DNA from: a virus
Direction: 5' to 3' (one strand)
DNA length: 64,000 nucleotides
Virus record (IMG/VR): IMGVR_UViG_3300012920_000028
Coordinates: 1 to 64,000 of that record
This document shows positions 1-64,000 of the stretch, one piece after another (within the stretch, counting starts at the first letter, position 1; the number at the start of each line of letters is the position of its first letter). The notes under the pieces were generated by a model. That model was given only the letters and a program-made list of their open reading frames with translations. It was not told the DNA's origin and did no database searches. The position numbers and the translations under genes are program-made.

Positions 1-69
1 AAGTCGAGTCCACGTCAAAAGTCGAAAATCGCGTCGTGCGCGCTTGCGCGCGCGCGGAGACGATTTTGT

Positions 70-142
70 CTGTCATCGGGAGGATTAGGGTCCTCCCTCG
101 AAGGCATGTCTGCCTGTTCCCGTATGACGGTGTTTAGCCGTC
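70..142 (-). other. Hairpins downstream of the DUF2997 gene
   Basis: Two inverted repeats lie past the end of the leftmost minus-strand gene. One is a perfect 7-bp stem (78-84 with 91-97, loop of six). The other is a 5-bp stem (126-130 with 138-142) across the stop codon, followed on the minus strand by ATACG. Neither has a strong T-tract, so a terminator role is only possible. No gene is seen in 1-133. Confidence 0.35.
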
Positions 143-370
143 GGTTAGTTGTTCCTTGAGTTCGTCGAGCGGGTCCTCGTGGTAGTTCTTCGTCCGCTTG
201 CTCTTGACCTTCCCGGTCGAAGAGACTGCTTCCGTCACACCTTCCGCGAGGTCTTCGCAGACTGAGCCTTTGACTCCGGTATCAGGACCGGAGTCGAACT
301 CTGTCACACCATCGTCCCAGATGATGATTCGCACGACCTTCTTGTTCTTGCCCTTGGTTTTCTTGCCCAT
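134..370 (-). CDS. DUF2997-like small protein
   Basis: This 78-aa protein has a Lys-rich start, then a short strand (VVRIIIWDDGVTEF), a VKGSVCEDL segment and a KNYHED segment near the end. That order matches DUF2997: a strand carrying a D-G turn, then G.kG.sC..L, then a late acidic/aromatic motif. The family is often encoded beside DUF1257 (Ycf35-like) proteins, and that is the upstream gene here. The start ATG overlaps the upstream stop by one base (TAATG), so the two are probably translationally coupled. Biochemical function of the pair is unknown. In other genomes the pair often sits near an AAA ATPase, and no such gene is visible here to the left edge. Confidence 0.6.
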   Translation of the reverse strand: MGKKTKGKNKKVVRIIIWDDGVTEFDSGPDTGVKGSVCEDLAEGVTEAVSSTGKVKSKRTKNYHEDPLDELKEQLTDG

Positions 371-900
371 TACTGGTCCACCTCGTACTCAATGACGGTG
401 TAGCCCATTTGGACGTCTTGACCGGCGGCATTCTTCTTGGAACCCTTGGCGCGCTTCTTGGCGCGCCGAGTGAGGCGACGGATTCGCCCCTTCTTCTTGG
501 CCTTCTTGGCGTTCTTCCGCAGTTGTTCCTCGGTGATGAGGTCATTGACCTCACCGTTGAGGTAGCCGATGAACTCTTCTTGGGAGAGGTAGTGCCCTTG
601 TGGGAGCATCCCCTCTTCAATCATCTTCTGTTCAAGCGCGTGACGGCATTCATACCAGTCACCCACGAACCTGAAGGTTCCGTTCACCGTATCGACCTGC
701 AGGCCGAACTGTCGCCCATTGGCGGTGACTTTGATGTCACACTTCTTGTCTTGGGCGTTGCCGTGACCTGAAACGGTTAGTCCGTTCAGGCTCTTGGCCT
801 CTTCGACGCTTCTCGCGCCGAACTTTGTTTGCAGGGCCTTGACGACCCATTCGCGCTTCTCAAGTGTCAGCGCGGTTTGAGTGGAGCGTACTGTGCTCAC
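370..900 (-). CDS. DUF1257 / Ycf35-like protein
   Basis: From a GTG start at 900 this is 176 aa. The N-terminus (STVRSTQTALTLEKREWVVKAL) and the later RFVGDWYECRHALEQKM segment match the layout of DUF1257/Ycf35 proteins, which begin S.fstI.t.......L..AL and carry a vaDWwgv motif. The C-terminal third is very basic (KKAKKKGRIRRLTRRAKKRA), which is not typical of the family and may bind nucleic acid. An open frame continues upstream to 1020, but it crosses a terminator hairpin and a small Cys-rich gene, so the GTG is preferred. The partner DUF2997 gene follows directly. No enzymatic role is known for this family. Confidence 0.5.
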   Translation of the reverse strand: MSTVRSTQTALTLEKREWVVKALQTKFGARSVEEAKSLNGLTVSGHGNAQDKKCDIKVTANGRQFGLQVDTVNGTFRFVGDWYECRHALEQKMIEEGMLPQGHYLSQEEFIGYLNGEVNDLITEEQLRKNAKKAKKKGRIRRLTRRAKKRAKGSKKNAAGQDVQMGYTVIEYEVDQ

Positions 901-920
901 GTGTGCCGCATCTTGTCGGC

Positions 921-950
921 AAAAAGAAAATGCCGGGAAGTAGTCCCGGC
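921..950 (-). terminator. Intrinsic-type terminator (minus strand)
   Basis: On the minus strand, stem GCCGGGA pairs with TCCCGGC (950-944 with 938-932) around a 5-nt loop and is followed by ATTTTCTTTTTG. It closes the transcript carrying the 619-aa gene and the 18-aa Cys-rich peptide. The same T-tract form recurs at 4000-4009 and 7602-7612. It lies only ~20 nt before the next GTG start, so it could also act as an attenuator. Confidence 0.7.
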
Positions 951-977
951 GGCTTCCACTATTCCGTAGTGGGATGT

Positions 978-1034
978 TTAACAGTCGCAGCCATCGCAGC
1001 GACCGCATTTGATGCAACATGTTCCTTCGTTCAT
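978..1034 (-). CDS. 18-aa Cys-rich microprotein
   Basis: The reading frame is ATG to TAA and codes for MNEGTCCIKCGRCDGCDC. Six of 18 residues are Cys, in CCxxCxxCxxCxC spacing, which is suited to binding Zn2+ or an Fe-S cluster. It has its own upstream hairpin of the recurring leader family (1046-1075) and is followed at once by a good terminator, so this stretch is organised like a real gene. It may be a tiny metal-binding protein or a regulatory leader peptide. The size makes coding status uncertain. Confidence 0.5.
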   Translation of the reverse strand: MNEGTCCIKCGRCDGCDC

Positions 1035-1045
1035 GTTTTTCGGGT

Positions 1046-1075
1046 GACTCGTCTCCTCAGATGGGAGTCGTAGTC
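1046..1075 (-). promoter_or_regulatory. Leader hairpin copy 1 (CAU..GA loop family)
   Basis: The minus-strand RNA folds as GACU-A-CG-A-CUCC, loop CAUCUGA, then GGAG-A-CG-AGUC, with a bulged A and an A.A mismatch. It ends 12 nt before the ATG of the 18-aa gene. It has the same layout as the hairpins at 2969, 4815, 5132, 5961, 6304, 6739 and 8316. Confidence 0.6.
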
Positions 1076-1093
1076 GTTCGAGCGTCGAGCACC

Positions 1094-2953
1094 TCAGCGC
1101 TTGTTGCGCTTTGGCTTGTCGCGGTGGCTCCTCGCACCTGCCTTGCGGCGGTGTGCGGGGGCCTTGCGGCTCTTCTTCTCACTGTGCTTGGGCACGCGCT
1201 CCTTCGGTTCTTCGGTGAACGGGAGTGTAAAATGCCCGCTGTCGAAGATGGTGTTATCGTTGATTTCACCCTCGAAGAACTTCTTCATGGCCTGAAGAAC
1301 CGGCCGAGGCGAGGAATCAGATTCCGCGCTCAGGTAGTCTTCAAGGTTGAGGTAGTCGTAGCGCATCTGCTGGTGCCAGATGACTTCCACGTCCTTTCCG
1401 GGGACGTTGTTGTCCTTGGCCCATGCCAGCACTTCTTCCGTCGTCACTTCGAGGTCCATCATTTCCATGCGGACGCTCTCACGCGCAGCCTTGTTGAGCC
1501 GAGGGCTCGGCTTGCGGCGTTGCGACACTGGTCGCGTGACGAAGTCGTAGATGACCTGCTGCTGCTCAGGGGAGTGGAACTCGGCGGTTTTCACCGAGGG
1601 CCACCACCCGATGCGGCGGACGGACGGGATTCCCGCCCACGCCGCTCCGAGTCGCTTTCGGACCCGCCCTCCGAACAGGTGAACCCTCGCGGGGTCCACT
1701 GCTGCGAAGCGCGGGCGTCGGTCGGGCTTTCCCCTTTGAGAGTACTCCGCCTTGTCGTTTTCGTCGACAAGGTAGAACCTCTTGGGGATTTCCCGCAGGC
1801 TTCCGTGGTCGAGAAGCACCTTGGCGAGGCCATTGCTGACCCACTGCACGCGGTTCATGTACGACGCGCCTTTCCCCTTCCATGGGGTCGGGACAAACGT
1901 CCACACCGCGAGCCCGCCTTCGGGGGCTTTCTTCACGAACCAGTAGGATTGAAGTTCGCTTCGTTCCTTCCGGGCCTGCTCCTTGTTCCAGTTGTTCTCT
2001 CGGTAGAGTTCACTGGCCATCTCGTAGTTGTGGTAGAAGCGCCGGCGCTGTCCGGTGAACGACCACACCATCATTGAGGGTGGTTCGTTTCCGTCTCGCA
2101 GCGCGCGGTCACGTGCTTGCACGAATTCGTTGTAGTGGTTGACGTGGAAGGTTGGGGTGTCCGGGTGAGTCCGGACTCCGTCTTCCATCACGTCTTGCCT
2201 CGTGCTGTAGTGTGAGAGCCACTCACGGATGGCAGCGTCCTGTGCGACCATCGGCATTGCGCCGAAGGCTGCGTCGAACGTGCTCGCATCCATGTTTCCG
2301 TGCTTGTCGGCGAGGAATCGAAGGACGTTGGTCCACCGTGCTTGCGCCTCGGTTTTCTTGTCCTTGAACTCTCGCATGAGCCGGTTGTGCTCTTGGTTGT
2401 TGTAGAGGTCGTAGCCGACGTTGGACTGAATGATGTTCCAGCCCATCGCCTTGACGTTGTCTTCGATGTCCCACGCGGTCAGCGGGGTCATCTCGGTAGC
2501 GTCAATGGTGGCCTTCCCCATGGCGCCCATCTCGTTGAGGGCACGCAAGACGTCCATCTGGTAGTTGGCGTCGTTGCTCCACGGGGAGTGATGAATGGTG
2601 TTCCAGACGTCTTCCCACGTCAGGACGCCGCCGGCCAGCATGTCGCGCATGACGCACGCACGCTGGTTCGGAGCGACGATGATGTGGGCGACATGGCGCT
2701 GCTCACGCGGTGCCTTGCCGTTGATGCCCCTCGACTTGCGGCGCTTGGTGCGCTGCTGCGTCGTCTTCTCCGACCCCTTGGAGGGTTCGGGTTCCGACGC
2801 GGTCGGTGGGGCACAGTAGCGCCCGTTAAGGCGCCACCGTCCGTTTTCGTCCATCTTTGGTGTGTCCTCCACACCCTTGCTCTGCCCATTTTCCATCCCG
2901 TTCGGGATGTCCTCGACCGGGCCGGCCGAGAGGTCCTGTTGTAGGTCCTTCAT
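1094..2953 (-). CDS. Hypothetical protein, 619 aa, basic tail
   Basis: No family was recognised. The N-terminal ~90 residues are polar and low complexity, ending in a basic patch (QQRTKRRKSRGI). The central ~430 residues look globular and rich in Trp, Tyr and Met. The last ~40 residues are strongly basic (KKSRKAPAHRRKAGARSH), recalling the basic repeats of the virion protein at 50.6-51.6 kb, so DNA or RNA binding is plausible. The ATG at 2953 has GGTGA seven bases upstream and a perfect 7-bp hairpin just before it. Translation ends shortly before another leader hairpin and the 18-aa gene, probably in one transcript. Confidence 0.75.
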   Translation of the reverse strand: MKDLQQDLSAGPVEDIPNGMENGQSKGVEDTPKMDENGRWRLNGRYCAPPTASEPEPSKGSEKTTQQRTKRRKSRGINGKAPREQRHVAHIIVAPNQRACVMRDMLAGGVLTWEDVWNTIHHSPWSNDANYQMDVLRALNEMGAMGKATIDATEMTPLTAWDIEDNVKAMGWNIIQSNVGYDLYNNQEHNRLMREFKDKKTEAQARWTNVLRFLADKHGNMDASTFDAAFGAMPMVAQDAAIREWLSHYSTRQDVMEDGVRTHPDTPTFHVNHYNEFVQARDRALRDGNEPPSMMVWSFTGQRRRFYHNYEMASELYRENNWNKEQARKERSELQSYWFVKKAPEGGLAVWTFVPTPWKGKGASYMNRVQWVSNGLAKVLLDHGSLREIPKRFYLVDENDKAEYSQRGKPDRRPRFAAVDPARVHLFGGRVRKRLGAAWAGIPSVRRIGWWPSVKTAEFHSPEQQQVIYDFVTRPVSQRRKPSPRLNKAARESVRMEMMDLEVTTEEVLAWAKDNNVPGKDVEVIWHQQMRYDYLNLEDYLSAESDSSPRPVLQAMKKFFEGEINDNTIFDSGHFTLPFTEEPKERVPKHSEKKSRKAPAHRRKAGARSHRDKPKRNKR

Positions 2954-2968
2954 TGGTTTTCACCGTAT

Positions 2969-2989
2969 GACTCATTTCGATGATGAGTC
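2969..2989 (-). promoter_or_regulatory. Leader hairpin copy 2
   Basis: A perfect 7-bp stem GACTCAT/ATGAGTC with loop CATCGAA ends about 15 nt before the ATG at 2953. On the minus strand it is followed by ATACG, as are hairpins near 126-142, 3905 and 7801. Confidence 0.5.
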
Positions 2990-3340
2990 TCTCTTCTTGC
3001 GCCGACGTCTTGGGACGTAGGCTGAAGAGTCGTGTGCGTTCACAGTTTGAGTCAGGGTTGTACCCCGATTTTTGGGTTTGCGACGCTTAGTCACGGGTGG
3101 AAGGACGGGGGTACTAAGCCCCGCCCTCCCGGGTGTCGGACCCCGGTTCGCTTGTCCGAATCAGCCCGAGGAAGGGCTGATGGTTCAAACAAGGTGTCTC
3201 GGGATTCCTCGCCACCCAGCGGGTGCTGGCCCGCTGAAGTGAACCTCCCCTCGTCTTCGCCTACGCACCGGTGGACATTGGTCCAACGAGTGAGGGGAGG
3301 TAGCCGTAATACGGCACCGGTGCGTTGCAGACGTGTGCTC
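2990..3340. other. Gene-free, hairpin-rich spacer
   Basis: No convincing reading frame is present. The segment contains a perfect 8-bp hairpin (3160-3167 with 3174-3181), a perfect 6-bp hairpin (3218-3223 with 3230-3235) and a 10-bp inverted repeat with a long loop (3243-3252 with 3292-3301). It may be a 3' untranslated region or a structured RNA. No tRNA T-arm signature was found. Confidence 0.5.
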
Positions 3341-3691
3341 TCAGACCTTTGCGAAGGTCGTGAGGCCGATGATACGTCCCTCGTCGTCACGGACGAGGAC
3401 GTTCGGGCAGTAAAGGTCGTCGCGCTCGGGCGCGCCAGCGGCGGTGAGCCGCGACACGATGTATGCGACGCCTTCCTGCTTGGGCGGAAGGTCATAGACT
3501 TCCCCCATTTGCACTTGGTAGACTGGGACCCCATTCAGGGTCTCCACCTGCGCCTGCTTCTTTTCGCACCGTGCGACGGTGCCTGAAGCGGGGTAGGTTT
3601 CGAGGACGTTCCCGTCCTCGTCCAATGTATGCACGGGATGTGGGGTGAGATTCACCACCTTCGCCGTGATGTGCTGGATGTTTTTATCCAC
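3341..3691 (-). CDS. Conserved phage-type hypothetical protein (NLTPHPV family)
   Basis: This is 116 aa from a GTG at 3691. It has a pattern seen in many actinobacterial and phage proteins of unknown function: VVNLTPHPV, then YPASGTVARC, then a central GVPVY, then YIVSRLTAAGAPERDDLY, then VRDDEGRIIGLTTF. Spacing and length fit that family over its whole length. It lies directly downstream of two tandem structured repeats, the last of which ends on the start codon (GGGTATTCGTGG), so its leader is probably part of that structure. No enzymatic activity is known. Confidence 0.6.
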   Translation of the reverse strand: MDKNIQHITAKVVNLTPHPVHTLDEDGNVLETYPASGTVARCEKKQAQVETLNGVPVYQVQMGEVYDLPPKQEGVAYIVSRLTAAGAPERDDLYCPNVLVRDDEGRIIGLTTFAKV

Positions 3692-3907
3692 GAATACCCT
3701 TCAGCCGTCGCTTCCGGGTGGTGTGGGGAGTAGTCCCCACACAACGCAGTGCTGTACATCGAGAGCCGCACACTGCGTTTCTGGGCCAGCCTTTCAACTG
3801 GCCCCACGAATACCCTTCAGGCCGAAGCCTTCCGGGTGGCGTAGGAAATCAATGGCCCCTACGCTGGCCGCGCGCTTATCAGAGCCAGCCTTTCAACTGG
3901 CCCCACG
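3689..3907 (-). repeat. Two tandem ~100-nt structured repeat units
   Basis: On the minus strand each unit begins GTGGGGCCAGTTGAAAGGCT (a 6-bp stem GGCCAG/CTGGCC), continues with a different hairpin in each unit, then CACCCGGAAG, and ends CTGAAGGGTATTCGTGG. The shared blocks lie at 3884-3907 and 3783-3805 (first hairpin), and at 3805-3820 and 3689-3704 (tail). The middle hairpins differ in sequence but both pair well: CGTAGG/CCTACG in one, ACGCAGTG/CACTGCGT and GTGTGGGG/CCCCACAC in the other. This suggests conserved RNA structure rather than protein coding. Confidence 0.6.
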
Positions 3908-3999
3908 TATGACCAACAGTCCTTTGCCGCCCTGTTGGCGACGGCATAGGGTCGTTCGACCTACATCGACTCAATGTGCTATCTGAAATCTTCAAGCAC

Positions 4000-4029
4000 A
4001 AAAAGAAAATGCTGGCCTCGGTTGAGACC
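4000..4029 (-). terminator. Intrinsic-type terminator (minus strand)
   Basis: Minus-strand stem GGTCTC pairs with GAGGCC (one G-U pair) around loop AACC, then AGC and ATTTTCTTTTTG. It probably ends transcripts coming from the 4.2-4.8 kb region. Confidence 0.55.
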
Positions 4030-4226
4030 ATCGGTCGTTGGCCTTTCGGCCTTTGACGTGTGGCTTTCCCCGCCGGGGGACGAATCCCCCTTTGGGTCAA
4101 GCCGCTTACCACGCCCGGTTATTCCTCGTTGCGACAGAGGAGTGGTTGGGCGCAACCAACATCCCTCCGCTCTCCTTTCGGGGAGCATGAGTAGATAGGT
4201 ATTGACGGATGAGGGTCCTTCTCTCC

Positions 4227-4262
4227 CTCCGTTGTTTATACGGTCGGGAAAGTAGTACCACT
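4227..4262 (-). promoter_or_regulatory. ~37-bp conserved motif, copy A
   Basis: Minus strand: GTGGTACTACTTTCCCG followed by ACCGTATAAACAACGGAGGG. It aligns with copies at 4761-4797, 8003-8041 and 8090-8124, which share GGTGATACCAC, a TATA-like GTATRTAC core and ACAATGGAGGG. A short G-rich hairpin (GAGGG..CCCTC) follows. It is a candidate promoter or protein-binding site. Confidence 0.5.
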
Positions 4263-4287
4263 CTTACAGTTCCACCACTTCTCCGTA

Positions 4288-4704
4288 TCATTCACCCGTC
4301 GGTGTCCGATTACGGTTCGTTGGTGGGCCTCTGAGCGGTGTTGTCGCCGTTGATGCTATCTCAGGTTTCAACACGTGCTCAAATTTGGCGTCTTTCGAGA
4401 TGAGGCTCAGACTTGCCGCGTCTTCTCTCGAAAGTGAATGGATTGATTCCCGAGCCACCGTCCATTCAATGCGGTGACTCTCGATTTTCATAGGGCCTGC
4501 GCACGGGGAAGCGTTTCTCGCCTCCGGTACGACAGGGAATATCCCCTCAAACGGGTGGGCCTGCTGGTCTTGTAGCCAACGGCAGGCCCGTTCAAGACTC
4601 CGCACGAGCGGCGTCAGGTCCTTGGTCGCTATGTTCCCGGGAAAGAATCCCTTCGTCGCTATACACAAGGCTTGGATAGCGCGCAAACGGGTGGAGGGGG
4701 GCAT
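4288..4704 (-). CDS. Possible hypothetical protein
   Basis: The open frame is 138 codons; a shorter start at 4490 would give 67 aa. Codon choice (AAA, TTT, ATA present) is less biased than in clear neighbours, no ribosome-binding site is visible, and the frame starts inside a perfect tandem DNA repeat. It could be an RNA region instead. No family was recognised. Confidence 0.25.
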   Translation of the reverse strand: MPPSTRLRAIQALCIATKGFFPGNIATKDLTPLVRSLERACRWLQDQQAHPFEGIFPVVPEARNASPCAGPMKIESHRIEWTVARESIHSLSREDAASLSLISKDAKFEHVLKPEIASTATTPLRGPPTNRNRTPTGE

Positions 4705-4759
4705 TAGAAGCCATTGAATAGCCGCCCCGGGGCATTAGAAGCCATTGAATAGCCGCCCC
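4698..4759. repeat. Perfect tandem duplication, 2 x 31 bp
   Basis: The units 4698-4728 and 4729-4759 are identical. Each begins GGGGC and ends GCCCC, so each can close into a hairpin. The duplication sits directly next to motif copy B. Confidence 0.85.
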
Positions 4760-4760
4760 T

Positions 4761-4797
4761 CTCCATTGTATATACGCGCGGGAAAGTGGTATCACCC
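4761..4797 (-). promoter_or_regulatory. ~37-bp conserved motif, copy B
   Basis: Minus strand: GGTGATACCACTTTCCCG then CGCGTATATACAATGGAG. This is the closest to the consensus of the four copies and contains a TATATA core. It lies between a leader-type hairpin (4815-4838) and the 31-bp tandem repeat. Confidence 0.55.
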
Positions 4798-4814
4798 ACG
4801 CATTACGTTTGCCC

Positions 4815-4838
4815 CGAACTCCTCAATGGGATTCCGAG
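4815..4838 (-). promoter_or_regulatory. Leader hairpin copy 4
   Basis: Minus-strand stem CUCGGAAUCC with GGAGUUCGG, loop CAUUGA, including one mismatch and a G-U pair. It follows the stop of the 86-aa gene; no clear gene starts directly after it, so its target is uncertain. Confidence 0.45.
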
Positions 4839-4853
4839 ACGGTTTCTTCGTCT

Positions 4854-5114
4854 TCAGGTGAAAAGGATGGCGCAACTGCTGCACTTGATGACTTGCGTTC
4901 GCTCGTTGTACGGCACGTGCCGTTCATCGACGAGGTAGACTCGGCTACGCTCCAAGTGCAAAGAACCACGCGATGGGTCGCACCCGTCGGGGCACTTTCC
5001 GTTTCCGCGTGTCCGAACGGTGAACATTTTCCACACGGGGTGTCCCGTGATGTGGCTGTTTCCGTAATCCTCGCATGCATCCAATTTCTGATACGACGTT
5101 TTGGTTTCTGACAT
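4854..5114 (-). CDS. Small Cys-containing hypothetical protein, 86 aa
   Basis: The protein starts MSETKTSY and carries two Cys pairs (KCPDGC mid-protein and KCSSC near the end), consistent with a small zinc-binding fold. The start is supported by GGAGG 11 nt upstream and by a leader hairpin (5132-5158) just before it. An alternative frame from 5146 is an out-of-frame shadow. Function unknown. Confidence 0.6.
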   Translation of the reverse strand: MSETKTSYQKLDACEDYGNSHITGHPVWKMFTVRTRGNGKCPDGCDPSRGSLHLERSRVYLVDERHVPYNERTQVIKCSSCAILFT

Positions 5115-5131
5115 TCGTCATTCCTCCGGGT

Positions 5132-5158
5132 GACCCGATTCCTCACGGGATTCGGGTC
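5132..5158 (-). promoter_or_regulatory. Leader hairpin copy 3
   Basis: Minus-strand stem GACCCGA-A-UCC pairs with GGA-A-UCGGGUC around loop CGUGA: ten base pairs with one central A.A mismatch. It ends 17 nt before the ATG at 5114. Compared with copies at 5961 and 6304, stem bases differ but pairing is kept. Confidence 0.65.
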
Positions 5159-5171
5159 GGTTTGCTTCGAC

Positions 5172-5441
5172 TCAAGCGGTCAGTCCGTTGTCTTCGCCTT
5201 GCTTTTGCTGGAATTCCCACACGTGGAGGCACTCATGACCTCCAAGGAATCCTCCGGCTTCGCGAGCCGGTCCGATGAACTCGGCAGCACAGACTTTGCA
5301 GAAGACATGCACGATGGGCTCGTTGATGTAGGTCCCGTTCGGCGTGACTCGCCGTTCGATGACCTGTCCCACATGCTTCTTTCGGAAAGAGTCCCATGGA
5401 CCCTTCTTCTTCTTCTCGCTCTTTTCTTCGTCGTTGCTCAT
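5172..5441 (-). CDS. Small hypothetical protein, 89 aa, CxxC
   Basis: It starts MSNDEEKSEKKKK, a charged low-complexity lead, then a compact region with HVFCKVCAAEF and GGHECLHVW, giving CxxC plus C and His ligands for a probable single zinc site. It lies in a run of similar small minus-strand genes. No family was recognised. Confidence 0.6.
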   Translation of the reverse strand: MSNDEEKSEKKKKGPWDSFRKKHVGQVIERRVTPNGTYINEPIVHVFCKVCAAEFIGPAREAGGFLGGHECLHVWEFQQKQGEDNGLTA

Positions 5442-5445
5442 GTTT

Positions 5446-5682
5446 TCACGTCCGGTTGATTGGCTCGGTCAGGGCGCCGGTGAATCGGGTGTTGTATGAC
5501 TCGATTCCGTAGACGTCCCAGCAGATTTCTCCGCATCGGGGGCATGGTTCCGAATCGTCGTGGGAGAGTGCTCCTCCACCCAGCATAAACGGTTCCCAGA
5601 TGCCTCCGATGTAGCCGCAACGGCCTTCATGGCCGAAGCAGACGCTCAACATGTGTTTTTCCTTGGTTTCTTCGTTTTCCAT
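5446..5682 (-). CDS. Small hypothetical protein, 78 aa, zinc-ribbon-like
   Basis: Contains CFGHEGRCGY and PCPRCGEICWDVYG, so at least four Cys can form a zinc knuckle; the second resembles a zinc-ribbon half. Start ATG at 5682 follows CGGAG at ~12 nt. It ends four bases before the next gene's start codon. Function unknown. Confidence 0.6.
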   Translation of the reverse strand: MENEETKEKHMLSVCFGHEGRCGYIGGIWEPFMLGGGALSHDDSEPCPRCGEICWDVYGIESYNTRFTGALTEPINRT

Positions 5683-5706
5683 AACAAAATCTCCGTGTGA
5701 GGTGTT

Positions 5707-5898
5707 TCACGCCTCGATGTATTCCTTGTATTCCCAGCCGCAGTTTCCGCAGGTGCACGGACAGGCGCACGTTTCGGTCACGGTGCAGCAGAACTCTTTG
5801 TTGTAGTCCCTGCACACGCACCCATAAGCGCACTTGCATATCTGTGCCTTTGGCGGCCAGCAGCCTTCTTTTTCAAGGTGGATTTTGAGTTCAGACAT
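5707..5898 (-). CDS. Cys-rich protein, 63 aa
   Basis: Twelve Cys in 63 residues, with motifs ICKCAYGCVC, FCCTVTETCACPCTCGNCGW. The density suggests a multi-metal (metallothionein-like) or disulphide-rich protein. The ATG lies inside the end of a 21-codon upstream reading frame (ATGTCTGA), so translation is probably coupled to it. No family was recognised. Confidence 0.6.
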   Translation of the reverse strand: MSELKIHLEKEGCWPPKAQICKCAYGCVCRDYNKEFCCTVTETCACPCTCGNCGWEYKEYIEA

Positions 5899-5956
5899 CT
5901 GTCTCAACCTCTTCGTTTTTGGAGGACACGTCCTCCTTATTGTCGTTTTCTGACAC
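5891..5956 (-). CDS. 21-aa leader ORF, paralogous to the pentapeptide protein N-terminus
   Basis: GTG-started frame reading VSENDNKEDVSSKNEEVETDV. The DNA and the peptide closely match the first residues of the pentapeptide-repeat protein (VSENDNKEDVASEN) at 6296, and both follow a leader hairpin at the same distance. Its TGA overlaps the ATG of the Cys-rich gene by 8 nt. It is either a leader peptide or a remnant of a duplicated gene start. Confidence 0.45.
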   Translation of the reverse strand: MSENDNKEDVSSKNEEVETDV

Positions 5957-5960
5957 GTGT

Positions 5961-5988
5961 GACTCGATTCCTCATGGGACTCGTAGTC
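5961..5988 (-). promoter_or_regulatory. Leader hairpin copy 5
   Basis: Minus-strand stem GACU-A-CGA-G-UCC pairs with GGA-A-UCG-AGUC around loop CAUGA, with one bulge and one mismatch. It is followed by the GTG of the 21-aa frame. Confidence 0.65.
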
Positions 5989-6005
5989 GGTGTGGTTTGA
6001 CCACT

Positions 6006-6296
6006 TCAGATGAGTCCTGCGGCTTCCAGCGCTTCGCTCCAGCCTTCGGGCAGTTTCGCCCAGCGCAGGTTCCTCGCCTCGCTCAGGTCCGCCATGTACA
6101 GGTCCGCATTGCTCAGGTCCGCATTTTTCATGTTCGCCCAGCGCAGTTTCGCCCAGCGCAGGTCCGCGTGGGGCAGGTCCGCCCTGTACAGGTCTGGGCG
6201 GTACATTTCCATAACCTCGTCCCATTTGTACAGGCTCTTCTCATCCGTGGTCGTGTTTTCGGAGGCCACGTCCTCCTTGTTGTCGTTTTCTGACAC
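6006..6296 (-). CDS. Pentapeptide-repeat protein, 96 aa
   Basis: After an acidic lead, residues ~30-80 hold tandem A(D/N)Lxx units (LYRADLPHADLRWAKLRWAN, MKNADLSNADLYMADL), the signature of a right-handed pentapeptide beta-helix. Such proteins can mimic DNA; some bind gyrase, most have no known role. The GTG start at 6296 is chosen because it sits directly after a leader hairpin and because the same lead is found as a separate small frame at 5956. The open frame continues upstream to 6425, but that part overlaps the previous gene. Confidence 0.7.
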   Translation of the reverse strand: MSENDNKEDVASENTTTDEKSLYKWDEVMEMYRPDLYRADLPHADLRWAKLRWANMKNADLSNADLYMADLSEARNLRWAKLPEGWSEALEAAGLI

Positions 6297-6303
6297 GGGT
6301 GCA

Positions 6304-6326
6304 CCGGATTCCTCATGGGATTCCGG
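6304..6326 (-). promoter_or_regulatory. Leader hairpin copy 6
   Basis: Minus-strand stem CCGGA-A-UCC pairs with GGA-A-UCCGG around loop CAUGA, with one central A.A mismatch. It lies 7 nt before the GTG of the pentapeptide gene. Confidence 0.65.
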
Positions 6327-6346
6327 CACGGTTTGGTTCAACACGT

Positions 6347-6724
6347 TCAGTCCGTGACGGGCACGAGACGGTAGTCTTCGTCGAGAGTGGCAGGCACGTA
6401 GTCCTGCCGAGCCTCGTACCCACACTTGATGTCAGGTAGGGTTCGAGACCAGTAGCCTCCGTGGGGGTGGTTCGCCACCTTCGTCCACTTTTCGTGACTG
6501 AAGCAGACGAAGCCGCCAGATGTCAACCAGAACTTCGGGTTCACGAATTTTGGTCGCGCCATCTCGAAGATTTTTGTAAGGTGGTTGGCGACGCGCTTGC
6601 GAACTTCGGGGAGCGTCTCTCCGGGTTCCCCCCGGAAGACAAATTCCCCTACAGGTGCAAGAATCGTCAAAATCCAAACTCCAATCATGTATTCTGTCGT
6701 GTTGTTGTTCGTCATGTTTTCCAT
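6347..6724 (-). CDS. Hypothetical protein with N-terminal hydrophobic segment, 125 aa
   Basis: Residues ~12-28 (EYMIGVWILTILAPVGEFVF) form a possible short membrane segment. The rest is soluble-looking, with WLTSGGFVCFSHEKW and PHGGYWSRT segments. ATG at 6724 has CGGAGAG about 10 nt upstream and a leader hairpin before that. No family was recognised. Confidence 0.6.
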   Translation of the reverse strand: MENMTNNNTTEYMIGVWILTILAPVGEFVFRGEPGETLPEVRKRVANHLTKIFEMARPKFVNPKFWLTSGGFVCFSHEKWTKVANHPHGGYWSRTLPDIKCGYEARQDYVPATLDEDYRLVPVTD

Positions 6725-6738
6725 GATTCTCTCCGGGT

Positions 6739-6767
6739 GATTTGCGCCCTCAAATGGGGTTCAAATC
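6739..6767 (-). promoter_or_regulatory. Leader hairpin copy 7
   Basis: Minus-strand stem GAUUUG (internal loop) CCC pairs with GGG (internal loop) CAAAUC around loop CAUUUGA. The stem is entirely different from copies 3, 5 and 6 but has the same geometry and a CAU..GA loop. Confidence 0.6.
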
Positions 6768-6782
6768 GGGTGTGTTCGGCAC

Positions 6783-7028
6783 TCACTTGTTTCGGTGTTC
6801 TTCGCACTTGTCTGAACGGGGCAGGTACAATGGACGGTTCCATGTGTACGATACTCCGCAAACTTTGCAAGAACCCGCTTCAATGATATGTGTTGGTCCG
6901 GGCATACGGGTGACCGCCAGAGGACCCTCAGTTTTCCCGGGTCGTGTGCGGTCGTTTTCTGTCGGGTATGTTTTACTCCTCCCGACATGGCGTTCGTTTT
7001 TTCGTTTCATGAGGTGTTTTCGCTTCAC
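6783..7028 (-). CDS. Small zinc-binding hypothetical protein, 81 aa
   Basis: Starts at GTG 7028, which overlaps the upstream TGA (GTGA), indicating coupling. The N-terminal half is basic (VKRKHLMKRKNERHVGRSK). The C-terminal half has GSCKVCGVSYTW and DKCEEH, a likely CxxC...CxxH zinc site. Function unknown. Confidence 0.55.
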   Translation of the reverse strand: MKRKHLMKRKNERHVGRSKTYPTENDRTRPGKTEGPLAVTRMPGPTHIIEAGSCKVCGVSYTWNRPLYLPRSDKCEEHRNK

Positions 7029-7561
7029 TGCGCCACTTCGAACTTTTCCAGCATCTCCCTGATGCGAGATGCGAGGCCTGCTTCCTTCTTCTCGAAGATG
7101 CGCGTCTCGATTTCCGCCACGAAGGGGTTTCCTTCCATGAGGGTGATGAGGTCGCGCGTTGCGAAGGTGCCGTCGGCGTGGCGCCAGATTCCTCTGGCGT
7201 CCTGCTCGACGTCGCCGCTCTCTTCGAGGCGTCGCTGGCCGTAGTTGATGGCCCAGCGGTCAGCCTCGGCTCTCTCTCGCAGTTGGCTCAGGAAGTGGTC
7301 GTAGCACGTTTGGTCTACGACTTCATGAGGCTCATAGGGCGTTTCCCTAAAGGTTCCGGATTCCCCGAACCATTCGAAAGTCAAGGGGCCGCTTCTCCGC
7401 TGACCGCGGAAAGCGCGCCTGTGCCTGACTTCCATTTCCTCAAGTTCTTCTTGTGGAACGGGGCAAAGCCCCTGTTCTTGCCAGCGTTGTTCAAACGCGG
7501 CGTGGCATCGTTCGTTGATGAGTCGCTTCAAGCGAAATCGTTGTTTTCTTTTCTCGTTCAT
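7025..7561 (-). CDS. Hypothetical protein, 178 aa, charged and helical
   Basis: Start at ATG 7561 (MNEKRKQRFRLKRL) is supported by CGGAG about 9 nt upstream; the longer frame runs through a terminator. The protein is rich in Arg and Glu with long predicted helices, a central GPLTFEWFGESGTF segment and DGTFATRDLITLMEGNP. No family was recognised. It is translationally coupled to the next gene. Confidence 0.6.
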   Translation of the reverse strand: MNEKRKQRFRLKRLINERCHAAFEQRWQEQGLCPVPQEELEEMEVRHRRAFRGQRRSGPLTFEWFGESGTFRETPYEPHEVVDQTCYDHFLSQLRERAEADRWAINYGQRRLEESGDVEQDARGIWRHADGTFATRDLITLMEGNPFVAEIETRIFEKKEAGLASRIREMLEKFEVAQ

Positions 7562-7601
7562 GATGAACTCCGGATGACCGGATTCTACCGGTCTGGTGCA
7601 C

Positions 7602-7632
7602 AAAAAGAAAAAGGCGAGTCGTGAGACCCGCC
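7602..7632 (-). terminator. Intrinsic-type terminator (minus strand)
   Basis: Minus-strand stem GGCGGGT pairs with ACTCGCC (one G-U pair) around loop CTCACG and is followed by TTTTTCTTTTTG. It ends transcripts from the 7.65-8.3 kb RNA-like region and lies ~40 nt before the 178-aa gene. Confidence 0.7.
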
Positions 7633-8002
7633 GTAGGCATCGCCTCTTTTTCTTCTTGAAATACGGTTGAAGGTTGTTTTTCGCTCTGACTTCCTCATGC
7701 ACCGCCCCGTCTCAGAGGTTTGAATGGTGCATGCACGAAAGGCTCTCCGTAAGGAGGTAGCCGGCGTTCTGTTCAGGACAGGTGTCCTGCTTTCGTATAA
7801 CTCGCGGGGCTGTGGCATCGCGGTTGATTTCCCGCGAGCCTGCGCTTCTAATTTTGCCCCCTCTCAACCTTCATAGTTGTGAGCGCGTATCGTTTTTTGC
7901 GACGCCATGGACTACTGCTACGGCACTTCCCATGAAGGGTACATGCTATGCATCGTCCGAAGTTTCGTCTTCCGGCGCCGACTTTGGTCGTGTGAGGGTC
8001 TC

Positions 8003-8041
8003 CCCTCCATTGTATTTACGCTCCGCAGGGTGGTATCACCC
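8003..8041 (-). promoter_or_regulatory. ~37-bp conserved motif, copy C
   Basis: Minus strand: GGGTGATACCACCCTGCGG then AGCGTAAATACAATGGAGGGG, followed by a GAGGG..CCCTC hairpin. See copy B for the consensus. Confidence 0.5.
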
Positions 8042-8089
8042 GTGCTGAAGCCCTATTACGTGTGGGAGGGGGAATCACGTGCTTCCCTC

Positions 8090-8124
8090 CCTCCATTGTA
8101 CATACGCGCGGTGAGGTGATACCT
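8090..8124 (-). promoter_or_regulatory. ~37-bp conserved motif, copy D
   Basis: Minus strand: AGGTATCACCTCACCG then CGCGTATGTACAATGGAGGG, followed by a longer G-rich hairpin. Confidence 0.5.
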
Positions 8125-8315
8125 CTTGCGCTGAAAAAGGTGGACAAGCGGCTGATACCGGGCCAAACACCCTGAGCCCACCCGAGGGAACCGCTTGCCC
8201 AGAGGTCCCCCGGGCAGACGGCTTAATTCTTCATCAGTGATAAAGGGTGGGACGGCACGGATTGGAAAGGGGAGTGAAACCCTAAGCCCCAGCGTACCGC
8301 CCCGGTGTTCCGGGG

Positions 8316-8338
8316 CTCAGTCCCTCATTGGGACCGAG
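8316..8338 (-). promoter_or_regulatory. Leader-type hairpin copy 8
   Basis: Minus-strand stem CUCGGUCCC pairs with GGGACUGAG (nine pairs, one G-U) around loop AAUGA. The stop codon of the 107-aa gene lies inside it. Confidence 0.5.
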
Positions 8339-8648
8339 GTATTTCGTCCTTCGGGTCGTTGATTGTGACCCATCCTTGGCGAACGACCTGCGTCTTTGGC
8401 TGAGAGTCTTTCATAGCCCAAAACGAAGTGGTGAGGTTGGAACCCACCAAGCGTTCCGTTCTCAGTCGGCGGAACTGTGGGCGACGGCGAAGGAGGTTCG
8501 CAAGGCCATGCGTGGTGATGCCGTCCTTTGTGTTGCTGTTAATCCAATCCTTGATGGTATGGAAGGTGAGTTCCTGAACGTCTTCCTTCTCCGCGTAAAT
8601 GCGGAAACACTTCTCAATGTGTTCAACGGCTCGGCTGTAGCGAGTCAT
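8325..8648 (-). CDS. Small winged-helix-like hypothetical protein, 107 aa
   Basis: The middle (ELTFHTIKDWINSN, then GITTHGLANLLRRRPQF) has the helix pattern of a DNA-binding winged helix, with a basic recognition-like helix. ATG at 8648 overlaps the upstream TGA (ATGA), so it is co-translated with the 48-aa gene. A regulator next to the divergent switch between left and right operons is plausible, but no family was firmly recognised. Confidence 0.55.
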   Translation of the reverse strand: MTRYSRAVEHIEKCFRIYAEKEDVQELTFHTIKDWINSNTKDGITTHGLANLLRRRPQFRRLRTERLVGSNLTTSFWAMKDSQPKTQVVRQGWVTINDPKDEIPRSQ

Positions 8649-8791
8649 TCTTCCACCTTCCCTACTTCGTATGCGTTCAGAAGACGCATGATGAACTCCC
8701 AGTTCGCTTCACGAGGGAGTTTCAAGCGCATAATTCGCTCAAGGTCATACCGTCGGATTCGGGTTGAGGTCATCACCTCATTGGCTCCCAT
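8645..8791 (-). CDS. 48-aa helical protein, first gene of leftward operon
   Basis: Frame ATG to TGA codes for MGANEVMTSTRIRRYDLERI, continuing to a C-terminal GKVEE. It is basic and helical. A TATA-like box (GGCTTATACC) is centred 27 nt upstream, so the mRNA probably begins at or near the ATG. It overlaps the next gene by ATGA. Function unknown; it could be a small DNA-binding partner of the winged-helix protein. Confidence 0.6.
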   Translation of the reverse strand: MGANEVMTSTRIRRYDLERIMRLKLPREANWEFIMRLLNAYEVGKVEE

Positions 8792-8813
8792 GTGAACTTG
8801 CATCGAACTCATC

Positions 8814-8823
8814 GGTATAAGCC
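8814..8823 (-). promoter_or_regulatory. TATA-like promoter, leftward
   Basis: GGCTTATACC on the minus strand, centred 27 nt before ATG 8791. The same box occurs at 46275-46284. Confidence 0.6.
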
Positions 8824-8853
8824 TGACGAGCCTTCAGGAATCCTGCATCGAGG

Positions 8854-8862
8854 ATTTTAAGA
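8854..8862 (+). promoter_or_regulatory. TATA-like promoter, rightward
   Basis: ATTTTAAGA centred 38 nt before ATG 8896, predicting a leader of ~12 nt. It starts the operon with the RNA polymerase subunits and is divergent from the box at 8814. Confidence 0.55.
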
Positions 8863-8895
8863 CCACGACGTAAAACCGGAAGTCAGGGAAGCACC

Positions 8896-9357
8896 ATGGA
8901 AACCTTCACCTATTACCTGAGCATTGAAATCGAAGCCATGAACGAAGACTCCGCCGAGAACAAGTTGGAGGGTTTTCTCAAGGGTTTGGACCTGAAGAAA
9001 AATCAGCACCTCACCCTTATGTCCCTCGAAGTCGGTGACGGAGAGGAGAACACCGAAGCCCCCGGAGACGACCAAGAGGAACCCGCGAAGAAATCCAAGA
9101 GCCGACCAACAATTTCTCTCCCAAAGGGGAAGGGTTCGGCCAAGTGGGAAGACGACTTCGATGACGCAGATTGGGACGAACTGGATGAAGAGCCCAAGCC
9201 AAAGAAGGTCAAGGCGGAGTCCCTCGCTCTTGAAGACGACGATGAAGATTGGTGGGCTGACGACGAGGACGACGAGGACGACGACGACGACGACGGCCTA
9301 CATCAACCCGAAGACGACGAGGACGACGACATCGCCTCCATCATGAAGGGCTACTGA
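8896..9357 (+). CDS. Highly acidic protein, 153 aa
   Basis: The first ~50 residues (METFTYYLSIEIEAMNEDSA) look like a small alpha/beta domain with an alternating strand. A Pro/Lys linker follows, and the last ~80 residues are dominated by Asp and Glu (EDDDEDWWADDEDDED), ending IASIMKGY. Acidic tails of this kind occur in DNA mimics, histone chaperones and transcription factors. As first gene of the RNA polymerase operon it may be a transcription-associated factor; this is inference. Stop and next start overlap (TGATG). Confidence 0.7.
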   Translation: METFTYYLSIEIEAMNEDSAENKLEGFLKGLDLKKNQHLTLMSLEVGDGEENTEAPGDDQEEPAKKSKSRPTISLPKGKGSAKWEDDFDDADWDELDEEPKPKKVKAESLALEDDDEDWWADDEDDEDDDDDDGLHQPEDDEDDDIASIMKGY

Positions 9358-9578
9358 TGCGGCGCTCAATCCCTCTTCGAGTCATTGGCTACCTGATGTT
9401 GCTCCAAGGAGTCCTTGAGTTCTATGTGGACGGTTCATCCCCCCGCTCCGTTCTCATTTTCGCCGTAGGCCTGTGGCTTCTTTCCCGGGCGTCGGTGCCC
9501 TTAACCGGCGAGGACCCTTCCCCGGTTCATGGACCGGCACTACCTGCAGGCGTCTCACCGCGTAATGGATGGAGATGA
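9357..9578 (+). CDS. Small membrane protein, 73 aa
   Basis: Two hydrophobic segments (LRVIGYLMLLQGVLEFYV and SVLIFAVGLWLLS) connected by a short loop, then a polar Pro-rich tail. The start ATG overlaps the upstream TGA. Its 3' end overlaps the RpoH-like gene by 50 nt in another frame. Function unknown. Confidence 0.6.
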   Translation: MRRSIPLRVIGYLMLLQGVLEFYVDGSSPRSVLIFAVGLWLLSRASVPLTGEDPSPVHGPALPAGVSPRNGWR

Positions 9579-9765
9579 AGTCGCTTCGCTTCTTGCCTCG
9601 CAAGGCATCGAGATGAACCAGTTGCCTGCAATCTTCCTCGGCGACCCGGGTCTTCGAAACGAAGGAATCGTCGTCGCTGAAGGCGATGTTCTCGAAATCA
9701 CTCGCTACGCGACGGAAAAGTTCCCGGGCGGAACCCTTTATCGCCGTGTCGTCAAGGGTTGGTGA
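9529..9765 (+). CDS. rpoH: RNA polymerase subunit H (RPB5 C-terminal domain-like)
   Basis: This 78-aa protein matches archaeal RpoH / the C-terminal domain of eukaryotic RPB5 over its full length. It starts with a His-containing strand (HYLQASHRVM), then a helix (DGDEVASLL), then LPAIFLGDPGLRNEG, then AEGDVLEITRYATEKFPGG, and ends with LYRRVVKG. These correspond to the family's qLPrI...DP....g...GDVvkI.R.S.tag....YR.V. RpoH is an assembly and jaw-side subunit of the polymerase. Its position just before RNase H and a fused RpoA strongly suggests a virus-encoded polymerase. The start at 9529 gives the normal family length. Confidence 0.85.
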   Translation: MDRHYLQASHRVMDGDEVASLLASQGIEMNQLPAIFLGDPGLRNEGIVVAEGDVLEITRYATEKFPGGTLYRRVVKGW

Positions 9766-9766
9766 T

Positions 9767-10210
9767 GTGAAGTTGGAACTATGGACGGATGGCTCCTGCT
9801 TCAAGGACGACCCGACTGACTCCATCGGTCCCGCGGGCTCTGGAATCGTGTGCGTTGACGTCGATAGCGGCAAGATTCAGTTTCTCCTTGGAGAATACAT
9901 CGGCATTGAATCCAACAACTACGCGGAGTTCCGCGCAATCGAAATCGGGCTTGACGAAGTGTCTCGGCGCTATGAAGTGGACGAATCTTTCGACATTGAG
10001 GTCGTTTCGGATTCGAAAATGGCCGTGAACGTCCTTTCCGGCAACTGGAGCACGAACCTCCCTGAGTACCGAGAAATCACTGCCCGGATTCAGGAACTTG
10101 AGGAAGAACTTGGCGTCGTCATACAGTATTCGTGGGTCAAGGCACATGTAGGCGTTCACTTCAATGAACTGGCGGACTACCTCGCCTACAATTCGGCACG
10201 GGGGGACTGA
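9767..10210 (+). CDS. rnhA: Ribonuclease H (type 1)
   Basis: Degrades RNA in RNA-DNA hybrids. This 147-aa protein has all catalytic acids of RNase HI: D8 in LWTDGS, E54 in NNYAEFRAI, D82 in VVSDSKM and a final Asp near 139 in ELADYLAY, with the KAHVG loop before it. The GTG at 9767 is used because it follows the RpoH stop by one base and gives the standard length. Likely roles are primer removal during PolB replication or removal of R-loops behind the viral RNA polymerase. It overlaps no other gene and abuts RpoA. Confidence 0.9.
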   Translation: MKLELWTDGSCFKDDPTDSIGPAGSGIVCVDVDSGKIQFLLGEYIGIESNNYAEFRAIEIGLDEVSRRYEVDESFDIEVVSDSKMAVNVLSGNWSTNLPEYREITARIQELEEELGVVIQYSWVKAHVGVHFNELADYLAYNSARGD

Positions 10211-10211
10211 C

Positions 10212-13200
10212 GTGGTTATCGGAGAACCGGAAGAAGTCTTGGAGGAGGAAGACCTTTCCGTCACAGGCTTCTTTTGGTTTGTTCCCTACGATGAAATCCG
10301 GCATATGGAGCGTGGTGAGGTCACCTACGACTTCGACTTCCCCTCGCCGCGATTCGTCCCTTCAACGATGCAATCAGCACGCCGTTGGTTCACAACCTCT
10401 CCTGAAGCGGCAGGTCTCCGGACACGTGCCGACCACATGGTCGTGGTCAAGGTGTCGAACATCCCGTTCGACCCGGAGAGGTTCGATGAAGAGAAGGCGG
10501 AGGATTGGCTTTCAGCAGACATCCGACATACGGGCGAAGAGACAGAACTGGCTGGCTACGTCGTCGAACCATTCCAAGCCACGCTCAAAGTCACGATGAA
10601 GAACCTCTCATTCTTCAAAGAGACGAAGGAATGGGCGGCTGTTGAGGTGGGAATCCTTTCCCCGGAAGAAATCCGTAGCATGGCGAAGGTCAAGGTCACT
10701 GAAGAGCAAATCTACGCGAGCGACGAGATGTCCTCTCCTGTCGTTGGTGGCGTCGAAGACCTTCGAATGGGAACCTATGCAAAGGACACCCCTTGTGGAA
10801 CGTGTGGCCTCACTTGGAACGAGGACTTCTTGAAATCGTGCCCCGGGCACTTCGGCTACATTTCTCTTGAGGTTCCGGTCCCGAATTGGTTCTATCTTGG
10901 TGGCTCGAAGAATCCTTCTCAGCAATCTCCGCTCCTTTACGCTCTCAACCACACTTGCATGCACTGCCAGCGAATCCTGCTGCCTGACTCCAAGGTTGAA
11001 TTGTTGGAGCGATATGTGTTCAACGTGCGTAGCATGAACCTTCTGAATACGGCAGGTTATGACCTCGTTCGCGCCGAGGTTCGAACCTTGATGGACGAGC
11101 ACCACGGGGTCAAGAGCAGTGATTCCCGACCGAAGGAGTACGTCTGCCCCCACTGTGAGAAAGTCTCGCCGCAGGTGTCGTTCGCCCTCTCCGCTTTCAG
11201 TCGCTACAAGCACGTGTTCTACCCAACGAACCGTGAATACGACGACGAGAGCGATGATGTCGTCACCTACCCCTACGAGGACGTATTCCGCAGGCTCGAA
11301 GACATCCCCGAAAGGGATTCGGCCGCACTCGGGTTCAGCGAGGGCTCGGTTCCTTCTCACATGTTCTTCACGGACTTGCCCGTTGCACCCGTGGTCACCC
11401 GTCCGCCTGCAACGACCCCTTCAGGTGCGTATGCTCCGAGTGACCTATCCGAGTTGTATGTGGCGGTCTTGCAGGTCAACAACAACATTCGTCGCCGTCG
11501 AACTGAACTCCGCGAGGACAAGGCGAAGAGGAATGCGATGTCACGTAGCCTGTTCAAAGCAGTGGCTCAGTTGATGACGGGTCAATCAAGTGGAATTGGC
11601 TCCGGAGGGATGAAAATAGGCATGGCCGCCAATGGGGCCATGACTCCTCGCAATCTTCGCGGGGTGTACGACCGCATCAAAGGTGTGGGCAAACAGAAGA
11701 ACGAGATGAGGAGGAACGTGCAATCGAAAGTCGACGAGCACGTGGCTTATTCGGTAATCACCCCCGACCCCGCGCTTCAGATTGACGAAATCGGTGTTCC
11801 ATACCCTGTGTGCTTCGAATTGACGCGCCGCATCGAAGTCACCGAAGAGAACTATGACGAGATGCTCTCCTACGTGATGAACGGGGACCAAGAAGCGATT
11901 CCGAAGGGGAAGAAAACGAAGGACTTCGACTTAAGCCGCTACCCCGGTGCGAAGCGTGTGATTCGCGGCAACGGAACGGTGTCTTCACTACTGGAGCCAG
12001 CACGAGATTTCGGAGAGTCAGAACTCGATTTCGCCCTACGCCAAGCGAACTTCTTGGACCGGAAGTCAAACCTTCTGGTTGGGGACATCGTGGAGCGTCA
12101 CCTTATCCCCGGCGACGTTGTTCTCTTCACACGTGCACCTGCCCTTCACCGTCAGAACCTCATGGCTTTCCGTGTCGTCCCGGTCAAGACCCGGAGCCTT
12201 TCATTCAACCCCTCAGTCTGCATTCCGTTCAATGCGGACTTTGACGGGGACGCCATGAGGATGTACGTTCTCCAGTCTGAGGAAGCAATCGAAGAGGCGC
12301 TCGAAACGATGCGCGTCGAGACACAGATGCTTCACTCTCGCTACGGCCGAACCTTCCTCACGTTCGACCAAGATGAAATCAGCGGCGGCTACCTCTTGAC
12401 GTTCAAGAACGAGCCCGAAGCCGGGACACATCCGGAGAAACGGAGCGGATGGGGCTTTGACGACGACGGCTACCCGATTCTCAGTAAGGCACGTGTCCTG
12501 AACATCCTTCAGGCCGCCTTCTCTCGTGACGAAGAAGGTTCACTCACCTACAGAACACGTTTCCCTCCGCCCATCACCAGCGGCCGATTCAAGGGGTGCT
12601 ACCGTGGCCGTGACATCATCTCGATGTTCCTTCCACCGGGAATCAACGCACGCTATGAGAACCGAACCGGACAAGAAATCGTCATTCGGAATAGCGTCAT
12701 TGGACCGGGTGCCCTTGACGACAGGTTCTTCGGAACTAAGGCTGGTCTTCTTGCACCTGCTTTCATCTATCGCTACGGGTGGGAGGAAGGTCACCGCCTT
12801 CTTGCCGAGGTCACGAATGAAATGTCTCGTGTCGTCTTCTCAGCACACGTTGAGTACGGCTTCTCCCTCGGAATCGCTGACATCTCCTTCATTCGACCCG
12901 AGTCAAAGTCGGACAAGGAATACTTCGACTTGGCGGAGAAGGGCTTCAAGAATCAAGTGGACGAGAACGGACGGCCTATTCGGAGTCTGAGCCCTTACGT
13001 CTTCATTGACGACGCTATGGATATGGTGGAGAGCATCATTCACGACATTGACCTGAAGTTCGAGGCGCGCAACATCGAGGCAATCAAGGACATCGACATT
13101 TCTTTCCTGAACTACGTGAACGAAAAGGGAGAGGAAAAGACCTTTGAGACGTTGAGCATCAACATGAAGGAGTTCGTTAAGGACCCAATTTTCGCGAAAG

Positions 13201-14990
13201 AAAACGTAGTCCGTGCAATCACCAATGCGTTCAATGATTGGGTCATCGCCTTCATCAAAGCGAACCAAAAACCGACGGACGCTATGAACATCACATTGAA
13301 CTCCGGTGGTCGCGGGAACCCGCTCCAACTCCGGCAGATGATTGGCTCGCTCGGGCAGCATCAATTGAACGGGCCGGGTCGTCCGAAGCACGGTTATAGC
13401 GCGAGGAAGGTCCTTTCCTGTTCACGGGACGACATGAACCCACGCGACCGTGGCTTCATCCGCACCTCCTACGCGAGAGGTCACGACCCCGATGGGTATT
13501 GGTTCGCCTCCACGGCCGGTATTCGTTCAACGATGGAATCTTCTCAGGGCGGAATCGCAAAGTCCGGCTACATGGAGCACAAGATGAAGCGGAACCTTGA
13601 GCACCTCATGGTGGACGACAAGCGTCGGGTCATTGACCTTCGGTCAGGGACAATCGTTTCTCTTTCAGTCGGAGGAGACAATCTGCATGCGTTCCACCCA
13701 CGCGGACCCGACAACAGCGACGGCCTCGATTTCGAAATCCAACCACTTCTCCTTGATTTTGAATGCAAACACGGGTTGAGCCTCTATGACTCGTGTGCCG
13801 AGTGCAGCAGCGGCACCCCTAACCTCCTCCCACGTGCCATCCTACCGGACAACATCAAGGCTCAAGTCGAAAAGGCAGTTGAGGGGAGAGAACTTGACGA
13901 AGAATCGAAGAAGGGCTTCCGTGATTCGTTGCGTTCCTATTACAACACGTGTCTGATTCAAATTGGCGAAATGATTGGTTCCACAGGTGCGGCAAACCTC
14001 GGCGAACCGGCTACTCAGGCGGGACTTCGTGCGTTCCACGGTGGCGGTCAAGGAACGGTTCCGACCGTGGACAGGCTTGTGCAGGTGTTAGAACTCGTGA
14101 AAAAGAAGCAAGAGCAACCGCAAACGACGCTTCTCCTCAAAGATGACTACAACACCCGAGAGAACGCCGAGCGGCTTGCTTCTTTCTGCACGACCGTGAA
14201 CTTCGAAGAGGTCATGGAGAAGGTCGAATACAACCCCGAGGAGTTCGAAATCGAAATCACCCTGAACATCGAAAGGCTGGAACTCTTCGAAATTGATGAC
14301 GAATGGGCGCGTCATACGCTCAAGAAGGTGTTCGAATCCGACGGCACTCGGAAGGTGACCTTCTTTGAAAGCCCAATCGCGAAGGTCCGATGCCGAGAAG
14401 ACGCACGTGACCTCCTCATCGCCCGACATATGCTCGGGAACATCCCGCTTTCGGGAATCAATGACTCCCAACTTGCCTTCGTTTATGACGACGGAGAGGG
14501 GCAATACGGAGTGAGCATTCGTGGACCAATCAAAGGCAGCGATGCGGTGAATATCCCGAAGTTCTGGCAAGACATCGTGGACTTCATGAGTGAATACGTG
14601 GACCTCTCCAAGACCAAGTTCACCGACTCATGGATGGTTTACAACATTTACGGACTCGAAGCATCCCTCAACCATCTGTGCGAATCCATTTACGAGCAAA
14701 TGAACGGAATGGAAGGTGAGAAGGGGATTGGGGAACTGGATTATCGCTACATCCGGGTCATGGCTGACTACATGGGGATTTACGGCGAACCTATCGGACT
14801 CAAGAAATCCGGACATATGGTGAAGTTCAACAAGAGCCTTCTCGCTGCCCTCGGTGGTGAAGACCCGATGCTCGCCCTGCACGGTGCAACGGTCATGGGG
14901 AACTATGATACGCTCAAGGGTCCGGTTGAGGCTATCGCCGCAGGCAAGCAACTCAACATTGGGGCACACTACCGTCGAAAGACGACATGA
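10212..14990 (+). CDS. rpoA: DNA-directed RNA polymerase largest subunit, A' and A'' fused
   Basis: The GTG at 10212, one base after the RNase H stop, gives 1592 aa. Domain order follows RPB1/RpoA: VEVGILSPEEIRSM; a zinc clamp with TPCGTCGL and SCPGHFGYISLEVPV; a second Cys pair (CMHCQ); the catalytic NADFDGD at ~674-680 (three Mg-binding Asp); a funnel segment with GFSLGIADI; a bridge-helix region (SGGRGNPLQLRQMIGSLGQH); a trigger-loop region (SSQGGIAKSGYM); then A'' motifs NLGEPATQAGLRAFHGGGQG and a C-terminal GLEAS...YRYIRVMADYMG. Most archaea split this subunit into A' and A''; here it is one chain, as in eukaryotes and some archaea. Canonical residues are changed in places, for example GREGL becomes AGIRS. 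No CTD heptads are seen. The 3' end overlaps the convergent PolB gene by 38 nt. Confidence 0.95.
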   Translation: MVIGEPEEVLEEEDLSVTGFFWFVPYDEIRHMERGEVTYDFDFPSPRFVPSTMQSARRWFTTSPEAAGLRTRADHMVVVKVSNIPFDPERFDEEKAEDWLSADIRHTGEETELAGYVVEPFQATLKVTMKNLSFFKETKEWAAVEVGILSPEEIRSMAKVKVTEEQIYASDEMSSPVVGGVEDLRMGTYAKDTPCGTCGLTWNEDFLKSCPGHFGYISLEVPVPNWFYLGGSKNPSQQSPLLYALNHTCMHCQRILLPDSKVELLERYVFNVRSMNLLNTAGYDLVRAEVRTLMDEHHGVKSSDSRPKEYVCPHCEKVSPQVSFALSAFSRYKHVFYPTNREYDDESDDVVTYPYEDVFRRLEDIPERDSAALGFSEGSVPSHMFFTDLPVAPVVTRPPATTPSGAYAPSDLSELYVAVLQVNNNIRRRRTELREDKAKRNAMSRSLFKAVAQLMTGQSSGIGSGGMKIGMAANGAMTPRNLRGVYDRIKGVGKQKNEMRRNVQSKVDEHVAYSVITPDPALQIDEIGVPYPVCFELTRRIEVTEENYDEMLSYVMNGDQEAIPKGKKTKDFDLSRYPGAKRVIRGNGTVSSLLEPARDFGESELDFALRQANFLDRKSNLLVGDIVERHLIPGDVVLFTRAPALHRQNLMAFRVVPVKTRSLSFNPSVCIPFNADFDGDAMRMYVLQSEEAIEEALETMRVETQMLHSRYGRTFLTFDQDEISGGYLLTFKNEPEAGTHPEKRSGWGFDDDGYPILSKARVLNILQAAFSRDEEGSLTYRTRFPPPITSGRFKGCYRGRDIISMFLPPGINARYENRTGQEIVIRNSVIGPGALDDRFFGTKAGLLAPAFIYRYGWEEGHRLLAEVTNEMSRVVFSAHVEYGFSLGIADISFIRPESKSDKEYFDLAEKGFKNQVDENGRPIRSLSPYVFIDDAMDMVESIIHDIDLKFEARNIEAIKDIDISFLNYVNEKGEEKTFETLSINMKEFVKDPIFAKENVVRAITNAFNDWVIAFIKANQKPTDAMNITLNSGGRGNPLQLRQMIGSLGQHQLNGPGRPKHGYSARKVLSCSRDDMNPRDRGFIRTSYARGHDPDGYWFASTAGIRSTMESSQGGIAKSGYMEHKMKRNLEHLMVDDKRRVIDLRSGTIVSLSVGGDNLHAFHPRGPDNSDGLDFEIQPLLLDFECKHGLSLYDSCAECSSGTPNLLPRAILPDNIKAQVEKAVEGRELDEESKKGFRDSLRSYYNTCLIQIGEMIGSTGAANLGEPATQAGLRAFHGGGQGTVPTVDRLVQVLELVKKKQEQPQTTLLLKDDYNTRENAERLASFCTTVNFEEVMEKVEYNPEEFEIEITLNIERLELFEIDDEWARHTLKKVFESDGTRKVTFFESPIAKVRCREDARDLLIARHMLGNIPLSGINDSQLAFVYDDGEGQYGVSIRGPIKGSDAVNIPKFWQDIVDFMSEYVDLSKTKFTDSWMVYNIYGLEASLNHLCESIYEQMNGMEGEKGIGELDYRYIRVMADYMGIYGEPIGLKKSGHMVKFNKSLLAALGGEDPMLALHGATVMGNYDTLKGPVEAIAAGKQLNIGAHYRRKTT

Positions 14991-17679
14991 GGTAGTGTCG
15001 GAAACCGGGAGTCAGGAGACGCTGGTCCCACCCGAGAGCATCATAGATGCCCTTTAGCGTCCCGTGAATGTGCGTCTTCGCGAGGGACTCCCAATCAATC
15101 GTGTACTCCGCAAGTTCCTCTTCACGGCGGAATGCGATACGCCCGTTGCCCGGGATGACCGTCGGCCCGTCCTTGACGATGACCCACTTCACCTTGTCTC
15201 GCTTCGCGTATTCGTCCTCTTCGCTCTTCGCGAGGTACATGTTGTACCATAGCGCCCCCGACGAAAGCCAATAGTGCCCGTAGCACTTGTCGTCTTCGTT
15301 GAGGGTGTCTTGCTTCGGGCACGCGCCACAGTCGCAGACAATAGGCATTCCCCGCCAATCAACATGGTGCGGTAGGTGCTTCCTGAGCGTTTGTGCGGCG
15401 GTCAGTTCCTCAAGGTCAACCTCGCCGTCAAGGACGGCTTTCAGTCGCTTCTTGACCTTCTTCTGCACGACCTTTTCGGGGACCTTGTCGAAGAGGTCCA
15501 TGAGAAGTCCGAGTTGTATGTCCGTTCCGAGAGAGGAAGTCGTCGTTCGCTTGGCCTGCATCCCTGACATCTTGAGACGAGCCCACGGTTCTTCTCGCAT
15601 GTCGATGTCGGCGACCTTGAATCCCTTCTTGTCGTCCCACACTTTCCGACCGGCATACATGCCCTTCACGTTGGCGAGGTAAAACCGGTCCATGATGACC
15701 TCAAGGTCAAGCGACATGGCGGTGGAATTGGTCCTCCCCTGCATTTCCTTTGTGATGTCCTTTCCGAGAGCCACCGCTTCGTCATGGACACGCTCGGCTT
15801 CCCATTCGGAAGGGAAGACCACGAAGATTGAGTCCGTGTGTCCGTAAATGACGCGGAAACCGGCCTTCTCAGCCAACGCCTTCGCCGTGAGAAGGGCTTC
15901 ACGCCCCCCAGCGGTGATTGAGGCAGCGACATCGCGGTCGAACCACGCGAACTTGTCGAAGGCCATGATACCGTACATGGACGCGCGCAGCCTCTTCACG
16001 CCGAGTTGCATAGCGTTCCACTTCGTAGCCGCCTCCTTGTCGTTCTTCGCTTCTGCTTCCTTGAGCAATGCCTTGTACTCGTCACGTTGTGTGTTCAAGC
16101 GGCGAACGATGGTAGGCAGGACACCTGTCGTGTCGGTTCGGAAGCGAACGCCACCATGCCCGACGCTATCGGTGGACAGGTGTTCCTGTCCTTCCCTGAC
16201 TTTCGTTTCGGGACTGATGTTCTTTGCTTCCATGACGCTTGGGTATAGGCCCGCGTAATCGAGCATCCCGACGTTATCGTGCATACCAGCCGCATTGGTG
16301 TAGACGTTGTCGTCTTCGGGGTCGCGTTCTTCGGGCTCCTCACCGGGGTGGAGGATGATTGCACCTTGAAGGTCGTCTTCAGCGTCACTCTCCTCACTGT
16401 AGGGGCGATACTTGGGGCGCCACCATGCTTCGCGATAGAACATGACGTTTCCGACACGGGATGCCTTCATGGTCGAGGGAAGTTGGCTACCGATGAGCGT
16501 CTGTTGAACCTTGTAGCCCTTGACGATGTTCCACTTCTCATCGAGCATGACGAGCAGTTCAACGTCGCGGATGTTGTAGCGGAGGAATTCGTCCCACGTG
16601 GCATCGTAGTCCTTGTCGTACCATCCCGGGCTTGGGTTCTTCCCTTCCTTGAAATTGTCCCACGCTACCGCCTGAAGGCTCAATCCACCGGGCGGGTCTT
16701 GGTTCGTGGAGTCCTTGTACACGCGCTCATAGCACAACATGAGGTCGAGGGTATCAACACCCCGAATGGGGGCGTCAGTCACCTTGTAGCGGTGCCTGTT
16801 GCGAGGGTCCGGGTCAATCATGATTCCATAGGGTGAGAGGGAACCAGCGCCATAAACAGGCCTCGGGAACAGACCGTTCTCGCACTCCCCCGCCATGTCG
16901 TTCATCAAATGGGGAATCCCGAGGCTTTCCATGCGATGATAAAGCGTCGGAAGGTCATACCCGGCACTGTTCCAGCCGGTCATGACGTCGAAGTCCATGG
17001 CGAAGAACCAATCACCGAATGCCTTCAGCATGTCGTACTCCGTGGTGAAGCGGTGTTCCGTACCCCATTCATGTCTGATGGAAGCCCTCGTCCAATTCGG
17101 GTGACATCCAAAGGCGGTGTATTCCTTCGTGAAATTGGAGTACGCCGCGATGGAGTTGACCATCTGTGTGTCGTACCAAAGTCCCTCGTGAGTCACGCTC
17201 TTCAGCCACTTCATGCGCTCGGGGTCCGTGTCGCGGAACTGCAAGGCTTCGATGTCGAAATAGCAGACGTGATAGTCGAAGTCTTCGACCTCGATGTCGT
17301 TATGAATGAGGACGGCGTCTTCTTGAGGGAGAGAACCGCCCCACGTTGGCCCATAGTTGCGAAGGAAGAAGGACATGGCTCCACGAGTCACGCACTCGAC
17401 CTTGTACAGGGGTTGCTTTTCGATGGACAACCCTTCGGGGGCCACGGAATGAACAAGGTCACTATCGAGGAGGAAGTCAATGGCTTCGCTCGCGTAGTCG
17501 AAGTCAGGCACATTCTTGCCCGGAAGAGCACGGAATGAAGAGGGCTGGATGTAAAACGTGGGGTATTCGTCATAGAAGTCCACAACGCGCACACCGTCCT
17601 TACGGTAGCGAACTGCTACGCGAGAACCGTCTTCCATTCGCCACTTCCCTTGTACCTGCTCGCACACGCTGATGTTCAT
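14953..17679 (-). CDS. polB: Family B DNA polymerase
   Basis: This 908-aa replicative polymerase has a 3'-5' proofreading domain with ExoI CYFDIEALQF (~141), ExoII GWNSAGYDLPTL and ExoIII YNIRDVELL. Polymerase motif A is DYAGLYPS (~473), motif B KRLRASMYG (~561) and motif C YGHTDS (~612). In motif C the first Asp of the usual YGDTDS is His, while the metal-binding second Asp is kept. A Cys-rich insert (CDCGACPKQDTLNEDDKC, ~780-800) may bind zinc. ATG 17679 overlaps the previous stop (ATGA) and gives a standard family B N-terminus, so the longer frame to 17754 is not used. It probably copies the viral genome. Confidence 0.95.
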   Translation of the reverse strand: MNISVCEQVQGKWRMEDGSRVAVRYRKDGVRVVDFYDEYPTFYIQPSSFRALPGKNVPDFDYASEAIDFLLDSDLVHSVAPEGLSIEKQPLYKVECVTRGAMSFFLRNYGPTWGGSLPQEDAVLIHNDIEVEDFDYHVCYFDIEALQFRDTDPERMKWLKSVTHEGLWYDTQMVNSIAAYSNFTKEYTAFGCHPNWTRASIRHEWGTEHRFTTEYDMLKAFGDWFFAMDFDVMTGWNSAGYDLPTLYHRMESLGIPHLMNDMAGECENGLFPRPVYGAGSLSPYGIMIDPDPRNRHRYKVTDAPIRGVDTLDLMLCYERVYKDSTNQDPPGGLSLQAVAWDNFKEGKNPSPGWYDKDYDATWDEFLRYNIRDVELLVMLDEKWNIVKGYKVQQTLIGSQLPSTMKASRVGNVMFYREAWWRPKYRPYSEESDAEDDLQGAIILHPGEEPEERDPEDDNVYTNAAGMHDNVGMLDYAGLYPSVMEAKNISPETKVREGQEHLSTDSVGHGGVRFRTDTTGVLPTIVRRLNTQRDEYKALLKEAEAKNDKEAATKWNAMQLGVKRLRASMYGIMAFDKFAWFDRDVAASITAGGREALLTAKALAEKAGFRVIYGHTDSIFVVFPSEWEAERVHDEAVALGKDITKEMQGRTNSTAMSLDLEVIMDRFYLANVKGMYAGRKVWDDKKGFKVADIDMREEPWARLKMSGMQAKRTTTSSLGTDIQLGLLMDLFDKVPEKVVQKKVKKRLKAVLDGEVDLEELTAAQTLRKHLPHHVDWRGMPIVCDCGACPKQDTLNEDDKCYGHYWLSSGALWYNMYLAKSEEDEYAKRDKVKWVIVKDGPTVIPGNGRIAFRREEELAEYTIDWESLAKTHIHGTLKGIYDALGWDQRLLTPGFRHYLMSSFDGSVPQC

Positions 17680-18641
17680 AGTACCAACCTCTCTTCCAGC
17701 CGGACCACGGACCCATTCGCCCGATAGTCGATAACACGGTGATATTGGAGCCACAAGAGCGGTGTGTTGTGGTTCTCAAGGTAAATACGACGAGCCTTCC
17801 CATATGCGCCCCATTCTTCGACCGACATGCGGTGCTTTTCCGCAAGGAAAGACCGGATTTCTAACGGCGGGATGGTTTCACCAACCGGATAGCGGGAGAT
17901 GAAGACCCATAGTGTCCGGCAAGCCTTGAGGTTCACTACGGAGGTGCTTTCGGACCGTTCTGCGCTATCAAGGGACTTTCTCCACACCGTCAAACGGACT
18001 TCCCCGTCCATCTCAGTGACGTGAAGGTAGCGTTCCTTCTTCTCGCCCCTATGGACAAGACGCGCTCGGTCAAACGGCGTTTCCTCACGCACCTCCGGCT
18101 CCGGTTCGGGGAGCACGACAGGTGTCGGCTTTGGTTCCGCTTTTGGTTTCGGCGCATTGCCGAAAGAGGACAAGACGGATTGTCCGGGCGCGATTTCAGG
18201 AACCTTCTCTTTGGGCGGAGCCAATTCCTTGAGCGCGTCGAGAATGTCCTTCCGCTTGCACTTCCTTACGCACCCGAAGCCACCATCCTCTTTCACTTGT
18301 AGGTGATTCTTTCCGTTTCCGTCAGCCCCTTGCTTCGCACAAGAGGGACATTGCGCGGAATACCAGCCATTCCCTGACTTCCGGAGATTGACGAGGCTCT
18401 CCCTTGCTTCCCATACAGGGTTCCCACCGTCCGCCATGAGGAAAGGGAGAGGTTCACCGGAGTTGTGGGCGTGAAGGAGGACTTCGAGCCTCCCCATTTC
18501 CTTCTCGGTCTCGAACAACACGTGTCCATCTTCGATGCGCTGGTGCCTGAGCGCGTAGTCGGAGCGAACCTTCGAACCAATCAGTTCGAGGTACAGTGAA
18601 ACGGGGACTCTCATGGAACCGGAAAGCGAATCATCCGGCAC
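17676..18641 (-). CDS. Zinc-ribbon protein, possible primase/helicase accessory
   Basis: This is 321 aa from GTG 18641 (312 aa from ATG 18614). Around residues 95-130 is a CHC2/Zn-ribbon-like block: AQCPSCAKQG, GKNHL, then GGFGCVRKC. This Cys2...His...Cys2 layout with GKNHLQV is typical of the zinc domain of phage and bacterial primases. A Pro-rich linker and a C-terminal ~110-residue domain follow, but no TOPRIM or helicase motif is visible. Being translationally coupled to PolB, it may help replication by binding template DNA. The primase catalytic domain may be the one at 59.4-62.8 kb. Confidence 0.6.
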   Translation of the reverse strand: MPDDSLSGSMRVPVSLYLELIGSKVRSDYALRHQRIEDGHVLFETEKEMGRLEVLLHAHNSGEPLPFLMADGGNPVWEARESLVNLRKSGNGWYSAQCPSCAKQGADGNGKNHLQVKEDGGFGCVRKCKRKDILDALKELAPPKEKVPEIAPGQSVLSSFGNAPKPKAEPKPTPVVLPEPEPEVREETPFDRARLVHRGEKKERYLHVTEMDGEVRLTVWRKSLDSAERSESTSVVNLKACRTLWVFISRYPVGETIPPLEIRSFLAEKHRMSVEEWGAYGKARRIYLENHNTPLLWLQYHRVIDYRANGSVVRLEERLVL

Positions 18642-19058
18642 TTAAGGGTTGACGTCCTCTTCCTCAGATGGGGTTTCCTCTTTCCTCTTCGGAACAGCCT
18701 CGACGAACGCCTTGACCGCCGCACCAACCGTGGCATCAATGGCGGTTGCTGCAGAGCCAGCAACGTATTTCGCTGGGTTCACCTTCTCGTCGGCATCTTC
18801 GTCCCGAAGGGCATGCGGGACACCTTGGTTGGTGAGATGGTGCAGCATGAGCCAAGCCTGAGCGTCGGTCATCTCATGGCCTTCGTTCTCGCGAACCCAA
18901 TGCTTCACGGTCTTCAAAATGTACTTGTAGCCTTGCTCCGCGAGTTTCGCGTTCACGGTCTGAACCCAAGATTCCTGAATCACGACCACTTGCTTGAATG
19001 CTTTAGCCAAAGCGCCGACTTCTTTTCCGTCATAGTTGTAGCGAACCTCAGTTCCCAT
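18642..19058 (-). CDS. Hypothetical protein, 138 aa
   Basis: Start MGTEVRYNYDGKEVGAL is chosen because the ATG lies in a short overlap with the upstream stop (ATGGGAACTGA). Longer starts at 19085 and 19100 exist. A helical region (GALAKAFKQVVVIQESWVQTV) is followed by an Ala-rich segment and an acidic C-terminal tail ending DVNP. No family was recognised. Confidence 0.55.
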   Translation of the reverse strand: MGTEVRYNYDGKEVGALAKAFKQVVVIQESWVQTVNAKLAEQGYKYILKTVKHWVRENEGHEMTDAQAWLMLHHLTNQGVPHALRDEDADEKVNPAKYVAGSAATAIDATVGAAVKAFVEAVPKRKEETPSEEEDVNP

Positions 19059-19296
19059 GCCCTTCTTTCTGAGCGTCGCGGCCATAAAGGAATCCCTCAA
19101 TTCGACCGAGATTGTCCTCCACCACGGTTTCGTGGATTGACCGCTTTTCTTCTCCGCGGGGCTCGCTTACGTGCTTTTCCATCATACGGCGGAAGAAAAG
19201 GTTCCTTGATTCGGCGGAGTGGTAGGGGCTGCGGTATTCTGGATATTCTACAGCACCCCACGGCTCATTCCAAAATGAGTCGCGGCTGTTGTACAT
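19048..19296 (-). CDS. Hypothetical protein, 82 aa
   Basis: From ATG 19296 (a TTG at 19323 overlapping the upstream TGA is an alternative). Rich in aromatic and charged residues (SFWNEPWGAVEYPEYRSPYH), with SRNLFFRRMMEKH in the middle and a Gly-rich end. No family or motif was recognised. Confidence 0.5.
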   Translation of the reverse strand: MYNSRDSFWNEPWGAVEYPEYRSPYHSAESRNLFFRRMMEKHVSEPRGEEKRSIHETVVEDNLGRIEGFLYGRDAQKEGHGN

Positions 19297-19319
19297 GTTC
19301 CTGTTTTTCTTTGTTAGGC

Positions 19320-19676
19320 TCAAAAAATCATCTCCTCGCGATAGGGTTTCTTGGCATCAACGAAAATCCATGAGCGTTGGAGAGAGTCCGGAAGTTTCCC
19401 TGCTTTCTTGGCGAAGAAGTCGTCCTTGGTTTCGGAGAAGAGGACCTCGATGTAGGGTAGGACATGTGTTGGTGCGACAATATCCGGACGTGTTCCACAC
19501 TTGAGACGGGCTTCCGTGCAGAAAGGGACGTCATGCTCAAGAAGAGTGAGGGCGACCTCGCAGACGCGGAGATTGTGCTCATACGTGTTCCCCTTGCTCA
19601 ATTTGATGACCCCCCAATGAGGTTTGAACATAGGGTCGAGATGTTCACGCGACCAATCGTTCAGTTCTTTCTGCAT
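19320..19676 (-). CDS. PD-(D/E)XK nuclease-like protein, 118 aa
   Basis: The pattern of a small restriction-endonuclease-fold protein is present: a helix (HNLRVCEVALTLLEHD), a Glu (FCTEARLKCG), then TRPDIVAPTH and IEVLFSETKDDFFAKK. D in RPDIV and E in IEV would be the metal ligands. It may be a nuclease or an inactive relative. ATG 19676 is the first start after the recombinase gene's stop region; the frame extends to 19709. It lies between replication genes and the recombinase. Confidence 0.45.
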   Translation of the reverse strand: MQKELNDWSREHLDPMFKPHWGVIKLSKGNTYEHNLRVCEVALTLLEHDVPFCTEARLKCGTRPDIVAPTHVLPYIEVLFSETKDDFFAKKAGKLPDSLQRSWIFVDAKKPYREEMIF

Positions 19677-19690
19677 TTTCGAGGAGTACC

Positions 19691-20584
19691 TCAAAGAATA
19701 CCCTCCCACTCAAGGTCGTGAAGGTTTCCGTCTTGGTCGTAGTACTTCCCCTCATAGAAGAGCCGCTTCGAGACGATGTTCCCTACTACCGAAGCGGTCC
19801 AGCCGCTCGTTTCATTGCGAGCCGAAACGCCTTCCGCATTGAGAGTCTTCGCGATTGAGGCACGCGACATGCCGTCTTCGTGCATCGCGAACACACGTCG
19901 GACGGAATCCGCTTCCCGCGGCTCTATTTCGAGGACTCCCTTCAGTTCGGGGTCCCCTCTCCCGTCGGCTTCGTCAGCACTTCGTTTGTAGGCCGAGCGA
20001 TACCCCATAGGAGGCCGACCGACGTGGCGCCCCGCGTTCTTCTTCCCCTTCAACCCCGAGGCGGTCCTCTCGCTGATGATGTCCGCTTCCATCTGAGCGA
20101 CAGAAATCATGATTCGGAAGATGAGCATTCCCATGGCGGTCGTCGTGTCGATTTGTAGGTCACGGAAAACGAAGTCCTTCTCGGCTCGCTGAAGGGTCTC
20201 CGCCCATTCACCAGCATTTCGGACGTTTCGATGGAATCGGTCCATTTTTGCCGCGATAACGACGTCCCAGTTCTCCATTTCGCTCATCATGCGCTGGTAT
20301 TCGGGGCGTTGGGTGTTCGTCCCGCTGAACCCTTCATCTCGGTATTCCTCGACGACCTCCCACCCCTGAGCGGCGCAATAGGCACGGCATTCGCGAAGTT
20401 GCTGCTCAATGGAGGTCTCGGACTGGGTTCCTCCGTCTTTGTCGCTTGTGGAGATGCGAGCGTAGATTCCAGCCTTCCTTGCAGAAGGGGCCGTTGTGAA
20501 AAAGGGGGAAAGTGAAAGAAGCAAGGTCAATGAGGCATACCCAAAGAGGGCGAATAGGGATTCAATCATGGCTTGATTCCTCAC
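19691..20584 (-). CDS. Serine recombinase with N-terminal hydrophobic extension
   Basis: This is 297 aa. The resolvase domain begins at ~32 with KAGIYARISTSDK (catalytic Ser in the ARISTS segment), continues YRDEGFSGTNTQRPEY, then AAKMDRFHRN, and MEADIISERTASGLKGK, followed by a recombinase helix-turn-helix (MSRASIAKTLNAEGV). It is shorter than large integrases and lacks their zinc ribbon. It could catalyse integration, inversion or dimer resolution. Before the catalytic domain is a membrane-like stretch (LFALFGYASLTLLLSLSPFF) that is not part of normal resolvases, and no start codon lies between it and the domain. A TATA-like box is 28 nt before GTG 20584; ATG 20569 is an alternative start. 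Confidence 0.8.
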   Translation of the reverse strand: MRNQAMIESLFALFGYASLTLLLSLSPFFTTAPSARKAGIYARISTSDKDGGTQSETSIEQQLRECRAYCAAQGWEVVEEYRDEGFSGTNTQRPEYQRMMSEMENWDVVIAAKMDRFHRNVRNAGEWAETLQRAEKDFVFRDLQIDTTTAMGMLIFRIMISVAQMEADIISERTASGLKGKKNAGRHVGRPPMGYRSAYKRSADEADGRGDPELKGVLEIEPREADSVRRVFAMHEDGMSRASIAKTLNAEGVSARNETSGWTASVVGNIVSKRLFYEGKYYDQDGNLHDLEWEGIL

Positions 20585-20607
20585 CCTTTGTCCCTAAAGG
20601 GACGACC

Positions 20608-20616
20608 ATAAAGGTG
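20608..20616 (-). promoter_or_regulatory. TATA-like promoter of the recombinase
   Basis: CCTTTATGG centred 28 nt before the GTG at 20584. Confidence 0.5.
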
Positions 20617-20850
20617 CCGAGAGGTAAAGGGTCCGGTTTAGGTTAGGAATCGGGGCATGGTCCTTTGTGGTTGAACCGTTTAAGTCTCAAGAATCCACAG
20701 ATTTCGACGCAAAGGAGGGGTTCTAAGGACCGGCTTTTCTGAACCCCTACATTTCCCCATTTTTCCAAGCAAACCGCCCTCGGTGGCCGCGATTCTCCCT
20801 CCCAAACATATGTTGCAGAAGGGGCCTTTCTCACAACGGGGGTTAGGAAC

Positions 20851-20859
20851 CGTTAAGAG
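20851..20859 (+). promoter_or_regulatory. TATA-like promoter of the small-gene operon
   Basis: CGTTAAGAG centred 28 nt before ATG 20883, compatible with a leaderless transcript for the whole 20.9-26.8 kb run. Confidence 0.5.
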
Positions 20860-20882
20860 CCGGCCATCTCACACGAGCGAGT

Positions 20883-21023
20883 ATGGAACCTTGGGGATGG
20901 CTCTTCATCATCATCATGCTCGGACTCGGCGCGTGGTTTTATGCCATCTCGTCGATGAACGCCTATGACCCACACAGGCCCATTGTGCCTGAACCGTGGA
21001 ACCTCGGGGATGAAGAGGAATGA
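20883..21023 (+). CDS. 46-aa membrane microprotein
   Basis: Begins MEPWGWLFIIIMLGLGAWFY, one membrane helix, then a polar tail ending LGDEEE. First gene of the rightward operon. Its stop overlaps a 12-codon frame that ends in the next start, so linked translation is likely. Function unknown. Confidence 0.55.
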   Translation: MEPWGWLFIIIMLGLGAWFYAISSMNAYDPHRPIVPEPWNLGDEEE

Positions 21024-21050
21024 CCGAAGAAACGAATGAGGTGAAGAAGA

Positions 21051-21374
21051 ATGGCTAAGTGCGTTGAATGTGGTGAAGGGAGGGCTAACGTCCGTTGCTG
21101 CAACTGTAATGCGTGGCTCCACGGGGCCGAGCCCGACACCCGATACTGCTACCTCACACCCGAGGACCACATGGGGGAAATGGTGTGGTGTAGCCCCTGC
21201 GCGTTGGCGCAAGACCGCGGCGAATTGCTCGTGGGAGTCCGCCCAGACACCTCCGATGGACATTACTTCGCTCGTTGTAAGAAGTGCAACAAGCGGCTGA
21301 CCGATGACGTGAGCATTTCAAGAGGATTCGGTCCAGAATGCTGGGACCGCATGACCGAGGAGGCTTCACAATGA
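21051..21374 (+). CDS. Zinc-ribbon protein with DUF6011-like C-terminus, 107 aa
   Basis: N-terminal KCVECGEG and RCCNCNAWLHG form one zinc site (RING/treble-clef-like spacing), with further WCSPCA. The C-terminus (FARCKKCNKRLTDD, ISRGFGPECW) matches the CxxC...S.G.GPxC pattern of DUF6011, common in phages and actinobacteria. Likely nucleic-acid or protein binding. It overlaps the next gene by ATGA. Confidence 0.65.
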   Translation: MAKCVECGEGRANVRCCNCNAWLHGAEPDTRYCYLTPEDHMGEMVWCSPCALAQDRGELLVGVRPDTSDGHYFARCKKCNKRLTDDVSISRGFGPECWDRMTEEASQ

Positions 21375-21655
21375 AGAGAATAGGTAAGATGAGCGAACAC
21401 CAAGCAAAGAGTATCTTACTAACGCTTTCCACATACCATGGAATGAAGGAGACTATTCAGAAGATATGGGAGGAAAAGTTTGAGCCGACTCCCCATGAAT
21501 GCGAATTCATATTCTCAGAAGCATACGAACAGTATTGCCCGGACGATACTCTTTACTACGGCTTGAGGTTCAAGTGCAAACACCCATGGTGTAAGATGAC
21601 TAAAGAAAGAGCAGGTCGTCTTGAGGACGAAGTAAAGTTGGAGGCTTCACAATGA
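21371..21655 (+). CDS. Hypothetical protein in low-GC DNA, 94 aa
   Basis: Contains ECEFIFSEAYEQYCPDDTLY and FKCKHPWCKMTKE; the late Cys residues may bind metal. GC content is visibly lower than in neighbours (about 40-43% in the middle, counted by hand on one line), which suggests recent acquisition. It overlaps both neighbours by ATGA. No family was recognised. Confidence 0.6.
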   Translation: MKRIGKMSEHQAKSILLTLSTYHGMKETIQKIWEEKFEPTPHECEFIFSEAYEQYCPDDTLYYGLRFKCKHPWCKMTKERAGRLEDEVKLEASQ

Positions 21656-21822
21656 AGAAGTACCACATCGAAGGAAGCCGCGACAATCAGGCTTGGCTCC
21701 TTTACGCCAAGGCTTCCACGCTGGAAGAGGCCCGTGAAATCGCAAGCAAGTGTATTCGGGTCACGACCTACACCGCCGTAAGAATCGTGGAAAGTCACCG
21801 CACACAGGCGGTGTTCGCCTGA
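21652..21822 (+). CDS. 56-aa alpha/beta microprotein
   Basis: Pattern MKKYHIEGSRDNQAWLLYAK, then STLEEAREIASKC, then strand VTTYTAVRIVES. This strand-helix-strand order resembles small phage proteins of unknown function. ATGA overlap with the upstream gene. Confidence 0.55.
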   Translation: MKKYHIEGSRDNQAWLLYAKASTLEEAREIASKCIRVTTYTAVRIVESHRTQAVFA

Positions 21823-21980
21823 AGCCCGTCCTTCGATGGTGTCGAAATTGCGGCGAGGCGAAGCCCCTCAAGGACTTCGATGCGGTCGAAGATTCACTAC
21901 GAAGGTTCTGCTCCGAGGCCTGCAGGAAGGAATGGTACGAGAAGGGTCCGAGGCAAAGCAAGTCGGGTGCGTGGTGGTGA
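21750..21980 (+). CDS. Zinc-finger microprotein, start uncertain
   Basis: The conserved part is residues ~24-76: LRWCRNCGEAKPLKDFD and RRFCSEACRKEWYEKG, a CxxC...CxxxC zinc site like those of HNH-associated or FCS-type fingers. No ATG lies at the expected place. A GTG at 21750 gives 76 aa but overlaps the upstream gene by 73 nt; a CTG at 21819 would give 53 aa and a short overlap. Confidence 0.5.
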   Translation: MYSGHDLHRRKNRGKSPHTGGVRLKPVLRWCRNCGEAKPLKDFDAVEDSLRRFCSEACRKEWYEKGPRQSKSGAWW

Positions 21981-21984
21981 TTTC

Positions 21985-22086
21985 ATGTCCGAACGACGAA
22001 AGAGCATCCTGTTCTTCACCCGAGTCTGCTTCTATTGCACGGGGAGCCTTGCGTTCCTCGTCAACATCGGTATGGAGGTGGTCTGA
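21985..22086 (+). CDS. 33-aa membrane microprotein
   Basis: MSERRKSILFFTRVCFYCTG begins a single hydrophobic helix, continuing SLAFLVNIG. GGTGG lies ~8 nt before the ATG, and the stop overlaps the next start (TGATG). Function unknown. Confidence 0.5.
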   Translation: MSERRKSILFFTRVCFYCTGSLAFLVNIGMEVV

Positions 22087-22310
22087 TGCCGCGAGAACCT
22101 TGCGCTACCTGTGGAGTACGCATCCACGTCAAGCCGACGCGCATTCGACCCCACCGGGGAAACAAGTGCTACAAGTGCTTCCGGAAGGACCTTGAGAAAG
22201 GCATTGACCGCTGCGAGGCTTCGACCCTTCGGGGAACACGGTGCAGGCACCAGCGGGCTCCCGATAGTCAATTCTGTGTCGCTCATCAGAAAAAGGAAGT
22301 GAAGACATGA
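22086..22310 (+). CDS. Double zinc-finger protein, 74 aa
   Basis: CATCGVRIH and KCYKCFR form a first zinc site; DRCEAST, GTRCRHQ and FCVAH form a second with Cys2/His-type ligands. Basic overall, so nucleic-acid binding is plausible. Overlaps both neighbours. Confidence 0.6.
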   Translation: MPREPCATCGVRIHVKPTRIRPHRGNKCYKCFRKDLEKGIDRCEASTLRGTRCRHQRAPDSQFCVAHQKKEVKT

Positions 22311-22471
22311 ACTTAGCAAACGTGGAATGCACATGCGGAGCGAAAATGATTTGGGGCGGAAGCCACGAGTCAGAAGAAGAAGAGGGGTTCGTGGGCACGG
22401 TCCACAACCTCAGTTGTAGCCGTATCGGGTGTTGGAACCACATGCTGTTCTATGAGGTGATGAAGGAATGA
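22307..22471 (+). CDS. 54-aa zinc-binding microprotein
   Basis: Starts MNLANVECTCGAKMIWGG, has an acidic EEEE stretch, then NLSCSRIGCWNH. Four Cys in two pairs point to one zinc site. ATGA overlap upstream, 4-nt overlap downstream. Confidence 0.55.
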   Translation: MNLANVECTCGAKMIWGGSHESEEEEGFVGTVHNLSCSRIGCWNHMLFYEVMKE

Positions 22472-22626
22472 AGCCATCCAAACACGAGCGAGAGCGTGCA
22501 TTGGAGAGGTTCCGTCAGCGCATCGGTCAGGACGGAATCCGCTTTCAGGCTCGCAGCAAGGAACACCTGCTCCGACAAATCAGCCAGATTGTGTCTGATG
22601 CTCTCGAAGGGGGCGAGGAAGAATGA
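22468..22626 (+). CDS. 52-aa helical microprotein
   Basis: Arg/Glu-rich helix (KHERERALERFRQRIGQ), then HLLRQISQIVSDAL, acidic end. No Cys and no known family. Overlaps both neighbours by a few bases. Confidence 0.5.
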   Translation: MKPSKHERERALERFRQRIGQDGIRFQARSKEHLLRQISQIVSDALEGGEEE

Positions 22627-22934
22627 GCAAACTCAAGCAAAACAAGCCCTTGTGGCTCCAGTATCGTGCAGCCAGCCGCGTCAAGTCTTACATGCTCAAA
22701 AAAGCGAAGGCGAAGGTTGAGGAGTCCGAGGGACTCTCAATGAGCGAGGAATGGGCAGCAATAAACAAAATTGCTGACATGATGAACGAAGGACACCCCG
22801 AGTTGCTCACCGCAGGTATGGAAGAGCGGGCGGAACGAATGGTCGCTGCACTTGAGCGGGCTGCTGACGCGGGCCTGACCTCGGTCACTGCGGCCGTTGA
22901 GCGAATCGAGGAAGATTGGGGGAAGGAGTTTTGA
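22623..22934 (+). CDS. Helical hypothetical protein, 103 aa
   Basis: Basic N-terminal third (MSKLKQNKPLWLQYRAASRV) and long amphipathic helices with Met, Ala and Glu (ELLTAGMEERAERMVAAL). Probably an all-alpha, possibly dimeric, protein. No family was recognised. Confidence 0.6.
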   Translation: MSKLKQNKPLWLQYRAASRVKSYMLKKAKAKVEESEGLSMSEEWAAINKIADMMNEGHPELLTAGMEERAERMVAALERAADAGLTSVTAAVERIEEDWGKEF

Positions 22935-23068
22935 CGATTCAAGACGTCTTCATTGATTGGGCCGCTTCTCACCCCTTTGAGCATCGGTTGTACACGGCGG
23001 AGTACGAGAAATACGGAAGCAAGGCCCTCATTCGCTGGCTTCCCCTTATCGCGAGGTGGATGGAATGA
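22931..23068 (+). CDS. 45-aa hypothetical protein (TTG start)
   Basis: TTG overlaps the upstream TGA. The peptide LTIQDVFIDWAASHPFEHRL then IRWLPLIARWME is compact and Trp-rich. Coding status is supported mainly by the tight overlap pattern of this operon. Confidence 0.4.
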   Translation: MTIQDVFIDWAASHPFEHRLYTAEYEKYGSKALIRWLPLIARWME

Positions 23069-23095
23069 CGTTCTCTCGACACTCGTTCTGAGGGA

Positions 23096-24013
23096 TTGAC
23101 CGTGTTCTGTCAACCGTCGTTCGACCTTTCGTCCTTGGAGGATTGTAGCGTTGATTCGGTCGTCACCGACCCGTGCTACGCCGCACCACCGATTGAGGCA
23201 TGGAAAGAGGTGTTCAGGGTCATAAAACCCGGAGGTCATGTCCTCGTTTTCGCGGAGCCCTCAACGTACCATCGCATGGCGGTGAATATCGAGGACGCGG
23301 GGTTTGAAATCCGTGACCAAATCATGTGGATTTACGGTGACGGCTCATTGAAGGACTTCGAAGTCACGTCTTTCCATGAATCGGTCGTGGTGGCGAGGAA
23401 GCCCCTTGAAGGAACGGTCGTTGGGAATGTTCTCCGGCACGGAACCGGGGGAATCAACGTCGACGGATGTCGGGTGGAACACGCCAATGAGGCGGACCTC
23501 GCCGCGAGTCTTGCGAAGAACCCCGGTCGGACCGATACCGTGACCAGCGGCGTGTATGGTGCCGACAGACCACAACAGCGTGTGAATCTCGACGGCCGCT
23601 GGCCAGCGAACGTCATTTTCGACAGGTACGCTGGAACAGAATTGGACTGGCAGACCGGACATCTCGCTGCAGGGAACCGTCCTGCGAAGCGAAATTACGC
23701 GAGTGCGTTCGCGCAGAATAAAAACCAGCAGGGAGCCGAAAACCCGGGACGTGTGGACGAAGGCGGTGGTGGCTCTCGGTATTTCTTCCGCGCCGAGCAC
23801 ACGGGGGAAGAGCGAAAGCATGGCCTCAAGCCCCTTTCCCTATGGTGCTACCTTCTTCGACTCGTCACTCCCGCTGGTGGGGTCGTGCTTGACCCATTCA
23901 ATCACTCACGACACGTGTTCAAAGCAGCCTCTCAGGAAGGATTTTCAGTTGTCGCTACCAGCAATCTTCCGGCGAACCCTCATATACCGGTCATCGTCGA
24001 ACAGCAAGAATAG
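23096..24013 (+). CDS. Degenerate paralogue of the adjacent DNA methyltransferase
   Basis: This is 305 aa from a TTG. It aligns with the next gene across most of its length: FRVIKPGGHVLVFAEPSTYH, then RMAVNIEDAGFEIRDQIMW, then GGINVDGCRVE, then RYFF and VVLDPF. The catalytic DPPY of amino-methyltransferases is DPCY here (~25), and the SAM-binding DPFxGSGT is replaced by DPFNHSRHVF (~265). It also lacks an internal block of about 100 residues. It is therefore probably inactive as an enzyme but kept intact, perhaps as a partner subunit or DNA-binding scaffold for the active paralogue. It could also be an early pseudogene, but the frame has no stops. Confidence 0.75.
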   Translation: MTVFCQPSFDLSSLEDCSVDSVVTDPCYAAPPIEAWKEVFRVIKPGGHVLVFAEPSTYHRMAVNIEDAGFEIRDQIMWIYGDGSLKDFEVTSFHESVVVARKPLEGTVVGNVLRHGTGGINVDGCRVEHANEADLAASLAKNPGRTDTVTSGVYGADRPQQRVNLDGRWPANVIFDRYAGTELDWQTGHLAAGNRPAKRNYASAFAQNKNQQGAENPGRVDEGGGGSRYFFRAEHTGEERKHGLKPLSLWCYLLRLVTPAGGVVLDPFNHSRHVFKAASQEGFSVVATSNLPANPHIPVIVEQQE

Positions 24014-24022
24014 GTGAATGAA

Positions 24023-25423
24023 ATGGACATCAGGAATGGCGATTGCCTCGAAGTGTTGAGAACCGTTGAGTCAAACAGCATTGACTCTATCGTGACTGAC
24101 CCGCCCTACGGGCTCTCCTTCATGGGAAAGAAGTGGGACTACGACGTCCCTTCGGTGGACATCTGGCGAGAATGCTTCCGTGTCCTCAAGCCCGGTGGGC
24201 ACCTCCTCGCGTTCGCCGGTTCTCGCACCTATCACCGCATGGCGGTGAACGTCGAAGACGCGGGATTCGAAATTCGCGACCAAGTCATGTGGCTTTACGG
24301 AAGCGGATTCCCGAAGAGCCTCAACGTGAGCAAGGCCATCGACAAGGCGCTCGGCGCCAAGCGTGAGAGGGTCCGCATCTCGGCTGACGAAATCCGGAAC
24401 CCCAAGAGCATTGGGAGCGGCCACGGCATCGAGGGTGGCGACCGACCGTGGATGCAGGAAGCCCTTGAACGGGGCTATCACGAAGTGGACGGCGAAGACC
24501 CCGTGACGGAGGAAGCGAAGAAGTGGGACGGGTGGGGAACACAACTGAAGCCCGCGCACGAACCATGTGTCCTCGCCCGCAAGCCCGTGGACGCAAGCAT
24601 CACGCAGAATATCCTTGAGAACGGGGTCGGCGGAATCAACATTGACGGATGTCGCGTAGGCACCGAGGAAATGAAGGTCACCGCGTCGGACGGCGTCATC
24701 ATCTCCGGCAACAACTCCATGTCCGGAGGGAACACCGGACGCATCGACATGGGGACGAAGACCGGGCGTTTCCCGTCCAACATCATTCACGACGGCTCCG
24801 AAGAAGTGCTTGACATCTTCCCTGAAACCGCCGGAGCGAAGCCTCACGGTGGGGACGGTGGAAAACTCGACACGCAGGGAATGGGCTGGGGCTTCAAGCG
24901 CATGGCCTCCGACCTCTCGGACCTCCCGGGTTCCGCCGCACGGTACTTCTATTGCGCGAAAGCGAGCCGTGCGGAGCGGGACGAGGGGCTTTCCCATCTC
25001 CCTGACCATACCGGTGACGCCGCTCTCGCAAATGCGGTGTGTCAGAAGTGCCTCAAGCACCGACTCCAATCAAACCTCGCTCGCCGCTGCACATGTGCCG
25101 AACCGGAGTGGGGAGAGTCGCGCCTCGAGGCCATCAAGAACAACCACCCGACGGTCAAGCCCGTGGCCCTCATGCGCTATCTGTGCCGCCTCGTGACGCC
25201 TCCCGGTGGTGTCGTCCTTGACCCCTTCATGGGAAGCGGCACGACCGGCGTAGCGGCCTACAAGGAGGGCTTCAATTTTTATGGCATCGAGCGCGACCCG
25301 GACTACTACGTCATCGCGAAGAGTCGTGTGGACTACGTTTCGCACGGTGAAGTGCGCGAGAACGCCGGAGAAGAGACGCCACGGCCACGGCCGTCGTCAA
25401 TTTTCCACTGGGTTGATGCCTGA
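24023..25423 (+). CDS. DNA adenine/cytosine-N4 methyltransferase
   Basis: This 466-aa enzyme has DPPY at ~26-29 (SIVTDPPYGLSFMGKKW), then CFRVLKPGGHLLAFAGSRTY, and the SAM site VVLDPFMGSGTTGVAA at ~400, followed by GIERDPDYYVIA. DPPY first and FxGxG last is the beta-class order, typical of phage and solitary N6-adenine or N4-cytosine methyltransferases. A Cys-rich insert (CQKCLKH...RRCTC) before the SAM motif may bind zinc. ATG 24023 is preferred over GTG 24014 because AGGTGA lies just upstream. Probably protects viral DNA from host restriction; no cognate endonuclease is adjacent. Confidence 0.9.
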   Translation: MDIRNGDCLEVLRTVESNSIDSIVTDPPYGLSFMGKKWDYDVPSVDIWRECFRVLKPGGHLLAFAGSRTYHRMAVNVEDAGFEIRDQVMWLYGSGFPKSLNVSKAIDKALGAKRERVRISADEIRNPKSIGSGHGIEGGDRPWMQEALERGYHEVDGEDPVTEEAKKWDGWGTQLKPAHEPCVLARKPVDASITQNILENGVGGINIDGCRVGTEEMKVTASDGVIISGNNSMSGGNTGRIDMGTKTGRFPSNIIHDGSEEVLDIFPETAGAKPHGGDGGKLDTQGMGWGFKRMASDLSDLPGSAARYFYCAKASRAERDEGLSHLPDHTGDAALANAVCQKCLKHRLQSNLARRCTCAEPEWGESRLEAIKNNHPTVKPVALMRYLCRLVTPPGGVVLDPFMGSGTTGVAAYKEGFNFYGIERDPDYYVIAKSRVDYVSHGEVRENAGEETPRPRPSSIFHWVDA

Positions 25424-25665
25424 TGCGGATTCGACGAACCCGTGTTGAAGAGGCGGCGTTAGTGGTTCTGAACAAGAATCGCGGGAAATGGATGAATGCT
25501 CGACAAGTTCACGACAACATCTCCTCGTTCACGGACTTCTCCTTTCATTGGAACACACGTTCGGTCTATACTTACCTCGGTGGGATGTATCGCAAGGGGA
25601 TGGTCGAACGTCGAAGGATTGGGAACAAGTTCGAGTACCGAATATCCGAAACGGAGGAAGAGTGA
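25423..25665 (+). CDS. Winged-helix DNA-binding protein, 80 aa
   Basis: Layout helix (VEEAALVVLNKNRGKWM), helix (NARQVHDNIS), recognition helix (NTRSVYTYLGGMYRKG), then wing (MVERRRIGNKFEYRI) is that of a small winged-helix regulator. ATG overlaps the methyltransferase stop (TGATG). It may regulate this operon. Confidence 0.65.
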   Translation: MRIRRTRVEEAALVVLNKNRGKWMNARQVHDNISSFTDFSFHWNTRSVYTYLGGMYRKGMVERRRIGNKFEYRISETEEE

Positions 25666-26291
25666 TGGGGCTTTACATCTTCCAATCGAAACACGCTCCA
25701 TACATCAAGGTTGGACACACTACCCATGAGAACCCGTGGCATCGTCTCGACGGTTCATGTGGGGTCCCCGAGGGCTTCAATTCCGTGCGGCATCCTTCCT
25801 CCCTCGAAGGGAAGGTGAACATGGAAGACCTCAGCCTCGAAGGCTGGTGGCCTGAAGTCACCATTGAGGAAGAAAGGTCGCTCCACCTTCTTTGCAAGCG
25901 TTTGTCAGTCGTGGGCGAATGGTACCCCGACGATTCAAAGGAAATGTTCTATGTCTTGCTCCGCACTACCTTTGGTTCCACGAAGCACGAGGCGGTTTCT
26001 GTCCCTAAAAGCCCAATGATGCGGGAACCTGTCATCACGAAGGATAGCGGACGCCCTGAGAGACACGGAGAGCCGTGGACAGAACGAGAGGACCAACAAC
26101 TCCGAAGCCGAGCCGGACAATGGTGGGACAAGAAGGACGTCAAGGATTTCGTGACCGAAGACGCATTGTGGCGGCGTCGGACGGAAACATCTGTTCGTGC
26201 AAGGATGAAGAAATTGGGAATCATCCGATGGAAAAATGGGAACTTCCATTGGACGCGAGCGTCCGAACCCCCCGAAGAGGAAATATCATAA
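25665..26291 (+). CDS. GIY-YIG/T5orf172-like domain with C-terminal Myb-like domain
   Basis: This is 208 aa. The N-terminus (LYIFQSKHAPYIKVGHTTHE, NPWHRL) and a later ERSLHLLCKRLSVVGEWYPD follow the T5orf172 pattern (GIY-YIG superfamily, often nucleases), with iKvGhT and E..lH....r..gEWy. The C-terminal ~70 residues (EPWTEREDQQLRSRAGQWW, then TETSVRARMKKLGI) look like a Myb/SANT helix-turn-helix. A sequence-targeted nuclease or a DNA-binding factor are both possible. Confidence 0.5.
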   Translation: MGLYIFQSKHAPYIKVGHTTHENPWHRLDGSCGVPEGFNSVRHPSSLEGKVNMEDLSLEGWWPEVTIEEERSLHLLCKRLSVVGEWYPDDSKEMFYVLLRTTFGSTKHEAVSVPKSPMMREPVITKDSGRPERHGEPWTEREDQQLRSRAGQWWDKKDVKDFVTEDALWRRRTETSVRARMKKLGIIRWKNGNFHWTRASEPPEEEIS

Positions 26292-26315
26292 CCGCGCTTG
26301 TCCCGGGTTCCGGAC

Positions 26316-26453
26316 ATGAAGTGCCCGGAGTGTGGAGCCTCCGGTTCTTTGAAGATGACTGAATACCGGAAAACGGCTGAAACGCTCTCGCCACTTATGG
26401 AACGAGCGATTCTCACCTGCGCCTTGTGTGGGCATGAGGAGAGGTTCGCTTGA
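26316..26453 (+). CDS. 45-aa zinc-ribbon microprotein
   Basis: MKCPECGASGSLKM and TCALCGHEERF make a Cys4 zinc ribbon, similar in outline to TFIIS/RpoM-type ribbons but without the catalytic Asp-Glu pair. Function unknown; a transcription link is only a guess. Confidence 0.6.
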   Translation: MKCPECGASGSLKMTEYRKTAETLSPLMERAILTCALCGHEERFA

Positions 26454-26611
26454 ACCTCACTTTCGTCGCCTACAGCATCTTCTTTCTCGCACTTCTTGTT
26501 TTCGTCATGCTTGCTTGGAGCGTTGGACAGGTGTTCCTTCTTCTCCTCGGGAATCGTGATAAGCAGAACCTTCCAGCCATGAGTGATGACGCGAACCGGA
26601 GCGACCTGTGA
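26450..26611 (+). CDS. 53-aa membrane microprotein (TTG start)
   Basis: One long hydrophobic segment (FVAYSIFFLALLVFVMLAWS and onward), then a polar C-terminus. The TTG overlaps the upstream TGA by the usual four bases. Confidence 0.5.
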   Translation: MNLTFVAYSIFFLALLVFVMLAWSVGQVFLLLLGNRDKQNLPAMSDDANRSDL

Positions 26612-26717
26612 CCGTTGCGGAGAGTACAACCTCCTCCCTACCGTGCCGGGTTTTGAATGCACGTGCAAGGACTGTGGAGGCAACCTCATAAGTCGTGGTG
26701 ACGGGTCACTGCTATGA
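26586..26717 (+). CDS. 43-aa zinc-ribbon microprotein
   Basis: ATCDRCGEYN and CTCKDCGGNL form a Cys4 ribbon. It overlaps the previous gene by 26 nt in another frame and the next by ATGA. Confidence 0.55.
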   Translation: MTRTGATCDRCGEYNLLPTVPGFECTCKDCGGNLISRGDGSLL

Positions 26718-26827
26718 ATCCGAAGTGCCCCGAGTGCGGCTGGAACTATGTCCAAGAAGACTCACACGGCGACCCCGTTCTTGAGGGGCCGTGCATCTGT
26801 GCTTACGGCGAACCGCCGGAGAACTGA
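26714..26827 (+). CDS. 37-aa zinc-ribbon microprotein
   Basis: MNPKCPECGWNY and GPCICAYGE provide four Cys. Last gene of the rightward run; its end overlaps the convergent recombinase-like gene by 25 nt. Confidence 0.5.
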   Translation: MNPKCPECGWNYVQEDSHGDPVLEGPCICAYGEPPEN

Positions 26828-27420
26828 CCTTCCCAAGCACGGATGATTGAGCGGACCTTCGTCTGCTTCAGGCCCATGGTCTTCGCGATTTCAGGGACCG
26901 GGACGCCACGTTGTCGCATCCCCATGACGCGCTCCACAATCGGCCAGTTCTCGTCCTTGACCGGTTTCCCGTCCTCTCCTCTCGTGAGCCCGAACGGGAG
27001 GCGCCCACCGCGCTTGTGACGCATTCCTTCCCGGGTCTTGAGGGACATGACGTCTTGGAAGTATTCCCACGAAGCCACCATGGACATGAGAGTGAGCATT
27101 TGGACTTCCGTCTTCACTTCCTTGACGATTCCTTGAACGGAATGGATGATGACCCCCTTCTTGTGAAGGTCGCGCAGTTCCCCGAACAGATGTGGCTTCC
27201 CGTGCCATCGCCCGAAGTTCAAGAACAGGACATCTGTCAGGCGGTTCGTTCGATGGTCAACGTATTCGAGCATCATGTTCCAATCCTCGGGCTCATCCCA
27301 GCCGTCAGAGAACACCGTGTACTTCTCCCACCCGAGGCTACGGGCTTTCTCCTCCACCAGCGGTAGGAAAAACGAAAGTGGTGTCGAAGACTTGTCGGAC
27401 CATAGGTAAATCGCTCGCAT
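26803..27420 (-). CDS. Divergent serine-recombinase-like protein
   Basis: This is 205 aa from ATG 27420. The order of a resolvase is kept: N-terminal strand (MRAIYLWSDKSS), LTDVLFLNFGRWHGKPHLF (in place of LDRLSR), KGVIIHSVQG, then a long helix (MASWEYFQDVMSLKTREGM), RGGRLPFGL, and a C-terminal helix-turn-helix (VPEIAKTMGLKQTKVRSII). The catalytic YxRxS and the conserved Arg residues are not preserved. It may be inactive for strand cleavage and act as a DNA-binding protein, or be a highly diverged recombinase. Confidence 0.6.
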   Translation of the reverse strand: MRAIYLWSDKSSTPLSFFLPLVEEKARSLGWEKYTVFSDGWDEPEDWNMMLEYVDHRTNRLTDVLFLNFGRWHGKPHLFGELRDLHKKGVIIHSVQGIVKEVKTEVQMLTLMSMVASWEYFQDVMSLKTREGMRHKRGGRLPFGLTRGEDGKPVKDENWPIVERVMGMRQRGVPVPEIAKTMGLKQTKVRSIIRAWEGQFSGGSP

Positions 27421-27656
27421 TAAACCACCTTGAATCTCCAATACCAGAACGCGGCGCTAAGGACGAGCATCGAAAGGATGAGCGTCTGAGCCGCATGGTC
27501 GGAAAAGAAGCCAAGAATGGCGGCGTAGGGGGCATACCACGTGTAGCCTTCAGTCATGGCGACGAGGGAAATGAGCACCCCGAGGGAAAACAGGCCAAAC
27601 GCCGCTTGACGCATAGCGTAGAAGTCCCACCCGAAGTACTCGTCCCAGAAAAGCAT
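27420..27656 (-). CDS. Three-helix membrane protein, 78 aa
   Basis: Starts MLFWDEYFGWDFY. Hydrophobic segments AAFGLFSLGVLISLVAM, APYAAILGFF and TLILSMLVLSAAFWYW. Its TAA overlaps the next ATG. No family was recognised; it could be a holin-like or virion membrane protein. Confidence 0.6.
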   Translation of the reverse strand: MLFWDEYFGWDFYAMRQAAFGLFSLGVLISLVAMTEGYTWYAPYAAILGFFSDHAAQTLILSMLVLSAAFWYWRFKVV

Positions 27657-27660
27657 GTTC

Positions 27661-28572
27661 TCACTGTCCGAAGAAATCCCTGCCGCACTGCTCCTTGAAG
27701 TCGCACAACTTGGAGCAGTGGGTGTATTTTGACGGGTCGTTCGCCGCATACGGAACGAAACCAGCATGATTGTTCAGGACATCTGTTTGACGAAGGAAAT
27801 TGTAGATGATGTCTTCGAAACGGAGGTAGTGCCTCTCGTTGCGGGTGGTCTTGTAGTGCTCCACATTCGCATCGTGCGCCTCATGGGCCTTGACCTTCGG
27901 AATGATGACGTAGGAGAAGTCGAGAGGCTTCCCGGTGATGTAGCCGTATGCCGTAGCCTGAAGTTGTCCATGCGCCTTCGGTTTAGCCCACTGCCCCATC
28001 CAATGCGTGCTGGCGGTCTTGAGGTCGCCAAGCCGAGCGGTTTCTCCACTGAGGTCCATGAGCCAATCAATCCGCCCGCGTACCGCCACTCCGAGGGGAC
28101 CATGCTCACGGTGAATCACTTCACGCATGGCGTCAACCTCAGTCTCCTTGACGTCGAGAGGGTCAAAGTCAGGAATGCGGTGACCGAGGAGGTTTCGCTC
28201 GTAGACGCCATACCAGCGTTCGCATTCCGCGTAAGCGGTTTCGAGTTGAAACGGGCTGAGTCGGTTCCCCTTGCTGTCATAGACCCCGCTTTGGGCCTTC
28301 TCCACTTCGTCAAGCCAGCACTGCTCCATCTTCATCTTGATGATGTCGGCGTCCGGGGTGTCCCCCGCGGCAAGAGCATTGTGGAGCAGTTCAACACCAA
28401 GGTGAACAGCCGTCCCCTGTGGGAAGTACACCTTCGATTGGCGAGGTAGCCGCTGGACGTACTGGTACCAGTAAGAGGCCGGGCACTTCATCCAAACGCC
28501 AAGTCTGCTCGGGGAAATGTGAGAGCGGTCCCAGCGGACGTTTTCACCGCGCAGCATCTTACTGGTCATCAT
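27661..28572 (-). CDS. RecB/Cas4-like PD-(D/E)XK nuclease with Cys cluster
   Basis: This 303-aa protein begins with ISPSRLGVWMKCPASYWYQY, the usual S...l..y..CP..y helix of the PDDEXK_1 family, then FPQGTAVHLGVELLH. The active site follows: RGRIDWLMDL and LGDLKTAS (D...DLK). The C-terminus THCSKLCDFKEQC supplies three Cys that with the N-terminal Cys can hold an Fe-S cluster as in Cas4/AddB. Expected role is DNA end processing in viral recombination or replication. The start overlaps the upstream stop. Confidence 0.8.
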   Translation of the reverse strand: MMTSKMLRGENVRWDRSHISPSRLGVWMKCPASYWYQYVQRLPRQSKVYFPQGTAVHLGVELLHNALAAGDTPDADIIKMKMEQCWLDEVEKAQSGVYDSKGNRLSPFQLETAYAECERWYGVYERNLLGHRIPDFDPLDVKETEVDAMREVIHREHGPLGVAVRGRIDWLMDLSGETARLGDLKTASTHWMGQWAKPKAHGQLQATAYGYITGKPLDFSYVIIPKVKAHEAHDANVEHYKTTRNERHYLRFEDIIYNFLRQTDVLNNHAGFVPYAANDPSKYTHCSKLCDFKEQCGRDFFGQ

Positions 28573-28732
28573 AGGGGACCACCAAAAGACTGGTTGGGTT
28601 CCAAGTACCCGTCCTCTTGGCGAACTTCTTCATCACGCTCAGGTAGTTCTGCACTTCGGCTTCAGTTTCTCCGATGAAGAGCACGGTGATTCCGGGCTCC
28701 TCGCTTGTCTTTTCCAAAAGGACGTATTTCAT
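28559..28732 (-). CDS. 57-aa hypothetical protein, leaderless
   Basis: Begins MKYVLLEKTSEEPGITVLFI then helix (ETEAEVQNYLSVMKKF) and strand (SLLVVPY): a small alpha/beta fold. A TATA-like CCTTAATACC is centred 28 nt upstream of the ATG. First gene of the nuclease operon. Confidence 0.6.
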   Translation of the reverse strand: MKYVLLEKTSEEPGITVLFIGETEAEVQNYLSVMKKFAKRTGTWNPTSLLVVPYDDQ

Positions 28733-28756
28733 CGAAGGGTCCCTTCGGCGAGACGG

Positions 28757-28764
28757 TATTAAGG
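28757..28764 (-). promoter_or_regulatory. TATA-like promoter, leftward
   Basis: CCTTAATACC region on the minus strand, 28 nt before ATG 28732. Confidence 0.6.
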
Positions 28765-28790
28765 GTGTCGAATTTTCATCACTACGGTCG

Positions 28791-28799
28791 GATTTAAGC
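28791..28799 (+). promoter_or_regulatory. TATA-like promoter, rightward
   Basis: GATTTAAGC centred 27 nt before ATG 28822. Together with the box at 28757 it forms a compact divergent pair in 90 bp. Confidence 0.6.
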
Positions 28800-28821
28800 A
28801 CCCGCCGAATATGGACAGGGC

Positions 28822-28968
28822 ATGGAACCTTTGGACCTTGCAATCATGAACATGACCCAAGCATTCACTCAAACCGTGGTCGCCCTTCAAGGTGGAGCGT
28901 CGTGCATCCCTCCGGAAGCGGTTGTGGACCTTTACCGGAAAATCGAAACGCTCGTCACCGTTGCTTGA
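28822..28968 (+). CDS. 48-aa hypothetical protein, leaderless
   Basis: MEPLDLAIMNMTQAFTQTVV then PPEAVVDLYRKIETLV. A lone plus-strand gene between two leftward operons; its end overlaps the convergent gene by 14 nt. No family was recognised. Confidence 0.5.
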   Translation: MEPLDLAIMNMTQAFTQTVVALQGGASCIPPEAVVDLYRKIETLVTVA

Positions 28969-29107
28969 GTTCTTCCTTGAAGTACGGAAGCACTTTCTCA
29001 AGGAGCGGCAAGACCTCATCTTCCCCTGCAATCACCTGCTCAAGCCTCATGATGAGGTAGCGTGTGTTCTCCTTCCAATGGGCTGCCCACCATGCTTCGT
29101 CAGACAT
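28955..29107 (-). CDS. 50-aa helical protein
   Basis: MSDEAWWAAHWKENTRYLIM and VLPLLEKVLPYFKEELKQR: probably two helices. Its ATG overlaps the stop of the upstream coiled-coil gene. Confidence 0.5.
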   Translation of the reverse strand: MSDEAWWAAHWKENTRYLIMRLEQVIAGEDEVLPLLEKVLPYFKEELKQR

Positions 29108-29307
29108 CAGTAGCCCTCCTGTTCTCTCAGTAGTTGTCGCACTTCCTTGTGCTCTTCTATGAGTTCACGCAATTCGCCCTTGGCGTCCGACATCTGTTCA
29201 CGGAGGTCAGCGTAGCGTGCGGCAAGGTCTTCAACAAGCCTTCGCTTGGTCTTGACTTTCATCGAGAGGGCGTACTCTTGCGTACGCAGGTCACCTTTCT
29301 TTCCCAT
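29107..29307 (-). CDS. 66-aa coiled-coil protein
   Basis: MGKKGDLRTQEYALSMKVKT then a heptad-rich helix (LVEDLAARYADLREQMSDA, ELRELIEEHKEVRQLL). A TATA-like TCTTAAGG is centred 29 nt upstream, so the frame above this ATG is not used. Confidence 0.55.
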   Translation of the reverse strand: MGKKGDLRTQEYALSMKVKTKRRLVEDLAARYADLREQMSDAKGELRELIEEHKEVRQLLREQEGY

Positions 29308-29331
29308 ACCCGAGGGTATGTTTCCATTCGA

Positions 29332-29340
29332 CCTTAAGAT
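29332..29340 (-). promoter_or_regulatory. TATA-like promoter
   Basis: ATCTTAAGG on the minus strand, 29 nt before ATG 29307. It contains the stop codon of the upstream gene. Confidence 0.5.
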
Positions 29341-29495
29341 GCTCGGTTGTACTCCGAAAGCCGCTTCTGCCCCTCGGGAATCAGACCCCAAGAGATGAGG
29401 TCAGTCTGCTTCGTCCCTTCGAGGGTCTTATCGAAAACCTCCAAAATGGAAAGGGACGTGTTGTTTTCAGCGAGGTATTCCGTGATGCCAGACAT
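29334..29495 (-). CDS. 53-aa hypothetical protein
   Basis: MSGITEYLAENNTSLSILEV then LEGTKQTDLISWGLIPEG. GGTGA lies 6 nt before the ATG. An overlapping frame exists in this stretch but looks less protein-like. Confidence 0.5.
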   Translation of the reverse strand: MSGITEYLAENNTSLSILEVFDKTLEGTKQTDLISWGLIPEGQKRLSEYNRAS

Positions 29496-29652
29496 GTTGA
29501 TTCACCGGGATTCTCACCATGAGCGTCGGGCACATAACGGTTGCCTTGGTGGATGAAGGGCAAGGTCCAACGAGACATGTGTCCTGAAGGCAAAATCGGC
29601 AAAACGGCGACACCCTACGGTAGTGATGTAGATGACAAAACACCTGTGCAGG

Positions 29653-29676
29653 AAAAAGCGTGTCCGCTGCGACACG
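29653..29676 (-). terminator. Terminator after the 110-aa gene
   Basis: Minus-strand stem CGTGTC pairs with GACACG around loop GCAGCG, then CTTTTTCC. The surrounding 29496-29729 has no convincing gene. Confidence 0.6.
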
Positions 29677-29729
29677 TTTTCTCTCCGAAAAGAGAAGTGA
29701 AGATGAAACGAAGACTGAATAATCGTCAA

Positions 29730-30062
29730 TCAGTCGGTGCATACCAGAAAATCAGGGGCCGGAAGGAATACCTGCACCCCTGAGTACGTTTCGTGCACAA
29801 TGGAAATCGTGTCCAGTTGGCCTTTCATGTAAATCATTTTCAGCAAGACTTCAGGGTGACCCATGACGCTAAGGTACTCGAAGCGGAACTTGTCCTCTTC
29901 CACTATGCGAAGTTCCTTCGCCACGAACGACGCCTCTTTCCTACCGGCAAGAGCAAGAGCGAGGTCACTTACCTCTCTGATTGCTTTTGCGATTGAAGAC
30001 TCCTCATCATCCTCAATGTCCCAAGAGGGAACGGAGTCGTCCCAATCTTCCAAGTCTTCCAT
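29730..30062 (-). CDS. Hypothetical protein with acidic N-terminus, 110 aa
   Basis: MEDLEDWDDSVPSWDIEDDE is followed by a helix (IAKAIREVSDLALALAGRKE) and an alpha/beta segment (FRFEYLSVMGHPEVLLKM). No family was recognised. Last gene before the virion module on this strand. Confidence 0.55.
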   Translation of the reverse strand: MEDLEDWDDSVPSWDIEDDEESSIAKAIREVSDLALALAGRKEASFVAKELRIVEEDKFRFEYLSVMGHPEVLLKMIYMKGQLDTISIVHETYSGVQVFLPAPDFLVCTD

Positions 30063-30096
30063 GATGACTCTTCACCACCACGGCTCATAAATTGCG

Positions 30097-31086
30097 TCAC
30101 GCCGAGAAGATGTCGATAGGGTCACGTGAGCGACGGCGGTTGCCCGGGAGGCGCTTACGCGAGTTCCAGATGAGGTAGCCGAGAATAGCCGCCCCGGCCA
30201 CCATTCCTCCTCCTCCGATAGCCGCGCCACGCGCATAGCCCCTCCAGTTTGGTTCTCCTGCTTCTTGGATGAAGGAGTCCATGTTGGACGTGAGGTAGCC
30301 GCGCTGCCGACGGAGGGCGCTGATAGCCTCCCTGACCTGCATAGCGCGTCCACGGAGGCCGGGAGTGCTGTTCGTCCCATAGAGGAAGCCCCTGAGCGTC
30401 TCACGGTCCTGCGCGGTCGTGTCGCCGCTCAACTGTGCTTCAACCTCCGCGATTTGCTGGTTGTAGGCGTAAAGGGTCTTTTCGAGGGTCTCCAACGCTT
30501 CGGTGATTTCGGCGAGTTGTCGGAGGTCCTCCTTGTATTTCACCCCGAGAGCATCTTCGGAGAGCGACAGTTGTCCGGTTGATTCCCTAAAGGGCGGGAC
30601 ACGTGGACCGTGCTTGTTGAGGAAGCGGCGCTTGTATTCCTCGGCGTTGCCTCCTTTCTCAATGACTTCGATGTAGAGGTCCTTGTCGGTAGCATTCTCA
30701 GCCCCACCAGACCAAAGGTCAGACGTGTCGTTGAGTGGTGCTGCGTCCGTGGGCCACTTCAGCGAGGCTGGGACGTTGGTGATGTCGATGTTGCGCGACG
30801 CTTCAACACCTGTCTGGTAGGCTTGCATATCAACGGTCGAGTCAAACGAAATCGCACCGAAGCCAAAGAAGGGGTCTCGGCGACCCATCTTGTGCCTGAG
30901 CCATTCCAACTTGCGGGTAGCGTTCCCCATTTCTTCGAATCGTGCCTTCTGAAGCGACTCCGCCCTCATGTGCCGGAGGTAGGTAGGGGCACCATTGAGT
31001 GCGCCAATGTTGTTGCGAAGGTGAATCTGCTTTGCACGAGCCGCGTGAATGCGACCGATTTCGGCATTGAACTGTGCTGGCTTCAT
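30097..31086 (-). CDS. Coiled-coil virion-type protein with C-terminal membrane helix, 329 aa
   Basis: Start ATG 31086 has GAGGTGG at a good distance; a GTG nine bases earlier is less likely. The central part (~190-250) is a long coiled coil (LAEITEALETLEKTLYAYNQ). Near the C-terminus, a Gly/Ala-rich membrane segment (GAAIGGGGMVAGAAILGYLI) is followed by a basic tail (RKRLPGNRRRSRDP). This tail-anchor layout suits a protein sitting on an internal virion membrane with its basic end facing DNA. No family was recognised. Confidence 0.6.
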   Translation of the reverse strand: MKPAQFNAEIGRIHAARAKQIHLRNNIGALNGAPTYLRHMRAESLQKARFEEMGNATRKLEWLRHKMGRRDPFFGFGAISFDSTVDMQAYQTGVEASRNIDITNVPASLKWPTDAAPLNDTSDLWSGGAENATDKDLYIEVIEKGGNAEEYKRRFLNKHGPRVPPFRESTGQLSLSEDALGVKYKEDLRQLAEITEALETLEKTLYAYNQQIAEVEAQLSGDTTAQDRETLRGFLYGTNSTPGLRGRAMQVREAISALRRQRGYLTSNMDSFIQEAGEPNWRGYARGAAIGGGGMVAGAAILGYLIWNSRKRLPGNRRRSRDPIDIFSA

Positions 31087-31096
31087 CACTTCCACC

Positions 31097-31444
31097 TCAC
31101 ATCATGTTTGCTCGCGCGTTCTTGTTTCGAGTCATGTATGAAATCAGGAACATGAGAGCCACGGCGCCGACAGTGCCGCCTTGTTTGAGGATTTCTTTTC
31201 TGCCCGTTGCGACGTTGAAAACGAAGTAGGAAGAAAGACCCACTCCGCCGGCGAAGGTGCCGTAGTGAACATACGTCCCCAATTTCCGAAGTTGCGGGGA
31301 AAGGTTGCTCGCGAGGTTCACGGCCGCGGCGATGTTTTGTGCTTGTCCGAGTACCACCGGGTCTTCCTCCTGTTCTTCTTGGGCTGGTCCGTATGTGGTC
31401 TTCGTCACCTTTCGTTCTTTCAAGAGCCGTCCCTGCATTCCCAT
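31097..31444 (-). CDS. Membrane protein, 115 aa
   Basis: Start ATG overlaps the upstream stop (TGATG). A polar N-terminal half is followed by two hydrophobic segments (TFAGGVGLSSYFVFNVA and GGTVGAVALMFLISYM), ending RNKNARANMM. Probable virion membrane component; no family was recognised. Confidence 0.55.
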   Translation of the reverse strand: MGMQGRLLKERKVTKTTYGPAQEEQEEDPVVLGQAQNIAAAVNLASNLSPQLRKLGTYVHYGTFAGGVGLSSYFVFNVATGRKEILKQGGTVGAVALMFLISYMTRNKNARANMM

Positions 31445-31698
31445 CACTTCTTCGTGAGCAGGTACACGGTCAGGCCGAATGCTGCCCACTGGCTCGCGTC
31501 CTTGAAGTCAAGGCTCAAAACACGCTTGAAGCCCTTCACGATTTGGTCTGAACCGGGCATGCCCATGGCGTAATAGGCTGCCAAGGCCGCCAGAAAGTTC
31601 TCTCCCGGCGTATTCGTGGTCAGGCCACCGAGGGGCTTTGATTGAAGCGAGCCGAGAGCGCGTGCGTGCTCGAAATGGACGTTCCGAACCCCGCTCAT
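31444..31698 (-). CDS. Small membrane-associated protein, 84 aa
   Basis: Hydrophobic segments FLAALAAYYAMGM and QWAAFGLTVYLLTKK. Leaderless: TATA-like GGCTTAATCC is centred 27 nt before the ATG. First gene of the block running to 30097. Confidence 0.55.
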   Translation of the reverse strand: MSGVRNVHFEHARALGSLQSKPLGGLTTNTPGENFLAALAAYYAMGMPGSDQIVKGFKRVLSLDFKDASQWAAFGLTVYLLTKK

Positions 31699-31720
31699 GT
31701 TGTTCCCCCACGTGTTCGCT

Positions 31721-31730
31721 CGGATTAAGC
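31721..31730 (-). promoter_or_regulatory. TATA-like promoter
   Basis: GCTTAATCCG on the minus strand, ~27 nt before ATG 31698. Confidence 0.55.
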
Positions 31731-34013
31731 CTACCGCTTCAACACCCAGTAAAGCATGGAACCGACGGCAAGCGTAGCCCCTGTTGCTTGGGGTAGCGTC
31801 ATGAGGCTATCTCCGGTCACCGGCTTGTAGGCCGAGGGGACCGGCCTGTAGTTCTCAATTGCTACCGATTGAGCCGAGAACAAGGGGCCTTTGCGTCCGT
31901 ACTTTCGACCTGAAACACCAACGGCTGCACGGGGTGAACGAATGACCTGTCGGGAAACCCACCGTTGGTGGCGCACAGGGTTTCCTTGGTCGTTGGTGCG
32001 AATATCGTGTCCAACGTCCATGCTCTTTGAGATGAACACTTGTGGGGGCATGTTCACGTAAGGACTCAGGAATCTTTGGTAGTACTGCCCGAGTTCTCCG
32101 CTTGCATTCGGGACTGTCCTCACCGGGTGAGCGACATACATGAACTGAGGGTAGCCTTCAGTCGGAGGGTGTTCCCTGAAAGGACTGTTCTTCGCCTTGC
32201 CTGTTTCGTCAAACGCTTGGAGGCCGAACTGTGGAATATCCAATACCGGTGCTTCGTCCCCAAGGTAGTTCATTGACTTCAGATAGCCAATGATTGAATC
32301 CACGTGGGCGAGTGTCTCGACGGATTCCTCATGGATGACGACCTTCGATACCTTCGGAGCACGATTGGCGAGCGTGAGAAGCGAGGTGTCCGCCATGCTC
32401 GTCCAGTTGCTACCGCTCACGAAGTCCGTGTAGGAACTACCCTCAACCCATCGCTCAGACATAAGGTAGGCCGCTTCAACGATGAGGGTCGCGTGGCGCC
32501 TTGCGAGTCCCCTGTCTCCGAGAAGGAAGCCGCTGAGATTGTTGTTGGCGTAGTGAGACAACTCTCCCGTCCTTGAGCGAGCGAGGAATGCCGTTTGAGG
32601 CCACGACCTGTAGGCACCTGAAGAAACAAGCCCGCTATCACTTGCTGCGACACCTGTCCAAATGTCCGCCAATCGCTCAGGCATTTCCTTGAGGAACTTT
32701 GCGGCGGCGTCATAGAACGACTTGTCGATACCCACCACCTGAACACGATGCAACTTCGTTCCGCCCATGTCGGGGTCATACGCTTGAGGTGGGTAGTCCC
32801 CCCTGAAGTCCATGTCGCCTTCCCAATCCCATTCCGTGCTGACGCGAACGGTGTAGTAGTACTGCGTCGGAGGGGCGTAGACCGGCTCCGGGGCGTCGGG
32901 GGTCACGGTGGCTCTTGCGGCTACGGGAGCACGAGGTGCAGGGGCGGGGGGAGGGGGCACGAAGGGGCGCTCACCTCCACGAAGGATGAGGGCAGGGAAG
33001 AGGTCTTGGAGAACAACTTGAGCGGTGAGCGGCTCGCTCTCCTTGCCCGAAGCAAGGAACGGCTGCCCGATGCTCGTCATGGCCGAGTTGGCGAGGTTCG
33101 CTTGAGCGAGGTAAAACGTGTGGTAGGCATCGGTAGGGCGGTAGTGGTAGCAGAACGCCTTGTTCATGGCGTCAAAGGTGGTTGGGGTTCCGTCCCAGTA
33201 GCACGCGAGATGGTAATTGAACCAAGCGTCCATGGAAACATAGACGGTGATTCCTGAACGCTCAACGTACACAGCATTCCCGAGCATTCGCCTAAGCGTG
33301 TTCATGTTTTGGGGGACGATGTTCGACGGGACCAAGTTCTCCCCTGACTTCTGGATAACGAATGCCGAGTTCTTGAGGTACTCCAGTTCTGTGTCCTTGG
33401 AGATTTCCTCGTACATCTTCTCGACTTCTCGCGTAATGGTGTCGAAACGCTCCCCGAGGGGGACCATTTCACTCGTTCCCCAGTTGCGAGGGTCGGGGTG
33501 AGGTGCGTTGATTTTCAGTCTCGCTTCAGGGTGAAGGACGTTCACGATGTCAATTTCCTTTCGCATGTTGGAAATCTGCGTGTCCATGGGAACCTCAAGT
33601 CGAAGGAGGGAATACAGATTGTACCACAGGCGGGTGAACATGGATTGCATGAACGCCGTCTTCTTGGGCTTGTACTCGGAGAGGAGTTCGATGAACGCCC
33701 CCTTGAGTTCTTCGGGCCATTCGAGCACCGTTCCTGTAGCGGCGGTAAGCGCCGTGAGGTTGTCGGTGGCGGAGGGGCTCTCCACTTGGAGCCTCTCACA
33801 CAATGCTTCGACGAAGTTTTCCTTCCCGACGTGAGAAAGGAAAGCGGGGAGGAAGTTTGGACCGACTTCTTGTCCATTGAAGGTTCCTTGGAGGGCGAGA
33901 ACGACGTTGTCCTTCGCCCTTTCCAAGTCCGCAAGTGCGCTCTTTGATTTCTCAAATGCCTTCGTGTACTCACGCTGAGACGCCGTAGGGTTCCGCTTGG
34001 GGAATCCCTGCAT
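31731..34013 (-). CDS. Large virion-module protein, 760 aa
   Basis: No family was recognised. N-terminal ~260 residues are helical (MQGFPKRNPTASQREYTKAF...). A globular region follows, then a Pro/Ala-rich linker at ~350-390 (VPPPPAPAPRAPVAAR), then a beta-rich region rich in Tyr, Trp and Ser with strands such as YYYTVRVSTEWDWEG. The last ~20 residues are hydrophobic (GATLAVGSMLYWVLKR), a possible membrane anchor. GGGGATTAG precedes the ATG. Size and position suggest a minor capsid, vertex or membrane-attached virion protein. Confidence 0.65.
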   Translation of the reverse strand: MQGFPKRNPTASQREYTKAFEKSKSALADLERAKDNVVLALQGTFNGQEVGPNFLPAFLSHVGKENFVEALCERLQVESPSATDNLTALTAATGTVLEWPEELKGAFIELLSEYKPKKTAFMQSMFTRLWYNLYSLLRLEVPMDTQISNMRKEIDIVNVLHPEARLKINAPHPDPRNWGTSEMVPLGERFDTITREVEKMYEEISKDTELEYLKNSAFVIQKSGENLVPSNIVPQNMNTLRRMLGNAVYVERSGITVYVSMDAWFNYHLACYWDGTPTTFDAMNKAFCYHYRPTDAYHTFYLAQANLANSAMTSIGQPFLASGKESEPLTAQVVLQDLFPALILRGGERPFVPPPPAPAPRAPVAARATVTPDAPEPVYAPPTQYYYTVRVSTEWDWEGDMDFRGDYPPQAYDPDMGGTKLHRVQVVGIDKSFYDAAAKFLKEMPERLADIWTGVAASDSGLVSSGAYRSWPQTAFLARSRTGELSHYANNNLSGFLLGDRGLARRHATLIVEAAYLMSERWVEGSSYTDFVSGSNWTSMADTSLLTLANRAPKVSKVVIHEESVETLAHVDSIIGYLKSMNYLGDEAPVLDIPQFGLQAFDETGKAKNSPFREHPPTEGYPQFMYVAHPVRTVPNASGELGQYYQRFLSPYVNMPPQVFISKSMDVGHDIRTNDQGNPVRHQRWVSRQVIRSPRAAVGVSGRKYGRKGPLFSAQSVAIENYRPVPSAYKPVTGDSLMTLPQATGATLAVGSMLYWVLKR

Positions 34014-34022
34014 CTAATCCCC

Positions 34023-34751
34023 TCAGAAGCCACCTTGCATGCCGGGTTGCGTCATCCCTTGCTGCATGGGTGCTTGCTGGGCAGGTGGAAGTCCGAGAGA
34101 ACCACGGATGAGGGAGGCGCCGAAGCCGCCAAGGGTCGCGCCCATTCCGGGTCGCTGAGGCTGGCCCATCATCTGCTGCTGCATCATCTGCTGCTGCATC
34201 ATCTGTTGCTGCTGCATTTGGTTCATCATCATGTTCTGCTGGTGACCACCCATCATTTGCATTGCGTTCATGTCGGCCTGAGAGACCTGCATCTGCATTT
34301 GCTGAAGGGGAATGACCTTCGAAATCTGCATGTCGATGTTCTCCTGCGTAATTGAAGCGTAATCCCCGGCTTCCGCATTGACCGAGTATGCTCCACCACG
34401 CTCCGTAGCGGAAACAAGGGCTCCGCTCTTGAAGAAGGCATACAACTCCTTCTTCACGATGAGAGAGAGCAGGTTCGCGAACTCGGTCATGAACTGAGGG
34501 TATGAGAGCATGAAGAGCGCGACCTGATTCGGATGCGCGGCCATGAGCCTGTAAAGGAGCGCGACTTGGTCCTCGTTGTTCATGCCGTTCGTCATGGCGT
34601 CAATCTGTCCCATGGCGGCTTGACCTGCCATAGCCGAAAGACCGGAGGTCTGTGCGGCGTTCGCTACATTTCCGAGCATCTGCTGTTGCCCGTTGGAGAG
34701 CCCATTCGGCATGAGCGACTGTTGACTTTGATTGTTCCCGAAAAGACCCAT
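34023..34751 (-). CDS. Met/Gln-rich protein, 242 aa
   Basis: Residues ~60-150 form an ordered helical domain (NEDQVALLYRLMAAHPNQVA, LFMLSYPQFM, then SLIVKKELYAFF). Both ends are low complexity. Residues ~150-195 are almost only Met and Gln (QQQQMMQQQMMQQQMM), and a Gly/Pro/Gln tail ends QGGF. Such Met/Gln tracts favour self-assembly or scaffolding. It lies between the 760-aa and 260-aa virion proteins. No family was recognised. Confidence 0.6.
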   Translation of the reverse strand: MGLFGNNQSQQSLMPNGLSNGQQQMLGNVANAAQTSGLSAMAGQAAMGQIDAMTNGMNNEDQVALLYRLMAAHPNQVALFMLSYPQFMTEFANLLSLIVKKELYAFFKSGALVSATERGGAYSVNAEAGDYASITQENIDMQISKVIPLQQMQMQVSQADMNAMQMMGGHQQNMMMNQMQQQQMMQQQMMQQQMMGQPQRPGMGATLGGFGASLIRGSLGLPPAQQAPMQQGMTQPGMQGGF

Positions 34752-34800
34752 CTTCAGAACCCCCTATTCGACCCACGTTCACCTTCGTCTTGAACATTCC

Positions 34801-35583
34801 TCATTGGTACGCCTCCTTCATCGCGTCGCTAAAGGCTTCATCAAACATCTTCTCCTCAACTTGTTCTCGGGCATAGAACTCAGCGATTGTTTCCGGATGA
34901 CCGTAAGGCGTGCCGTCGGTCGCCATGCCCTTGATGTAGTCGTCATAGAAGGTGATTTGTGTTCCACGGTTGCGCCCGAAGGAATCAACGAGCCGGGTCA
35001 CGGGGATTCCATCCTTGATGGCCTCAAGTACTGCCTCTTCGTACTTCGCCTCAAGCGGAGTCTTCGGCTTGGCGGGTGGCTTCTTGATGGGAATGAACGA
35101 AACACCTTTCTTCTTCATCTGCCGGAAGAAGCCACGTTCGTTCTCACGCTCCTCTTGCTCCATCCACTCCATGAGCAACTTGTAGAGTTGCAAGGCTTGA
35201 GGGCAGTAGGTTCCAGTCATCATGCGTCCCTTCCCGGGGAGAACACCTGTCCAAGGGGTGAAATGAATGCGTTGCTTGGTGACGGGGTCAATGAGGAACT
35301 CTTGGCGTAGGTCGCCATAGTCCTGATTCGTGCAATCCACGCCCGTCACGACACACTGTTGAGGGCGGCTGTTGAACTTGTAGCCAAAGACCCCAGTCCA
35401 CCTCTTAACGGGCTTCAGCGTCTTTCGCGCAAGACGGATGTTCTCCCTGCGCGCACGCACGGGGTCAGGATGCCTGCTGAAATGGAAATCAATGACCGGA
35501 GTCACCGCATCCCAATCCATGCCTCTATTTTGCGGCATGTTGCCGACCAGTTGCTTCATTCGTTCTTCTTGGTAGTTGCTCAT
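34801..35583 (-). CDS. Virion-module hypothetical protein, 260 aa
   Basis: Has an N-terminal basic segment (RARRENIRLARKTLKPVKRW), a central FNSRPQQCVVTGVDC and HFTPWTGVLPGKGRMM region, and a charged C-terminal helical region (EQVEEKMFDEAFSDAMKEAY). ATG overlaps the GTPase stop by 4 nt. No family was recognised. Confidence 0.6.
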   Translation of the reverse strand: MSNYQEERMKQLVGNMPQNRGMDWDAVTPVIDFHFSRHPDPVRARRENIRLARKTLKPVKRWTGVFGYKFNSRPQQCVVTGVDCTNQDYGDLRQEFLIDPVTKQRIHFTPWTGVLPGKGRMMTGTYCPQALQLYKLLMEWMEQEERENERGFFRQMKKKGVSFIPIKKPPAKPKTPLEAKYEEAVLEAIKDGIPVTRLVDSFGRNRGTQITFYDDYIKGMATDGTPYGHPETIAEFYAREQVEEKMFDEAFSDAMKEAYQ

Positions 35584-36314
35584 AGGTCACTCATCCCTTT
35601 CATGATGGCTTCTTCCACGTTCCAACCGACCGTCGCCGACACCGCGTCCACACGTGTTGGAATTCGCATTTCCTGCAACTGGTAAAGGTGTTCCCGAAAA
35701 GGAAGGAAGATTGGATGTTCGGAAATGAGGCCGCGCTCCCATTGAGAATAGCCCTCCTCGTCAAGCCAAGTATCAGCCTTGTTCGCAAGGACGATGATTC
35801 GATTTGGGCGCCACTTCCTTGCCTTGAAACGGTTGATGAGACCGAGACCTCGCGGCCGCTTCCCCGACGCCAGTGATTCGACGATGTAGCCGAAAGCCAA
35901 TTGGTTCGACGTATCGTTGGGGTCGAGGAGGTGGCGATGGTCTATCATCACAATGAGGGTCCTAATCCGACGCTGGTACATGTCCCTCAACCACATGGGA
36001 AAGTACTCTTGGTGACCGCCGATGTCGCGAGAAATGACCGTCTTCTGAAGACCGTCCGAGCGCACGCGGTGAATGTGCCGCTCCGGCATTTGGTGGTGCT
36101 TTGAGAGGAACTTCTTCTTGTGGTGGGTTCGCTCGTTTTCGCCAAGAGGGCGAATCTTCCCCTCGGTCATCAATTGACGGTCAAGGGTTGACTTCCCGGT
36201 TTCGCTGAATCCATACACCCCAACATTGTGCGTCACGTACGCCCCAGCGGCGTCGAAGAATCGCCAAAAGCCGTGTGCGACGACAATGGCAGTCGTGGCG
36301 AGAGGGTCAACCAT
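35580..36314 (-). CDS. Small GTPase, Ras/Arf-like
   Basis: This 244-aa protein has the ordered GTPase motifs: P-loop GFSETGKST (35-43), G3 as DIGGHQE (97-103), G4 as NKAD (178-181) and G5 as SAT near 228. DxGGxxE followed by a Trp-containing helix resembles Arf/Sar or archaeal Ras-like GTPases more than translation factors. Residues 5-27 (LATTAIVVAHGFWRFFDAAG) could be an amphipathic or membrane-binding segment, as in Arf. It is longer than Ras (~190 aa) because of a His/Lys-rich insert between G1 and G3. It sits among virion membrane proteins, so a role in membrane recruitment or assembly is plausible but inferred. GGTGA precedes the ATG. Confidence 0.8.
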   Translation of the reverse strand: MVDPLATTAIVVAHGFWRFFDAAGAYVTHNVGVYGFSETGKSTLDRQLMTEGKIRPLGENERTHHKKKFLSKHHQMPERHIHRVRSDGLQKTVISRDIGGHQEYFPMWLRDMYQRRIRTLIVMIDHRHLLDPNDTSNQLAFGYIVESLASGKRPRGLGLINRFKARKWRPNRIIVLANKADTWLDEEGYSQWERGLISEHPIFLPFREHLYQLQEMRIPTRVDAVSATVGWNVEEAIMKGMSDL

Positions 36315-36318
36315 TACA

Positions 36319-36537
36319 TCACCCGAGAATCCAACCGATGATACCTGCGCTATCGGTGGTCTTCATGATGACGTAGTCGGTCACGGCCGTGACCAAGACT
36401 CCGACACCTGTCGAAATGGCTCCCCAAAACATGTATTTGATTCGGATATACCGCATCGCCCAAGTCTGACCAAGGTGGGTCGTTTTCATCAACGATTCCA
36501 TTTGAGCGTCTTGCTCGTCATTGAAGATGATGCCCAT
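36319..36537 (-). CDS. Membrane protein, 72 aa
   Basis: ATG 36537 has AGGTGA upstream. A short polar lead, then YMFWGAISTGVGVLVTAV and a second hydrophobic end (SAGIIGWILG). Directly upstream of the GTPase gene in the same operon. Confidence 0.55.
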   Translation of the reverse strand: MGIIFNDEQDAQMESLMKTTHLGQTWAMRYIRIKYMFWGAISTGVGVLVTAVTDYVIMKTTDSAGIIGWILG

Positions 36538-36621
36538 TCTCTCACCTATGTTGGAAGCAAGCCTCACCTTCGGTCGTCTTCCTCTTGCATGGTTCGCCCT
36601 TGGCCGTCATGGCCCCACATC

Positions 36622-37353
36622 TCACGCTTCGGTTTCGACTCCTTCCGGGGTCAAATCGAGCGAGTTCCTCTCGGATGAGTTGTCGGATTGAGGCTTCGTT
36701 GGGATGGGCTGGTTGAGGGTCAACTTCGGACCCACGGGGATGCCCATGACGCGGTGTCGGTCGATTCCGAAGGCCTCGGGAGTCAGGGCTTTCGTTCCCG
36801 AGGGTTGTAGTCCCTGTTGAGGCATCACTTGCTGCGCTCCCTGAAGAGCCGTCAATTGGCTCAAGGCTGCTTGGATGCCCTGCAGGTTTCCCGCAAGTGC
36901 CTGAGACTCATCGGGGCTGATGACCCCGTCCGCCATCGCCGCTCCAAGGTTGCTCTTGTAAAGCATCATTTGCTGCTGAAGAACCGCTTCCAATTGAGAC
37001 TTTTCTTGTTCAAACTTGAGCGCGGCCATCCTCCGCCTGTTTGCGTTTCGCATCCGCTTCAGTTGACGACGGTGCTGGTTCGAATCCTCGAAGGCCGCCC
37101 GATAGATGAAATAGAACGCCGCCTGCACCGAAAAGCCCGCGAAGCCATAGAAAATGGCGCTCTCATAGGCCGTGTTGAAGTGGCTCCACGTCCAATTCAC
37201 ATAGAGCAGAATACAGAAGGCGAGCAAGACGGACTGAAACAGCATCGTGCCCAGCAGACGCAGTTCGCTTTCGCGCAACTGGTCCCTGTATTCCTGTTCT
37301 TCTTCGTTCGTTTCACCCATCAGGGTATTCAGCAGGGGATTGCTCCCAATCAT
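36622..37353 (-). CDS. Two-helix membrane protein with coiled coil, 243 aa
   Basis: Start MIGSNPLLNTLMGET follows the upstream stop directly. Two membrane segments (MLFQSVLLAFCILLYVNW and IFYGFAGFSVQAAFYFIY) are followed by a basic helix (RRQLKRMRNANRRRMAAL) and a Gln-rich coiled coil (QEKSQLEAVLQQQMMLYKSN). The tail is polar and disordered. The frame is open further upstream (to 37458), but that part overlaps the 56-aa gene. Likely virion membrane component. Confidence 0.6.
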   Translation of the reverse strand: MIGSNPLLNTLMGETNEEEQEYRDQLRESELRLLGTMLFQSVLLAFCILLYVNWTWSHFNTAYESAIFYGFAGFSVQAAFYFIYRAAFEDSNQHRRQLKRMRNANRRRMAALKFEQEKSQLEAVLQQQMMLYKSNLGAAMADGVISPDESQALAGNLQGIQAALSQLTALQGAQQVMPQQGLQPSGTKALTPEAFGIDRHRVMGIPVGPKLTLNQPIPTKPQSDNSSERNSLDLTPEGVETEA

Positions 37354-37354
37354 T

Positions 37355-37525
37355 TCAGGTCCGACAACCAATTTTCGCCACCTCCAGTAGTCCAAGTATT
37401 TCGACGCGGTCGGCGGGTTCCTTCGTGAAAAGTTCCACGCCTTCCGGGCCTTCGACAATGAGCAAGAACCTCACCCCTGCTTCACGCAGGGCGATGATTC
37501 CTTCTTGAGCCTTCTCGATGTCCAT
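37355..37525 (-). CDS. 56-aa hypothetical protein
   Basis: MDIEKAQEGIIALREAGVRF, strand LLIVEGPEG, helix DRVEILGLLEVAKIG. Compact alpha/beta fold. It lies just after the thermosome gene, with GGGGAG upstream of its ATG. Confidence 0.5.
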   Translation of the reverse strand: MDIEKAQEGIIALREAGVRFLLIVEGPEGVELFTKEPADRVEILGLLEVAKIGCRT

Positions 37526-37529
37526 TTCA

Positions 37530-39068
37530 TCACTCCCCGAACTCGTCAGGCTCCTTCGCAATGATGATGTTGTCGATGCGCAGGAGGAGCGAAGCCGTCG
37601 CTGTTGCGCTCTCAAGCGCGCTCTTCACCACCTTGAGGGGTTCAACCACGTTCTCTTCCGCCATATCCACCACGCCGCCGGTATAGACGTTCAAACCGGC
37701 ATTCTTTGCGCCTTCCGCGTGAGCCTTCCTCAGTTCACGGAGCGTCGCAATTGGCTGAAGTTGTCCACTGTTCTCAGCGAGGGTGAGCGGAATGATTTCG
37801 AGAGCGTCAGCAAAAGCCTCGACCGCGAGGGATTCAAGGCCGCCCACGCTCGCGGCGTAGGTCCGGAGGTGTTGAGCCATTTCGACTTGAGAAGCACCGC
37901 CCCCGGCGAGAACCTTCCCCTCCTTTCGAGCGACGTGCACCACGCCGATAGCGTCGTCCATGGCGCGGCTGATTTCCTCGGCAGTCTGCTGGGTAGGGGC
38001 ACTGACGACGAGAGAAACCGCATTGGCGTTAGGGGTGTCCTTGAGAATGAAGAAGCCACGCTGACCTGCGCTGGCACTCACTTCCTCAATGCTTCCACAC
38101 GTGCCGAGGTCTTCGACCTCAAGGTCTTCGAGACCGGAAACGATGAGAGCACCCGTAGCGTCGGCCACAGCCTCAAGATTGGAAGCAGCGCAGCGACGGC
38201 ACGCAATGATGCCGTGGCGCGCGAACAGTTCCGCAAGGGCTGGGTTGATGTCCTTTGACGCAAGAACCACGCTTGCTCCGAGGCCGAGAATGTGGTCGGC
38301 CATTCCCTGCAAGAGATTGCGCTGGTTCGCACGGAAGGCCTCAGCGTCCTGCGCCGTGTTGAATTGAAGGTTCGTTCCCTTCGCCATTGCCGGAAGGTCG
38401 AGAGCACCGTCCACGAGCGCGATGGAGGCATTCTCAATGTCCGAAGGCATGGCGTTGTGCATCTTCACCTGACCGATGACAATTCCGTTCGGAGCGTAAG
38501 AGTCCGTGACGGGTGAACCGTAGCGAGGAATGATGTTGATTGAGCCCGGGGAAGCATTCTCCGTCGCCTCCACGCACAGGACTGCGAGATGGTCTTTCGA
38601 CTCCTCAGCAGACTTCCCCGTCATGGCGGTCTTCGCCACTTCGAGAAGGTAGTCTTCCGCAGGAAGGGTGAGCGTTTCGGCAACCTCCTGACACTTCTTC
38701 AAGGCCAGATGGTAGCCGCGAACAATGGTCGTCGGGTGGACCTTCTTCGCGATGAGGTCCTCCGCTTGCTTCAGGAGTTCACCTGTGATGACGATTGCTG
38801 ACGTCGTTCCGTCGTAGCACTCCTCTTCCTGCGTGCGCGCGACCTCGACCATCATGTGTGCCGTGGCGTGGGTGAAATTGGTTTCCTTGAGAATGGTGGC
38901 CCCGTCGTTCGTCACTACCGTACGACCGCTCCGGTCAACGAGCATCTTGTCCATTCCCATAGGGCCGAGGGTCGAACGGACCAATTCGGCGACAAACTTG
39001 CCGATTCCGATGTTGACCTCTTGGGCCGTCTGCGTCTTCTGCTGCTTGGCGTCTGTGGCTTGACTCAT
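37530..39068 (-). CDS. thsA: Group II chaperonin (thermosome subunit)
   Basis: This 512-aa ATP-dependent folding chaperonin is archaeal/eukaryal (CCT) type. Hallmarks in order are TLGPMGMDKMLVD, VVTNDGATILKE, the nucleotide-binding YDGTTSAIVITGELL (catalytic Asp kept), an apical domain of normal length, KVLAGGGASQVEMA, and NAGLNVYTGGVVDM near the end. Length is slightly below the usual ~540 aa because the N- and C-terminal tails are short. It is embedded in virion genes, so capsid protein folding is the natural inference. The promoter is a TATA-like CCTTTTATCC centred ~37 nt upstream, leaving a ~10-nt leader. The apical sequence is diverged enough that adaptation to viral substrates is possible. 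Confidence 0.95.
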   Translation of the reverse strand: MSQATDAKQQKTQTAQEVNIGIGKFVAELVRSTLGPMGMDKMLVDRSGRTVVTNDGATILKETNFTHATAHMMVEVARTQEEECYDGTTSAIVITGELLKQAEDLIAKKVHPTTIVRGYHLALKKCQEVAETLTLPAEDYLLEVAKTAMTGKSAEESKDHLAVLCVEATENASPGSINIIPRYGSPVTDSYAPNGIVIGQVKMHNAMPSDIENASIALVDGALDLPAMAKGTNLQFNTAQDAEAFRANQRNLLQGMADHILGLGASVVLASKDINPALAELFARHGIIACRRCAASNLEAVADATGALIVSGLEDLEVEDLGTCGSIEEVSASAGQRGFFILKDTPNANAVSLVVSAPTQQTAEEISRAMDDAIGVVHVARKEGKVLAGGGASQVEMAQHLRTYAASVGGLESLAVEAFADALEIIPLTLAENSGQLQPIATLRELRKAHAEGAKNAGLNVYTGGVVDMAEENVVEPLKVVKSALESATATASLLLRIDNIIIAKEPDEFGE

Positions 39069-39098
39069 GTCTCTCAGAAGGGTCCCCTATGCGAAGTG

Positions 39099-39110
39099 GG
39101 GATAAAAGGC
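39099..39110 (-). promoter_or_regulatory. TATA-like promoter of the thermosome gene
   Basis: CCTTTTATCCCC on the minus strand, ~37 nt before ATG 39068. Confidence 0.55.
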
Positions 39111-39114
39111 ACGG

Positions 39115-39570
39115 TCAAACGGCAATCCAATGAACCGTCAAAGAACCGGAAGCAGCGCACAAGAAAATACTGGAGCCGCGAGTGATTTCGAGGGTGAGGG
39201 AACTGCCAGCAACGAGGGGGAAACCTACGGTCGTGCTCGTCTGAGCATTCCCTACACGGACGGCGGCACCGTTGCCCGAGTCAGCAAAAAGGGTGATGCT
39301 ACGCTGGGCCACGATGGGGACGATTGGATTATTGGTGCCGCCGGCGAATGCGTCGGAATAGAGGTCGTCAAGGTTCTTCGTCGAGGTGCCTACGGTCAAT
39401 GAGACGAAGCCGTATTCGGTGGTTCCCACCCTAAAGGTCGGGAAGGACTCCACCCCGGAGTCGACAGTTTGCATCTTCGCGAGGTTGGTGTCGGAATCAA
39501 CAATGCCCTTGACGGGGAAAGTCGGGGCGCCGATACCGGGAGCCCGAATGTTCAATGAGTCATCGGCCAT
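39115..39570 (-). CDS. Beta-rich virion protein, 151 aa
   Basis: Composition and pattern (TTEYGFVSLTVGTSTKNL, SITLFADSGNGAAVRVG, SLTLEITRGSSIFLCA, GSLTVHWIAV) indicate an all-beta fold, as in decoration or spike proteins of phages. The last ~40 residues resemble the small beta modules often found in metagenomic virion proteins. No specific family was recognised. Confidence 0.55.
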   Translation of the reverse strand: MADDSLNIRAPGIGAPTFPVKGIVDSDTNLAKMQTVDSGVESFPTFRVGTTEYGFVSLTVGTSTKNLDDLYSDAFAGGTNNPIVPIVAQRSITLFADSGNGAAVRVGNAQTSTTVGFPLVAGSSLTLEITRGSSIFLCAASGSLTVHWIAV

Positions 39571-39695
39571 GTCGTATGCACGCTCCTCATTGACTTGAAT
39601 GTTGCTGGGGCCATTCTCTTCGTGAACCGTACCCTAACGGGCAAGGTCGAGAACGTAATTGCGAAACAAGCCCGCCGCAGCGAGCCACATGTTGC

Positions 39696-39869
39696 TCAAG
39701 CGGGGTCGACGAGTCCGCCCTGCGTAGCACTCAGGGACTTCACGATGTCGGCGAGGATGTCGAGGCGCTCCTCGAGTTCGTAGTTGCTGACCTGCTGACT
39801 GAGCGTGAAGTTCAGATTCTTGTACTGCAGTCCCACGCTGATTGTCGTTTCCTTGATTTCTTTTGCCAT
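39696..39869 (-). CDS. 57-aa hypothetical protein
   Basis: MAKEIKETTISVGLQYKNLN begins two strands; then SNYELEERLDILADIVKSL, a helix. It starts four bases before the stop of the upstream zinc-ribbon gene's region. A tiny 18-codon frame (39634-39690) follows and may be spurious. Confidence 0.5.
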   Translation of the reverse strand: MAKEIKETTISVGLQYKNLNFTLSQQVSNYELEERLDILADIVKSLSATQGGLVDPA

Positions 39870-39872
39870 CCG

Positions 39873-40475
39873 TCATTCCTCCGGTTTGTTTTCGTTTTTC
39901 TTGAACCGTGGGAGGCGTTCTTCTTCTTTGGTGGGCACATAGGTGAACGTGCTTTCCTCGGATTGGGATTCCTCACTACCCGGTTCAGGTTGATGCACAC
40001 GCCTCTTGGATTTATACCTTTTGTCTTGAAGACGGGATTCCTTCGTGTACTTTTCGTCATGCGCGCGAAGCCCGACGGCTTGCTCGTTGGAGAAGCGAAC
40101 CTTCCTTTTGGTCTCCTTGGTTTGGTCCATTGGGCGGTCGAAGCCCATAACCTCGTCCCAAGGGTTGCCGAGACACGGGTTCGTCGCGGCGGTGTGACTC
40201 CATTCACAGGACATACACTTGACGACTACGACGTGCGTCCACGGCTGCGTGTCCCCACGCTGAGAAGTGCGAGCGATTTCGACTGCTCCTACTTCGTGAA
40301 ACATGCGAATGTCGACGTGGCCGCACTTGGGGCAAAACATCGGCTGCTTTCGGGCAGCATCGTCGAACAGTTGCTCGCCTTCCGGGTTGATTTTCTTTGC
40401 AGCGATGTCGGCGCAAATGGGGCACCGCTTCTTCACTTCCCATTCATTTGCTCGGATTCTTTCGTCTTGCGCCAT
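39873..40475 (-). CDS. Multi-zinc-ribbon protein, 200 aa
   Basis: Three Cys pairs in the first 100 residues: KKRCPICADIAAK, MFCPKCGHVDIRM and VVKCMSCEWSH, giving one or two zinc ribbons. A basic central region (ETKRKVRFSNEQ, KRYKSKRRV) and an acidic, disordered C-terminus follow. The fold suggests a nucleic-acid-binding or virion-associated protein. No family was recognised. Confidence 0.6.
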   Translation of the reverse strand: MAQDERIRANEWEVKKRCPICADIAAKKINPEGEQLFDDAARKQPMFCPKCGHVDIRMFHEVGAVEIARTSQRGDTQPWTHVVVVKCMSCEWSHTAATNPCLGNPWDEVMGFDRPMDQTKETKRKVRFSNEQAVGLRAHDEKYTKESRLQDKRYKSKRRVHQPEPGSEESQSEESTFTYVPTKEEERLPRFKKNENKPEE

Positions 40476-40501
40476 TCATTCACCCCACAAGGTCTTCGCC
40501 A

Positions 40502-40732
40502 TCAGGCATCATCACTCAAGGCGCCGGAGTCAACGTATGCGTCCGCCATCGAACTCATCATGACCTCAAGCCATGCCGACATTGCGAGGTAGGCGAGCGT
40601 CTTCGTGTTCCCACTGAACGAGAATGCGACTCCCCCTTCACCACCCATCGCGATGAGCACGTCTTCGACGCCTTCGGCTTGGAGCCGTGCTCGGCAATCG
40701 TCAATGATAGCCATAGCCTGCTCATTCGACAT
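40502..40732 (-). CDS. 76-aa hypothetical protein
   Basis: Helix (EQAMAIIDDCRARLQAEG), strands (VEDVLIAMG, GGVAFSFSG), then a helix with many Met and Ala (LAYLAMSAWLEVMMSSM). Overlaps the upstream gene by 11 nt. Function unknown. Confidence 0.55.
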   Translation of the reverse strand: MSNEQAMAIIDDCRARLQAEGVEDVLIAMGGEGGVAFSFSGNTKTLAYLAMSAWLEVMMSSMADAYVDSGALSDDA

Positions 40733-41162
40733 TCGTCATGGCCTCCTTGAGCGCGGTGCGGACAGACCTCACGGACGACACGTGTTCGGCGTCGCATTCC
40801 CGGCTGAAGTCATGGTACTTCCACCTACGCAAGAAGACCTTGATGTTCGGCACGTGTTCCAATGGGTTCGCCACCCATTCCTCGACGTTCTTCTTGAGGT
40901 GCTCCACTTGGCTTTCCCTGAAGGAACACCAACACCGATGACACATCACCGTAGGACGCTCAAGAAGCGCGTAGCGCAGTTCGATTTCCTCCTCACCGGT
41001 CTCTTCCTCGAACTCCTCGATGTATTCCTCGACCTCGTGCTCCTCGACGATTTCGTACTCTTCATACTTCGCCGGTTCAAGCACGTGAGAGCGTGTTCCA
41101 ACGCCACATCCTTTGCAGTTGCCGTATGGGCCACGGATATGCTCACGGGTGACGACCTTCAT
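40722..41162 (-). CDS. Zinc-binding acidic protein, 146 aa
   Basis: From ATG 41162, with a TATA-like box 27 nt upstream. GNCKGCGVGTRSH and VMCHRCWCSF form a CxxC...CxxC site, separated by a Glu-rich segment (EIVEEHEVEEYIEEFEEE). C-terminal helices follow. The layout, two zinc knuckles interrupted by an acidic arm, is unusual. Function unknown. Confidence 0.55.
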   Translation of the reverse strand: MKVVTREHIRGPYGNCKGCGVGTRSHVLEPAKYEEYEIVEEHEVEEYIEEFEEETGEEEIELRYALLERPTVMCHRCWCSFRESQVEHLKKNVEEWVANPLEHVPNIKVFLRRWKYHDFSRECDAEHVSSVRSVRTALKEAMTNVE

Positions 41163-41183
41163 CACCCACTCCCCTCGGCGGAG

Positions 41184-41193
41184 CGGACTTAAA
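41184..41193 (-). promoter_or_regulatory. TATA-like promoter
   Basis: ATTTAAGTCC on the minus strand, ~27 nt before ATG 41162; it overlaps the end of the upstream gene. Confidence 0.5.
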
Positions 41194-41566
41194 TGCTCTT
41201 CATCCCAATGTAGGCGATTGCGAATCCACCGGGAGTCGCGACTTTCGGGTCAAGGTTCAACAGTTCAACACCTATCCAACTCATCGCCGACCCTACGCCA
41301 ACGAGCGCGATAGCGCCAACCGCTTGCTGCATCCACCAATCGGAGTCCCGCCCTGCGAGGCCCGAAAGTCCGTAAAACGACCCTGCGCTCTTGTCCACGC
41401 CCATATAGAGCCCATTCCTTCGCTTCGATAGCGGGGCGGCGCTCTTCTCATACGCGGGGTTGAGGGCGAGGTTTGTGAAGTCGTTGGCCCACGTCCTCGC
41501 CATGGGGTCGTGCGCGTGCGGGTGATAGCGCGTCGTCTTGCGGTGCATGTCGTCGTGTCCCATCAT
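41189..41566 (-). CDS. Membrane protein, 125 aa
   Basis: His-rich N-terminus (GHDDMHRKTTRYHPHAHDP), then ALNPAYEKSAAPL, and two C-terminal hydrophobic segments (AVGAIALVGVGSAMSWIGV and GGFAIAYIG). Probable virion membrane protein. Confidence 0.55.
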   Translation of the reverse strand: MMGHDDMHRKTTRYHPHAHDPMARTWANDFTNLALNPAYEKSAAPLSKRRNGLYMGVDKSAGSFYGLSGLAGRDSDWWMQQAVGAIALVGVGSAMSWIGVELLNLDPKVATPGGFAIAYIGMKSI

Positions 41567-41567
41567 T

Positions 41568-42407
41568 TCACACCCGTTTGTATCGCCCGTCAATGAACGG
41601 CCTCTCTTCGATGGGGACTCCTTCGAAGGGGAACGAATCATAGTTCGGGTCCAGCAAGAATGTCGTCATAATGGTCGTTTTCCCCGATTTCACCCGCTTC
41701 TGAAGCGAGCGCATGGTGGAAATGAGAGAACGGTAGGTTTTGAGAGGCGGTGCGCTCCCGCTCTTCATCTTGACGCCGTCTACTTTCAAGTCCTGACAGG
41801 AAAGGGAGAAGAAACGAGAATGAGAAAAGTCGTCCGCATTCAGGTAGTCAAACTTTTTTGACTTGTAAGCCCCGCTCAACGGGGACCATCCCTTCGGCAC
41901 GCGAAGGAGGGAAGTTCGAGGCTTGTCGAGTTCTTTCATGACCTTGACGGAGGGGGTCCCAAGCGCCAAGAGGGCGAATGCCTCAATCGAACGAAGCACT
42001 TTGGCTCCTTCCACGTCATCCCAAATCCCACCAGCAACCCTGCTGCTTTCCATGAACTCGATGTACCTGCACGGATGGTAAAGGTAAGCAGATACGCCGA
42101 CAGGGTAGAAGTCCGGGGTAGGAGCAACGTCCCACCAAGGGCCATCAGTCAGCGCTTGGTTGACGACAAGGGGTGGATGGTGGTTGTCTCCCAAGTCTAC
42201 ATCAATTTGGCGAAACATGACGGCTTTCGGGAAAGTGTTGCCAGCCCCAAGAAGACGTGTCTTTTCATCGTCAAACTTGAATTCCAATAATGGTTTTTCC
42301 CCGCTGAGTGTTTTTATCGCTCTCTCGTGGTCGGGAAAAACCCTCGAAGATGGGGCCTCGTGAATCGAAATGGTGAGCCCCGTGTCCATGCCCATCGAAT
42401 CACTCAC
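41568..42407 (-). CDS. Virion-module hypothetical protein, 279 aa
   Basis: GTG start overlaps the upstream TGA (GTGA); ATG 42395 is an alternative. Mixed alpha/beta, with ALTDGPWWDVAPTPDFYPVG and AYLYHPCRYIEFM segments and a basic C-terminal region ending RPFIDGRYKRV. No family was recognised. Confidence 0.55.
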   Translation of the reverse strand: MSDSMGMDTGLTISIHEAPSSRVFPDHERAIKTLSGEKPLLEFKFDDEKTRLLGAGNTFPKAVMFRQIDVDLGDNHHPPLVVNQALTDGPWWDVAPTPDFYPVGVSAYLYHPCRYIEFMESSRVAGGIWDDVEGAKVLRSIEAFALLALGTPSVKVMKELDKPRTSLLRVPKGWSPLSGAYKSKKFDYLNADDFSHSRFFSLSCQDLKVDGVKMKSGSAPPLKTYRSLISTMRSLQKRVKSGKTTIMTTFLLDPNYDSFPFEGVPIEERPFIDGRYKRV

Positions 42408-42568
42408 CGGGTTTGGCTCTCAGCCCAAATCATTCCGGTGTTTGCGACGGTGTAGCCGAGGAAGGCGGTCCCAAGTCCCTTCCGGTTCTCACGGAAATGG
42501 AACATGGCGATACCGAGGTAAGCCACCGTCACGCCGAGCGTGAGCCATTGAGACTTGCTCATCGCCAT
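42404..42568 (-). CDS. 54-aa membrane protein
   Basis: MAMSKSQWLTLGVTVAYLGI continues into a first helix; a second weak one is LGTAFLGYTVANTGMI. ATG lies one base before the upstream stop codon region. Probable virion membrane component. Confidence 0.5.
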   Translation of the reverse strand: MAMSKSQWLTLGVTVAYLGIAMFHFRENRKGLGTAFLGYTVANTGMIWAESQTR

Positions 42569-43144
42569 TCAAGACACCACCATGTCGTCGGCCATTTCGG
42601 GAATGAGGCCCGAGGTCATGTAGAAGTCGTGCACGTCCTTACTTGGAGCGGCTTCACGCTTCGCACCGAAGGTCTGCTTTCCGTTGAAGTTGGTTGGTGC
42701 GCTACCGAGCCCGACGCCTTGAGAAAGACGGCGGCGGAGAGAAGGTGGGGTCTGCTTCACCCTTCCGAACATCTTCGGCTGCCCACCGTGTTCCTCCATA
42801 TACGTCGGCGCGGTCATCCTCGGCATCATACCGTGAGAGGCGGACGTTGAGGTCGTGGTGGACGTGGAAGCACCAAGTTGTGTCAGGCGCTCGGCCTGAC
42901 TGGCGTGCATTTTCGAAGCGGCCTTCAGTTCAGTCTGGATTTTCTCCAATTTCTCTTGTTGTTCATCCGTGATGTGACCGAGGCCTTCCCAAGTGGACGC
43001 ATAGGGAGAACTTCCCTCGGGGGAGGTGAACGCTTGATACAGACGGTTGAACGAATACGCCATGCTCAGGGCGCCGAATGCACTCACAATGGGGTGCAGG
43101 TCAATGAACTTCGAAACTTCGGCTCTCGACGGTAGTACTCCCAT
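42569..43144 (-). CDS. Membrane/coiled-coil protein, 191 aa
   Basis: Hydrophobic N-terminal segment (PIVSAFGALSMAYSFNRLY), coiled coil (EQQEKLEKIQTELKAASKMH), a Ser/Thr linker (ASTSTTTSTSAS), then a basic, disordered C-terminal half. No family was recognised; the layout fits a virion membrane protein with an exposed arm. Confidence 0.55.
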   Translation of the reverse strand: MGVLPSRAEVSKFIDLHPIVSAFGALSMAYSFNRLYQAFTSPEGSSPYASTWEGLGHITDEQQEKLEKIQTELKAASKMHASQAERLTQLGASTSTTTSTSASHGMMPRMTAPTYMEEHGGQPKMFGRVKQTPPSLRRRLSQGVGLGSAPTNFNGKQTFGAKREAAPSKDVHDFYMTSGLIPEMADDMVVS

Positions 43145-43148
43145 TTTT

Positions 43149-43541
43149 TCACGCTCGCTGGTAATGATACAGGCCCGTTCCGGCGCCTCCGATGACGACT
43201 CCCCCTACCGCTCCTGCGATAGCAGCCTTCCCGATGTTGCTTCGGTTCACTTTGTACTTCAAGGTGTCCGCGAAGGCGAAATAGAGCACGGCCGTAGCAG
43301 CGCCCCCGATAAGAGCCGTGGACATGACGTGCTTCTTCGTGATAGGCTCAAGGACCGCACCGAGGTCGCGGTAGGCCATGTAGTCGTGAACCGCATTGAG
43401 GCGGTCGTCTGCCGTCGCCATGTAGGTTCGTGCCCACTCGTCCACATTCGTTTGAGGGCCAATCATCTTCTGCAATTCAGAAGCATTGGCGTCAAGCGAA
43501 CGAAGGTGAGAACGAACCATGTAGTTCGAATGACGACTCAC
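43149..43541 (-). CDS. Two-helix membrane protein, 130 aa
   Basis: GTG start overlaps the upstream TGA. A helical N-terminal half (SHLRSLDANASELQKMIG) is followed by STALIGGAATAVLYFAFA and IAGAVGGVVIGGAGTGLY. Similar in layout to the 115-aa protein at 31.1 kb. Confidence 0.55.
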   Translation of the reverse strand: MSRHSNYMVRSHLRSLDANASELQKMIGPQTNVDEWARTYMATADDRLNAVHDYMAYRDLGAVLEPITKKHVMSTALIGGAATAVLYFAFADTLKYKVNRSNIGKAAIAGAVGGVVIGGAGTGLYHYQRA

Positions 43542-44014
43542 CGTCGCTCCCCCCACAACTTCTGAACACCTGACAGACCGGCGAAGACCGAGTTGCCCGT
43601 GTGAAGGTCCACGAGGGACTGTGAGGCGTTCTGTCCGATAGGTGCTTGGTGTGGGGCGAAACGGTGTGTCGACGCGCTGGCTTCAGGCGAAGGGAGAGAA
43701 GGCGTCAAATGACGAGTGTCCCGATACAACGGGTCGCCAGCCTGAACGCCCACGGAACGGCCACCGGGGCCGTGAGAACCCTGACCGTTCATGTGGTTCG
43801 TGTCCCGGTAGAGGTCGCCCTTGTAGATGCCTTGGTCAGGACCCGGAGCATAGGGGCGAACGCTACCGAGGCGATAGTCGCCATATCGAGTCTGACGGTA
43901 GGTCTTTCCGATGACGGAAGAAGGGAGTTCGAAAAGCACCGCCCAGCCGAAAAGAGCAAACAGGATAGGATGTCGGTCAGCCACACTCAGAATAGGATGC
44001 TTGAACTTCGCCAT
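43538..44014 (-). CDS. Virion-module protein with N-terminal membrane segment, 158 aa
   Basis: HPILFALFGWAVLFELP forms one hydrophobic segment. The rest is polar with a repeated motif (KGDLYRDTNHMNG and AGDPLYRDTRHLT), suggesting a short internal duplication. No family was recognised. Confidence 0.55.
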   Translation of the reverse strand: MAKFKHPILSVADRHPILFALFGWAVLFELPSSVIGKTYRQTRYGDYRLGSVRPYAPGPDQGIYKGDLYRDTNHMNGQGSHGPGGRSVGVQAGDPLYRDTRHLTPSLPSPEASASTHRFAPHQAPIGQNASQSLVDLHTGNSVFAGLSGVQKLWGERR

Positions 44015-44018
44015 TGTA

Positions 44019-45245
44019 TCACCCGTCGTAGGAAACGCGCTTCAAGCGCCGGACTTCTGCTGAATGAACGAGAACGTGAGGGTTGGTGTCAGCCTGAGAG
44101 GTGACGACGCCGAAAGCACCGTTTTGACTCGCCCCGCTGCCGGGGCCAGAGGGGTCATAGGTGCGGACGCGGATAGGAGGGGGTGCATACTGAAGACCGG
44201 GGGAAACCTCCACCCGAAGACAGTTCGCGTAAGCGGAGCCACCATTTGTCGCGAACTTGGTCGGTAGGTTCACACTGTCAGTGACGCCTTGAATGGCGCC
44301 CGGGAAATACAGGTTCCTTCCGTCCTTGAGCCACATGCGCGCACCCGAGACGTATGTCCCAGCCGAAAGCGTAGCGCCTGCAAAGTCGGCGAAATAGATG
44401 TATTGGGACGTCCGAGAGGGCCACGTCCTTGCGTCGTCGTCGTTTCCTTGGACTCGAAGGACCGGGTCCACAAAAACGTGCATGGTGTTCGTCATGGCGG
44501 TCGTCGGGGCGGCGGCAACAGGGACGGGTTCTCCGAAAGAAAAGGTCGGCTTCCCGGCAATCCCCACATAGGGATGATATGCGCCGGGCGCAAGAGTAAG
44601 GCCGTTAGGCGTCATGAACGTCTTGTTCGGGACACCGGGCGTGTTATAGAAGTCAGGGGAATGGACGATACCGTAGGCGTTGTTCAGGAGGCTCGTTTCG
44701 GAGCCAAAAACATCATTGTGTGGAATCACGGCACCGCCGCTGAATCCAAGATTCTTTGGAGTGGCGAGGCCAGAACGTGAGGTGTACCCTCCAGCGCGGT
44801 CGGCATCGAGGGGTTGACCGAAAACTTCCGTGGAGGGACGAATCCTGTTCCGGAGCACTACGCGAACGCGGCCGTCGAAATCTTCGGGGAGGTCAGGGTT
44901 GTACAGCAAAGTGTAGCCGGCACCGGGGGAACCACCGTCAATCGCTTGGAAATTCGAAAGCAGGCGCCCCGTTTCGGGTTGGGAGAGCAGTTCAGCCGCG
45001 CTCGTGTTTTCATTCCGCCAGTCGTCGAGTTCCACATAGACCTCAAGGTAGGGGTTATCCGAAACCACACGGATTTCGTACAGGTCGCCGCGCTCCTTCG
45101 AATCGAGGAGGACGTATTCTCCACCCGAGTCAAGAATGAGGTTCCGGATTGACTCCCGAACCATTCGACGGTCAACGCGGCCTTTCTGCGTGACGTAAGG
45201 GGCATTATCCGCGACATTCGCGGCGATGATGCTTTCTTCAGACAC
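44019..45245 (-). CDS. Virion structural protein candidate, 408 aa
   Basis: Beta-rich, Gly/Asn/Pro-rich, with few charged helices. Segments YEIRVVSDNPYLEVYVELDD, AGYTLLYNPDLPEDFDGR and RVRVVLRNRI are followed by a region resembling a capsid or penton domain (HVFVDPVLRVQG, SQYIYFADFAGATLSAG). It shares outline with the next upstream gene (a DGR.R motif before a strand). Probably a minor capsid or vertex protein; no family was recognised. Confidence 0.55.
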   Translation of the reverse strand: MSEESIIAANVADNAPYVTQKGRVDRRMVRESIRNLILDSGGEYVLLDSKERGDLYEIRVVSDNPYLEVYVELDDWRNENTSAAELLSQPETGRLLSNFQAIDGGSPGAGYTLLYNPDLPEDFDGRVRVVLRNRIRPSTEVFGQPLDADRAGGYTSRSGLATPKNLGFSGGAVIPHNDVFGSETSLLNNAYGIVHSPDFYNTPGVPNKTFMTPNGLTLAPGAYHPYVGIAGKPTFSFGEPVPVAAAPTTAMTNTMHVFVDPVLRVQGNDDDARTWPSRTSQYIYFADFAGATLSAGTYVSGARMWLKDGRNLYFPGAIQGVTDSVNLPTKFATNGGSAYANCLRVEVSPGLQYAPPPIRVRTYDPSGPGSGASQNGAFGVVTSQADTNPHVLVHSAEVRRLKRVSYDG

Positions 45246-45260
45246 GCTGAATCACCCCCC

Positions 45261-46205
45261 TCACTTCGGGAAGTACTCAGCGAGCAGACTCCCCGTAGTC
45301 GGAATACCGGCCGGATTGATGATTTTGAACGTGAGGCGTCCACCCGTGCGGGCTTTGATTTCAGCGAGTTGGTTCATGCTGAGTTCCACCACGCGGTATT
45401 TCCAGCCGATGAGGCGAAGGCGACCGTCCACGATGTATTCTTCCGAGTCGTTGACCATCCTGAACGTAGGCAGGTTGTTCTCGCCGTGCTCAATCCAGAT
45501 GGAGTATTCCCAGTTCGGGTCGTCACAGGAGGAAATCTGCCCGTCAATGAATCCAGAGAGGCCGAAGAGAGAGGACGTTCCGACCGAACCTGATTCCGTC
45601 TCAGGCGCTTCGTCGAGCACGAACTTGGGTACCCCCGACGGATGGCGCAGGTACATTTTGGGAGAGACGAGACCGGTGGCGGTCCCGCGGAAGCCGAGGG
45701 GGATAGACTGGTCCGCGTCTTCGTCGGAAGGGGGGAGGCCGGGGTCGGTGGCCGAACTCGCGACGAGGTATTCGCCGTTCGTGGTGTCCACGAACTTTGG
45801 CTGCTGAGGGATGGTCGGGCACAATTGGTAGAGGTGACCGAAGTAGGGTTCGAGGTCGTCGAACTTGATATGGCCCGAGTCGTAGTTGGGGGAAAGCACC
45901 GTCGAGGTGACGCTACCCGTAGATGGGGAACCGTTGGGGAACATTGCCGCCGTAATCGAATTCTGTCCGTAGCGAATAAGCGCCGCGTCGGTGATTTGGT
46001 TTGACCCCACCGTCACACTGTGCGTGTCCGTGAAGAAGAGGTCCACCGTAAGTGCCTCCACGCTCTCAACGAGAACGAAGCGGTCTCGAATCTTGCACAG
46101 GAAACCGGGTTTCAGTGCAATTCCTTCGCCGCTGCTGCCATGTCCTTGTCCAAACGGGGCGCCGAAGACGCTGCCCGCGCGGATTCCTTGATTTCCATTC
46201 GCCAT
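45261..46205 (-). CDS. Virion structural protein candidate, 314 aa
   Basis: Beta-rich with a Gly-rich N-terminus (GAPFGQGHGSSGEG). C-terminal domain: WEYSIWIEHGENNLPTFRMV, VDGRLRLIGWKYRVVEL, LTFKIINPAG. GGTGGA precedes the ATG and a TATA-like GGCTTATACC lies ~75 nt upstream, so this is the first gene of the operon running to 42.4 kb or beyond. Confidence 0.55.
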   Translation of the reverse strand: MANGNQGIRAGSVFGAPFGQGHGSSGEGIALKPGFLCKIRDRFVLVESVEALTVDLFFTDTHSVTVGSNQITDAALIRYGQNSITAAMFPNGSPSTGSVTSTVLSPNYDSGHIKFDDLEPYFGHLYQLCPTIPQQPKFVDTTNGEYLVASSATDPGLPPSDEDADQSIPLGFRGTATGLVSPKMYLRHPSGVPKFVLDEAPETESGSVGTSSLFGLSGFIDGQISSCDDPNWEYSIWIEHGENNLPTFRMVNDSEEYIVDGRLRLIGWKYRVVELSMNQLAEIKARTGGRLTFKIINPAGIPTTGSLLAEYFPK

Positions 46206-46274
46206 GTTCTATTCCACCATTTTCTTTCTGTGAGGTGCGGCCGTCAGGCCTTGTGTTGGGGCACGTGCCTCGCC

Positions 46275-46284
46275 GGTATAAGCC
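46275..46284 (-). promoter_or_regulatory. TATA-like promoter of the structural operon
   Basis: GGCTTATACC on the minus strand, identical to the box at 8814-8823. The predicted mRNA has a ~45-nt leader. Confidence 0.5.
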
Positions 46285-46317
46285 TACCGAGCGACGAATG
46301 CCGAGGTTTCAACGTAC

Positions 46318-46440
46318 AAAAAAGTGCCCCCGCCCGGAGCGGTTCCGGACGAGGGCGGTTCCCATCCCCCGGGCGTCCCCGGGGGTGGGGTCTGACTACC
46401 CACGTCACCGTGGGTGACTACTCAGTCAGACTGAGCAGGT
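46318..46440 (-). terminator. Multi-hairpin terminator after the capsid gene
   Basis: On the minus strand several hairpins follow the 294-aa gene in series: CTCAGT/ACTGAG, CCCACG GTGA CGTGGG (a GNRA tetraloop), CCCCGGG/CCCGGGG-type pairing, and CCGCCC/GGGCGG, ending in CACTTTTTTGT (T-tract 46318-46323). This is the strongest terminator in the window and fits a highly expressed gene. Confidence 0.75.
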
Positions 46441-46466
46441 TCTTTGAGCGGTGTGCGTTGCACGCT

Positions 46467-47351
46467 TCAAGCGACGCGGCAGAGCGACACGACGCTGATG
46501 ATACCGGCGTTGTTCGCCAGTTCGTCGTCGATGTCGTCCCAAGCGTAGTTGGTCGAAGCGCCCGCGGTTCCGTCGTTGAGTTGACCGATGGTGATGTCAC
46601 CACTGTTCAACGTGTTGAGGTCACCCGCAGCGAAGTTGACGCCCGTGCCGGCGAAGCCGGCGGTGAGGGCCTCGCCCACTCCGGACAGGTCGAGCACACC
46701 GACGCCGCCGCCGGGGGCACCGGCGGTTGCCATCGTTGCGTTGACCTGCGAGTTCTCAAACGACATCTCCATTGCGCGCGAGTACACGTTGTTCCCATCT
46801 GGACCTTGCACGACGCCGGCGTTGGGGCCGACGGCGAAGGTGTTGGGCGCGGCTTCTGCCAGCACATACGGGGCCAGCAGCGTGGCTGCGGGGCTCGCAC
46901 CGTCCATGGTGGTCATTTCAATTGCGCCGACGCTCAAGATGGCTTCGACGTTGAACTTCCCGCCCGCGAAGCCGACCACGGTCCCGAGGGCCGTGGACGC
47001 CTGCTGGGGCAGGACGCTGCCGGACGCGACAGGCACCTCGCGGATGTCACGGACGAGTCCGTGGTTGTCCGCTGCGGTGAAGGTCGTGCTCGTGCCGCTC
47101 ACGTCGCGTGCACCTTGGAAGATGCTCGCGGCGCTCCACGCCACGTCTTCAATGTCCGCGTCTGTGTCGTCTGTGCAGTAGATGAGGTCGGGCTTCAGCA
47201 TGGCTGGCAGGCCTTGTCGGGCCAGTTCCAGCACGTTCTTCGCACCGTTCTCAGTCACGTTGTTGGTTGTCGCTTCGATGACCAGCAGGTTGGTTCGCAC
47301 CACCTGCAATTGGGCACCGTAAGCGACGTCAAGTCCTCCGATTGCTCCCAT
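46467..47351 (-). CDS. Major capsid protein candidate 1, 294 aa
   Basis: Sequence is Ala/Gly/Val/Asn-rich with many short strands (LQVVRTNLLVIEATTNNVTE, FNVEAILSVGAIEMTTM, NYAWDDIDDELANNAGIISV), typical of jelly-roll-like capsid proteins. A strong AAGGAGGACA ribosome-binding site precedes the ATG, codon use is very GC-biased, and a strong terminator follows: all signs of very high expression. It is paired with the 204-aa gene, as in viruses with two small capsid proteins. Fold assignment is inference; no capsid family was firmly recognised. Confidence 0.55.
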   Translation of the reverse strand: MGAIGGLDVAYGAQLQVVRTNLLVIEATTNNVTENGAKNVLELARQGLPAMLKPDLIYCTDDTDADIEDVAWSAASIFQGARDVSGTSTTFTAADNHGLVRDIREVPVASGSVLPQQASTALGTVVGFAGGKFNVEAILSVGAIEMTTMDGASPAATLLAPYVLAEAAPNTFAVGPNAGVVQGPDGNNVYSRAMEMSFENSQVNATMATAGAPGGGVGVLDLSGVGEALTAGFAGTGVNFAAGDLNTLNSGDITIGQLNDGTAGASTNYAWDDIDDELANNAGIISVVSLCRVA

Positions 47352-47384
47352 GTTCTTGTCCTCCTTGTTCCTCCGAAGACAGCC

Positions 47385-47999
47385 TCACGAGAGTTCGCCA
47401 ATGGACTGGCGCTGCTGAATCAATTCATGATGTTGACCGACAACGCATCCGATGACGCGCCACTTCTCGGCACCCGCGATGGTGGAGTTGCCGTAGGTGG
47501 CGGCGCCGCCGACGACGCGGTGGGCGCACACGATGGTCTTCTCGGGCTCGACGACGATGGGCTCTTCATACCAGACGAAGGGCTCTTCGAGGACCTCGAA
47601 AATCTGCTGGTCGACCACGGGGGTCTCGATACCGGAGATGCGCCACTGGTGCTCGGTCACAAGCAGGGGGGTCACGGGGTACTGGATGCCCATGAGGACG
47701 TAGTAGAACTCTTCCAGAGTTTTGAAGTCGAGAACGCGCTGCGCCCAGCCGAAGCCGTCGACGGTCACGCTGTTGGGGGCACCGGTGCTGCCCGAAGAGG
47801 GCACCAACCACTGGCCGAAGGTCCCAAGCACGGAAAATTGGTCTGCGCGGAGCACACCCTTTCCGTATTCGCCCTTGGGCCAAACGCCCTTGTTCTCAAA
47901 GCCCCAGTGGGGGTAGTTCGCCTTGACCTTCTGGTCGATTCGTGCAAGGTAGTCGCTGATGACGGCCGTGGGGCGGTCATAGTACGGTCGTAGTTCCAT
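47385..47999 (-). CDS. Major capsid protein candidate 2, 204 aa
   Basis: Begins MELRPYYDRPTAVISDYLAR, with strands FGQWLVPSSGSTGAPNSVTV, HQWRISGIETPVVDQQIF and EEPIVVEPEKTIVCAHRVVG. The size suits a single jelly-roll capsid protein. AGGAAGTG lies upstream of the ATG and an A-rich TATA-like box about 25 nt before it. It is the first gene of a two-gene operon with capsid candidate 1. Confidence 0.5.
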   Translation of the reverse strand: MELRPYYDRPTAVISDYLARIDQKVKANYPHWGFENKGVWPKGEYGKGVLRADQFSVLGTFGQWLVPSSGSTGAPNSVTVDGFGWAQRVLDFKTLEEFYYVLMGIQYPVTPLLVTEHQWRISGIETPVVDQQIFEVLEEPFVWYEEPIVVEPEKTIVCAHRVVGGAATYGNSTIAGAEKWRVIGCVVGQHHELIQQRQSIGELS

Positions 48000-48018
48000 T
48001 CAATTCACTTCCTGTTTT

Positions 48019-48028
48019 GTTTTTTTAG
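48019..48028 (-). promoter_or_regulatory. TATA-like promoter of the capsid operon
   Basis: CACTAAAAAAAC on the minus strand, ~24 nt before ATG 47999. Confidence 0.5.
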
Positions 48029-48120
48029 TGCCCATTGTGTTGCGGGCATTTCGCGGTAGCGACACACCCTATATGAAGAGCCGCAGGAATTCGTTAAACA
48101 TCTGTTCACGGGTGCGAACG

Positions 48121-48129
48121 TCTATATTC
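48121..48129 (+). promoter_or_regulatory. TATA-like promoter, rightward
   Basis: TCTATATTC centred 27 nt before ATG 48152; divergent from the capsid promoter. Confidence 0.55.
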
Positions 48130-48151
48130 ACGATGAAGCGTCCGCGCTTCA

Positions 48152-48343
48152 ATGGGAGAGGATTCCGAGCCGCGAAAGACCCGAACAATCGGGGTCCGCG
48201 TGGACGAACACCTGTTCCAACTTCTCCTACGGGAAGCAAGCGCCCGGGGGGAAACCGTAGCCAACTACGTTCGCTCTTCAGCGAAAATGCGCGCTACCGG
48301 TCGCCTTATCGAAACCGAGCGAAAGAAATTCAACGAGTATTGA
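48152..48343 (+). CDS. Ribbon-helix-helix-like regulator, 63 aa
   Basis: After a short polar lead, strand RTIGVRVDEHLF, helix QLLLREASARG and helix ETVANYVRSSAKM follow the CopG/Arc ribbon-helix-helix pattern (family version: v.vrl...l...l...A...g.t.a..ir). Leaderless promoter. As a plus-strand gene beside the capsid promoter it is well placed to control late genes. Confidence 0.6.
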   Translation: MGEDSEPRKTRTIGVRVDEHLFQLLLREASARGETVANYVRSSAKMRATGRLIETERKKFNEY

Positions 48344-48365
48344 CCTTTGTGGGAGGAAGGTCTCG

Positions 48366-48713
48366 ATGCAGCACACCCCCGTACATATGGTTCTCCTTCG
48401 TGGCGGCGTTCACACTGAAGTCACGTTCACCACAAGAGAGGGCTGGCCCGTCACCGTGGAAGCATTGTGCGACACGGGTGCTTCTTCTTCGTCAATTGAT
48501 TCCCGTCTTGCAGATTTCATCGGAGTGGAGTACACAGGCACCGTCGTCAACGTCCGCAACGCAAACGGAAAGAAGAAGCGAAAGGTCTGCCTTGCGACCT
48601 TTGATTGCGAAGCCGGAGTGTTCGAAGGGCGATTCACCGTCAGCGACAGGAGCAAACTGAGTAATCCGGTCATCATCGGGAGAGACATCTTGTTCTACAA
48701 GGAAGAACGGTAG
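48366..48713 (+). CDS. Retropepsin-like aspartic protease, 115 aa
   Basis: Contains the catalytic ALCDTGASSSSID (D36 in DTGAS) and, near the end, NPVIIGRDILFY, the flap-proximal hydrophobic-Gly motif (ILGxD type) of retropepsins. Length ~115 aa is the size of one retroviral-type protease monomer, which works as a dimer. The pattern also resembles the RimK-linked ATP-dependent protease group (DTGA...SN G ...R.V...LiGR..L). It could process virion precursors or the giant multi-domain protein; that role is inferred. It lies on the opposite strand between the capsid and spike genes. Confidence 0.75.
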   Translation: MQHTPVHMVLLRGGVHTEVTFTTREGWPVTVEALCDTGASSSSIDSRLADFIGVEYTGTVVNVRNANGKKKRKVCLATFDCEAGVFEGRFTVSDRSKLSNPVIIGRDILFYKEER

Positions 48714-48715
48714 CC

Positions 48716-49705
48716 TCAGTAGGTCAGCGAGAAAATCGGGAACGTGTTGGGGGTTGGGGCCGGGGCGTCCCTACCTTCCAATACAACAGGTGGTGAAGGC
48801 GAACCCGAGATGCCCTGTGTCCCGCCGAAGACCGTAGTGACGTAAATGGTGCGCCCATCGGCGGACCAATCGAAGCCACCAATGCTCTCAGCCACACCTG
48901 CGGGAGAGTACACCGGGCCGAGAATCCTTTCCCCGATGTAGGTGCTGAGGTCGAGCGTGTAGGTTGGGCTTGCCCCCATAGTGCTAACGTCGTAGGGAGT
49001 GGAGAGGGCGTACTCTCGAATGGCTTTGTTCTGTGAGACGAAAATCTTGGTGCCGTCGTCATTGAATTTCACGCCCGTGATGTTCCCGTTCGTGTTGGCA
49101 TCGCTGATGTTCTTTGTAGCAATTGAGGTCACGGAAGACAGGCTGTGCGCAGTGTTGCAGGTGTAGGAACGAATCCGATTGTTCGTGGAAGAGGTAGCCG
49201 TCGCCATCACGGCCTTCGTTCCGTCACTATTCCAAGCCACGGCCTGAATACCTGCCCCAAGTGGGCTGGAGATGTTCCCCCGAGAGGTGAGCGTGCTGGT
49301 GATGTCTTCAGCGGTCGCATAGCCACCCGCGCGGGCACGCTGGTCAACCCAACCACCACCGATGATGTACTCTCCGGTCTTGTCGATGTGAATGTCGCGA
49401 ATCTGATTGAAACCGAGGCCGGAAATGTCGTCCACTTGAAGAACTACGCCGTCGTTGTTGTTGATTGCGAGTTTCCGAATCTGTTCGGTCCCCGAATCGT
49501 ACGTTCCACCACTACCTGTGTTGGAAATGTAAAAGTTCGCGGCGGTGACGCCAATACCCGTAATGATGTTCGTTCCGCCCGGAGCGTCCTGCGTCATGTT
49601 GTAATTGATGCCCACAGGGGAAACACCGTCGAACTGGGAGAGGTCGAATGGTGAAGCCGAGTTCGCCTTCTGTTCAGCACACGAACCGGCAATCGCGTTG
49701 TACAT
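48716..49705 (-). CDS. Beta-propeller spike/receptor-binding protein candidate, 329 aa
   Basis: Repeating units of ~45-50 residues carry a strand plus a DG turn: GIQAVAWNSDGTKAVMA, ITGVKFNDDGTKIFVS, IGGFDWSADGRTIYVTT. Connectors such as IREYALSTPYDVSTM are typical of the phage and bacterial Y.LSTp.DvsT propeller repeats. It probably forms a propeller at the virion surface that binds the host. The frame abuts the protease gene tail to tail with two bases between them. Confidence 0.6.
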   Translation of the reverse strand: MYNAIAGSCAEQKANSASPFDLSQFDGVSPVGINYNMTQDAPGGTNIITGIGVTAANFYISNTGSGGTYDSGTEQIRKLAINNNDGVVLQVDDISGLGFNQIRDIHIDKTGEYIIGGGWVDQRARAGGYATAEDITSTLTSRGNISSPLGAGIQAVAWNSDGTKAVMATATSSTNNRIRSYTCNTAHSLSSVTSIATKNISDANTNGNITGVKFNDDGTKIFVSQNKAIREYALSTPYDVSTMGASPTYTLDLSTYIGERILGPVYSPAGVAESIGGFDWSADGRTIYVTTVFGGTQGISGSPSPPVVLEGRDAPAPTPNTFPIFSLTY

Positions 49706-49711
49706 CAGTCA

Positions 49712-50215
49712 TCACCCGAGGACGACCCAGTTGTTGGAACCAATGGCGATAGCAGTTGCCCCGTTGTAGGTGCCGAGGGTGAAATCCGAGGCCGCCCCGT
49801 TGATGTTGTTTCCGTTGCGCCCAATGGTGATGTCGCCGCTGGTGACGTTCAACACAGTGTAGTGCTCCCCCGCGGTTGAAGTGGAAGGAAGATTCACAGT
49901 CCCCGAGGACCCCGAATAGATGAGGTATCTTCCCGCGTGAGTTGCTTCAACCAAGGCGAGTGGGTCCGTCGAAGAGGAAACCGTAGGGAGGCGACGCGCG
50001 ACGAAGGATTTCCCAGCGGCAACAGTGACGTCACCCGTAAGGTCAAGCGTGGATTCATCTTGAACAGCCGTCACGATGTCTGCGTTCTCAAGGTTGAGAA
50101 GCGTCTTGACCTCGGCTTCTGTGATTCCGCTTTGGAGGGCAGGCGTACCACTGCTGTCGACCAGCGCTGGTGTATCGCCGCTGCCGCTACCTGAAGGCGG
50201 ATTGAACCGAGGCAT
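49712..50215 (-). CDS. Beta-rich spike/fibre protein, 167 aa
   Basis: Short N-terminal linker, then a beta domain (AGRYLIYSGSSGTVNLPSTS, HYTVLNVTSGDITIGRNG, then ATAIAIGSNNWVVLG) of the type found at the ends of phage tail fibres. Upstream gene of the propeller protein in the same operon. Confidence 0.55.
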   Translation of the reverse strand: MPRFNPPSGSGSGDTPALVDSSGTPALQSGITEAEVKTLLNLENADIVTAVQDESTLDLTGDVTVAAGKSFVARRLPTVSSSTDPLALVEATHAGRYLIYSGSSGTVNLPSTSTAGEHYTVLNVTSGDITIGRNGNNINGAASDFTLGTYNGATAIAIGSNNWVVLG

Positions 50216-50339
50216 GTCATCACCATGGAACTTGTCGTCATAAGGCCTCCGCCGAGGCCCCGCGGTAGCGGACGTAGCATGACGCCACCGAGGGGTCCGG
50301 GGTCAGCCCCGCCGAGGCGGGGTGAGGCCTTGGTCGGAC
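50216..50339 (-). other. Hairpin-rich spacer, possible terminator
   Basis: Two GC hairpins on the minus strand: CCCCG CCTCGG CGGGG and GGCCTC GGCG GAGGCC. No T-tract. No gene seen. Confidence 0.45.
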
Positions 50340-50576
50340 TCAGAATCGCTTGCTGGCACCGACGCCGAGCGTCGCCGCTGCTCCGAGGAGGAGGGCGAGG
50401 TGACCGACGTCAAGACCGGCGACGACCTGCGTGTTCAAGGTCTTGGCCAGCGGGTTGCCCCGAGCGGGGAAACCGATAGCACCCGACAAACCGAGCAGCA
50501 AGAGTGCATGCCCGTAGTCGAAACCGAACGCGAAGTCCTTGTTGAGGCTCTTCATGAGATTGCCGTATGCGCCCAA
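50340..50576 (-). CDS. Membrane protein, 78 aa
   Basis: Two hydrophobic segments separated by ARGNPLAKTL: HALLLLGLSGAIGFP and HLALLLGAAATLGVG. The two halves look alike (FDYGHALLLLG and LDVGHLALLLG), suggesting an internal duplication. Likely virion membrane component. Confidence 0.6.
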   Translation of the reverse strand: MGAYGNLMKSLNKDFAFGFDYGHALLLLGLSGAIGFPARGNPLAKTLNTQVVAGLDVGHLALLLGAAATLGVGASKRF

Positions 50577-50585
50577 GAAACCACC

Positions 50586-51629
50586 TCAGAAGAGGTTGAT
50601 GTCCTTGCCGCCGAGACCGAACATCTCGCCGTGGGCACCTGCGTGCATTCCTGCGTGCATTCCAGCGTGCATACCGTCGTGGTAGCCGTGGGTCATGCCG
50701 AACATTGGCTCATCAATCACCGAAGGCGAGTTGCCGAGGAGACCGAAGCCAGCGATGCCGTTGACCGCGGTGAGACCGCCGCCCGAGACCGAGATGCTCG
50801 GGAGGAAGTTCAGACCGGCCGCACGGCCGAGTTGGAGAGCCGCGGGGAGCATGGCCGCGATGGTGAAGGCACCAGCGGTGGCGTTGCTCACGTTGAGGAA
50901 CTGCTTCAGCGCGTAGCCAGCGAAGCCGGCCACGGCGATGCTGCTGACCGCACTGCGCATTGGGGTCGCGGTGAGTCCGATGTCCAAACCGACCTTGCTC
51001 AGGGCGGCTTCGACGTAGGCGGGCAGCGACGCGGAGAGGTAGAGACCGGAGCCGAGGGCGACCATGGTCTCGAACTTCATGATGTGCGAGCGGGTCCAGT
51101 TCAGGCCCTTGCTGAAGAAGCCAGTCATCTTCGAGCGCGTGGTGCGGCGGCGAGAGACGGTGCGGCGCGAAGCGGTGCGGCGGCGAGCAGGGGACTTGCG
51201 GCGGCGGCGCGTAGTCTTGCGGCGAGCAGGGGACTTGCGGCGGCGCGTGGTCTTCTTGCGGCGCGTCGTCTTGCGGCGAGCAGGAGACTTGCGGCGGCGC
51301 GTCGTCTTGCGACGAGCAGGTGCCTTGCGGCGACGGGTCGTCGTCTTGCGACGGGTCGTCTTGCGACGAGCGGGCGCCTTGCGGCGACGGGTCGTCGTCT
51401 TGCGACGCTTAGAGGTCGCCTTGCGCTTCGTCGTCTTGCGACGGGCGGGCGCCTTGCGGCGTCGGGTGGTCGTTTTGCGCCGCGTGGTGCGGCGCGCCGG
51501 CGCCTTGCGGCGCGCGGTCGTGCTACGTCGGGAGACCTTTCGTCGGGCCATGTTCTTCACTTTCCTTTTTGTTGTAGTACGCCTCTTCGAGCCCACGGGG
51601 TTCACGATTACGAGTTCCTCGAGAGCCAT
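50586..51629 (-). CDS. Basic-repeat DNA-binding membrane protein, 347 aa
   Basis: Residues ~25-160 are almost only Arg, Lys, Thr, Ala, Ser and Pro in repeats of about 10-13 residues such as RRKAPARRKTTRRK and RRKSPARRKTT, like histone H1 tails or protamine-like viral proteins. The C-terminal half has several hydrophobic segments (FETMVALGSGLYLSASLP, VAGFAGYALKQFL, AGAFTIAAMLPAALQL). Near the end, HxGM repeats (DGMHAGMHAGMHAGAHGEM) could bind metal. It could condense the genome and link it to an internal membrane. The start is uncertain: GTG 51653, ATG 51629 or ATG 51551 (with GGAAAGTG upstream). Confidence 0.65.
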   Translation of the reverse strand: MALEELVIVNPVGSKRRTTTKRKVKNMARRKVSRRSTTARRKAPARRTTRRKTTTRRRKAPARRKTTKRKATSKRRKTTTRRRKAPARRKTTRRKTTTRRRKAPARRKTTRRRKSPARRKTTRRKKTTRRRKSPARRKTTRRRRKSPARRRTASRRTVSRRRTTRSKMTGFFSKGLNWTRSHIMKFETMVALGSGLYLSASLPAYVEAALSKVGLDIGLTATPMRSAVSSIAVAGFAGYALKQFLNVSNATAGAFTIAAMLPAALQLGRAAGLNFLPSISVSGGGLTAVNGIAGFGLLGNSPSVIDEPMFGMTHGYHDGMHAGMHAGMHAGAHGEMFGLGGKDINLF

Positions 51630-51787
51630 CAGAGACGCCTGAATGCCCTTCACCGACTTCCCGTATATGAAGAAAATGAGGTCCTATGTTGCGCTATATG
51701 ATACGCATACCTCAAATCAAGGGTCCGGTATTCGGAAATCGAGACTGAAGGAACCTTCATACCCGCGTCGTCCGTGCCTTCGGACGG

Positions 51788-52048
51788 ATGTCCAATCGTC
51801 ACGCCGTCCGGGCTCGTAAAATCCCGGTCAGTGTGACTCTTTCACCCGACGACTATGACTTTCTCGAAATGCTCGTCAACACGAGGCGTGTAGCAACAAG
51901 AACTCACGCTATCGAGCGTGCTGTTCAGTTGCTCAGGGAAGAGTTCCAGATGATGCAGTCATTGATGGCCCAACAGAGAGGAATGACCGGAGTCCCTCCA
52001 CAAGCGCAGCAGCAACCGCCGAATACGCATCGTCGTCCTCCTCATTGA
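51788..52048 (+). CDS. Ribbon-helix-helix-like regulator, 86 aa
   Basis: ARKIPVSVTLSPDDYDFLEM, then RRVATRTHAIERAVQLLREE follows the CopG-type pattern. A Gln/Pro-rich tail (GVPPQAQQQPPNTHRRPP) follows. A weak TATA-like CTTCATACC lies 27 nt upstream. The 3' 116 nt overlap the convergent amidohydrolase-like gene. Confidence 0.6.
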   Translation: MSNRHAVRARKIPVSVTLSPDDYDFLEMLVNTRRVATRTHAIERAVQLLREEFQMMQSLMAQQRGMTGVPPQAQQQPPNTHRRPPH

Positions 52049-52514
52049 CCTCGATGAGAAGTGAGGGCGTATCGAAAAGGATGCTCGCCACGTTCGTCAG
52101 GTAGTTCTCAAACCCCGCGGCTTCGGTGAAATTGGAAATGCCGTCTTCTTCGAACTGCTCCGTCATAGAAGCGAGCAGTTGTGGCTCCGTCACGGCGGGA
52201 ATCGCGAACATCACGACCGTTGATTGCCCCCATTCTTCGAGGTTATACCCATGCACAGTTTCTCCTTCCACGAATGGGAAGGAATGAATGTCCAAGTGCA
52301 CGTTTGCTTTGGGGAGCAATTCGAAGAACTTCTTTGTGAAGGTAGTGTCGTTCGGGCGGTTAAGGTCGATGACCTCGCGGGGGATTTCCCCGACGAGACT
52401 TTCGAACTCAAGACCTTCTTCCGTGAGCGCCCTCTCAAGAATCGGGCGGATGATGGTTGAGCCGAAGTCATACTGTCCGCTTGGCGCGGCGTGGGGGAAG
52501 GTCAGGAGAATCAT
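51933..52514 (-). CDS. N-formylglutamate amidohydrolase-like protein, 193 aa
   Basis: IDLNRPNDTTFTKKFFELLP then NVHLDIHSFPFVEGE match the D.NRP...L and D.HS.P metal-site motifs of the FGase/zinc-amidohydrolase superfamily. It is shorter than typical FGases (~260 aa). Related folds include peptidases and cell-wall or pseudomurein amidases, so a lysis, entry or maturation role next to the packaging ATPase is possible. Its GTGA-type overlap with the ATPase gene suggests joint translation. Confidence 0.55.
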   Translation of the reverse strand: MILLTFPHAAPSGQYDFGSTIIRPILERALTEEGLEFESLVGEIPREVIDLNRPNDTTFTKKFFELLPKANVHLDIHSFPFVEGETVHGYNLEEWGQSTVVMFAIPAVTEPQLLASMTEQFEEDGISNFTEAAGFENYLTNVASILFDTPSLLIEVNEEDDDAYSAVAAALVEGLRSFLSVGPSMTASSGTLP

Positions 52515-53203
52515 CTGTTCAGCCGCAGACGCTTGACCGATTTTACGCTACCGCCAGCGTTCCTTGGTTTCTCGTCACCAATCGGCCGACACTTGTTCCA
52601 TGTTCCTGTCCCGTGCGTACTGTAGTACCAGTACTTGTATTCGGGGCTCGCGAAGAAGGGAACGTGTTCAACGTAGTGTTCGAGGTTGCGGCTCTTGAGG
52701 TAGTCGGGGCGGTCGTCAATCCTGAACACTACCTTGTTCTCGGATTGGCTCCATACCGTTTCCGACATCAACTGAAGACGTTGAGTCATTCCGATACCGA
52801 CGATTCCCTTTCCGGCGCCGACGAGCCACAGTTGCTCGATGCCGTCGTTGGTCCCCTTTCGGACGAAGGTCTGGATTTCGTCAATGGCGATGATTCGACG
52901 AATCCGCTTGAAACCCGGCTTATTGGAAACCATGAACACACGTTCGATGACCTTATTCAGCGCCGCTACTCTCTCTTCCTTTCCTACGGGTGGGTGGAAG
53001 ACAATGGAAGGTGTCTTGGAAAGGAGAGCGGCATAGACCTCCATTGGAGTCTTGCACACACGTCCGAGGTCCGTGATTTCTGCCTTGGGGTCCACAAAGA
53101 TTGTGTGAAGGCCGTCCTTCTGAAAACGCTTGAACATCTCGGAGACGAAATACGTCTTGCCGCTGCGGGTCATTCCGAGAACTGCGGTATGTCGCTTCTT
53201 CAT
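52511..53203 (-). CDS. Genome-packaging ATPase (HerA/FtsK, A32-like)
   Basis: This is 230 aa from ATG 53203, which overlaps the upstream TGA (ATGA). Walker A is GMTRSGKT (10-17), Walker B is RIIAIDE (D108, E109), and a sensor-like GIVGIGMTQR follows, then a short C-terminal part. Size and motif spacing fit the small packaging ATPases of membrane-containing icosahedral viruses (PRD1/adenovirus lineage, sphaerolipovirus-like, NCLDV A32). It should translocate DNA into preformed capsids. Together with many membrane proteins it argues for an internal membrane. Confidence 0.85.
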   Translation of the reverse strand: MKKRHTAVLGMTRSGKTYFVSEMFKRFQKDGLHTIFVDPKAEITDLGRVCKTPMEVYAALLSKTPSIVFHPPVGKEERVAALNKVIERVFMVSNKPGFKRIRRIIAIDEIQTFVRKGTNDGIEQLWLVGAGKGIVGIGMTQRLQLMSETVWSQSENKVVFRIDDRPDYLKSRNLEHYVEHVPFFASPEYKYWYYSTHGTGTWNKCRPIGDEKPRNAGGSVKSVKRLRLNR

Positions 53204-53697
53204 GTTCTCATAGAGCGCGTTTGAGACCATGCTACAACACCAGCACCAACGGCGAGAAGACCAAAGAGACGGCTCGGAGGGACGGCCATAAAGGACTCGG
53301 CGTAGGCCGGGAAGTTCTCCTTGAACCGTTGGCGAAGGTTGTTGTTGTCGGTCACCCGAAGCCATGCTACCGGGTTCATGACGTCGGGGTTCACGCCGCC
53401 GGTGTGCTTCAAGCCGAGAGCGTGACCGTATTCATGGGCGAGCAGGTCGAGGTTCCCCTTCGCACCGCTTCGCACCGTAATGGTGTTTCCAATGGTGACC
53501 CCTTGAGGGAAGTAGCCACGGTTCAAGATGTTGTAAGAGGCACGCGCCATGTCCCCTGCGTACCATTCCTGAATCTCTCCACTCGCGTGAATCGCGTTCA
53601 CGTATTGCGACCAATGTGCTTCGCTGAGGGTAGCAATCCGGACACCATCCTCGCCTACCGCGATAACGCGGAAAGAAGAGAACGATTCCGGCGTCAT
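53200..53697 (-). CDS. Metzincin (matrixin-like) metalloprotease with C-terminal anchor, 165 aa
   Basis: Zinc site HEYGHALGLKH (H88, E89, H92, H98), with the Met-turn in VMNPVA (~107), as in matrixins. The C-terminus SRLFGLLAVGAGVVAWSQTR is one membrane helix. No signal peptide or long propeptide is seen, so the enzyme is probably cytoplasmic or virion-membrane bound rather than secreted. It lies between the giant multi-domain gene and the packaging ATPase, with GGTGA before the ATG. Maturation protease or entry factor are both possible. Confidence 0.8.
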   Translation of the reverse strand: MTPESFSSFRVIAVGEDGVRIATLSEAHWSQYVNAIHASGEIQEWYAGDMARASYNILNRGYFPQGVTIGNTITVRSGAKGNLDLLAHEYGHALGLKHTGGVNPDVMNPVAWLRVTDNNNLRQRFKENFPAYAESFMAVPPSRLFGLLAVGAGVVAWSQTRSMRT

Positions 53698-53701
53698 GTG
53701 T

Positions 53702-56700
53702 TCACCACTCGAACATGTTGAGGAACTCGTCCTCGTCTTCCTCCACCCAGTCGTGCCTTGAGGAGTTTTCCTTGATGAGACCCGCTTTGACCGCAAGACT
53801 GTAGTCGCCCATTTTCTTCCCGTCTTTCATGACGGTGTTTCCGAGCGTGACGAAGGAATAGACGCGGCCGGACGCCCATTGGTGCTGCTGAACACCGGGA
53901 CGGTGACCGGTGCGCCACGCCGCCAAACCCTTGTCGTACACCTTCTCAAGAATCGCCTTGTCGACACCTGTCGTCTTCGACATGCGGGTGAGGAAGGAGC
54001 CCTTCCCCTTCAAGGGACCATACAAGCGAGCGAACTTGGTTCGGTACTTGGAAGGCGTGGTTTTCATTCCCCGCGCCGTAGCCTTGATGTCCGATTTCCA
54101 GAATTCGTACGCTTTCGGGTCGTTCACGTCGTACTTGTAGCCTTGGTCAATCTCGTACTCGGCAATCGCCTTCTCGACAGATGTCAGGCCTTTCAGGTAC
54201 TTGGAAGGAATCTTCTTTCCACCGGGAGTACGGGGGTTCGGGCGAGGAAGATTCGACAGTTGCGTAATCGAAATGGTTTGGGCCGTGAGGGCTGAAGGGT
54301 AGGAAACGTCAGAAGGGAACCATGGGTTCGGGCGAGGAAGGTTCTCCTTCATCCAAGCATACGTCTTAGGTGCCTTCTCCTTGAGTTTGGCGCGGCCTTC
54401 GCCGATACCGGGGATGAAATAGACGCGGGAATACAGGGGGGCGCGAAGCCTGATTTCATCGAGGTCCTCCTGCATTTTACGGATGTTCTCGGCGTATTCC
54501 TTGTCTGTGTAGTACGCTCCGGGCTTCGTGTGCGGCGCTTTCTTGGTTCGGAAACCAATGGTGTTCTTCTCGTCGCGGATTTTCGCTTGACCGCCCTTTC
54601 CCTCACGCTTGTCGTTGTCGCCGAAGACGAAGAGGACCTCGGGGTGGTTCCGGACATATGTCGGAGTGATTTTCTTTGGTGGGTTGTCTTTCACTTCGCT
54701 TATGTTTTTCGCAGGTATTGTTTCTGGTGTGGTCCATTCCATACCGTTCAATGTGAGGTCAAGTGTTTCGGGAACCGATATTTCAAGTAAGGCAAAATCC
54801 TCATGGTTGGGCATCTTGGTTTTCCAAAACAATGCTTCTTCTTTTTTTGAAGCAAGGTAAATTCTTGGTTTGAATGATTGGATGTATTCTTCAAACTTCA
54901 TGTCCGGCGCTATCAAGTTTTTTTCTTTAGCAAATTCGTACAATTGGCCTTTCAATGCTCTTGTAAGTGGGCCATGTTGTGGAACAAGGCCATTTTTCTT
55001 GATGCTTGGTAGGTGTTCTTTCAATGTGAGATGGTACAGTTTTTTCGGCATCGGCAACTCTTCACCTCTTACGCTTTTGGCTGGGTTCTTCTTCGGACCC
55101 ATCAACACAGGCACTTTGCCGTACTTGCGCTTCTCCGTCATCCCAATCCACGGAACGTCGGGGCACGGAGGCATTCGGGAGATGTCGTGCTTGCGCGCCC
55201 AGCGCCACGGGTCGTGTCCCCACACCCACAGGCCGAGGAGGCGCCGTGAGACTTGGTTCTGCGTCTTCTGCTCGCGCACGAGGGGGCCTTTCTGGTCAGC
55301 GTTGTAGGGGAACGCGCCGTGGCGCTTCACGAAGCGCACCTGACGCTTGCACCAATCCCAATCGGTTTCTCCGTCGAGTGGGTCATCGGACGGGCCAGTC
55401 CATTCCTTCATGGCCTTCTCATAGTAGTTCTCGATGATGCGTGGCCCGATTTTGATGTAGTCCTTCGGGCCGGTCAGGCCGAGTTTGGCGCGCATTTTGA
55501 GGATGCGACGGCCGCTCACACGCCCACTCTTGATGCCCTGAGCGTCTGCTTCTTCTTTGGAGAGACCGGCCTTCTTCCCGAGGGGAGAATCAAGGAACGC
55601 CTTCAGTTCCTTGTTCTTCATGTTGATGAGATGAACCCACTCCTCGAACCACTCGAAGAGTTCCTTTGGTGGGTTTTCAATTTCCCACGGCTCTTCCCCC
55701 GGTTCCCATTCCAAGTGGTTTTCCATCTGGTGTCTTGTCCATACAGGGTACTTCTTCTTTGGTTCCCACACTCGATAGGGCTTTTGAGCCGGGTCAGACC
55801 ATGGCTTAAGGTTCCCACCACCTGCCGGGGAATAGAAGGAGCGACGGTACTTTTCTCGGGCCTGCTGGTCGAGGAAAAAGAACTCCACCCGTTCGACCTT
55901 CAGGTTCACGTCATCATCAGGGTTGAGTTCTGATTCTGTGGGGCCGAAGGAGAAGTTGTTCCGGAGGGTCGAAATCCAATTGATGTCTTGGAAGGGGAGG
56001 CGTGCTACGATGAGGACTTGGTTGGCGTGAGGGAAAAACTGCGCGACCGAAGTTCGTGTTTGAACGAACATGTCTGCTTTCTTCTTATCGGTGGTCCATG
56101 CACTGCCAAGTCCGTGCGTCTGCCATGACTCTTCGAGTTCTTCGCTCGAAGCGGGAGACCAAATCGCACGGTAGATGGGTATGGAGTCCCTCGAACCATA
56201 CAGCGATTTCCAATGTTCAAACAAGTGTTCGAGGAACCTTTTGCCGGAAGAGCCGGTGTAGCCCCAGCGGCGGAAGTTCCTCTTCATTTCCTTTTTGTTT
56301 TCTCTTTCCACGAAACGCAGCAGACCTTCCAAACCACTTGATGTAAGGACGTCCTTCAATCGGATTCCTTCAGGTGGGTTCCCCATCGGGAGGGCAGAAG
56401 AGTCAAGCAAAGCGGAGAACCTTTCGGCTTGAGCATTTGGAACAAGGACATGTGTCCGGTTCTCAACCGGAGAGCGAATCGTCCCTTCAGGGAGGTAGGA
56501 GTCGTTGAAGTACGAAGGGATGGCGAAAGCACTGTAGTCGCCACTATCCGCCATGTTGTTGAAGGAAATGATGCGGCGGCGTAGTTCCCTGTAATCCCTT
56601 TCAGCATCGGTCTCCGGGGCAAGACCCTGACCAAACGTCGCTTGCCTACCAAGACGTTTAGGCACTTCCTGCACGACTTCAGCGATGGGGACTGCTGGGT

Positions 56701-59392
56701 TCTCAAGGGGGATTTCGTCAATCCGAGAGAGGAAGTTCTTCCGGTAGTTCCCCGTTTCCATGTCGACGAAGAGGTCGAAGTCTTCCTTCGACGCTCGCGC
56801 GATTTGAGCGGGCATCAGGAGGGCGCGCTCCTTCGCTTCCTTCTTGCTCATACCTCCGCGCTCAAGGAGCATGGCTTCGAGAGCCGAAGTGGAACGGTTC
56901 TTCGGTCGGAGGTAAATGGAGAACATGTCGGGGAACAGGTCCTTGTACTTCTTCATCCCGCCAATGTTGACGTCGATGACGTTGATTGGGTATTTGAAAT
57001 CGGCGAATCGGCGGCCATACAGGTGACCGTTCTTCATGCGACGGTATTCGAGGAACTCGTCGTTCTGAATCATTTCCATGAACTTCGCCTTCGACACGAA
57101 GTGCTTGTCCACTCCGTCGCGCTCCTTCGGTCGTGGTGGCCGTGTCGTGTAGGCGAGGACCTCGCCCACTCCGGGGAACTTCTTCTTGAGTAGGCGAATC
57201 GAAGTGGACTTCCCCACGCCTGCTGGCCCGGAAATGCTGATGAGGCGAACGCGCGAAGCCTTCCTCGGATTGACCGCGACCACGGGCACTGCCGCCTGCT
57301 CCGGCTCTTCGAGTTGCACATCCTCGATTTGCTGAAGAGCACGGCCGAGTGTGAGGTAGATGGCGTTCACCGCCTCGCGCCCGAGGTCCATGTTTAGGTT
57401 CGGGAAATCCTTCCGGAACGTGAGGTCGAAGTTGCCCGTTCCGTTCGAGGCGCGCACATTGAGGTCATAGCCGTCGGGGATGACGTCTCCGAGTTCGGGG
57501 GCGTTGGTCGTGTTGAGAATGAGGTAGCCGTTTCCGCTCGTTTTGTTGGTGGGGTACCAGTAGTCCTTCGACGGGTCCACATTGTGTCGAAGGTATGGCT
57601 CGAACGCGGCCTCCATCAAGGCTGCTGAAATGTCTTGGACCCCGTAGTTCCACCTGTATTTGACCGAAGCCACCAAGGGACGCGGGTTCTGCCTCGGCTC
57701 GTTGAGGAAGGCCCGCAACTTCTCGACATGCTGCCTCAGATACCAGTTCTTGAAGTCTGCACCGTTCACTTTCCCGTCATAGTGCCCCGCCGACTTGAAC
57801 TCCTGAGCCATACCCGTCCACATGAACGGGTGGTGCGTGGCGATGTCAGCCATGAGCATGAACAAGGCCGCACCGTAGTATGGGCCGACCTGCGTTCGGA
57901 AGAAGTCCTCGGAGATGTTCCTACGCCCGATGTCCGATTCGAGCATCACCGAAACGATGTCGTCGAGGGGCTCGGGAATGTCGAGGTCGCCGGAGATGAA
58001 GGAGTCCCACATCATCTGAGCGCCTTTCGAGTGGTGGATTTCGTTTCCGCTATCCTTCTGAATGTTCTTCCCCGCGTCATGATAGAGGGCGAGAATGTAG
58101 ACCAAGTCAAGCATCGAGTAGTTCGATGCGATGTTCTCGTTTAGGTAGGCACGCACCTTCTTCCGAAGGTCGGAATCGAACCCGATGTCCTCCCACTTGA
58201 ACATCCGTCCTGAAGGGAATTGCTTCGTTGGCTCAAGGTGGTGACTGAGCCAGAAATAGCAGAACATTGTGTGAGCGTATTCATCTCCGCCATAGTGGAC
58301 GAAGTCGTAGTCCAAACCCGAGAGTTCCTCCAAGGCCGGGTGATAGAGCCGGGAGGGAGGTTGGATTTTGCTGCTGACCGGACCGGGATTGGCCCGAACT
58401 TCGAAAGGGTCCTCGTCCCCCTTCGGGACCTCTTCAGGTGGTGTGTAGTTGGGGTTCACGAACTGCTTGTAGGAAATGGTCGCGATGGAACCGAACTTCT
58501 TGTTGAAGAGGTTCACCATGTGTTGCGTGACGGCGTGGCAGAACTCGACGTCGTCCGAGCCCTTGTGCTTTTTTGCCTCCACTTCGCCCGCTTCGAGCAT
58601 AGCGTCGATATCAGCAATGAACTTCTCCTCGTCAAAGCCGAGGTATTTCTCCACACGGGAGTTCTTCACCTTGAATGTGAAGCGGTCGATACGGTCACGC
58701 ATGACGGTGTAATGCCGCTTCACACCTGTCGAGAAGGAAGCATCGAGGTACCATTGAATATCGTCGGCTGAAGTGAGCGAAGGCTCGTCCTTCGACGGGT
58801 GCGTGTGGTAGAAAGCAACCTCTTCGCCCGGGCGCTTGTTGATTTTGATTTTGGGCATGATGAGCGAGGCTCGGCGATGATAGATGTTCCCGTTCTTCGT
58901 GACCCACCCGTAGGATTCTCCGGTGAAGGAAACGAAAGACCACAACTTGTCGAGGAACGCCTTGTCATCGAGTTTGCTGTAGCGGTGCTTGGTGAAGTGC
59001 TTCTCCGGCTTGTCGATGACCATGCCGTGCATTTCGGCCTTGAACTCGCTCACCGAAGTCGGGTTCTTCAGCACGCCGTCGAAAGACAGGTGTCCCTTAG
59101 CGATAGTGACCATTCCTCCGGGGTTTGAGCGGACGACTGAAACTTCGTCGCACCGGATGAGAACGTGAACCATCTGTGGCTTTCGGTCGCGGTAGGGAAC
59201 GTATCGCCCTTGGTCGAGGAAGTGCTTCATGGCCTCGCGGGCTTCCTTCCTCTTCACTTGGCCGTCGAACATGACGAACCACGTTTGATTCTCGATGTCG
59301 AGAGTAGCCTCTTTGACGTTGAGAGAGCCAAGAGCCGAGCCGCCCCTCGGAAAGTGCGTGTACTTACGCACCTGTCTCGGACTCAGCGTCAT
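53702..59392 (-). CDS. Giant multi-enzyme protein: JAB, HD, guanylate kinase, ART-like, DUF7831-like and DUF5824-like domains
   Basis: This 1896-aa protein joins many enzyme-like domains. (1) ~160-230, JAB/MPN metalloprotease-like (HTHPSKDEPSLTSADD). (2) ~365-560, HD phosphohydrolase (EYAHTMF, LALYHDAGKN, MADIATHH). (3) ~714-895, guanylate kinase (SGPAGVGKSTS, YTTRPPRPKERDG). (4) ~1050-1180, ADP-ribosyltransferase-like (IPIYRAIWSP, GSAWTTDKKKADMF, ESELN). (5) ~1440-1575, a second ART/RNA 2'-phosphotransferase-like domain (KKLYHLTLKEHLPSIKKNGL), in low-GC DNA. (6) ~1575-1690, DUF7831-like (FVFGDNDKREGKGGQAKIRD). (7) ~1725-1870, DUF5824-like (GGKKIPSKYLKGLTSVEKAI). Domains are separated by linkers containing Asn-Pro (VRANPGP, AVNPRKA, LENPAVP, KKNPAKS, DNPPKKI, RPNPRTP). 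It may be a virion-packaged toolkit, or a polyprotein cut by one of the viral proteases. The start overlaps the primase-ligase gene by 29 nt. Confidence 0.8.
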   Translation of the reverse strand: MTLSPRQVRKYTHFPRGGSALGSLNVKEATLDIENQTWFVMFDGQVKRKEAREAMKHFLDQGRYVPYRDRKPQMVHVLIRCDEVSVVRSNPGGMVTIAKGHLSFDGVLKNPTSVSEFKAEMHGMVIDKPEKHFTKHRYSKLDDKAFLDKLWSFVSFTGESYGWVTKNGNIYHRRASLIMPKIKINKRPGEEVAFYHTHPSKDEPSLTSADDIQWYLDASFSTGVKRHYTVMRDRIDRFTFKVKNSRVEKYLGFDEEKFIADIDAMLEAGEVEAKKHKGSDDVEFCHAVTQHMVNLFNKKFGSIATISYKQFVNPNYTPPEEVPKGDEDPFEVRANPGPVSSKIQPPSRLYHPALEELSGLDYDFVHYGGDEYAHTMFCYFWLSHHLEPTKQFPSGRMFKWEDIGFDSDLRKKVRAYLNENIASNYSMLDLVYILALYHDAGKNIQKDSGNEIHHSKGAQMMWDSFISGDLDIPEPLDDIVSVMLESDIGRRNISEDFFRTQVGPYYGAALFMLMADIATHHPFMWTGMAQEFKSAGHYDGKVNGADFKNWYLRQHVEKLRAFLNEPRQNPRPLVASVKYRWNYGVQDISAALMEAAFEPYLRHNVDPSKDYWYPTNKTSGNGYLILNTTNAPELGDVIPDGYDLNVRASNGTGNFDLTFRKDFPNLNMDLGREAVNAIYLTLGRALQQIEDVQLEEPEQAAVPVVAVNPRKASRVRLISISGPAGVGKSTSIRLLKKKFPGVGEVLAYTTRPPRPKERDGVDKHFVSKAKFMEMIQNDEFLEYRRMKNGHLYGRRFADFKYPINVIDVNIGGMKKYKDLFPDMFSIYLRPKNRSTSALEAMLLERGGMSKKEAKERALLMPAQIARASKEDFDLFVDMETGNYRKNFLSRIDEIPLENPAVPIAEVVQEVPKRLGRQATFGQGLAPETDAERDYRELRRRIISFNNMADSGDYSAFAIPSYFNDSYLPEGTIRSPVENRTHVLVPNAQAERFSALLDSSALPMGNPPEGIRLKDVLTSSGLEGLLRFVERENKKEMKRNFRRWGYTGSSGKRFLEHLFEHWKSLYGSRDSIPIYRAIWSPASSEELEESWQTHGLGSAWTTDKKKADMFVQTRTSVAQFFPHANQVLIVARLPFQDINWISTLRNNFSFGPTESELNPDDDVNLKVERVEFFFLDQQAREKYRRSFYSPAGGGNLKPWSDPAQKPYRVWEPKKKYPVWTRHQMENHLEWEPGEEPWEIENPPKELFEWFEEWVHLINMKNKELKAFLDSPLGKKAGLSKEEADAQGIKSGRVSGRRILKMRAKLGLTGPKDYIKIGPRIIENYYEKAMKEWTGPSDDPLDGETDWDWCKRQVRFVKRHGAFPYNADQKGPLVREQKTQNQVSRRLLGLWVWGHDPWRWARKHDISRMPPCPDVPWIGMTEKRKYGKVPVLMGPKKNPAKSVRGEELPMPKKLYHLTLKEHLPSIKKNGLVPQHGPLTRALKGQLYEFAKEKNLIAPDMKFEEYIQSFKPRIYLASKKEEALFWKTKMPNHEDFALLEISVPETLDLTLNGMEWTTPETIPAKNISEVKDNPPKKITPTYVRNHPEVLFVFGDNDKREGKGGQAKIRDEKNTIGFRTKKAPHTKPGAYYTDKEYAENIRKMQEDLDEIRLRAPLYSRVYFIPGIGEGRAKLKEKAPKTYAWMKENLPRPNPWFPSDVSYPSALTAQTISITQLSNLPRPNPRTPGGKKIPSKYLKGLTSVEKAIAEYEIDQGYKYDVNDPKAYEFWKSDIKATARGMKTTPSKYRTKFARLYGPLKGKGSFLTRMSKTTGVDKAILEKVYDKGLAAWRTGHRPGVQQHQWASGRVYSFVTLGNTVMKDGKKMGDYSLAVKAGLIKENSSRHDWVEEDEDEFLNMFEW

Positions 59393-62300
59393 CGTCAGAC
59401 CTCATGAAACGTGCAAGCGGGGACACCGCCTCCGTATCGGGGAGAGCAGCGTCGGAAATGAACTCTCCGCCCGGGTTCTTCTTCGCAAGACGAAGTGCAC
59501 GGGAGTGAATCTCTCGGTCTTTCGAAGCATCGAACGACCTGTCCCTGAAATCATTCTTCATGGACTCGTCCTGACGAACGAACTCACCTGTGTCGAGGTT
59601 TTCTTCAGCCCACCCGAAGTCCCCTCTCGTTTCAGCCGGGCGGCGAACGCGGTAGCCGAGGCGCGGGTCCATGTTCACACCTACCGCGAACTCCGCGTCG
59701 CGTCGTGCTTGGTCATCATCCTGCATGTAGTCCATGAGCAATTGATTGTGATACAAGGTTTCCTCTCTCGCGCCTTTCTCATGCACGACACCGCCGATGT
59801 TCGGGCCTTCCTCGTCAAACACACCGTCTTCGGAACCGACAATGAAACCCGGAATCGAAAGGTAGTACGAAACGCCATGTTTGTCCTTCGGGAAACGCAT
59901 GAAGGCGTCAGGGGCGTAGTGAAGACCCCACTTCCCCGGGCTCAAGACGAGTTGGTTCTCGAACTCGCCCTTGAGGTCCTTGTTCACGTCGACCGGTTGT
60001 CCACCCCTTCCTCGAACACGTCCAGCACGCTGGTCATATCCACTGCTCATCCACGAGGTCGGTGTTCCAACAACCCTCGTTTCACTCTCTGTTCCGGGTT
60101 CAACACCATAGGTCATGCCGGGATAGTCGGGGTGAGAGTATTCGCGAGGGAAACCACCAATCCATCGCGGACCGTTGTTCCAGCCATAGAAGGGGTTCAT
60201 TCGAACACGTGTTAGACCGGACTTTGAAACAAAATGGCGACGGGGTTTCTGATGAGAGTATTTGAACCTCCGAGATTCGGGGTTCTGAATCGCTTCGACT
60301 CCGGTTCTTTTCCCCTTTGGCGCAGCCTTGATGTTGAAACCTCCCGCTTCGCTCACTTGCGTGTGCCGAATGTCGGTTGAATTGAGCGGGTCCTTGTCTT
60401 CACGGACGCGGAGGAGGGTCGGTGTGCCGCCAAGGCCGCGAGTCGTGTAGGGACGTGGCGTGACGCTATATTGGCTCCCTCCACGTTGATATGCGGTGGA
60501 ACCGGGAGCGGCGCGGTCCTGCTTGAAATAGAACGAAGGGCCACGAACCTTCTCAACATCAGACAGGCGCATAAACTGAACTTCCACAACCACCTTCGGC
60601 TCGACGAGGAGGATGTCGGGGTATTGCTCTCGCAATTTCGGTGAGCGAATCACGTGTTCGCCGTCGGCGTATTCCGTGCTCCTCATGGGGCCGATGACCT
60701 GACGGAAAAGCGCGGCACTCTCTTCTTTCGTGAGCCTACCCGGTCCGACATAGCCGACGGGAACATACACGTTCCCAAACTTCATCTTTTTCGCGACGCC
60801 AATCATGACGGTCCCGATTTCTTCCTTCTCGTCTTCGAACGTCTTGGCGGTCGTACCAATCCCCATGATAACGACGTCAAGCGTGTACTTGCGCTTCACC
60901 TTGTAGGTCTTCCCGTCCACGATGAGCACGAGTCCCTCGTGGCCGCGCGTCTTCACCTCAGACTCCCACTTTGCCTTGATGACCGGGTAGTGGTCGTCCA
61001 TCAGAATGAGAGGGTCAACACACCGGATGCGGTCGCCGTCAAGGTCGGCCACCTTCGCGATGCGCTCGTCAAAGGAAAGGTCCTGAACCTTCACGCCGTC
61101 CACAGAATAGACGTCGGTGATGACGAACTTCAGTTTGGAGAAGTCCTCGGGCGAGGGGTTGTCTTTCCGCAAGAAGCCGACGGCCGACGGTCCGAGAGGG
61201 ACGCCAACGTCGTCCAGAAGAATGGACTCACCGAGAACAGTCAGTTCATCGAAGCCGAGACGCGCGCACATCTCTTCGAAATCGCGCGTCAGGTGGTTGT
61301 CCCACCCGAAATGTCCGCCCTTCCCCTGCAGCATGATTGTGCGCTGAAGGTTGATTCCTGAGTCAAGACGTTCGCCGTTGATTCTGAAGCCACCCCGCTT
61401 GTTGAAGGAGAGCATCCCAAGTTGTCCGTCGTACTTCGTCATGACGGCGACCTTCTTTGCGTCCTCAAGCACGGGGCCGAGGTCGCGGAACGTCTTCTCC
61501 TTGAACCGCTTCTTCCACTTCTCAAGGAACGAAACGAACTCGTGGCCCTTGTCTTTGGCGGTGACGCACGGTGGCGCCGCCCGGGTGTCGCTGAATCCCG
61601 CGCCAATGCCGGCGCTCACGAACCACCTATCCACCACACCTTGCAAGTGCTCGAACCGCTCAATGACGTTCATGGGGTGTGCGGACATTGGATTGAAGTT
61701 CTTCAGGTCGCTGATTGATACGGGGATTCGACACAGGCCGGTTGAGCCTTCAAGGTCGTTCATCTTGAAGTGCATTCCGAAGAACATACCCGTAGTCTGA
61801 TTCTGGCCGAAAAGGCGGTCGTCAAGGACTGGAAGCATCTCGACCATGCCCTGCTCTCGGTCGTAGGTCCAATGCTTCTTGACTCCCCTCAAGAGGTTGT
61901 TCTTGCAGTATTCCTTCATGGCCTGCATGGTTTCGAAGCCGAAGCCGTTCACGTTCAGCCAGATTTGGAACGAGCGCCCGGTGAACTGAATGAGAATGTC
62001 GTGTTTCTTCGACACGTGTTTCGCAATCGTGTGGATGTGTTCGAGGTAGTCCTCAAACGCCGCCCCTGAAACATTGTCGAAATCGAGGACGGCCATCTTC
62101 GGGTAGCCTTCGGGTGAGGGTCGGAACTGGATGCCCCGAATCGCACGGTTGGTTCCTCCACTCACGGTGATTTCAGAACCCGTGGTCTCCGCGAAGGTCT
62201 CGAACTTGGCCGCGGACATGAAGCGTTGAACGTCGGCCTCGCTCTTGATTCGGTACATCTGACTCGTCGTGACGCCGTCTCCGCGACTACGGCTGTACTC

Positions 62301-62771
62301 CACCGTTTGAATCGGGTGGTGCATGGTCTTCCTCAAACAGAACGGGAGGAACACTCGGTTGTATTCCCCCACGAAGGTCTTGATGAGTTCGTGTTGCTTC
62401 TTCGCCTCCGGCGTATCGGAAAGGTCCGGAGCGGTTGGGAAGAAGCCGAGCGTGAGAGAGAAGCCACCGTGCACCTTGGCGTAGGCGTCGCGAAGGATTG
62501 GTCGGAGGACTTCCATCTGTTGCTTCGTCGTGAGGTTCACGTCGCGGCGAAAGAGCGGGTCTCCGGTGCTTGGGTGGGTCCAATCCGCGGCTTTCAGGGG
62601 AGGGGTGTTGTTGTCGAACGCCTTCGTCCCCATCTGAAACATCTTTCGTTGTCCGAGGAACTTCACGAGGAACTCTTCCATGTCGGACTCCGTGACGCCA
62701 AACCCGGCCGAAGTCACGTAATTGGTGTACCTCCCCCATTGTTCGAGAACACCGTCATAGGGAGAAATCAT
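59364..62771 (-). CDS. Primase (AEP)-ATP-dependent DNA ligase fusion, 1135 aa
   Basis: A primase-polymerase (archaeo-eukaryotic) domain at ~200-400 has YPKMAVLDFDN (DxD), QFTGRSFQIWLNV (Gln where His is usual) and STGLCRIPVSIS (basic motif). It is followed by a complete ATP-dependent ligase: motif I TKYDGQLG (Lys at ~446), GEGLVL-type motif IV as HEGLVLIVDG, motif V YKVKRKYTLDVV (~615-635), and the OB fold ending LRVREDKDP (motif VI). The last ~380 residues are unassigned, with Asn-Pro linkers (RMNPFYG, KKNPGGE). Residues 1-200 are also unassigned. Primer synthesis and nick sealing on one chain would suit lagging-strand work; LigD in bacterial end joining has a similar domain pairing. Confidence 0.85.
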   Translation of the reverse strand: MISPYDGVLEQWGRYTNYVTSAGFGVTESDMEEFLVKFLGQRKMFQMGTKAFDNNTPPLKAADWTHPSTGDPLFRRDVNLTTKQQMEVLRPILRDAYAKVHGGFSLTLGFFPTAPDLSDTPEAKKQHELIKTFVGEYNRVFLPFCLRKTMHHPIQTVEYSRSRGDGVTTSQMYRIKSEADVQRFMSAAKFETFAETTGSEITVSGGTNRAIRGIQFRPSPEGYPKMAVLDFDNVSGAAFEDYLEHIHTIAKHVSKKHDILIQFTGRSFQIWLNVNGFGFETMQAMKEYCKNNLLRGVKKHWTYDREQGMVEMLPVLDDRLFGQNQTTGMFFGMHFKMNDLEGSTGLCRIPVSISDLKNFNPMSAHPMNVIERFEHLQGVVDRWFVSAGIGAGFSDTRAAPPCVTAKDKGHEFVSFLEKWKKRFKEKTFRDLGPVLEDAKKVAVMTKYDGQLGMLSFNKRGGFRINGERLDSGINLQRTIMLQGKGGHFGWDNHLTRDFEEMCARLGFDELTVLGESILLDDVGVPLGPSAVGFLRKDNPSPEDFSKLKFVITDVYSVDGVKVQDLSFDERIAKVADLDGDRIRCVDPLILMDDHYPVIKAKWESEVKTRGHEGLVLIVDGKTYKVKRKYTLDVVIMGIGTTAKTFEDEKEEIGTVMIGVAKKMKFGNVYVPVGYVGPGRLTKEESAALFRQVIGPMRSTEYADGEHVIRSPKLREQYPDILLVEPKVVVEVQFMRLSDVEKVRGPSFYFKQDRAAPGSTAYQRGGSQYSVTPRPYTTRGLGGTPTLLRVREDKDPLNSTDIRHTQVSEAGGFNIKAAPKGKRTGVEAIQNPESRRFKYSHQKPRRHFVSKSGLTRVRMNPFYGWNNGPRWIGGFPREYSHPDYPGMTYGVEPGTESETRVVGTPTSWMSSGYDQRAGRVRGRGGQPVDVNKDLKGEFENQLVLSPGKWGLHYAPDAFMRFPKDKHGVSYYLSIPGFIVGSEDGVFDEEGPNIGGVVHEKGAREETLYHNQLLMDYMQDDDQARRDAEFAVGVNMDPRLGYRVRRPAETRGDFGWAEENLDTGEFVRQDESMKNDFRDRSFDASKDREIHSRALRLAKKNPGGEFISDAALPDTEAVSPLARFMRSDDDAESETGA

Positions 62772-64000: not shown

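What the first reader, a model, noticed from the sequence alone, without database searches (positions are those of the whole stretch)
53702..59392. 1896-aa protein joining at least seven enzyme-like domains
JAB protease, HD hydrolase, guanylate kinase, two ADP-ribosyltransferase-like folds, a DUF7831-like and a DUF5824-like domain in one chain is a very unusual fusion. Several of these (ART, HD, kinase) act on nucleotides or modify host proteins, so it may be a multi-purpose host-takeover or anti-defence protein, possibly carried in the virion. Equally it could be a polyprotein.
Basis: partly seen in the sequence, partly recalled or inferred. Interest (0 to 1): 0.87.

Follow-up and report, generated by a model that had tools for sequence, protein, structure and literature searches.

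The report
Cassette-built viral multi-enzyme protein, NP-punctuated
A virus that probably infects archaea makes one giant protein from about ten unrelated enzyme-like modules, joined at a recurring Asn-Pro (NP) mark; modules have been swapped between related viruses at these marks, so it looks like an exchangeable tool-kit for taking over the host, perhaps cut into single tools.

Summary
The 1896-aa ORF is real: 53702-59392 (-), ATG start, no internal stop. A related virus (G001, IMGVR_UViG_3300020601_000007) carries a 2955-aa homologue, so it is not an assembly fusion. Guanylate kinase, DUF7831, DUF5824 and HD are supported. JAB rests on a JAMM motif only; the two ART-like parts are weak. AlphaFold models were useless (pLDDT 33 and 38).

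New here: the modules are joined at Asn-Pro (NP) dipeptides. Of 249 dipeptides tested, NP sits nearest the edges of segments homologous between the two viruses (14 of 22 edges within 5 residues, 2.1 expected). Its Asn is conserved 9/10, other Asn 16/53. In G001 kinase-like, Nudix, glutaredoxin and other modules sit between NP marks. One ART-like module here (GC3 0.42, neighbours 0.71-0.78) lies exactly between two NPs, and a 30-aa cassette has moved and is bracketed by 21-nt direct repeats.

Best filing: a 'polyvalent protein' (Iyer 2017) in a virus with archaeal-type genes, a variant with no internal zincin; a metzincin is encoded next door. Module shuffling at NP joints is shown; virion delivery and cleavage at NP are inferred.

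The parts
53702..59392 (-). whole ORF, 1896 aa, modular multi-enzyme protein
   Evidence: homologue P0002 (2955 aa) in G001
59126..59392 (-). N-terminal module, residues 1-89, conserved in G001, no family match
   Evidence: alignment A3
58391..59125 (-). JAB/JAMM-like module, residues 90-334, between NP90 and NP335
   Evidence: 63% identical to G001; JAMM-like motif only; no HMM support
58760..58807 (-). JAMM-like motif HTHPSKDEPSLTSADD, residues 196-211
   Evidence: only match to H.HP...S..D among the ORFs of both genomes
57689..58390 (-). HD-domain module, residues 335-568
   Evidence: PF01966 20.7 bits here, 26.1 bits (cut-off 22) in G001
57272..57688 (-). unassigned module, residues 569-707
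   Evidence: conserved in G001
56702..57271 (-). guanylate kinase module, residues 708-897, with P-loop GPAGVGKST
   Evidence: PF00625 1.1e-19; PDB guanylate kinases down to 3e-23
56381..56701 (-). poorly conserved module, residues 898-1004
   Evidence: low similarity to G001, GC3 0.58
55676..56380 (-). ART-like module 1 (weak), residues 1005-1239
   Evidence: no significant family
55088..55675 (-). most conserved module, residues 1240-1435; weak DUF3140 match
   Evidence: 82% identical to G001; DUF3140 0.0011, below cut-off
54686..55087 (-). ART-like cassette 2, residues 1436-1569, absent at this site in G001; foreign base composition
   Evidence: GC3 0.42 against 0.78 and 0.71 in the neighbouring segments; lowest-GC3 block 1437-1579; weak ART motifs
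54329..54685 (-). DUF7831 module, residues 1570-1688; free-standing in tailed phages
   Evidence: PF25176 1.5e-32; stand-alone phage genes
54239..54328 (-). 30-aa cassette NPWFPSD...TISITQLSN, residues 1689-1718; in G001 it lies before glutaredoxin-DUF7831 instead of after DUF7831
   Evidence: 82% identical to P0002 2096-2123, order permuted
53705..54238 (-). DUF5824 module, residues 1719-1896
   Evidence: PF19141 2.7e-22
54234..54254 (.). direct repeat copy 1 at joint NP1719 (21 nt)
   Evidence: 95% identical to copy at 54324
54324..54344 (.). direct repeat copy 2 at joint NP1689
54668..54688 (.). direct repeat at joint NP1570 (NPPKK)
   Evidence: 86% identical over 21 nt to 55658-55678; 18 nt identical to G001 joint 1581
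55658..55678 (.). direct repeat at joint NP1240 (NPPKE)
53200..53697 (-). metzincin-type metallopeptidase, 165 aa, HEYGHALGLKH plus Met-turn DVMNP, hydrophobic C-terminal stretch; candidate processing enzyme
   Evidence: only HExxHxxGxxH ORF found in either genome
52511..53230 (-). HerA/FtsK-type packaging ATPase (context)
   Evidence: PF01935 2.3e-6, phrog_2666 2.5e-18, 78% identical in G001
59364..62771 (-). neighbouring 1135-aa protein, ATP-dependent DNA ligase-like domain, NP-rich C-terminal part
   Evidence: NHEJ ligase 4.7e-9; NP 5 versus 1.9 expected, G001 homologue 9 versus 2.3

Best explanation
The ORF is a large polyvalent-type protein of a virus with archaeal-type genes: a string of about ten modules (JAMM-like, HD, guanylate kinase, ART-like, DUF7831, DUF5824 and others) joined by short linkers that carry an Asn-Pro mark. 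The NP joints are the points where modules are gained, lost and moved between related viruses (shown by comparison). I infer that the chain is made with the packaging and virion proteins, enters the host with the DNA, and acts early on host nucleotides, NAD/ADP-ribose chemistry and proteins. I also infer, less firmly, that it is cut at or beside the NP joints, by the neighbouring metzincin or by its own JAMM-like domain, to free the single enzymes. My estimates: NP-marked exchangeable modules 0.95; polyvalent effector class 0.65; virion delivery 0.5; cleavage at NP 0.35-0.4.
For: Intact fused homologue in a second virus. NP is the top of 249 dipeptides for closeness to edges of homologous segments in four proteins: 14 of 22 edges within 5 residues, 2.1 expected; rotation test p 0.0016 and 0.0022 for the two large proteins. 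Asn of NP conserved 9/10 versus 16/53 for other Asn, p 6e-4. The enrichment is confined to the gene cluster around this ORF: ratio 2.2 and 2.6 there, 1.0 and 1.1 elsewhere in the same two genomes. Synonymous codons vary at conserved NPs, so the amino acids are kept. Cassette exchange: ART-like cassette with GC3 0.42 lies exactly between NP1436 and NP1570; the 30-aa cassette is permuted and bracketed by 21-nt repeats; G001 has extra Nudix (1.2e-13) and glutaredoxin (6.4e-10) between joints. DUF7831 is a free-standing gene in phages. Context: packaging ATPase, histone-like basic protein and a metzincin downstream in both genomes. Class precedent: polyvalent proteins, zincin processing, virion delivery (PMC5512222).
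Against: No proteomics and no detected virion-targeting signal. Background: NP is already 1.55-fold over composition in 324 control viral-contig ORFs, and 27 of 169 long control ORFs have a ratio of at least 2 with 5 or more NPs, so the count alone is weak; position and conservation carry the argument. The 22 edges include pairs from the two homologues, so they are not independent. One G001 joint (glutaredoxin to DUF7831) has no NP. No consensus around NP beyond the dipeptide is visible, which is little for a protease. The metzincin has a hydrophobic C-terminal stretch and could instead act on the host envelope. Only two genomes are available.
Confidence: 0.55

Rival explanations
1. Uncut multi-enzyme chain: the NP linkers are only rigid spacers or turns, and the whole 1896-aa protein works as one tethered factory in the virion or the cell, like the N4 virion RNA polymerase, which is packaged unprocessed.
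For: NP is a common linker/turn dipeptide (control ratio 1.55); N4 virion RNAP is packaged uncleaved (PMC5512222); one module pair in G001 is fused without NP.
Against: Asn of NP is conserved far more than other Asn while the linkers around it diverge; NP far exceeds other proline dipeptides at segment edges (NP 14/22, PP 7/22, LP 4/22).
Confidence: 0.35
2. NP is a by-product of recombination: the joints share short DNA such as AACCCACCAAAG, through which cassettes are swapped, and the encoded NP has no role of its own.
For: Near-identical direct repeats of 21 nt at joints 1689/1719 and 1240/1570; 18 nt identical between G000 joint 1570 and the non-orthologous G001 joint 1581.
Against: Most joints share no DNA beyond the two codons, and conserved NPs use different synonymous codons in the two viruses, so the peptide is selected.
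Confidence: 0.2
3. Chance or assembly fusion of neighbouring viral genes into one ORF.
For: Some modules occur as separate genes in phages (DUF7831).
Against: Intact homologue of 2955 aa in an independent contig with the same core order; selection pattern in codons.
Confidence: 0.02

Closest known systems
Polyvalent proteins of phages and conjugative elements (Iyer, Burroughs, Anand, de Souza, Aravind 2017, PMC5512222)
   Same: One polypeptide with many enzymatic domains of disparate activity; viral; among packaging/virion-type genes; variable domain content between relatives; zincin peptidase associated; ART and protein-kinase domains, and JAB (RadC) in conjugative elements, are part of the described repertoire.
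   Different: The virus carries archaeal-type RNAP and chaperonin genes, while the paper notes a paucity in archaea and that almost all examples above 1000 aa come from bacteria; the zincin is a separate neighbouring gene; modules meet at NP marks, which I did not find described (term searches of that paper); the virus has a HerA/FtsK-type packaging ATPase, whereas most phages with such proteins have a portal-terminase system.
N4 virion RNA polymerase and phage P1 DdrB/DarA (as discussed in PMC5512222)
   Same: Large phage proteins that travel with the DNA; P1 DdrB and DarA are proteolytically processed.
   Different: No single-subunit RNAP or ParB domain here; packaging and processing untested.
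FlhB/YscU/HrcU self-cleavage at N-PTH (PMC3708937, PMC3052322 found; mechanism from own knowledge)
   Same: Precedent for backbone cleavage between Asn and Pro.
   Different: Needs the FlhB fold; no NPTH in this protein; only a chemical analogy.
2A translational-skipping peptides (NPG/P; own knowledge)
   Same: Joint 335 reads EVRANPGP, close to the DxExNPGP consensus.
   Different: Only 1 of 14 NPs has NPGP; not conserved in G001 (ANPLP); not known to work in prokaryotes.

Membership tests
polyvalent protein (Iyer 2017) | 2-15 domains of unrelated biochemical activity in one chain | tested here: met
   GK, HD, DUF7831, DUF5824 supported, others weak; G001 adds Nudix, glutaredoxin
polyvalent protein (Iyer 2017) | encoded by a phage, plasmid or conjugative element, in the phage type near virion genes | tested here: met
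   virus record; packaging ATPase, histone-like basic protein and other minus-strand genes follow directly
polyvalent protein (Iyer 2017) | zincin-like metallopeptidase domain in the chain (about 36% of members) | tested here: not met
   no HExxH in either large protein; a metzincin is the neighbouring gene. Not obligatory for the class
polyvalent protein (Iyer 2017) | variable domain content between relatives (mosaicism) | tested here: met
polyvalent protein (Iyer 2017) | packaged in the virion and injected with the DNA | not testable with these tools
   needs virion proteomics
viral polyprotein | cleavage into mature products | not testable with these tools
   only indirect: NP joints
JAB/JAMM metalloprotease | JAMM motif H-x-H-P-x(n)-S-x-x-D | tested here: met
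   HTHPSKDEPSLTSADD in both viruses
JAB/JAMM metalloprotease | sequence similarity to the family | tested here: not met
   Prok-JAB, Pfam and PDB searches silent
HD superfamily | match to PF01966 | tested here: met
   26.1 bits in G001 homologue (cut-off 22), 20.7 here
guanylate kinase | match to PF00625 with P-loop | tested here: met
ADP-ribosyltransferase | match to an ART family or fold | tested here: inconclusive
   weak N-terminal matches only; folds not predictable
metzincin peptidase (neighbouring gene) | HExxHxxGxxH and Met-turn | tested here: met
   HEYGHALGLKH...DVMNP, matrixin 5.5e-4, below its cut-off

The most novel reading that the evidence does not exclude
An archaeal virus lineage builds punctuated polyproteins: Asn-Pro is both the processing signal and the plug at which effector cassettes are exchanged, read by a dedicated small metzincin (or by self-cleavage), giving an open-ended set of early host-control enzymes.
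Probability: 0.33. Interest if true: 0.85.

Novelty: new variant of a known kind. Interest (0 to 1): 0.66.

Why it matters
Polyvalent proteins were said to be scarce in archaea and almost absent above 1000 aa there (PMC5512222). Here are 1896- and 2955-aa examples in a virus lineage with archaeal-type RNA polymerase and chaperonin genes. The NP punctuation gives a simple, testable rule for where such chains are cut or recombined, and a way to find new effector cassettes: read what lies between two NP marks in this lineage.

Tried and rejected
Eight viral-contig scans with the polyprotein, the packaging ATPase, module alignments, RNAP, the GTPase-like protein and a NADFDGDAM pattern found only G001 as a close relative. 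The genome-contig scan returned only a bacterial guanylate kinase. AlphaFold on two-row alignments failed, so no fold search was run. A macrodomain relation of DUF7831, suspected from its FGDN...GGQA...GxGTGLA pattern, got no support from the PDB. A JAB hit in a Cronobacter phage lay antisense to a helicase gene and is chance. Internal translation starts at the joints as an alternative to cleavage: Shine-Dalgarno plus start sites inside both genes do not coincide with the joints. N-terminal NP tags on other virion proteins: suggestive (31731-34013, 49712-50215, 50586-51653) but not enriched clearly enough to claim. NP count alone as evidence: rejected because controls show a 1.55 ratio. Papers on DUF7831/DUF5824 or NP-cleaved phage polyproteins: none found. 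PADLOC gave nothing for the window protein.

Full report
THE OBSERVATION. The ORF at 53702-59392 on the minus strand is 1896 codons with an ATG start and no stop. The window is part of a 72,804-base virus record. Pfam confirms guanylate kinase (716-877), DUF7831 (1574-1683) and DUF5824 (1729-1852). HD is near threshold here and above it in the relative. A JAMM motif is present but no JAB model rings. ART assignments are weak. Both AlphaFold jobs, with two-row alignments, gave unusable models.

A RELATIVE SETTLES THAT IT IS REAL. The packaging ATPase downstream led to one relative, IMGVR_UViG_3300020601_000007 (G001, 110 kb). At the same place it has a single ORF of 2955 aa. BLASTP aligns residues 1-989 (46%), 1004-1433 (55%), 1572-1686 (70%), 1687-1714 (82%) and 1719-1872 (62%). 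Between these shared blocks G001 carries further domains: Nudix 1.2e-13 and glutaredoxin 6.4e-10 by Pfam, a protein-kinase-like stretch by eye (1581-1952, no Pfam support) and another ART-like stretch (2587-2792, weak). A fusion artefact is excluded.

THE NP MARK. P0001 has 14 Asn-Pro dipeptides (5.6 expected from composition), P0002 22 (7.7 expected). Most stand at domain boundaries: 90, 335, 569, 708, 898, 1005, 1240, 1436, 1570, 1689, 1719. The reverse dipeptide PN shows no excess (6 versus 5.6, 8 versus 7.7). Count alone proves little: 324 long control ORFs from other viral contigs show a general ratio of 1.55. Three further facts make the case. First, in the two genomes the excess is confined to the cluster of large proteins around this ORF (2.2 and 2.6) and absent elsewhere (1.0 and 1.1). 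Second, the Asn of NP is conserved between the viruses in 9 of 10 cases against 16 of 53 for other Asn (p 6e-4), while flanking linkers diverge. Third, NP ranks first of 249 dipeptides for closeness to the edges of homologous segments in this protein, its homologue and a second pair of modular proteins (66910-70491 and its G001 counterpart): 14 of 22 edges within five residues, 2.1 expected. The edges are partly paired between homologues, so the nominal p of 7e-10 is too small; the rotation test for the two large proteins singly gave 0.0016 and 0.0022.

CASSETTE EXCHANGE. The module between NP1436 and NP1570 has GC3 0.42, while its neighbours have 0.78 and 0.71; the lowest-GC3 block of the whole gene, found without reference to NP, is 1437-1579. 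It is absent at this site in G001, so it is probably a recent arrival that fills exactly one NP-to-NP interval. The 30-aa piece NPWFPSD...TISITQLSN follows DUF7831 here but precedes glutaredoxin-DUF7831 in G001; here it is bracketed by 21-nt direct repeats with 95% identity. Joints 1240 and 1570 share another 21-nt repeat (86%), and joint 1570 shares 18 identical bases with a different joint of G001. Most other conserved NPs use different codons in the two viruses, so the dipeptide itself is kept by selection.

SURROUNDINGS. Upstream lies a 1135-aa ligase-domain protein, also NP-rich. Downstream, a few bases after the stop, starts a 165-aa metzincin with HEYGHALGLKH, a Met-turn and a hydrophobic C-terminal stretch. 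It and its G001 homologue are the only HExxHxxGxxH ORFs found in the two genomes; in G001 two small ORFs lie between it and the large gene. Then follow the HerA/FtsK-type ATPase, an N-formylglutamate-amidohydrolase-like ORF (weak) and a lysine/arginine-rich, histone-like protein. The virus also encodes an RNA polymerase largest subunit closest in the PDB to archaeal Rpo1N and a group II chaperonin closest to archaeal ones, so an archaeal host is the best guess; it is not proven.

WHAT IT IS. The literature search led to the class 'polyvalent proteins' (PMC5512222): large chains with 2-15 unrelated domains in phages and conjugative elements, predicted to enter the host with the DNA and often processed by zincin peptidases. 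The paper states that they are scarce in archaea and that almost all above 1000 aa come from bacteria. Our protein meets the architectural, contextual and mosaic features; it lacks an internal zincin (not obligatory) and has one next door. I file it there as a new variant.

HOW IT PROBABLY WORKS. Shown: a modular chain, NP joints, cassette exchange at the joints, selection for the NP itself. Inferred from the class: co-packaging and early action in the host. Inferred from the NP pattern and the neighbouring metzincin: cleavage into units. Alternatives are an uncut chain with NP turns as spacers, or NP as a residue of recombination. I give 0.35-0.4 to cleavage.

Noticed in passing
10164-14990 (+): 1608-aa RNA polymerase largest subunit (A' and A'' parts fused, Rpb1 domains 1-5), closest in the PDB to archaeal Rpo1N; homologue in G001. 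No Rpb2/RpoB partner was found in either record by PF00562. To my knowledge unusual for an archaeal virus.
   Followed up: partly
37530-39068 (-): Group II (archaeal-type) chaperonin, 78% identical in G001.
   Followed up: partly
35580-36314 (-): 244-aa GTPase-like protein (GFSETGKST, DIGGH, NKAD motifs), 83% identical between the two viruses, among the most conserved proteins of the pair.
   Followed up: partly
50586-51653 (-): 355-aa very basic repeat protein (ARRKTT/RRRKAPARRKTT, histone H1- or protamine-like) whose N-terminus has an ELVIVNP string conserved in G001, again an NP before the basic part.
   Followed up: no
66910-70491 (-) of the record, read from L002: 1193-aa protein sharing only three separate segments with an 829-aa G001 protein, with NP near some of the segment edges: the same modular habit as the ORF under study.
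   Followed up: partly
23096-24013 and 24014-25423 (+): Two adjacent ORFs, each matching the same DNA methyltransferase families.
   Followed up: no
59364-62771 (-): 1135-aa protein with an ATP-dependent (NHEJ-type) ligase domain; its N-terminal part may be a LigD-like primase (by eye only, no family match).
   Followed up: no
19691-20584 (-): Serine recombinase (resolvase plus recombinase domains), conserved in G001.
   Followed up: no
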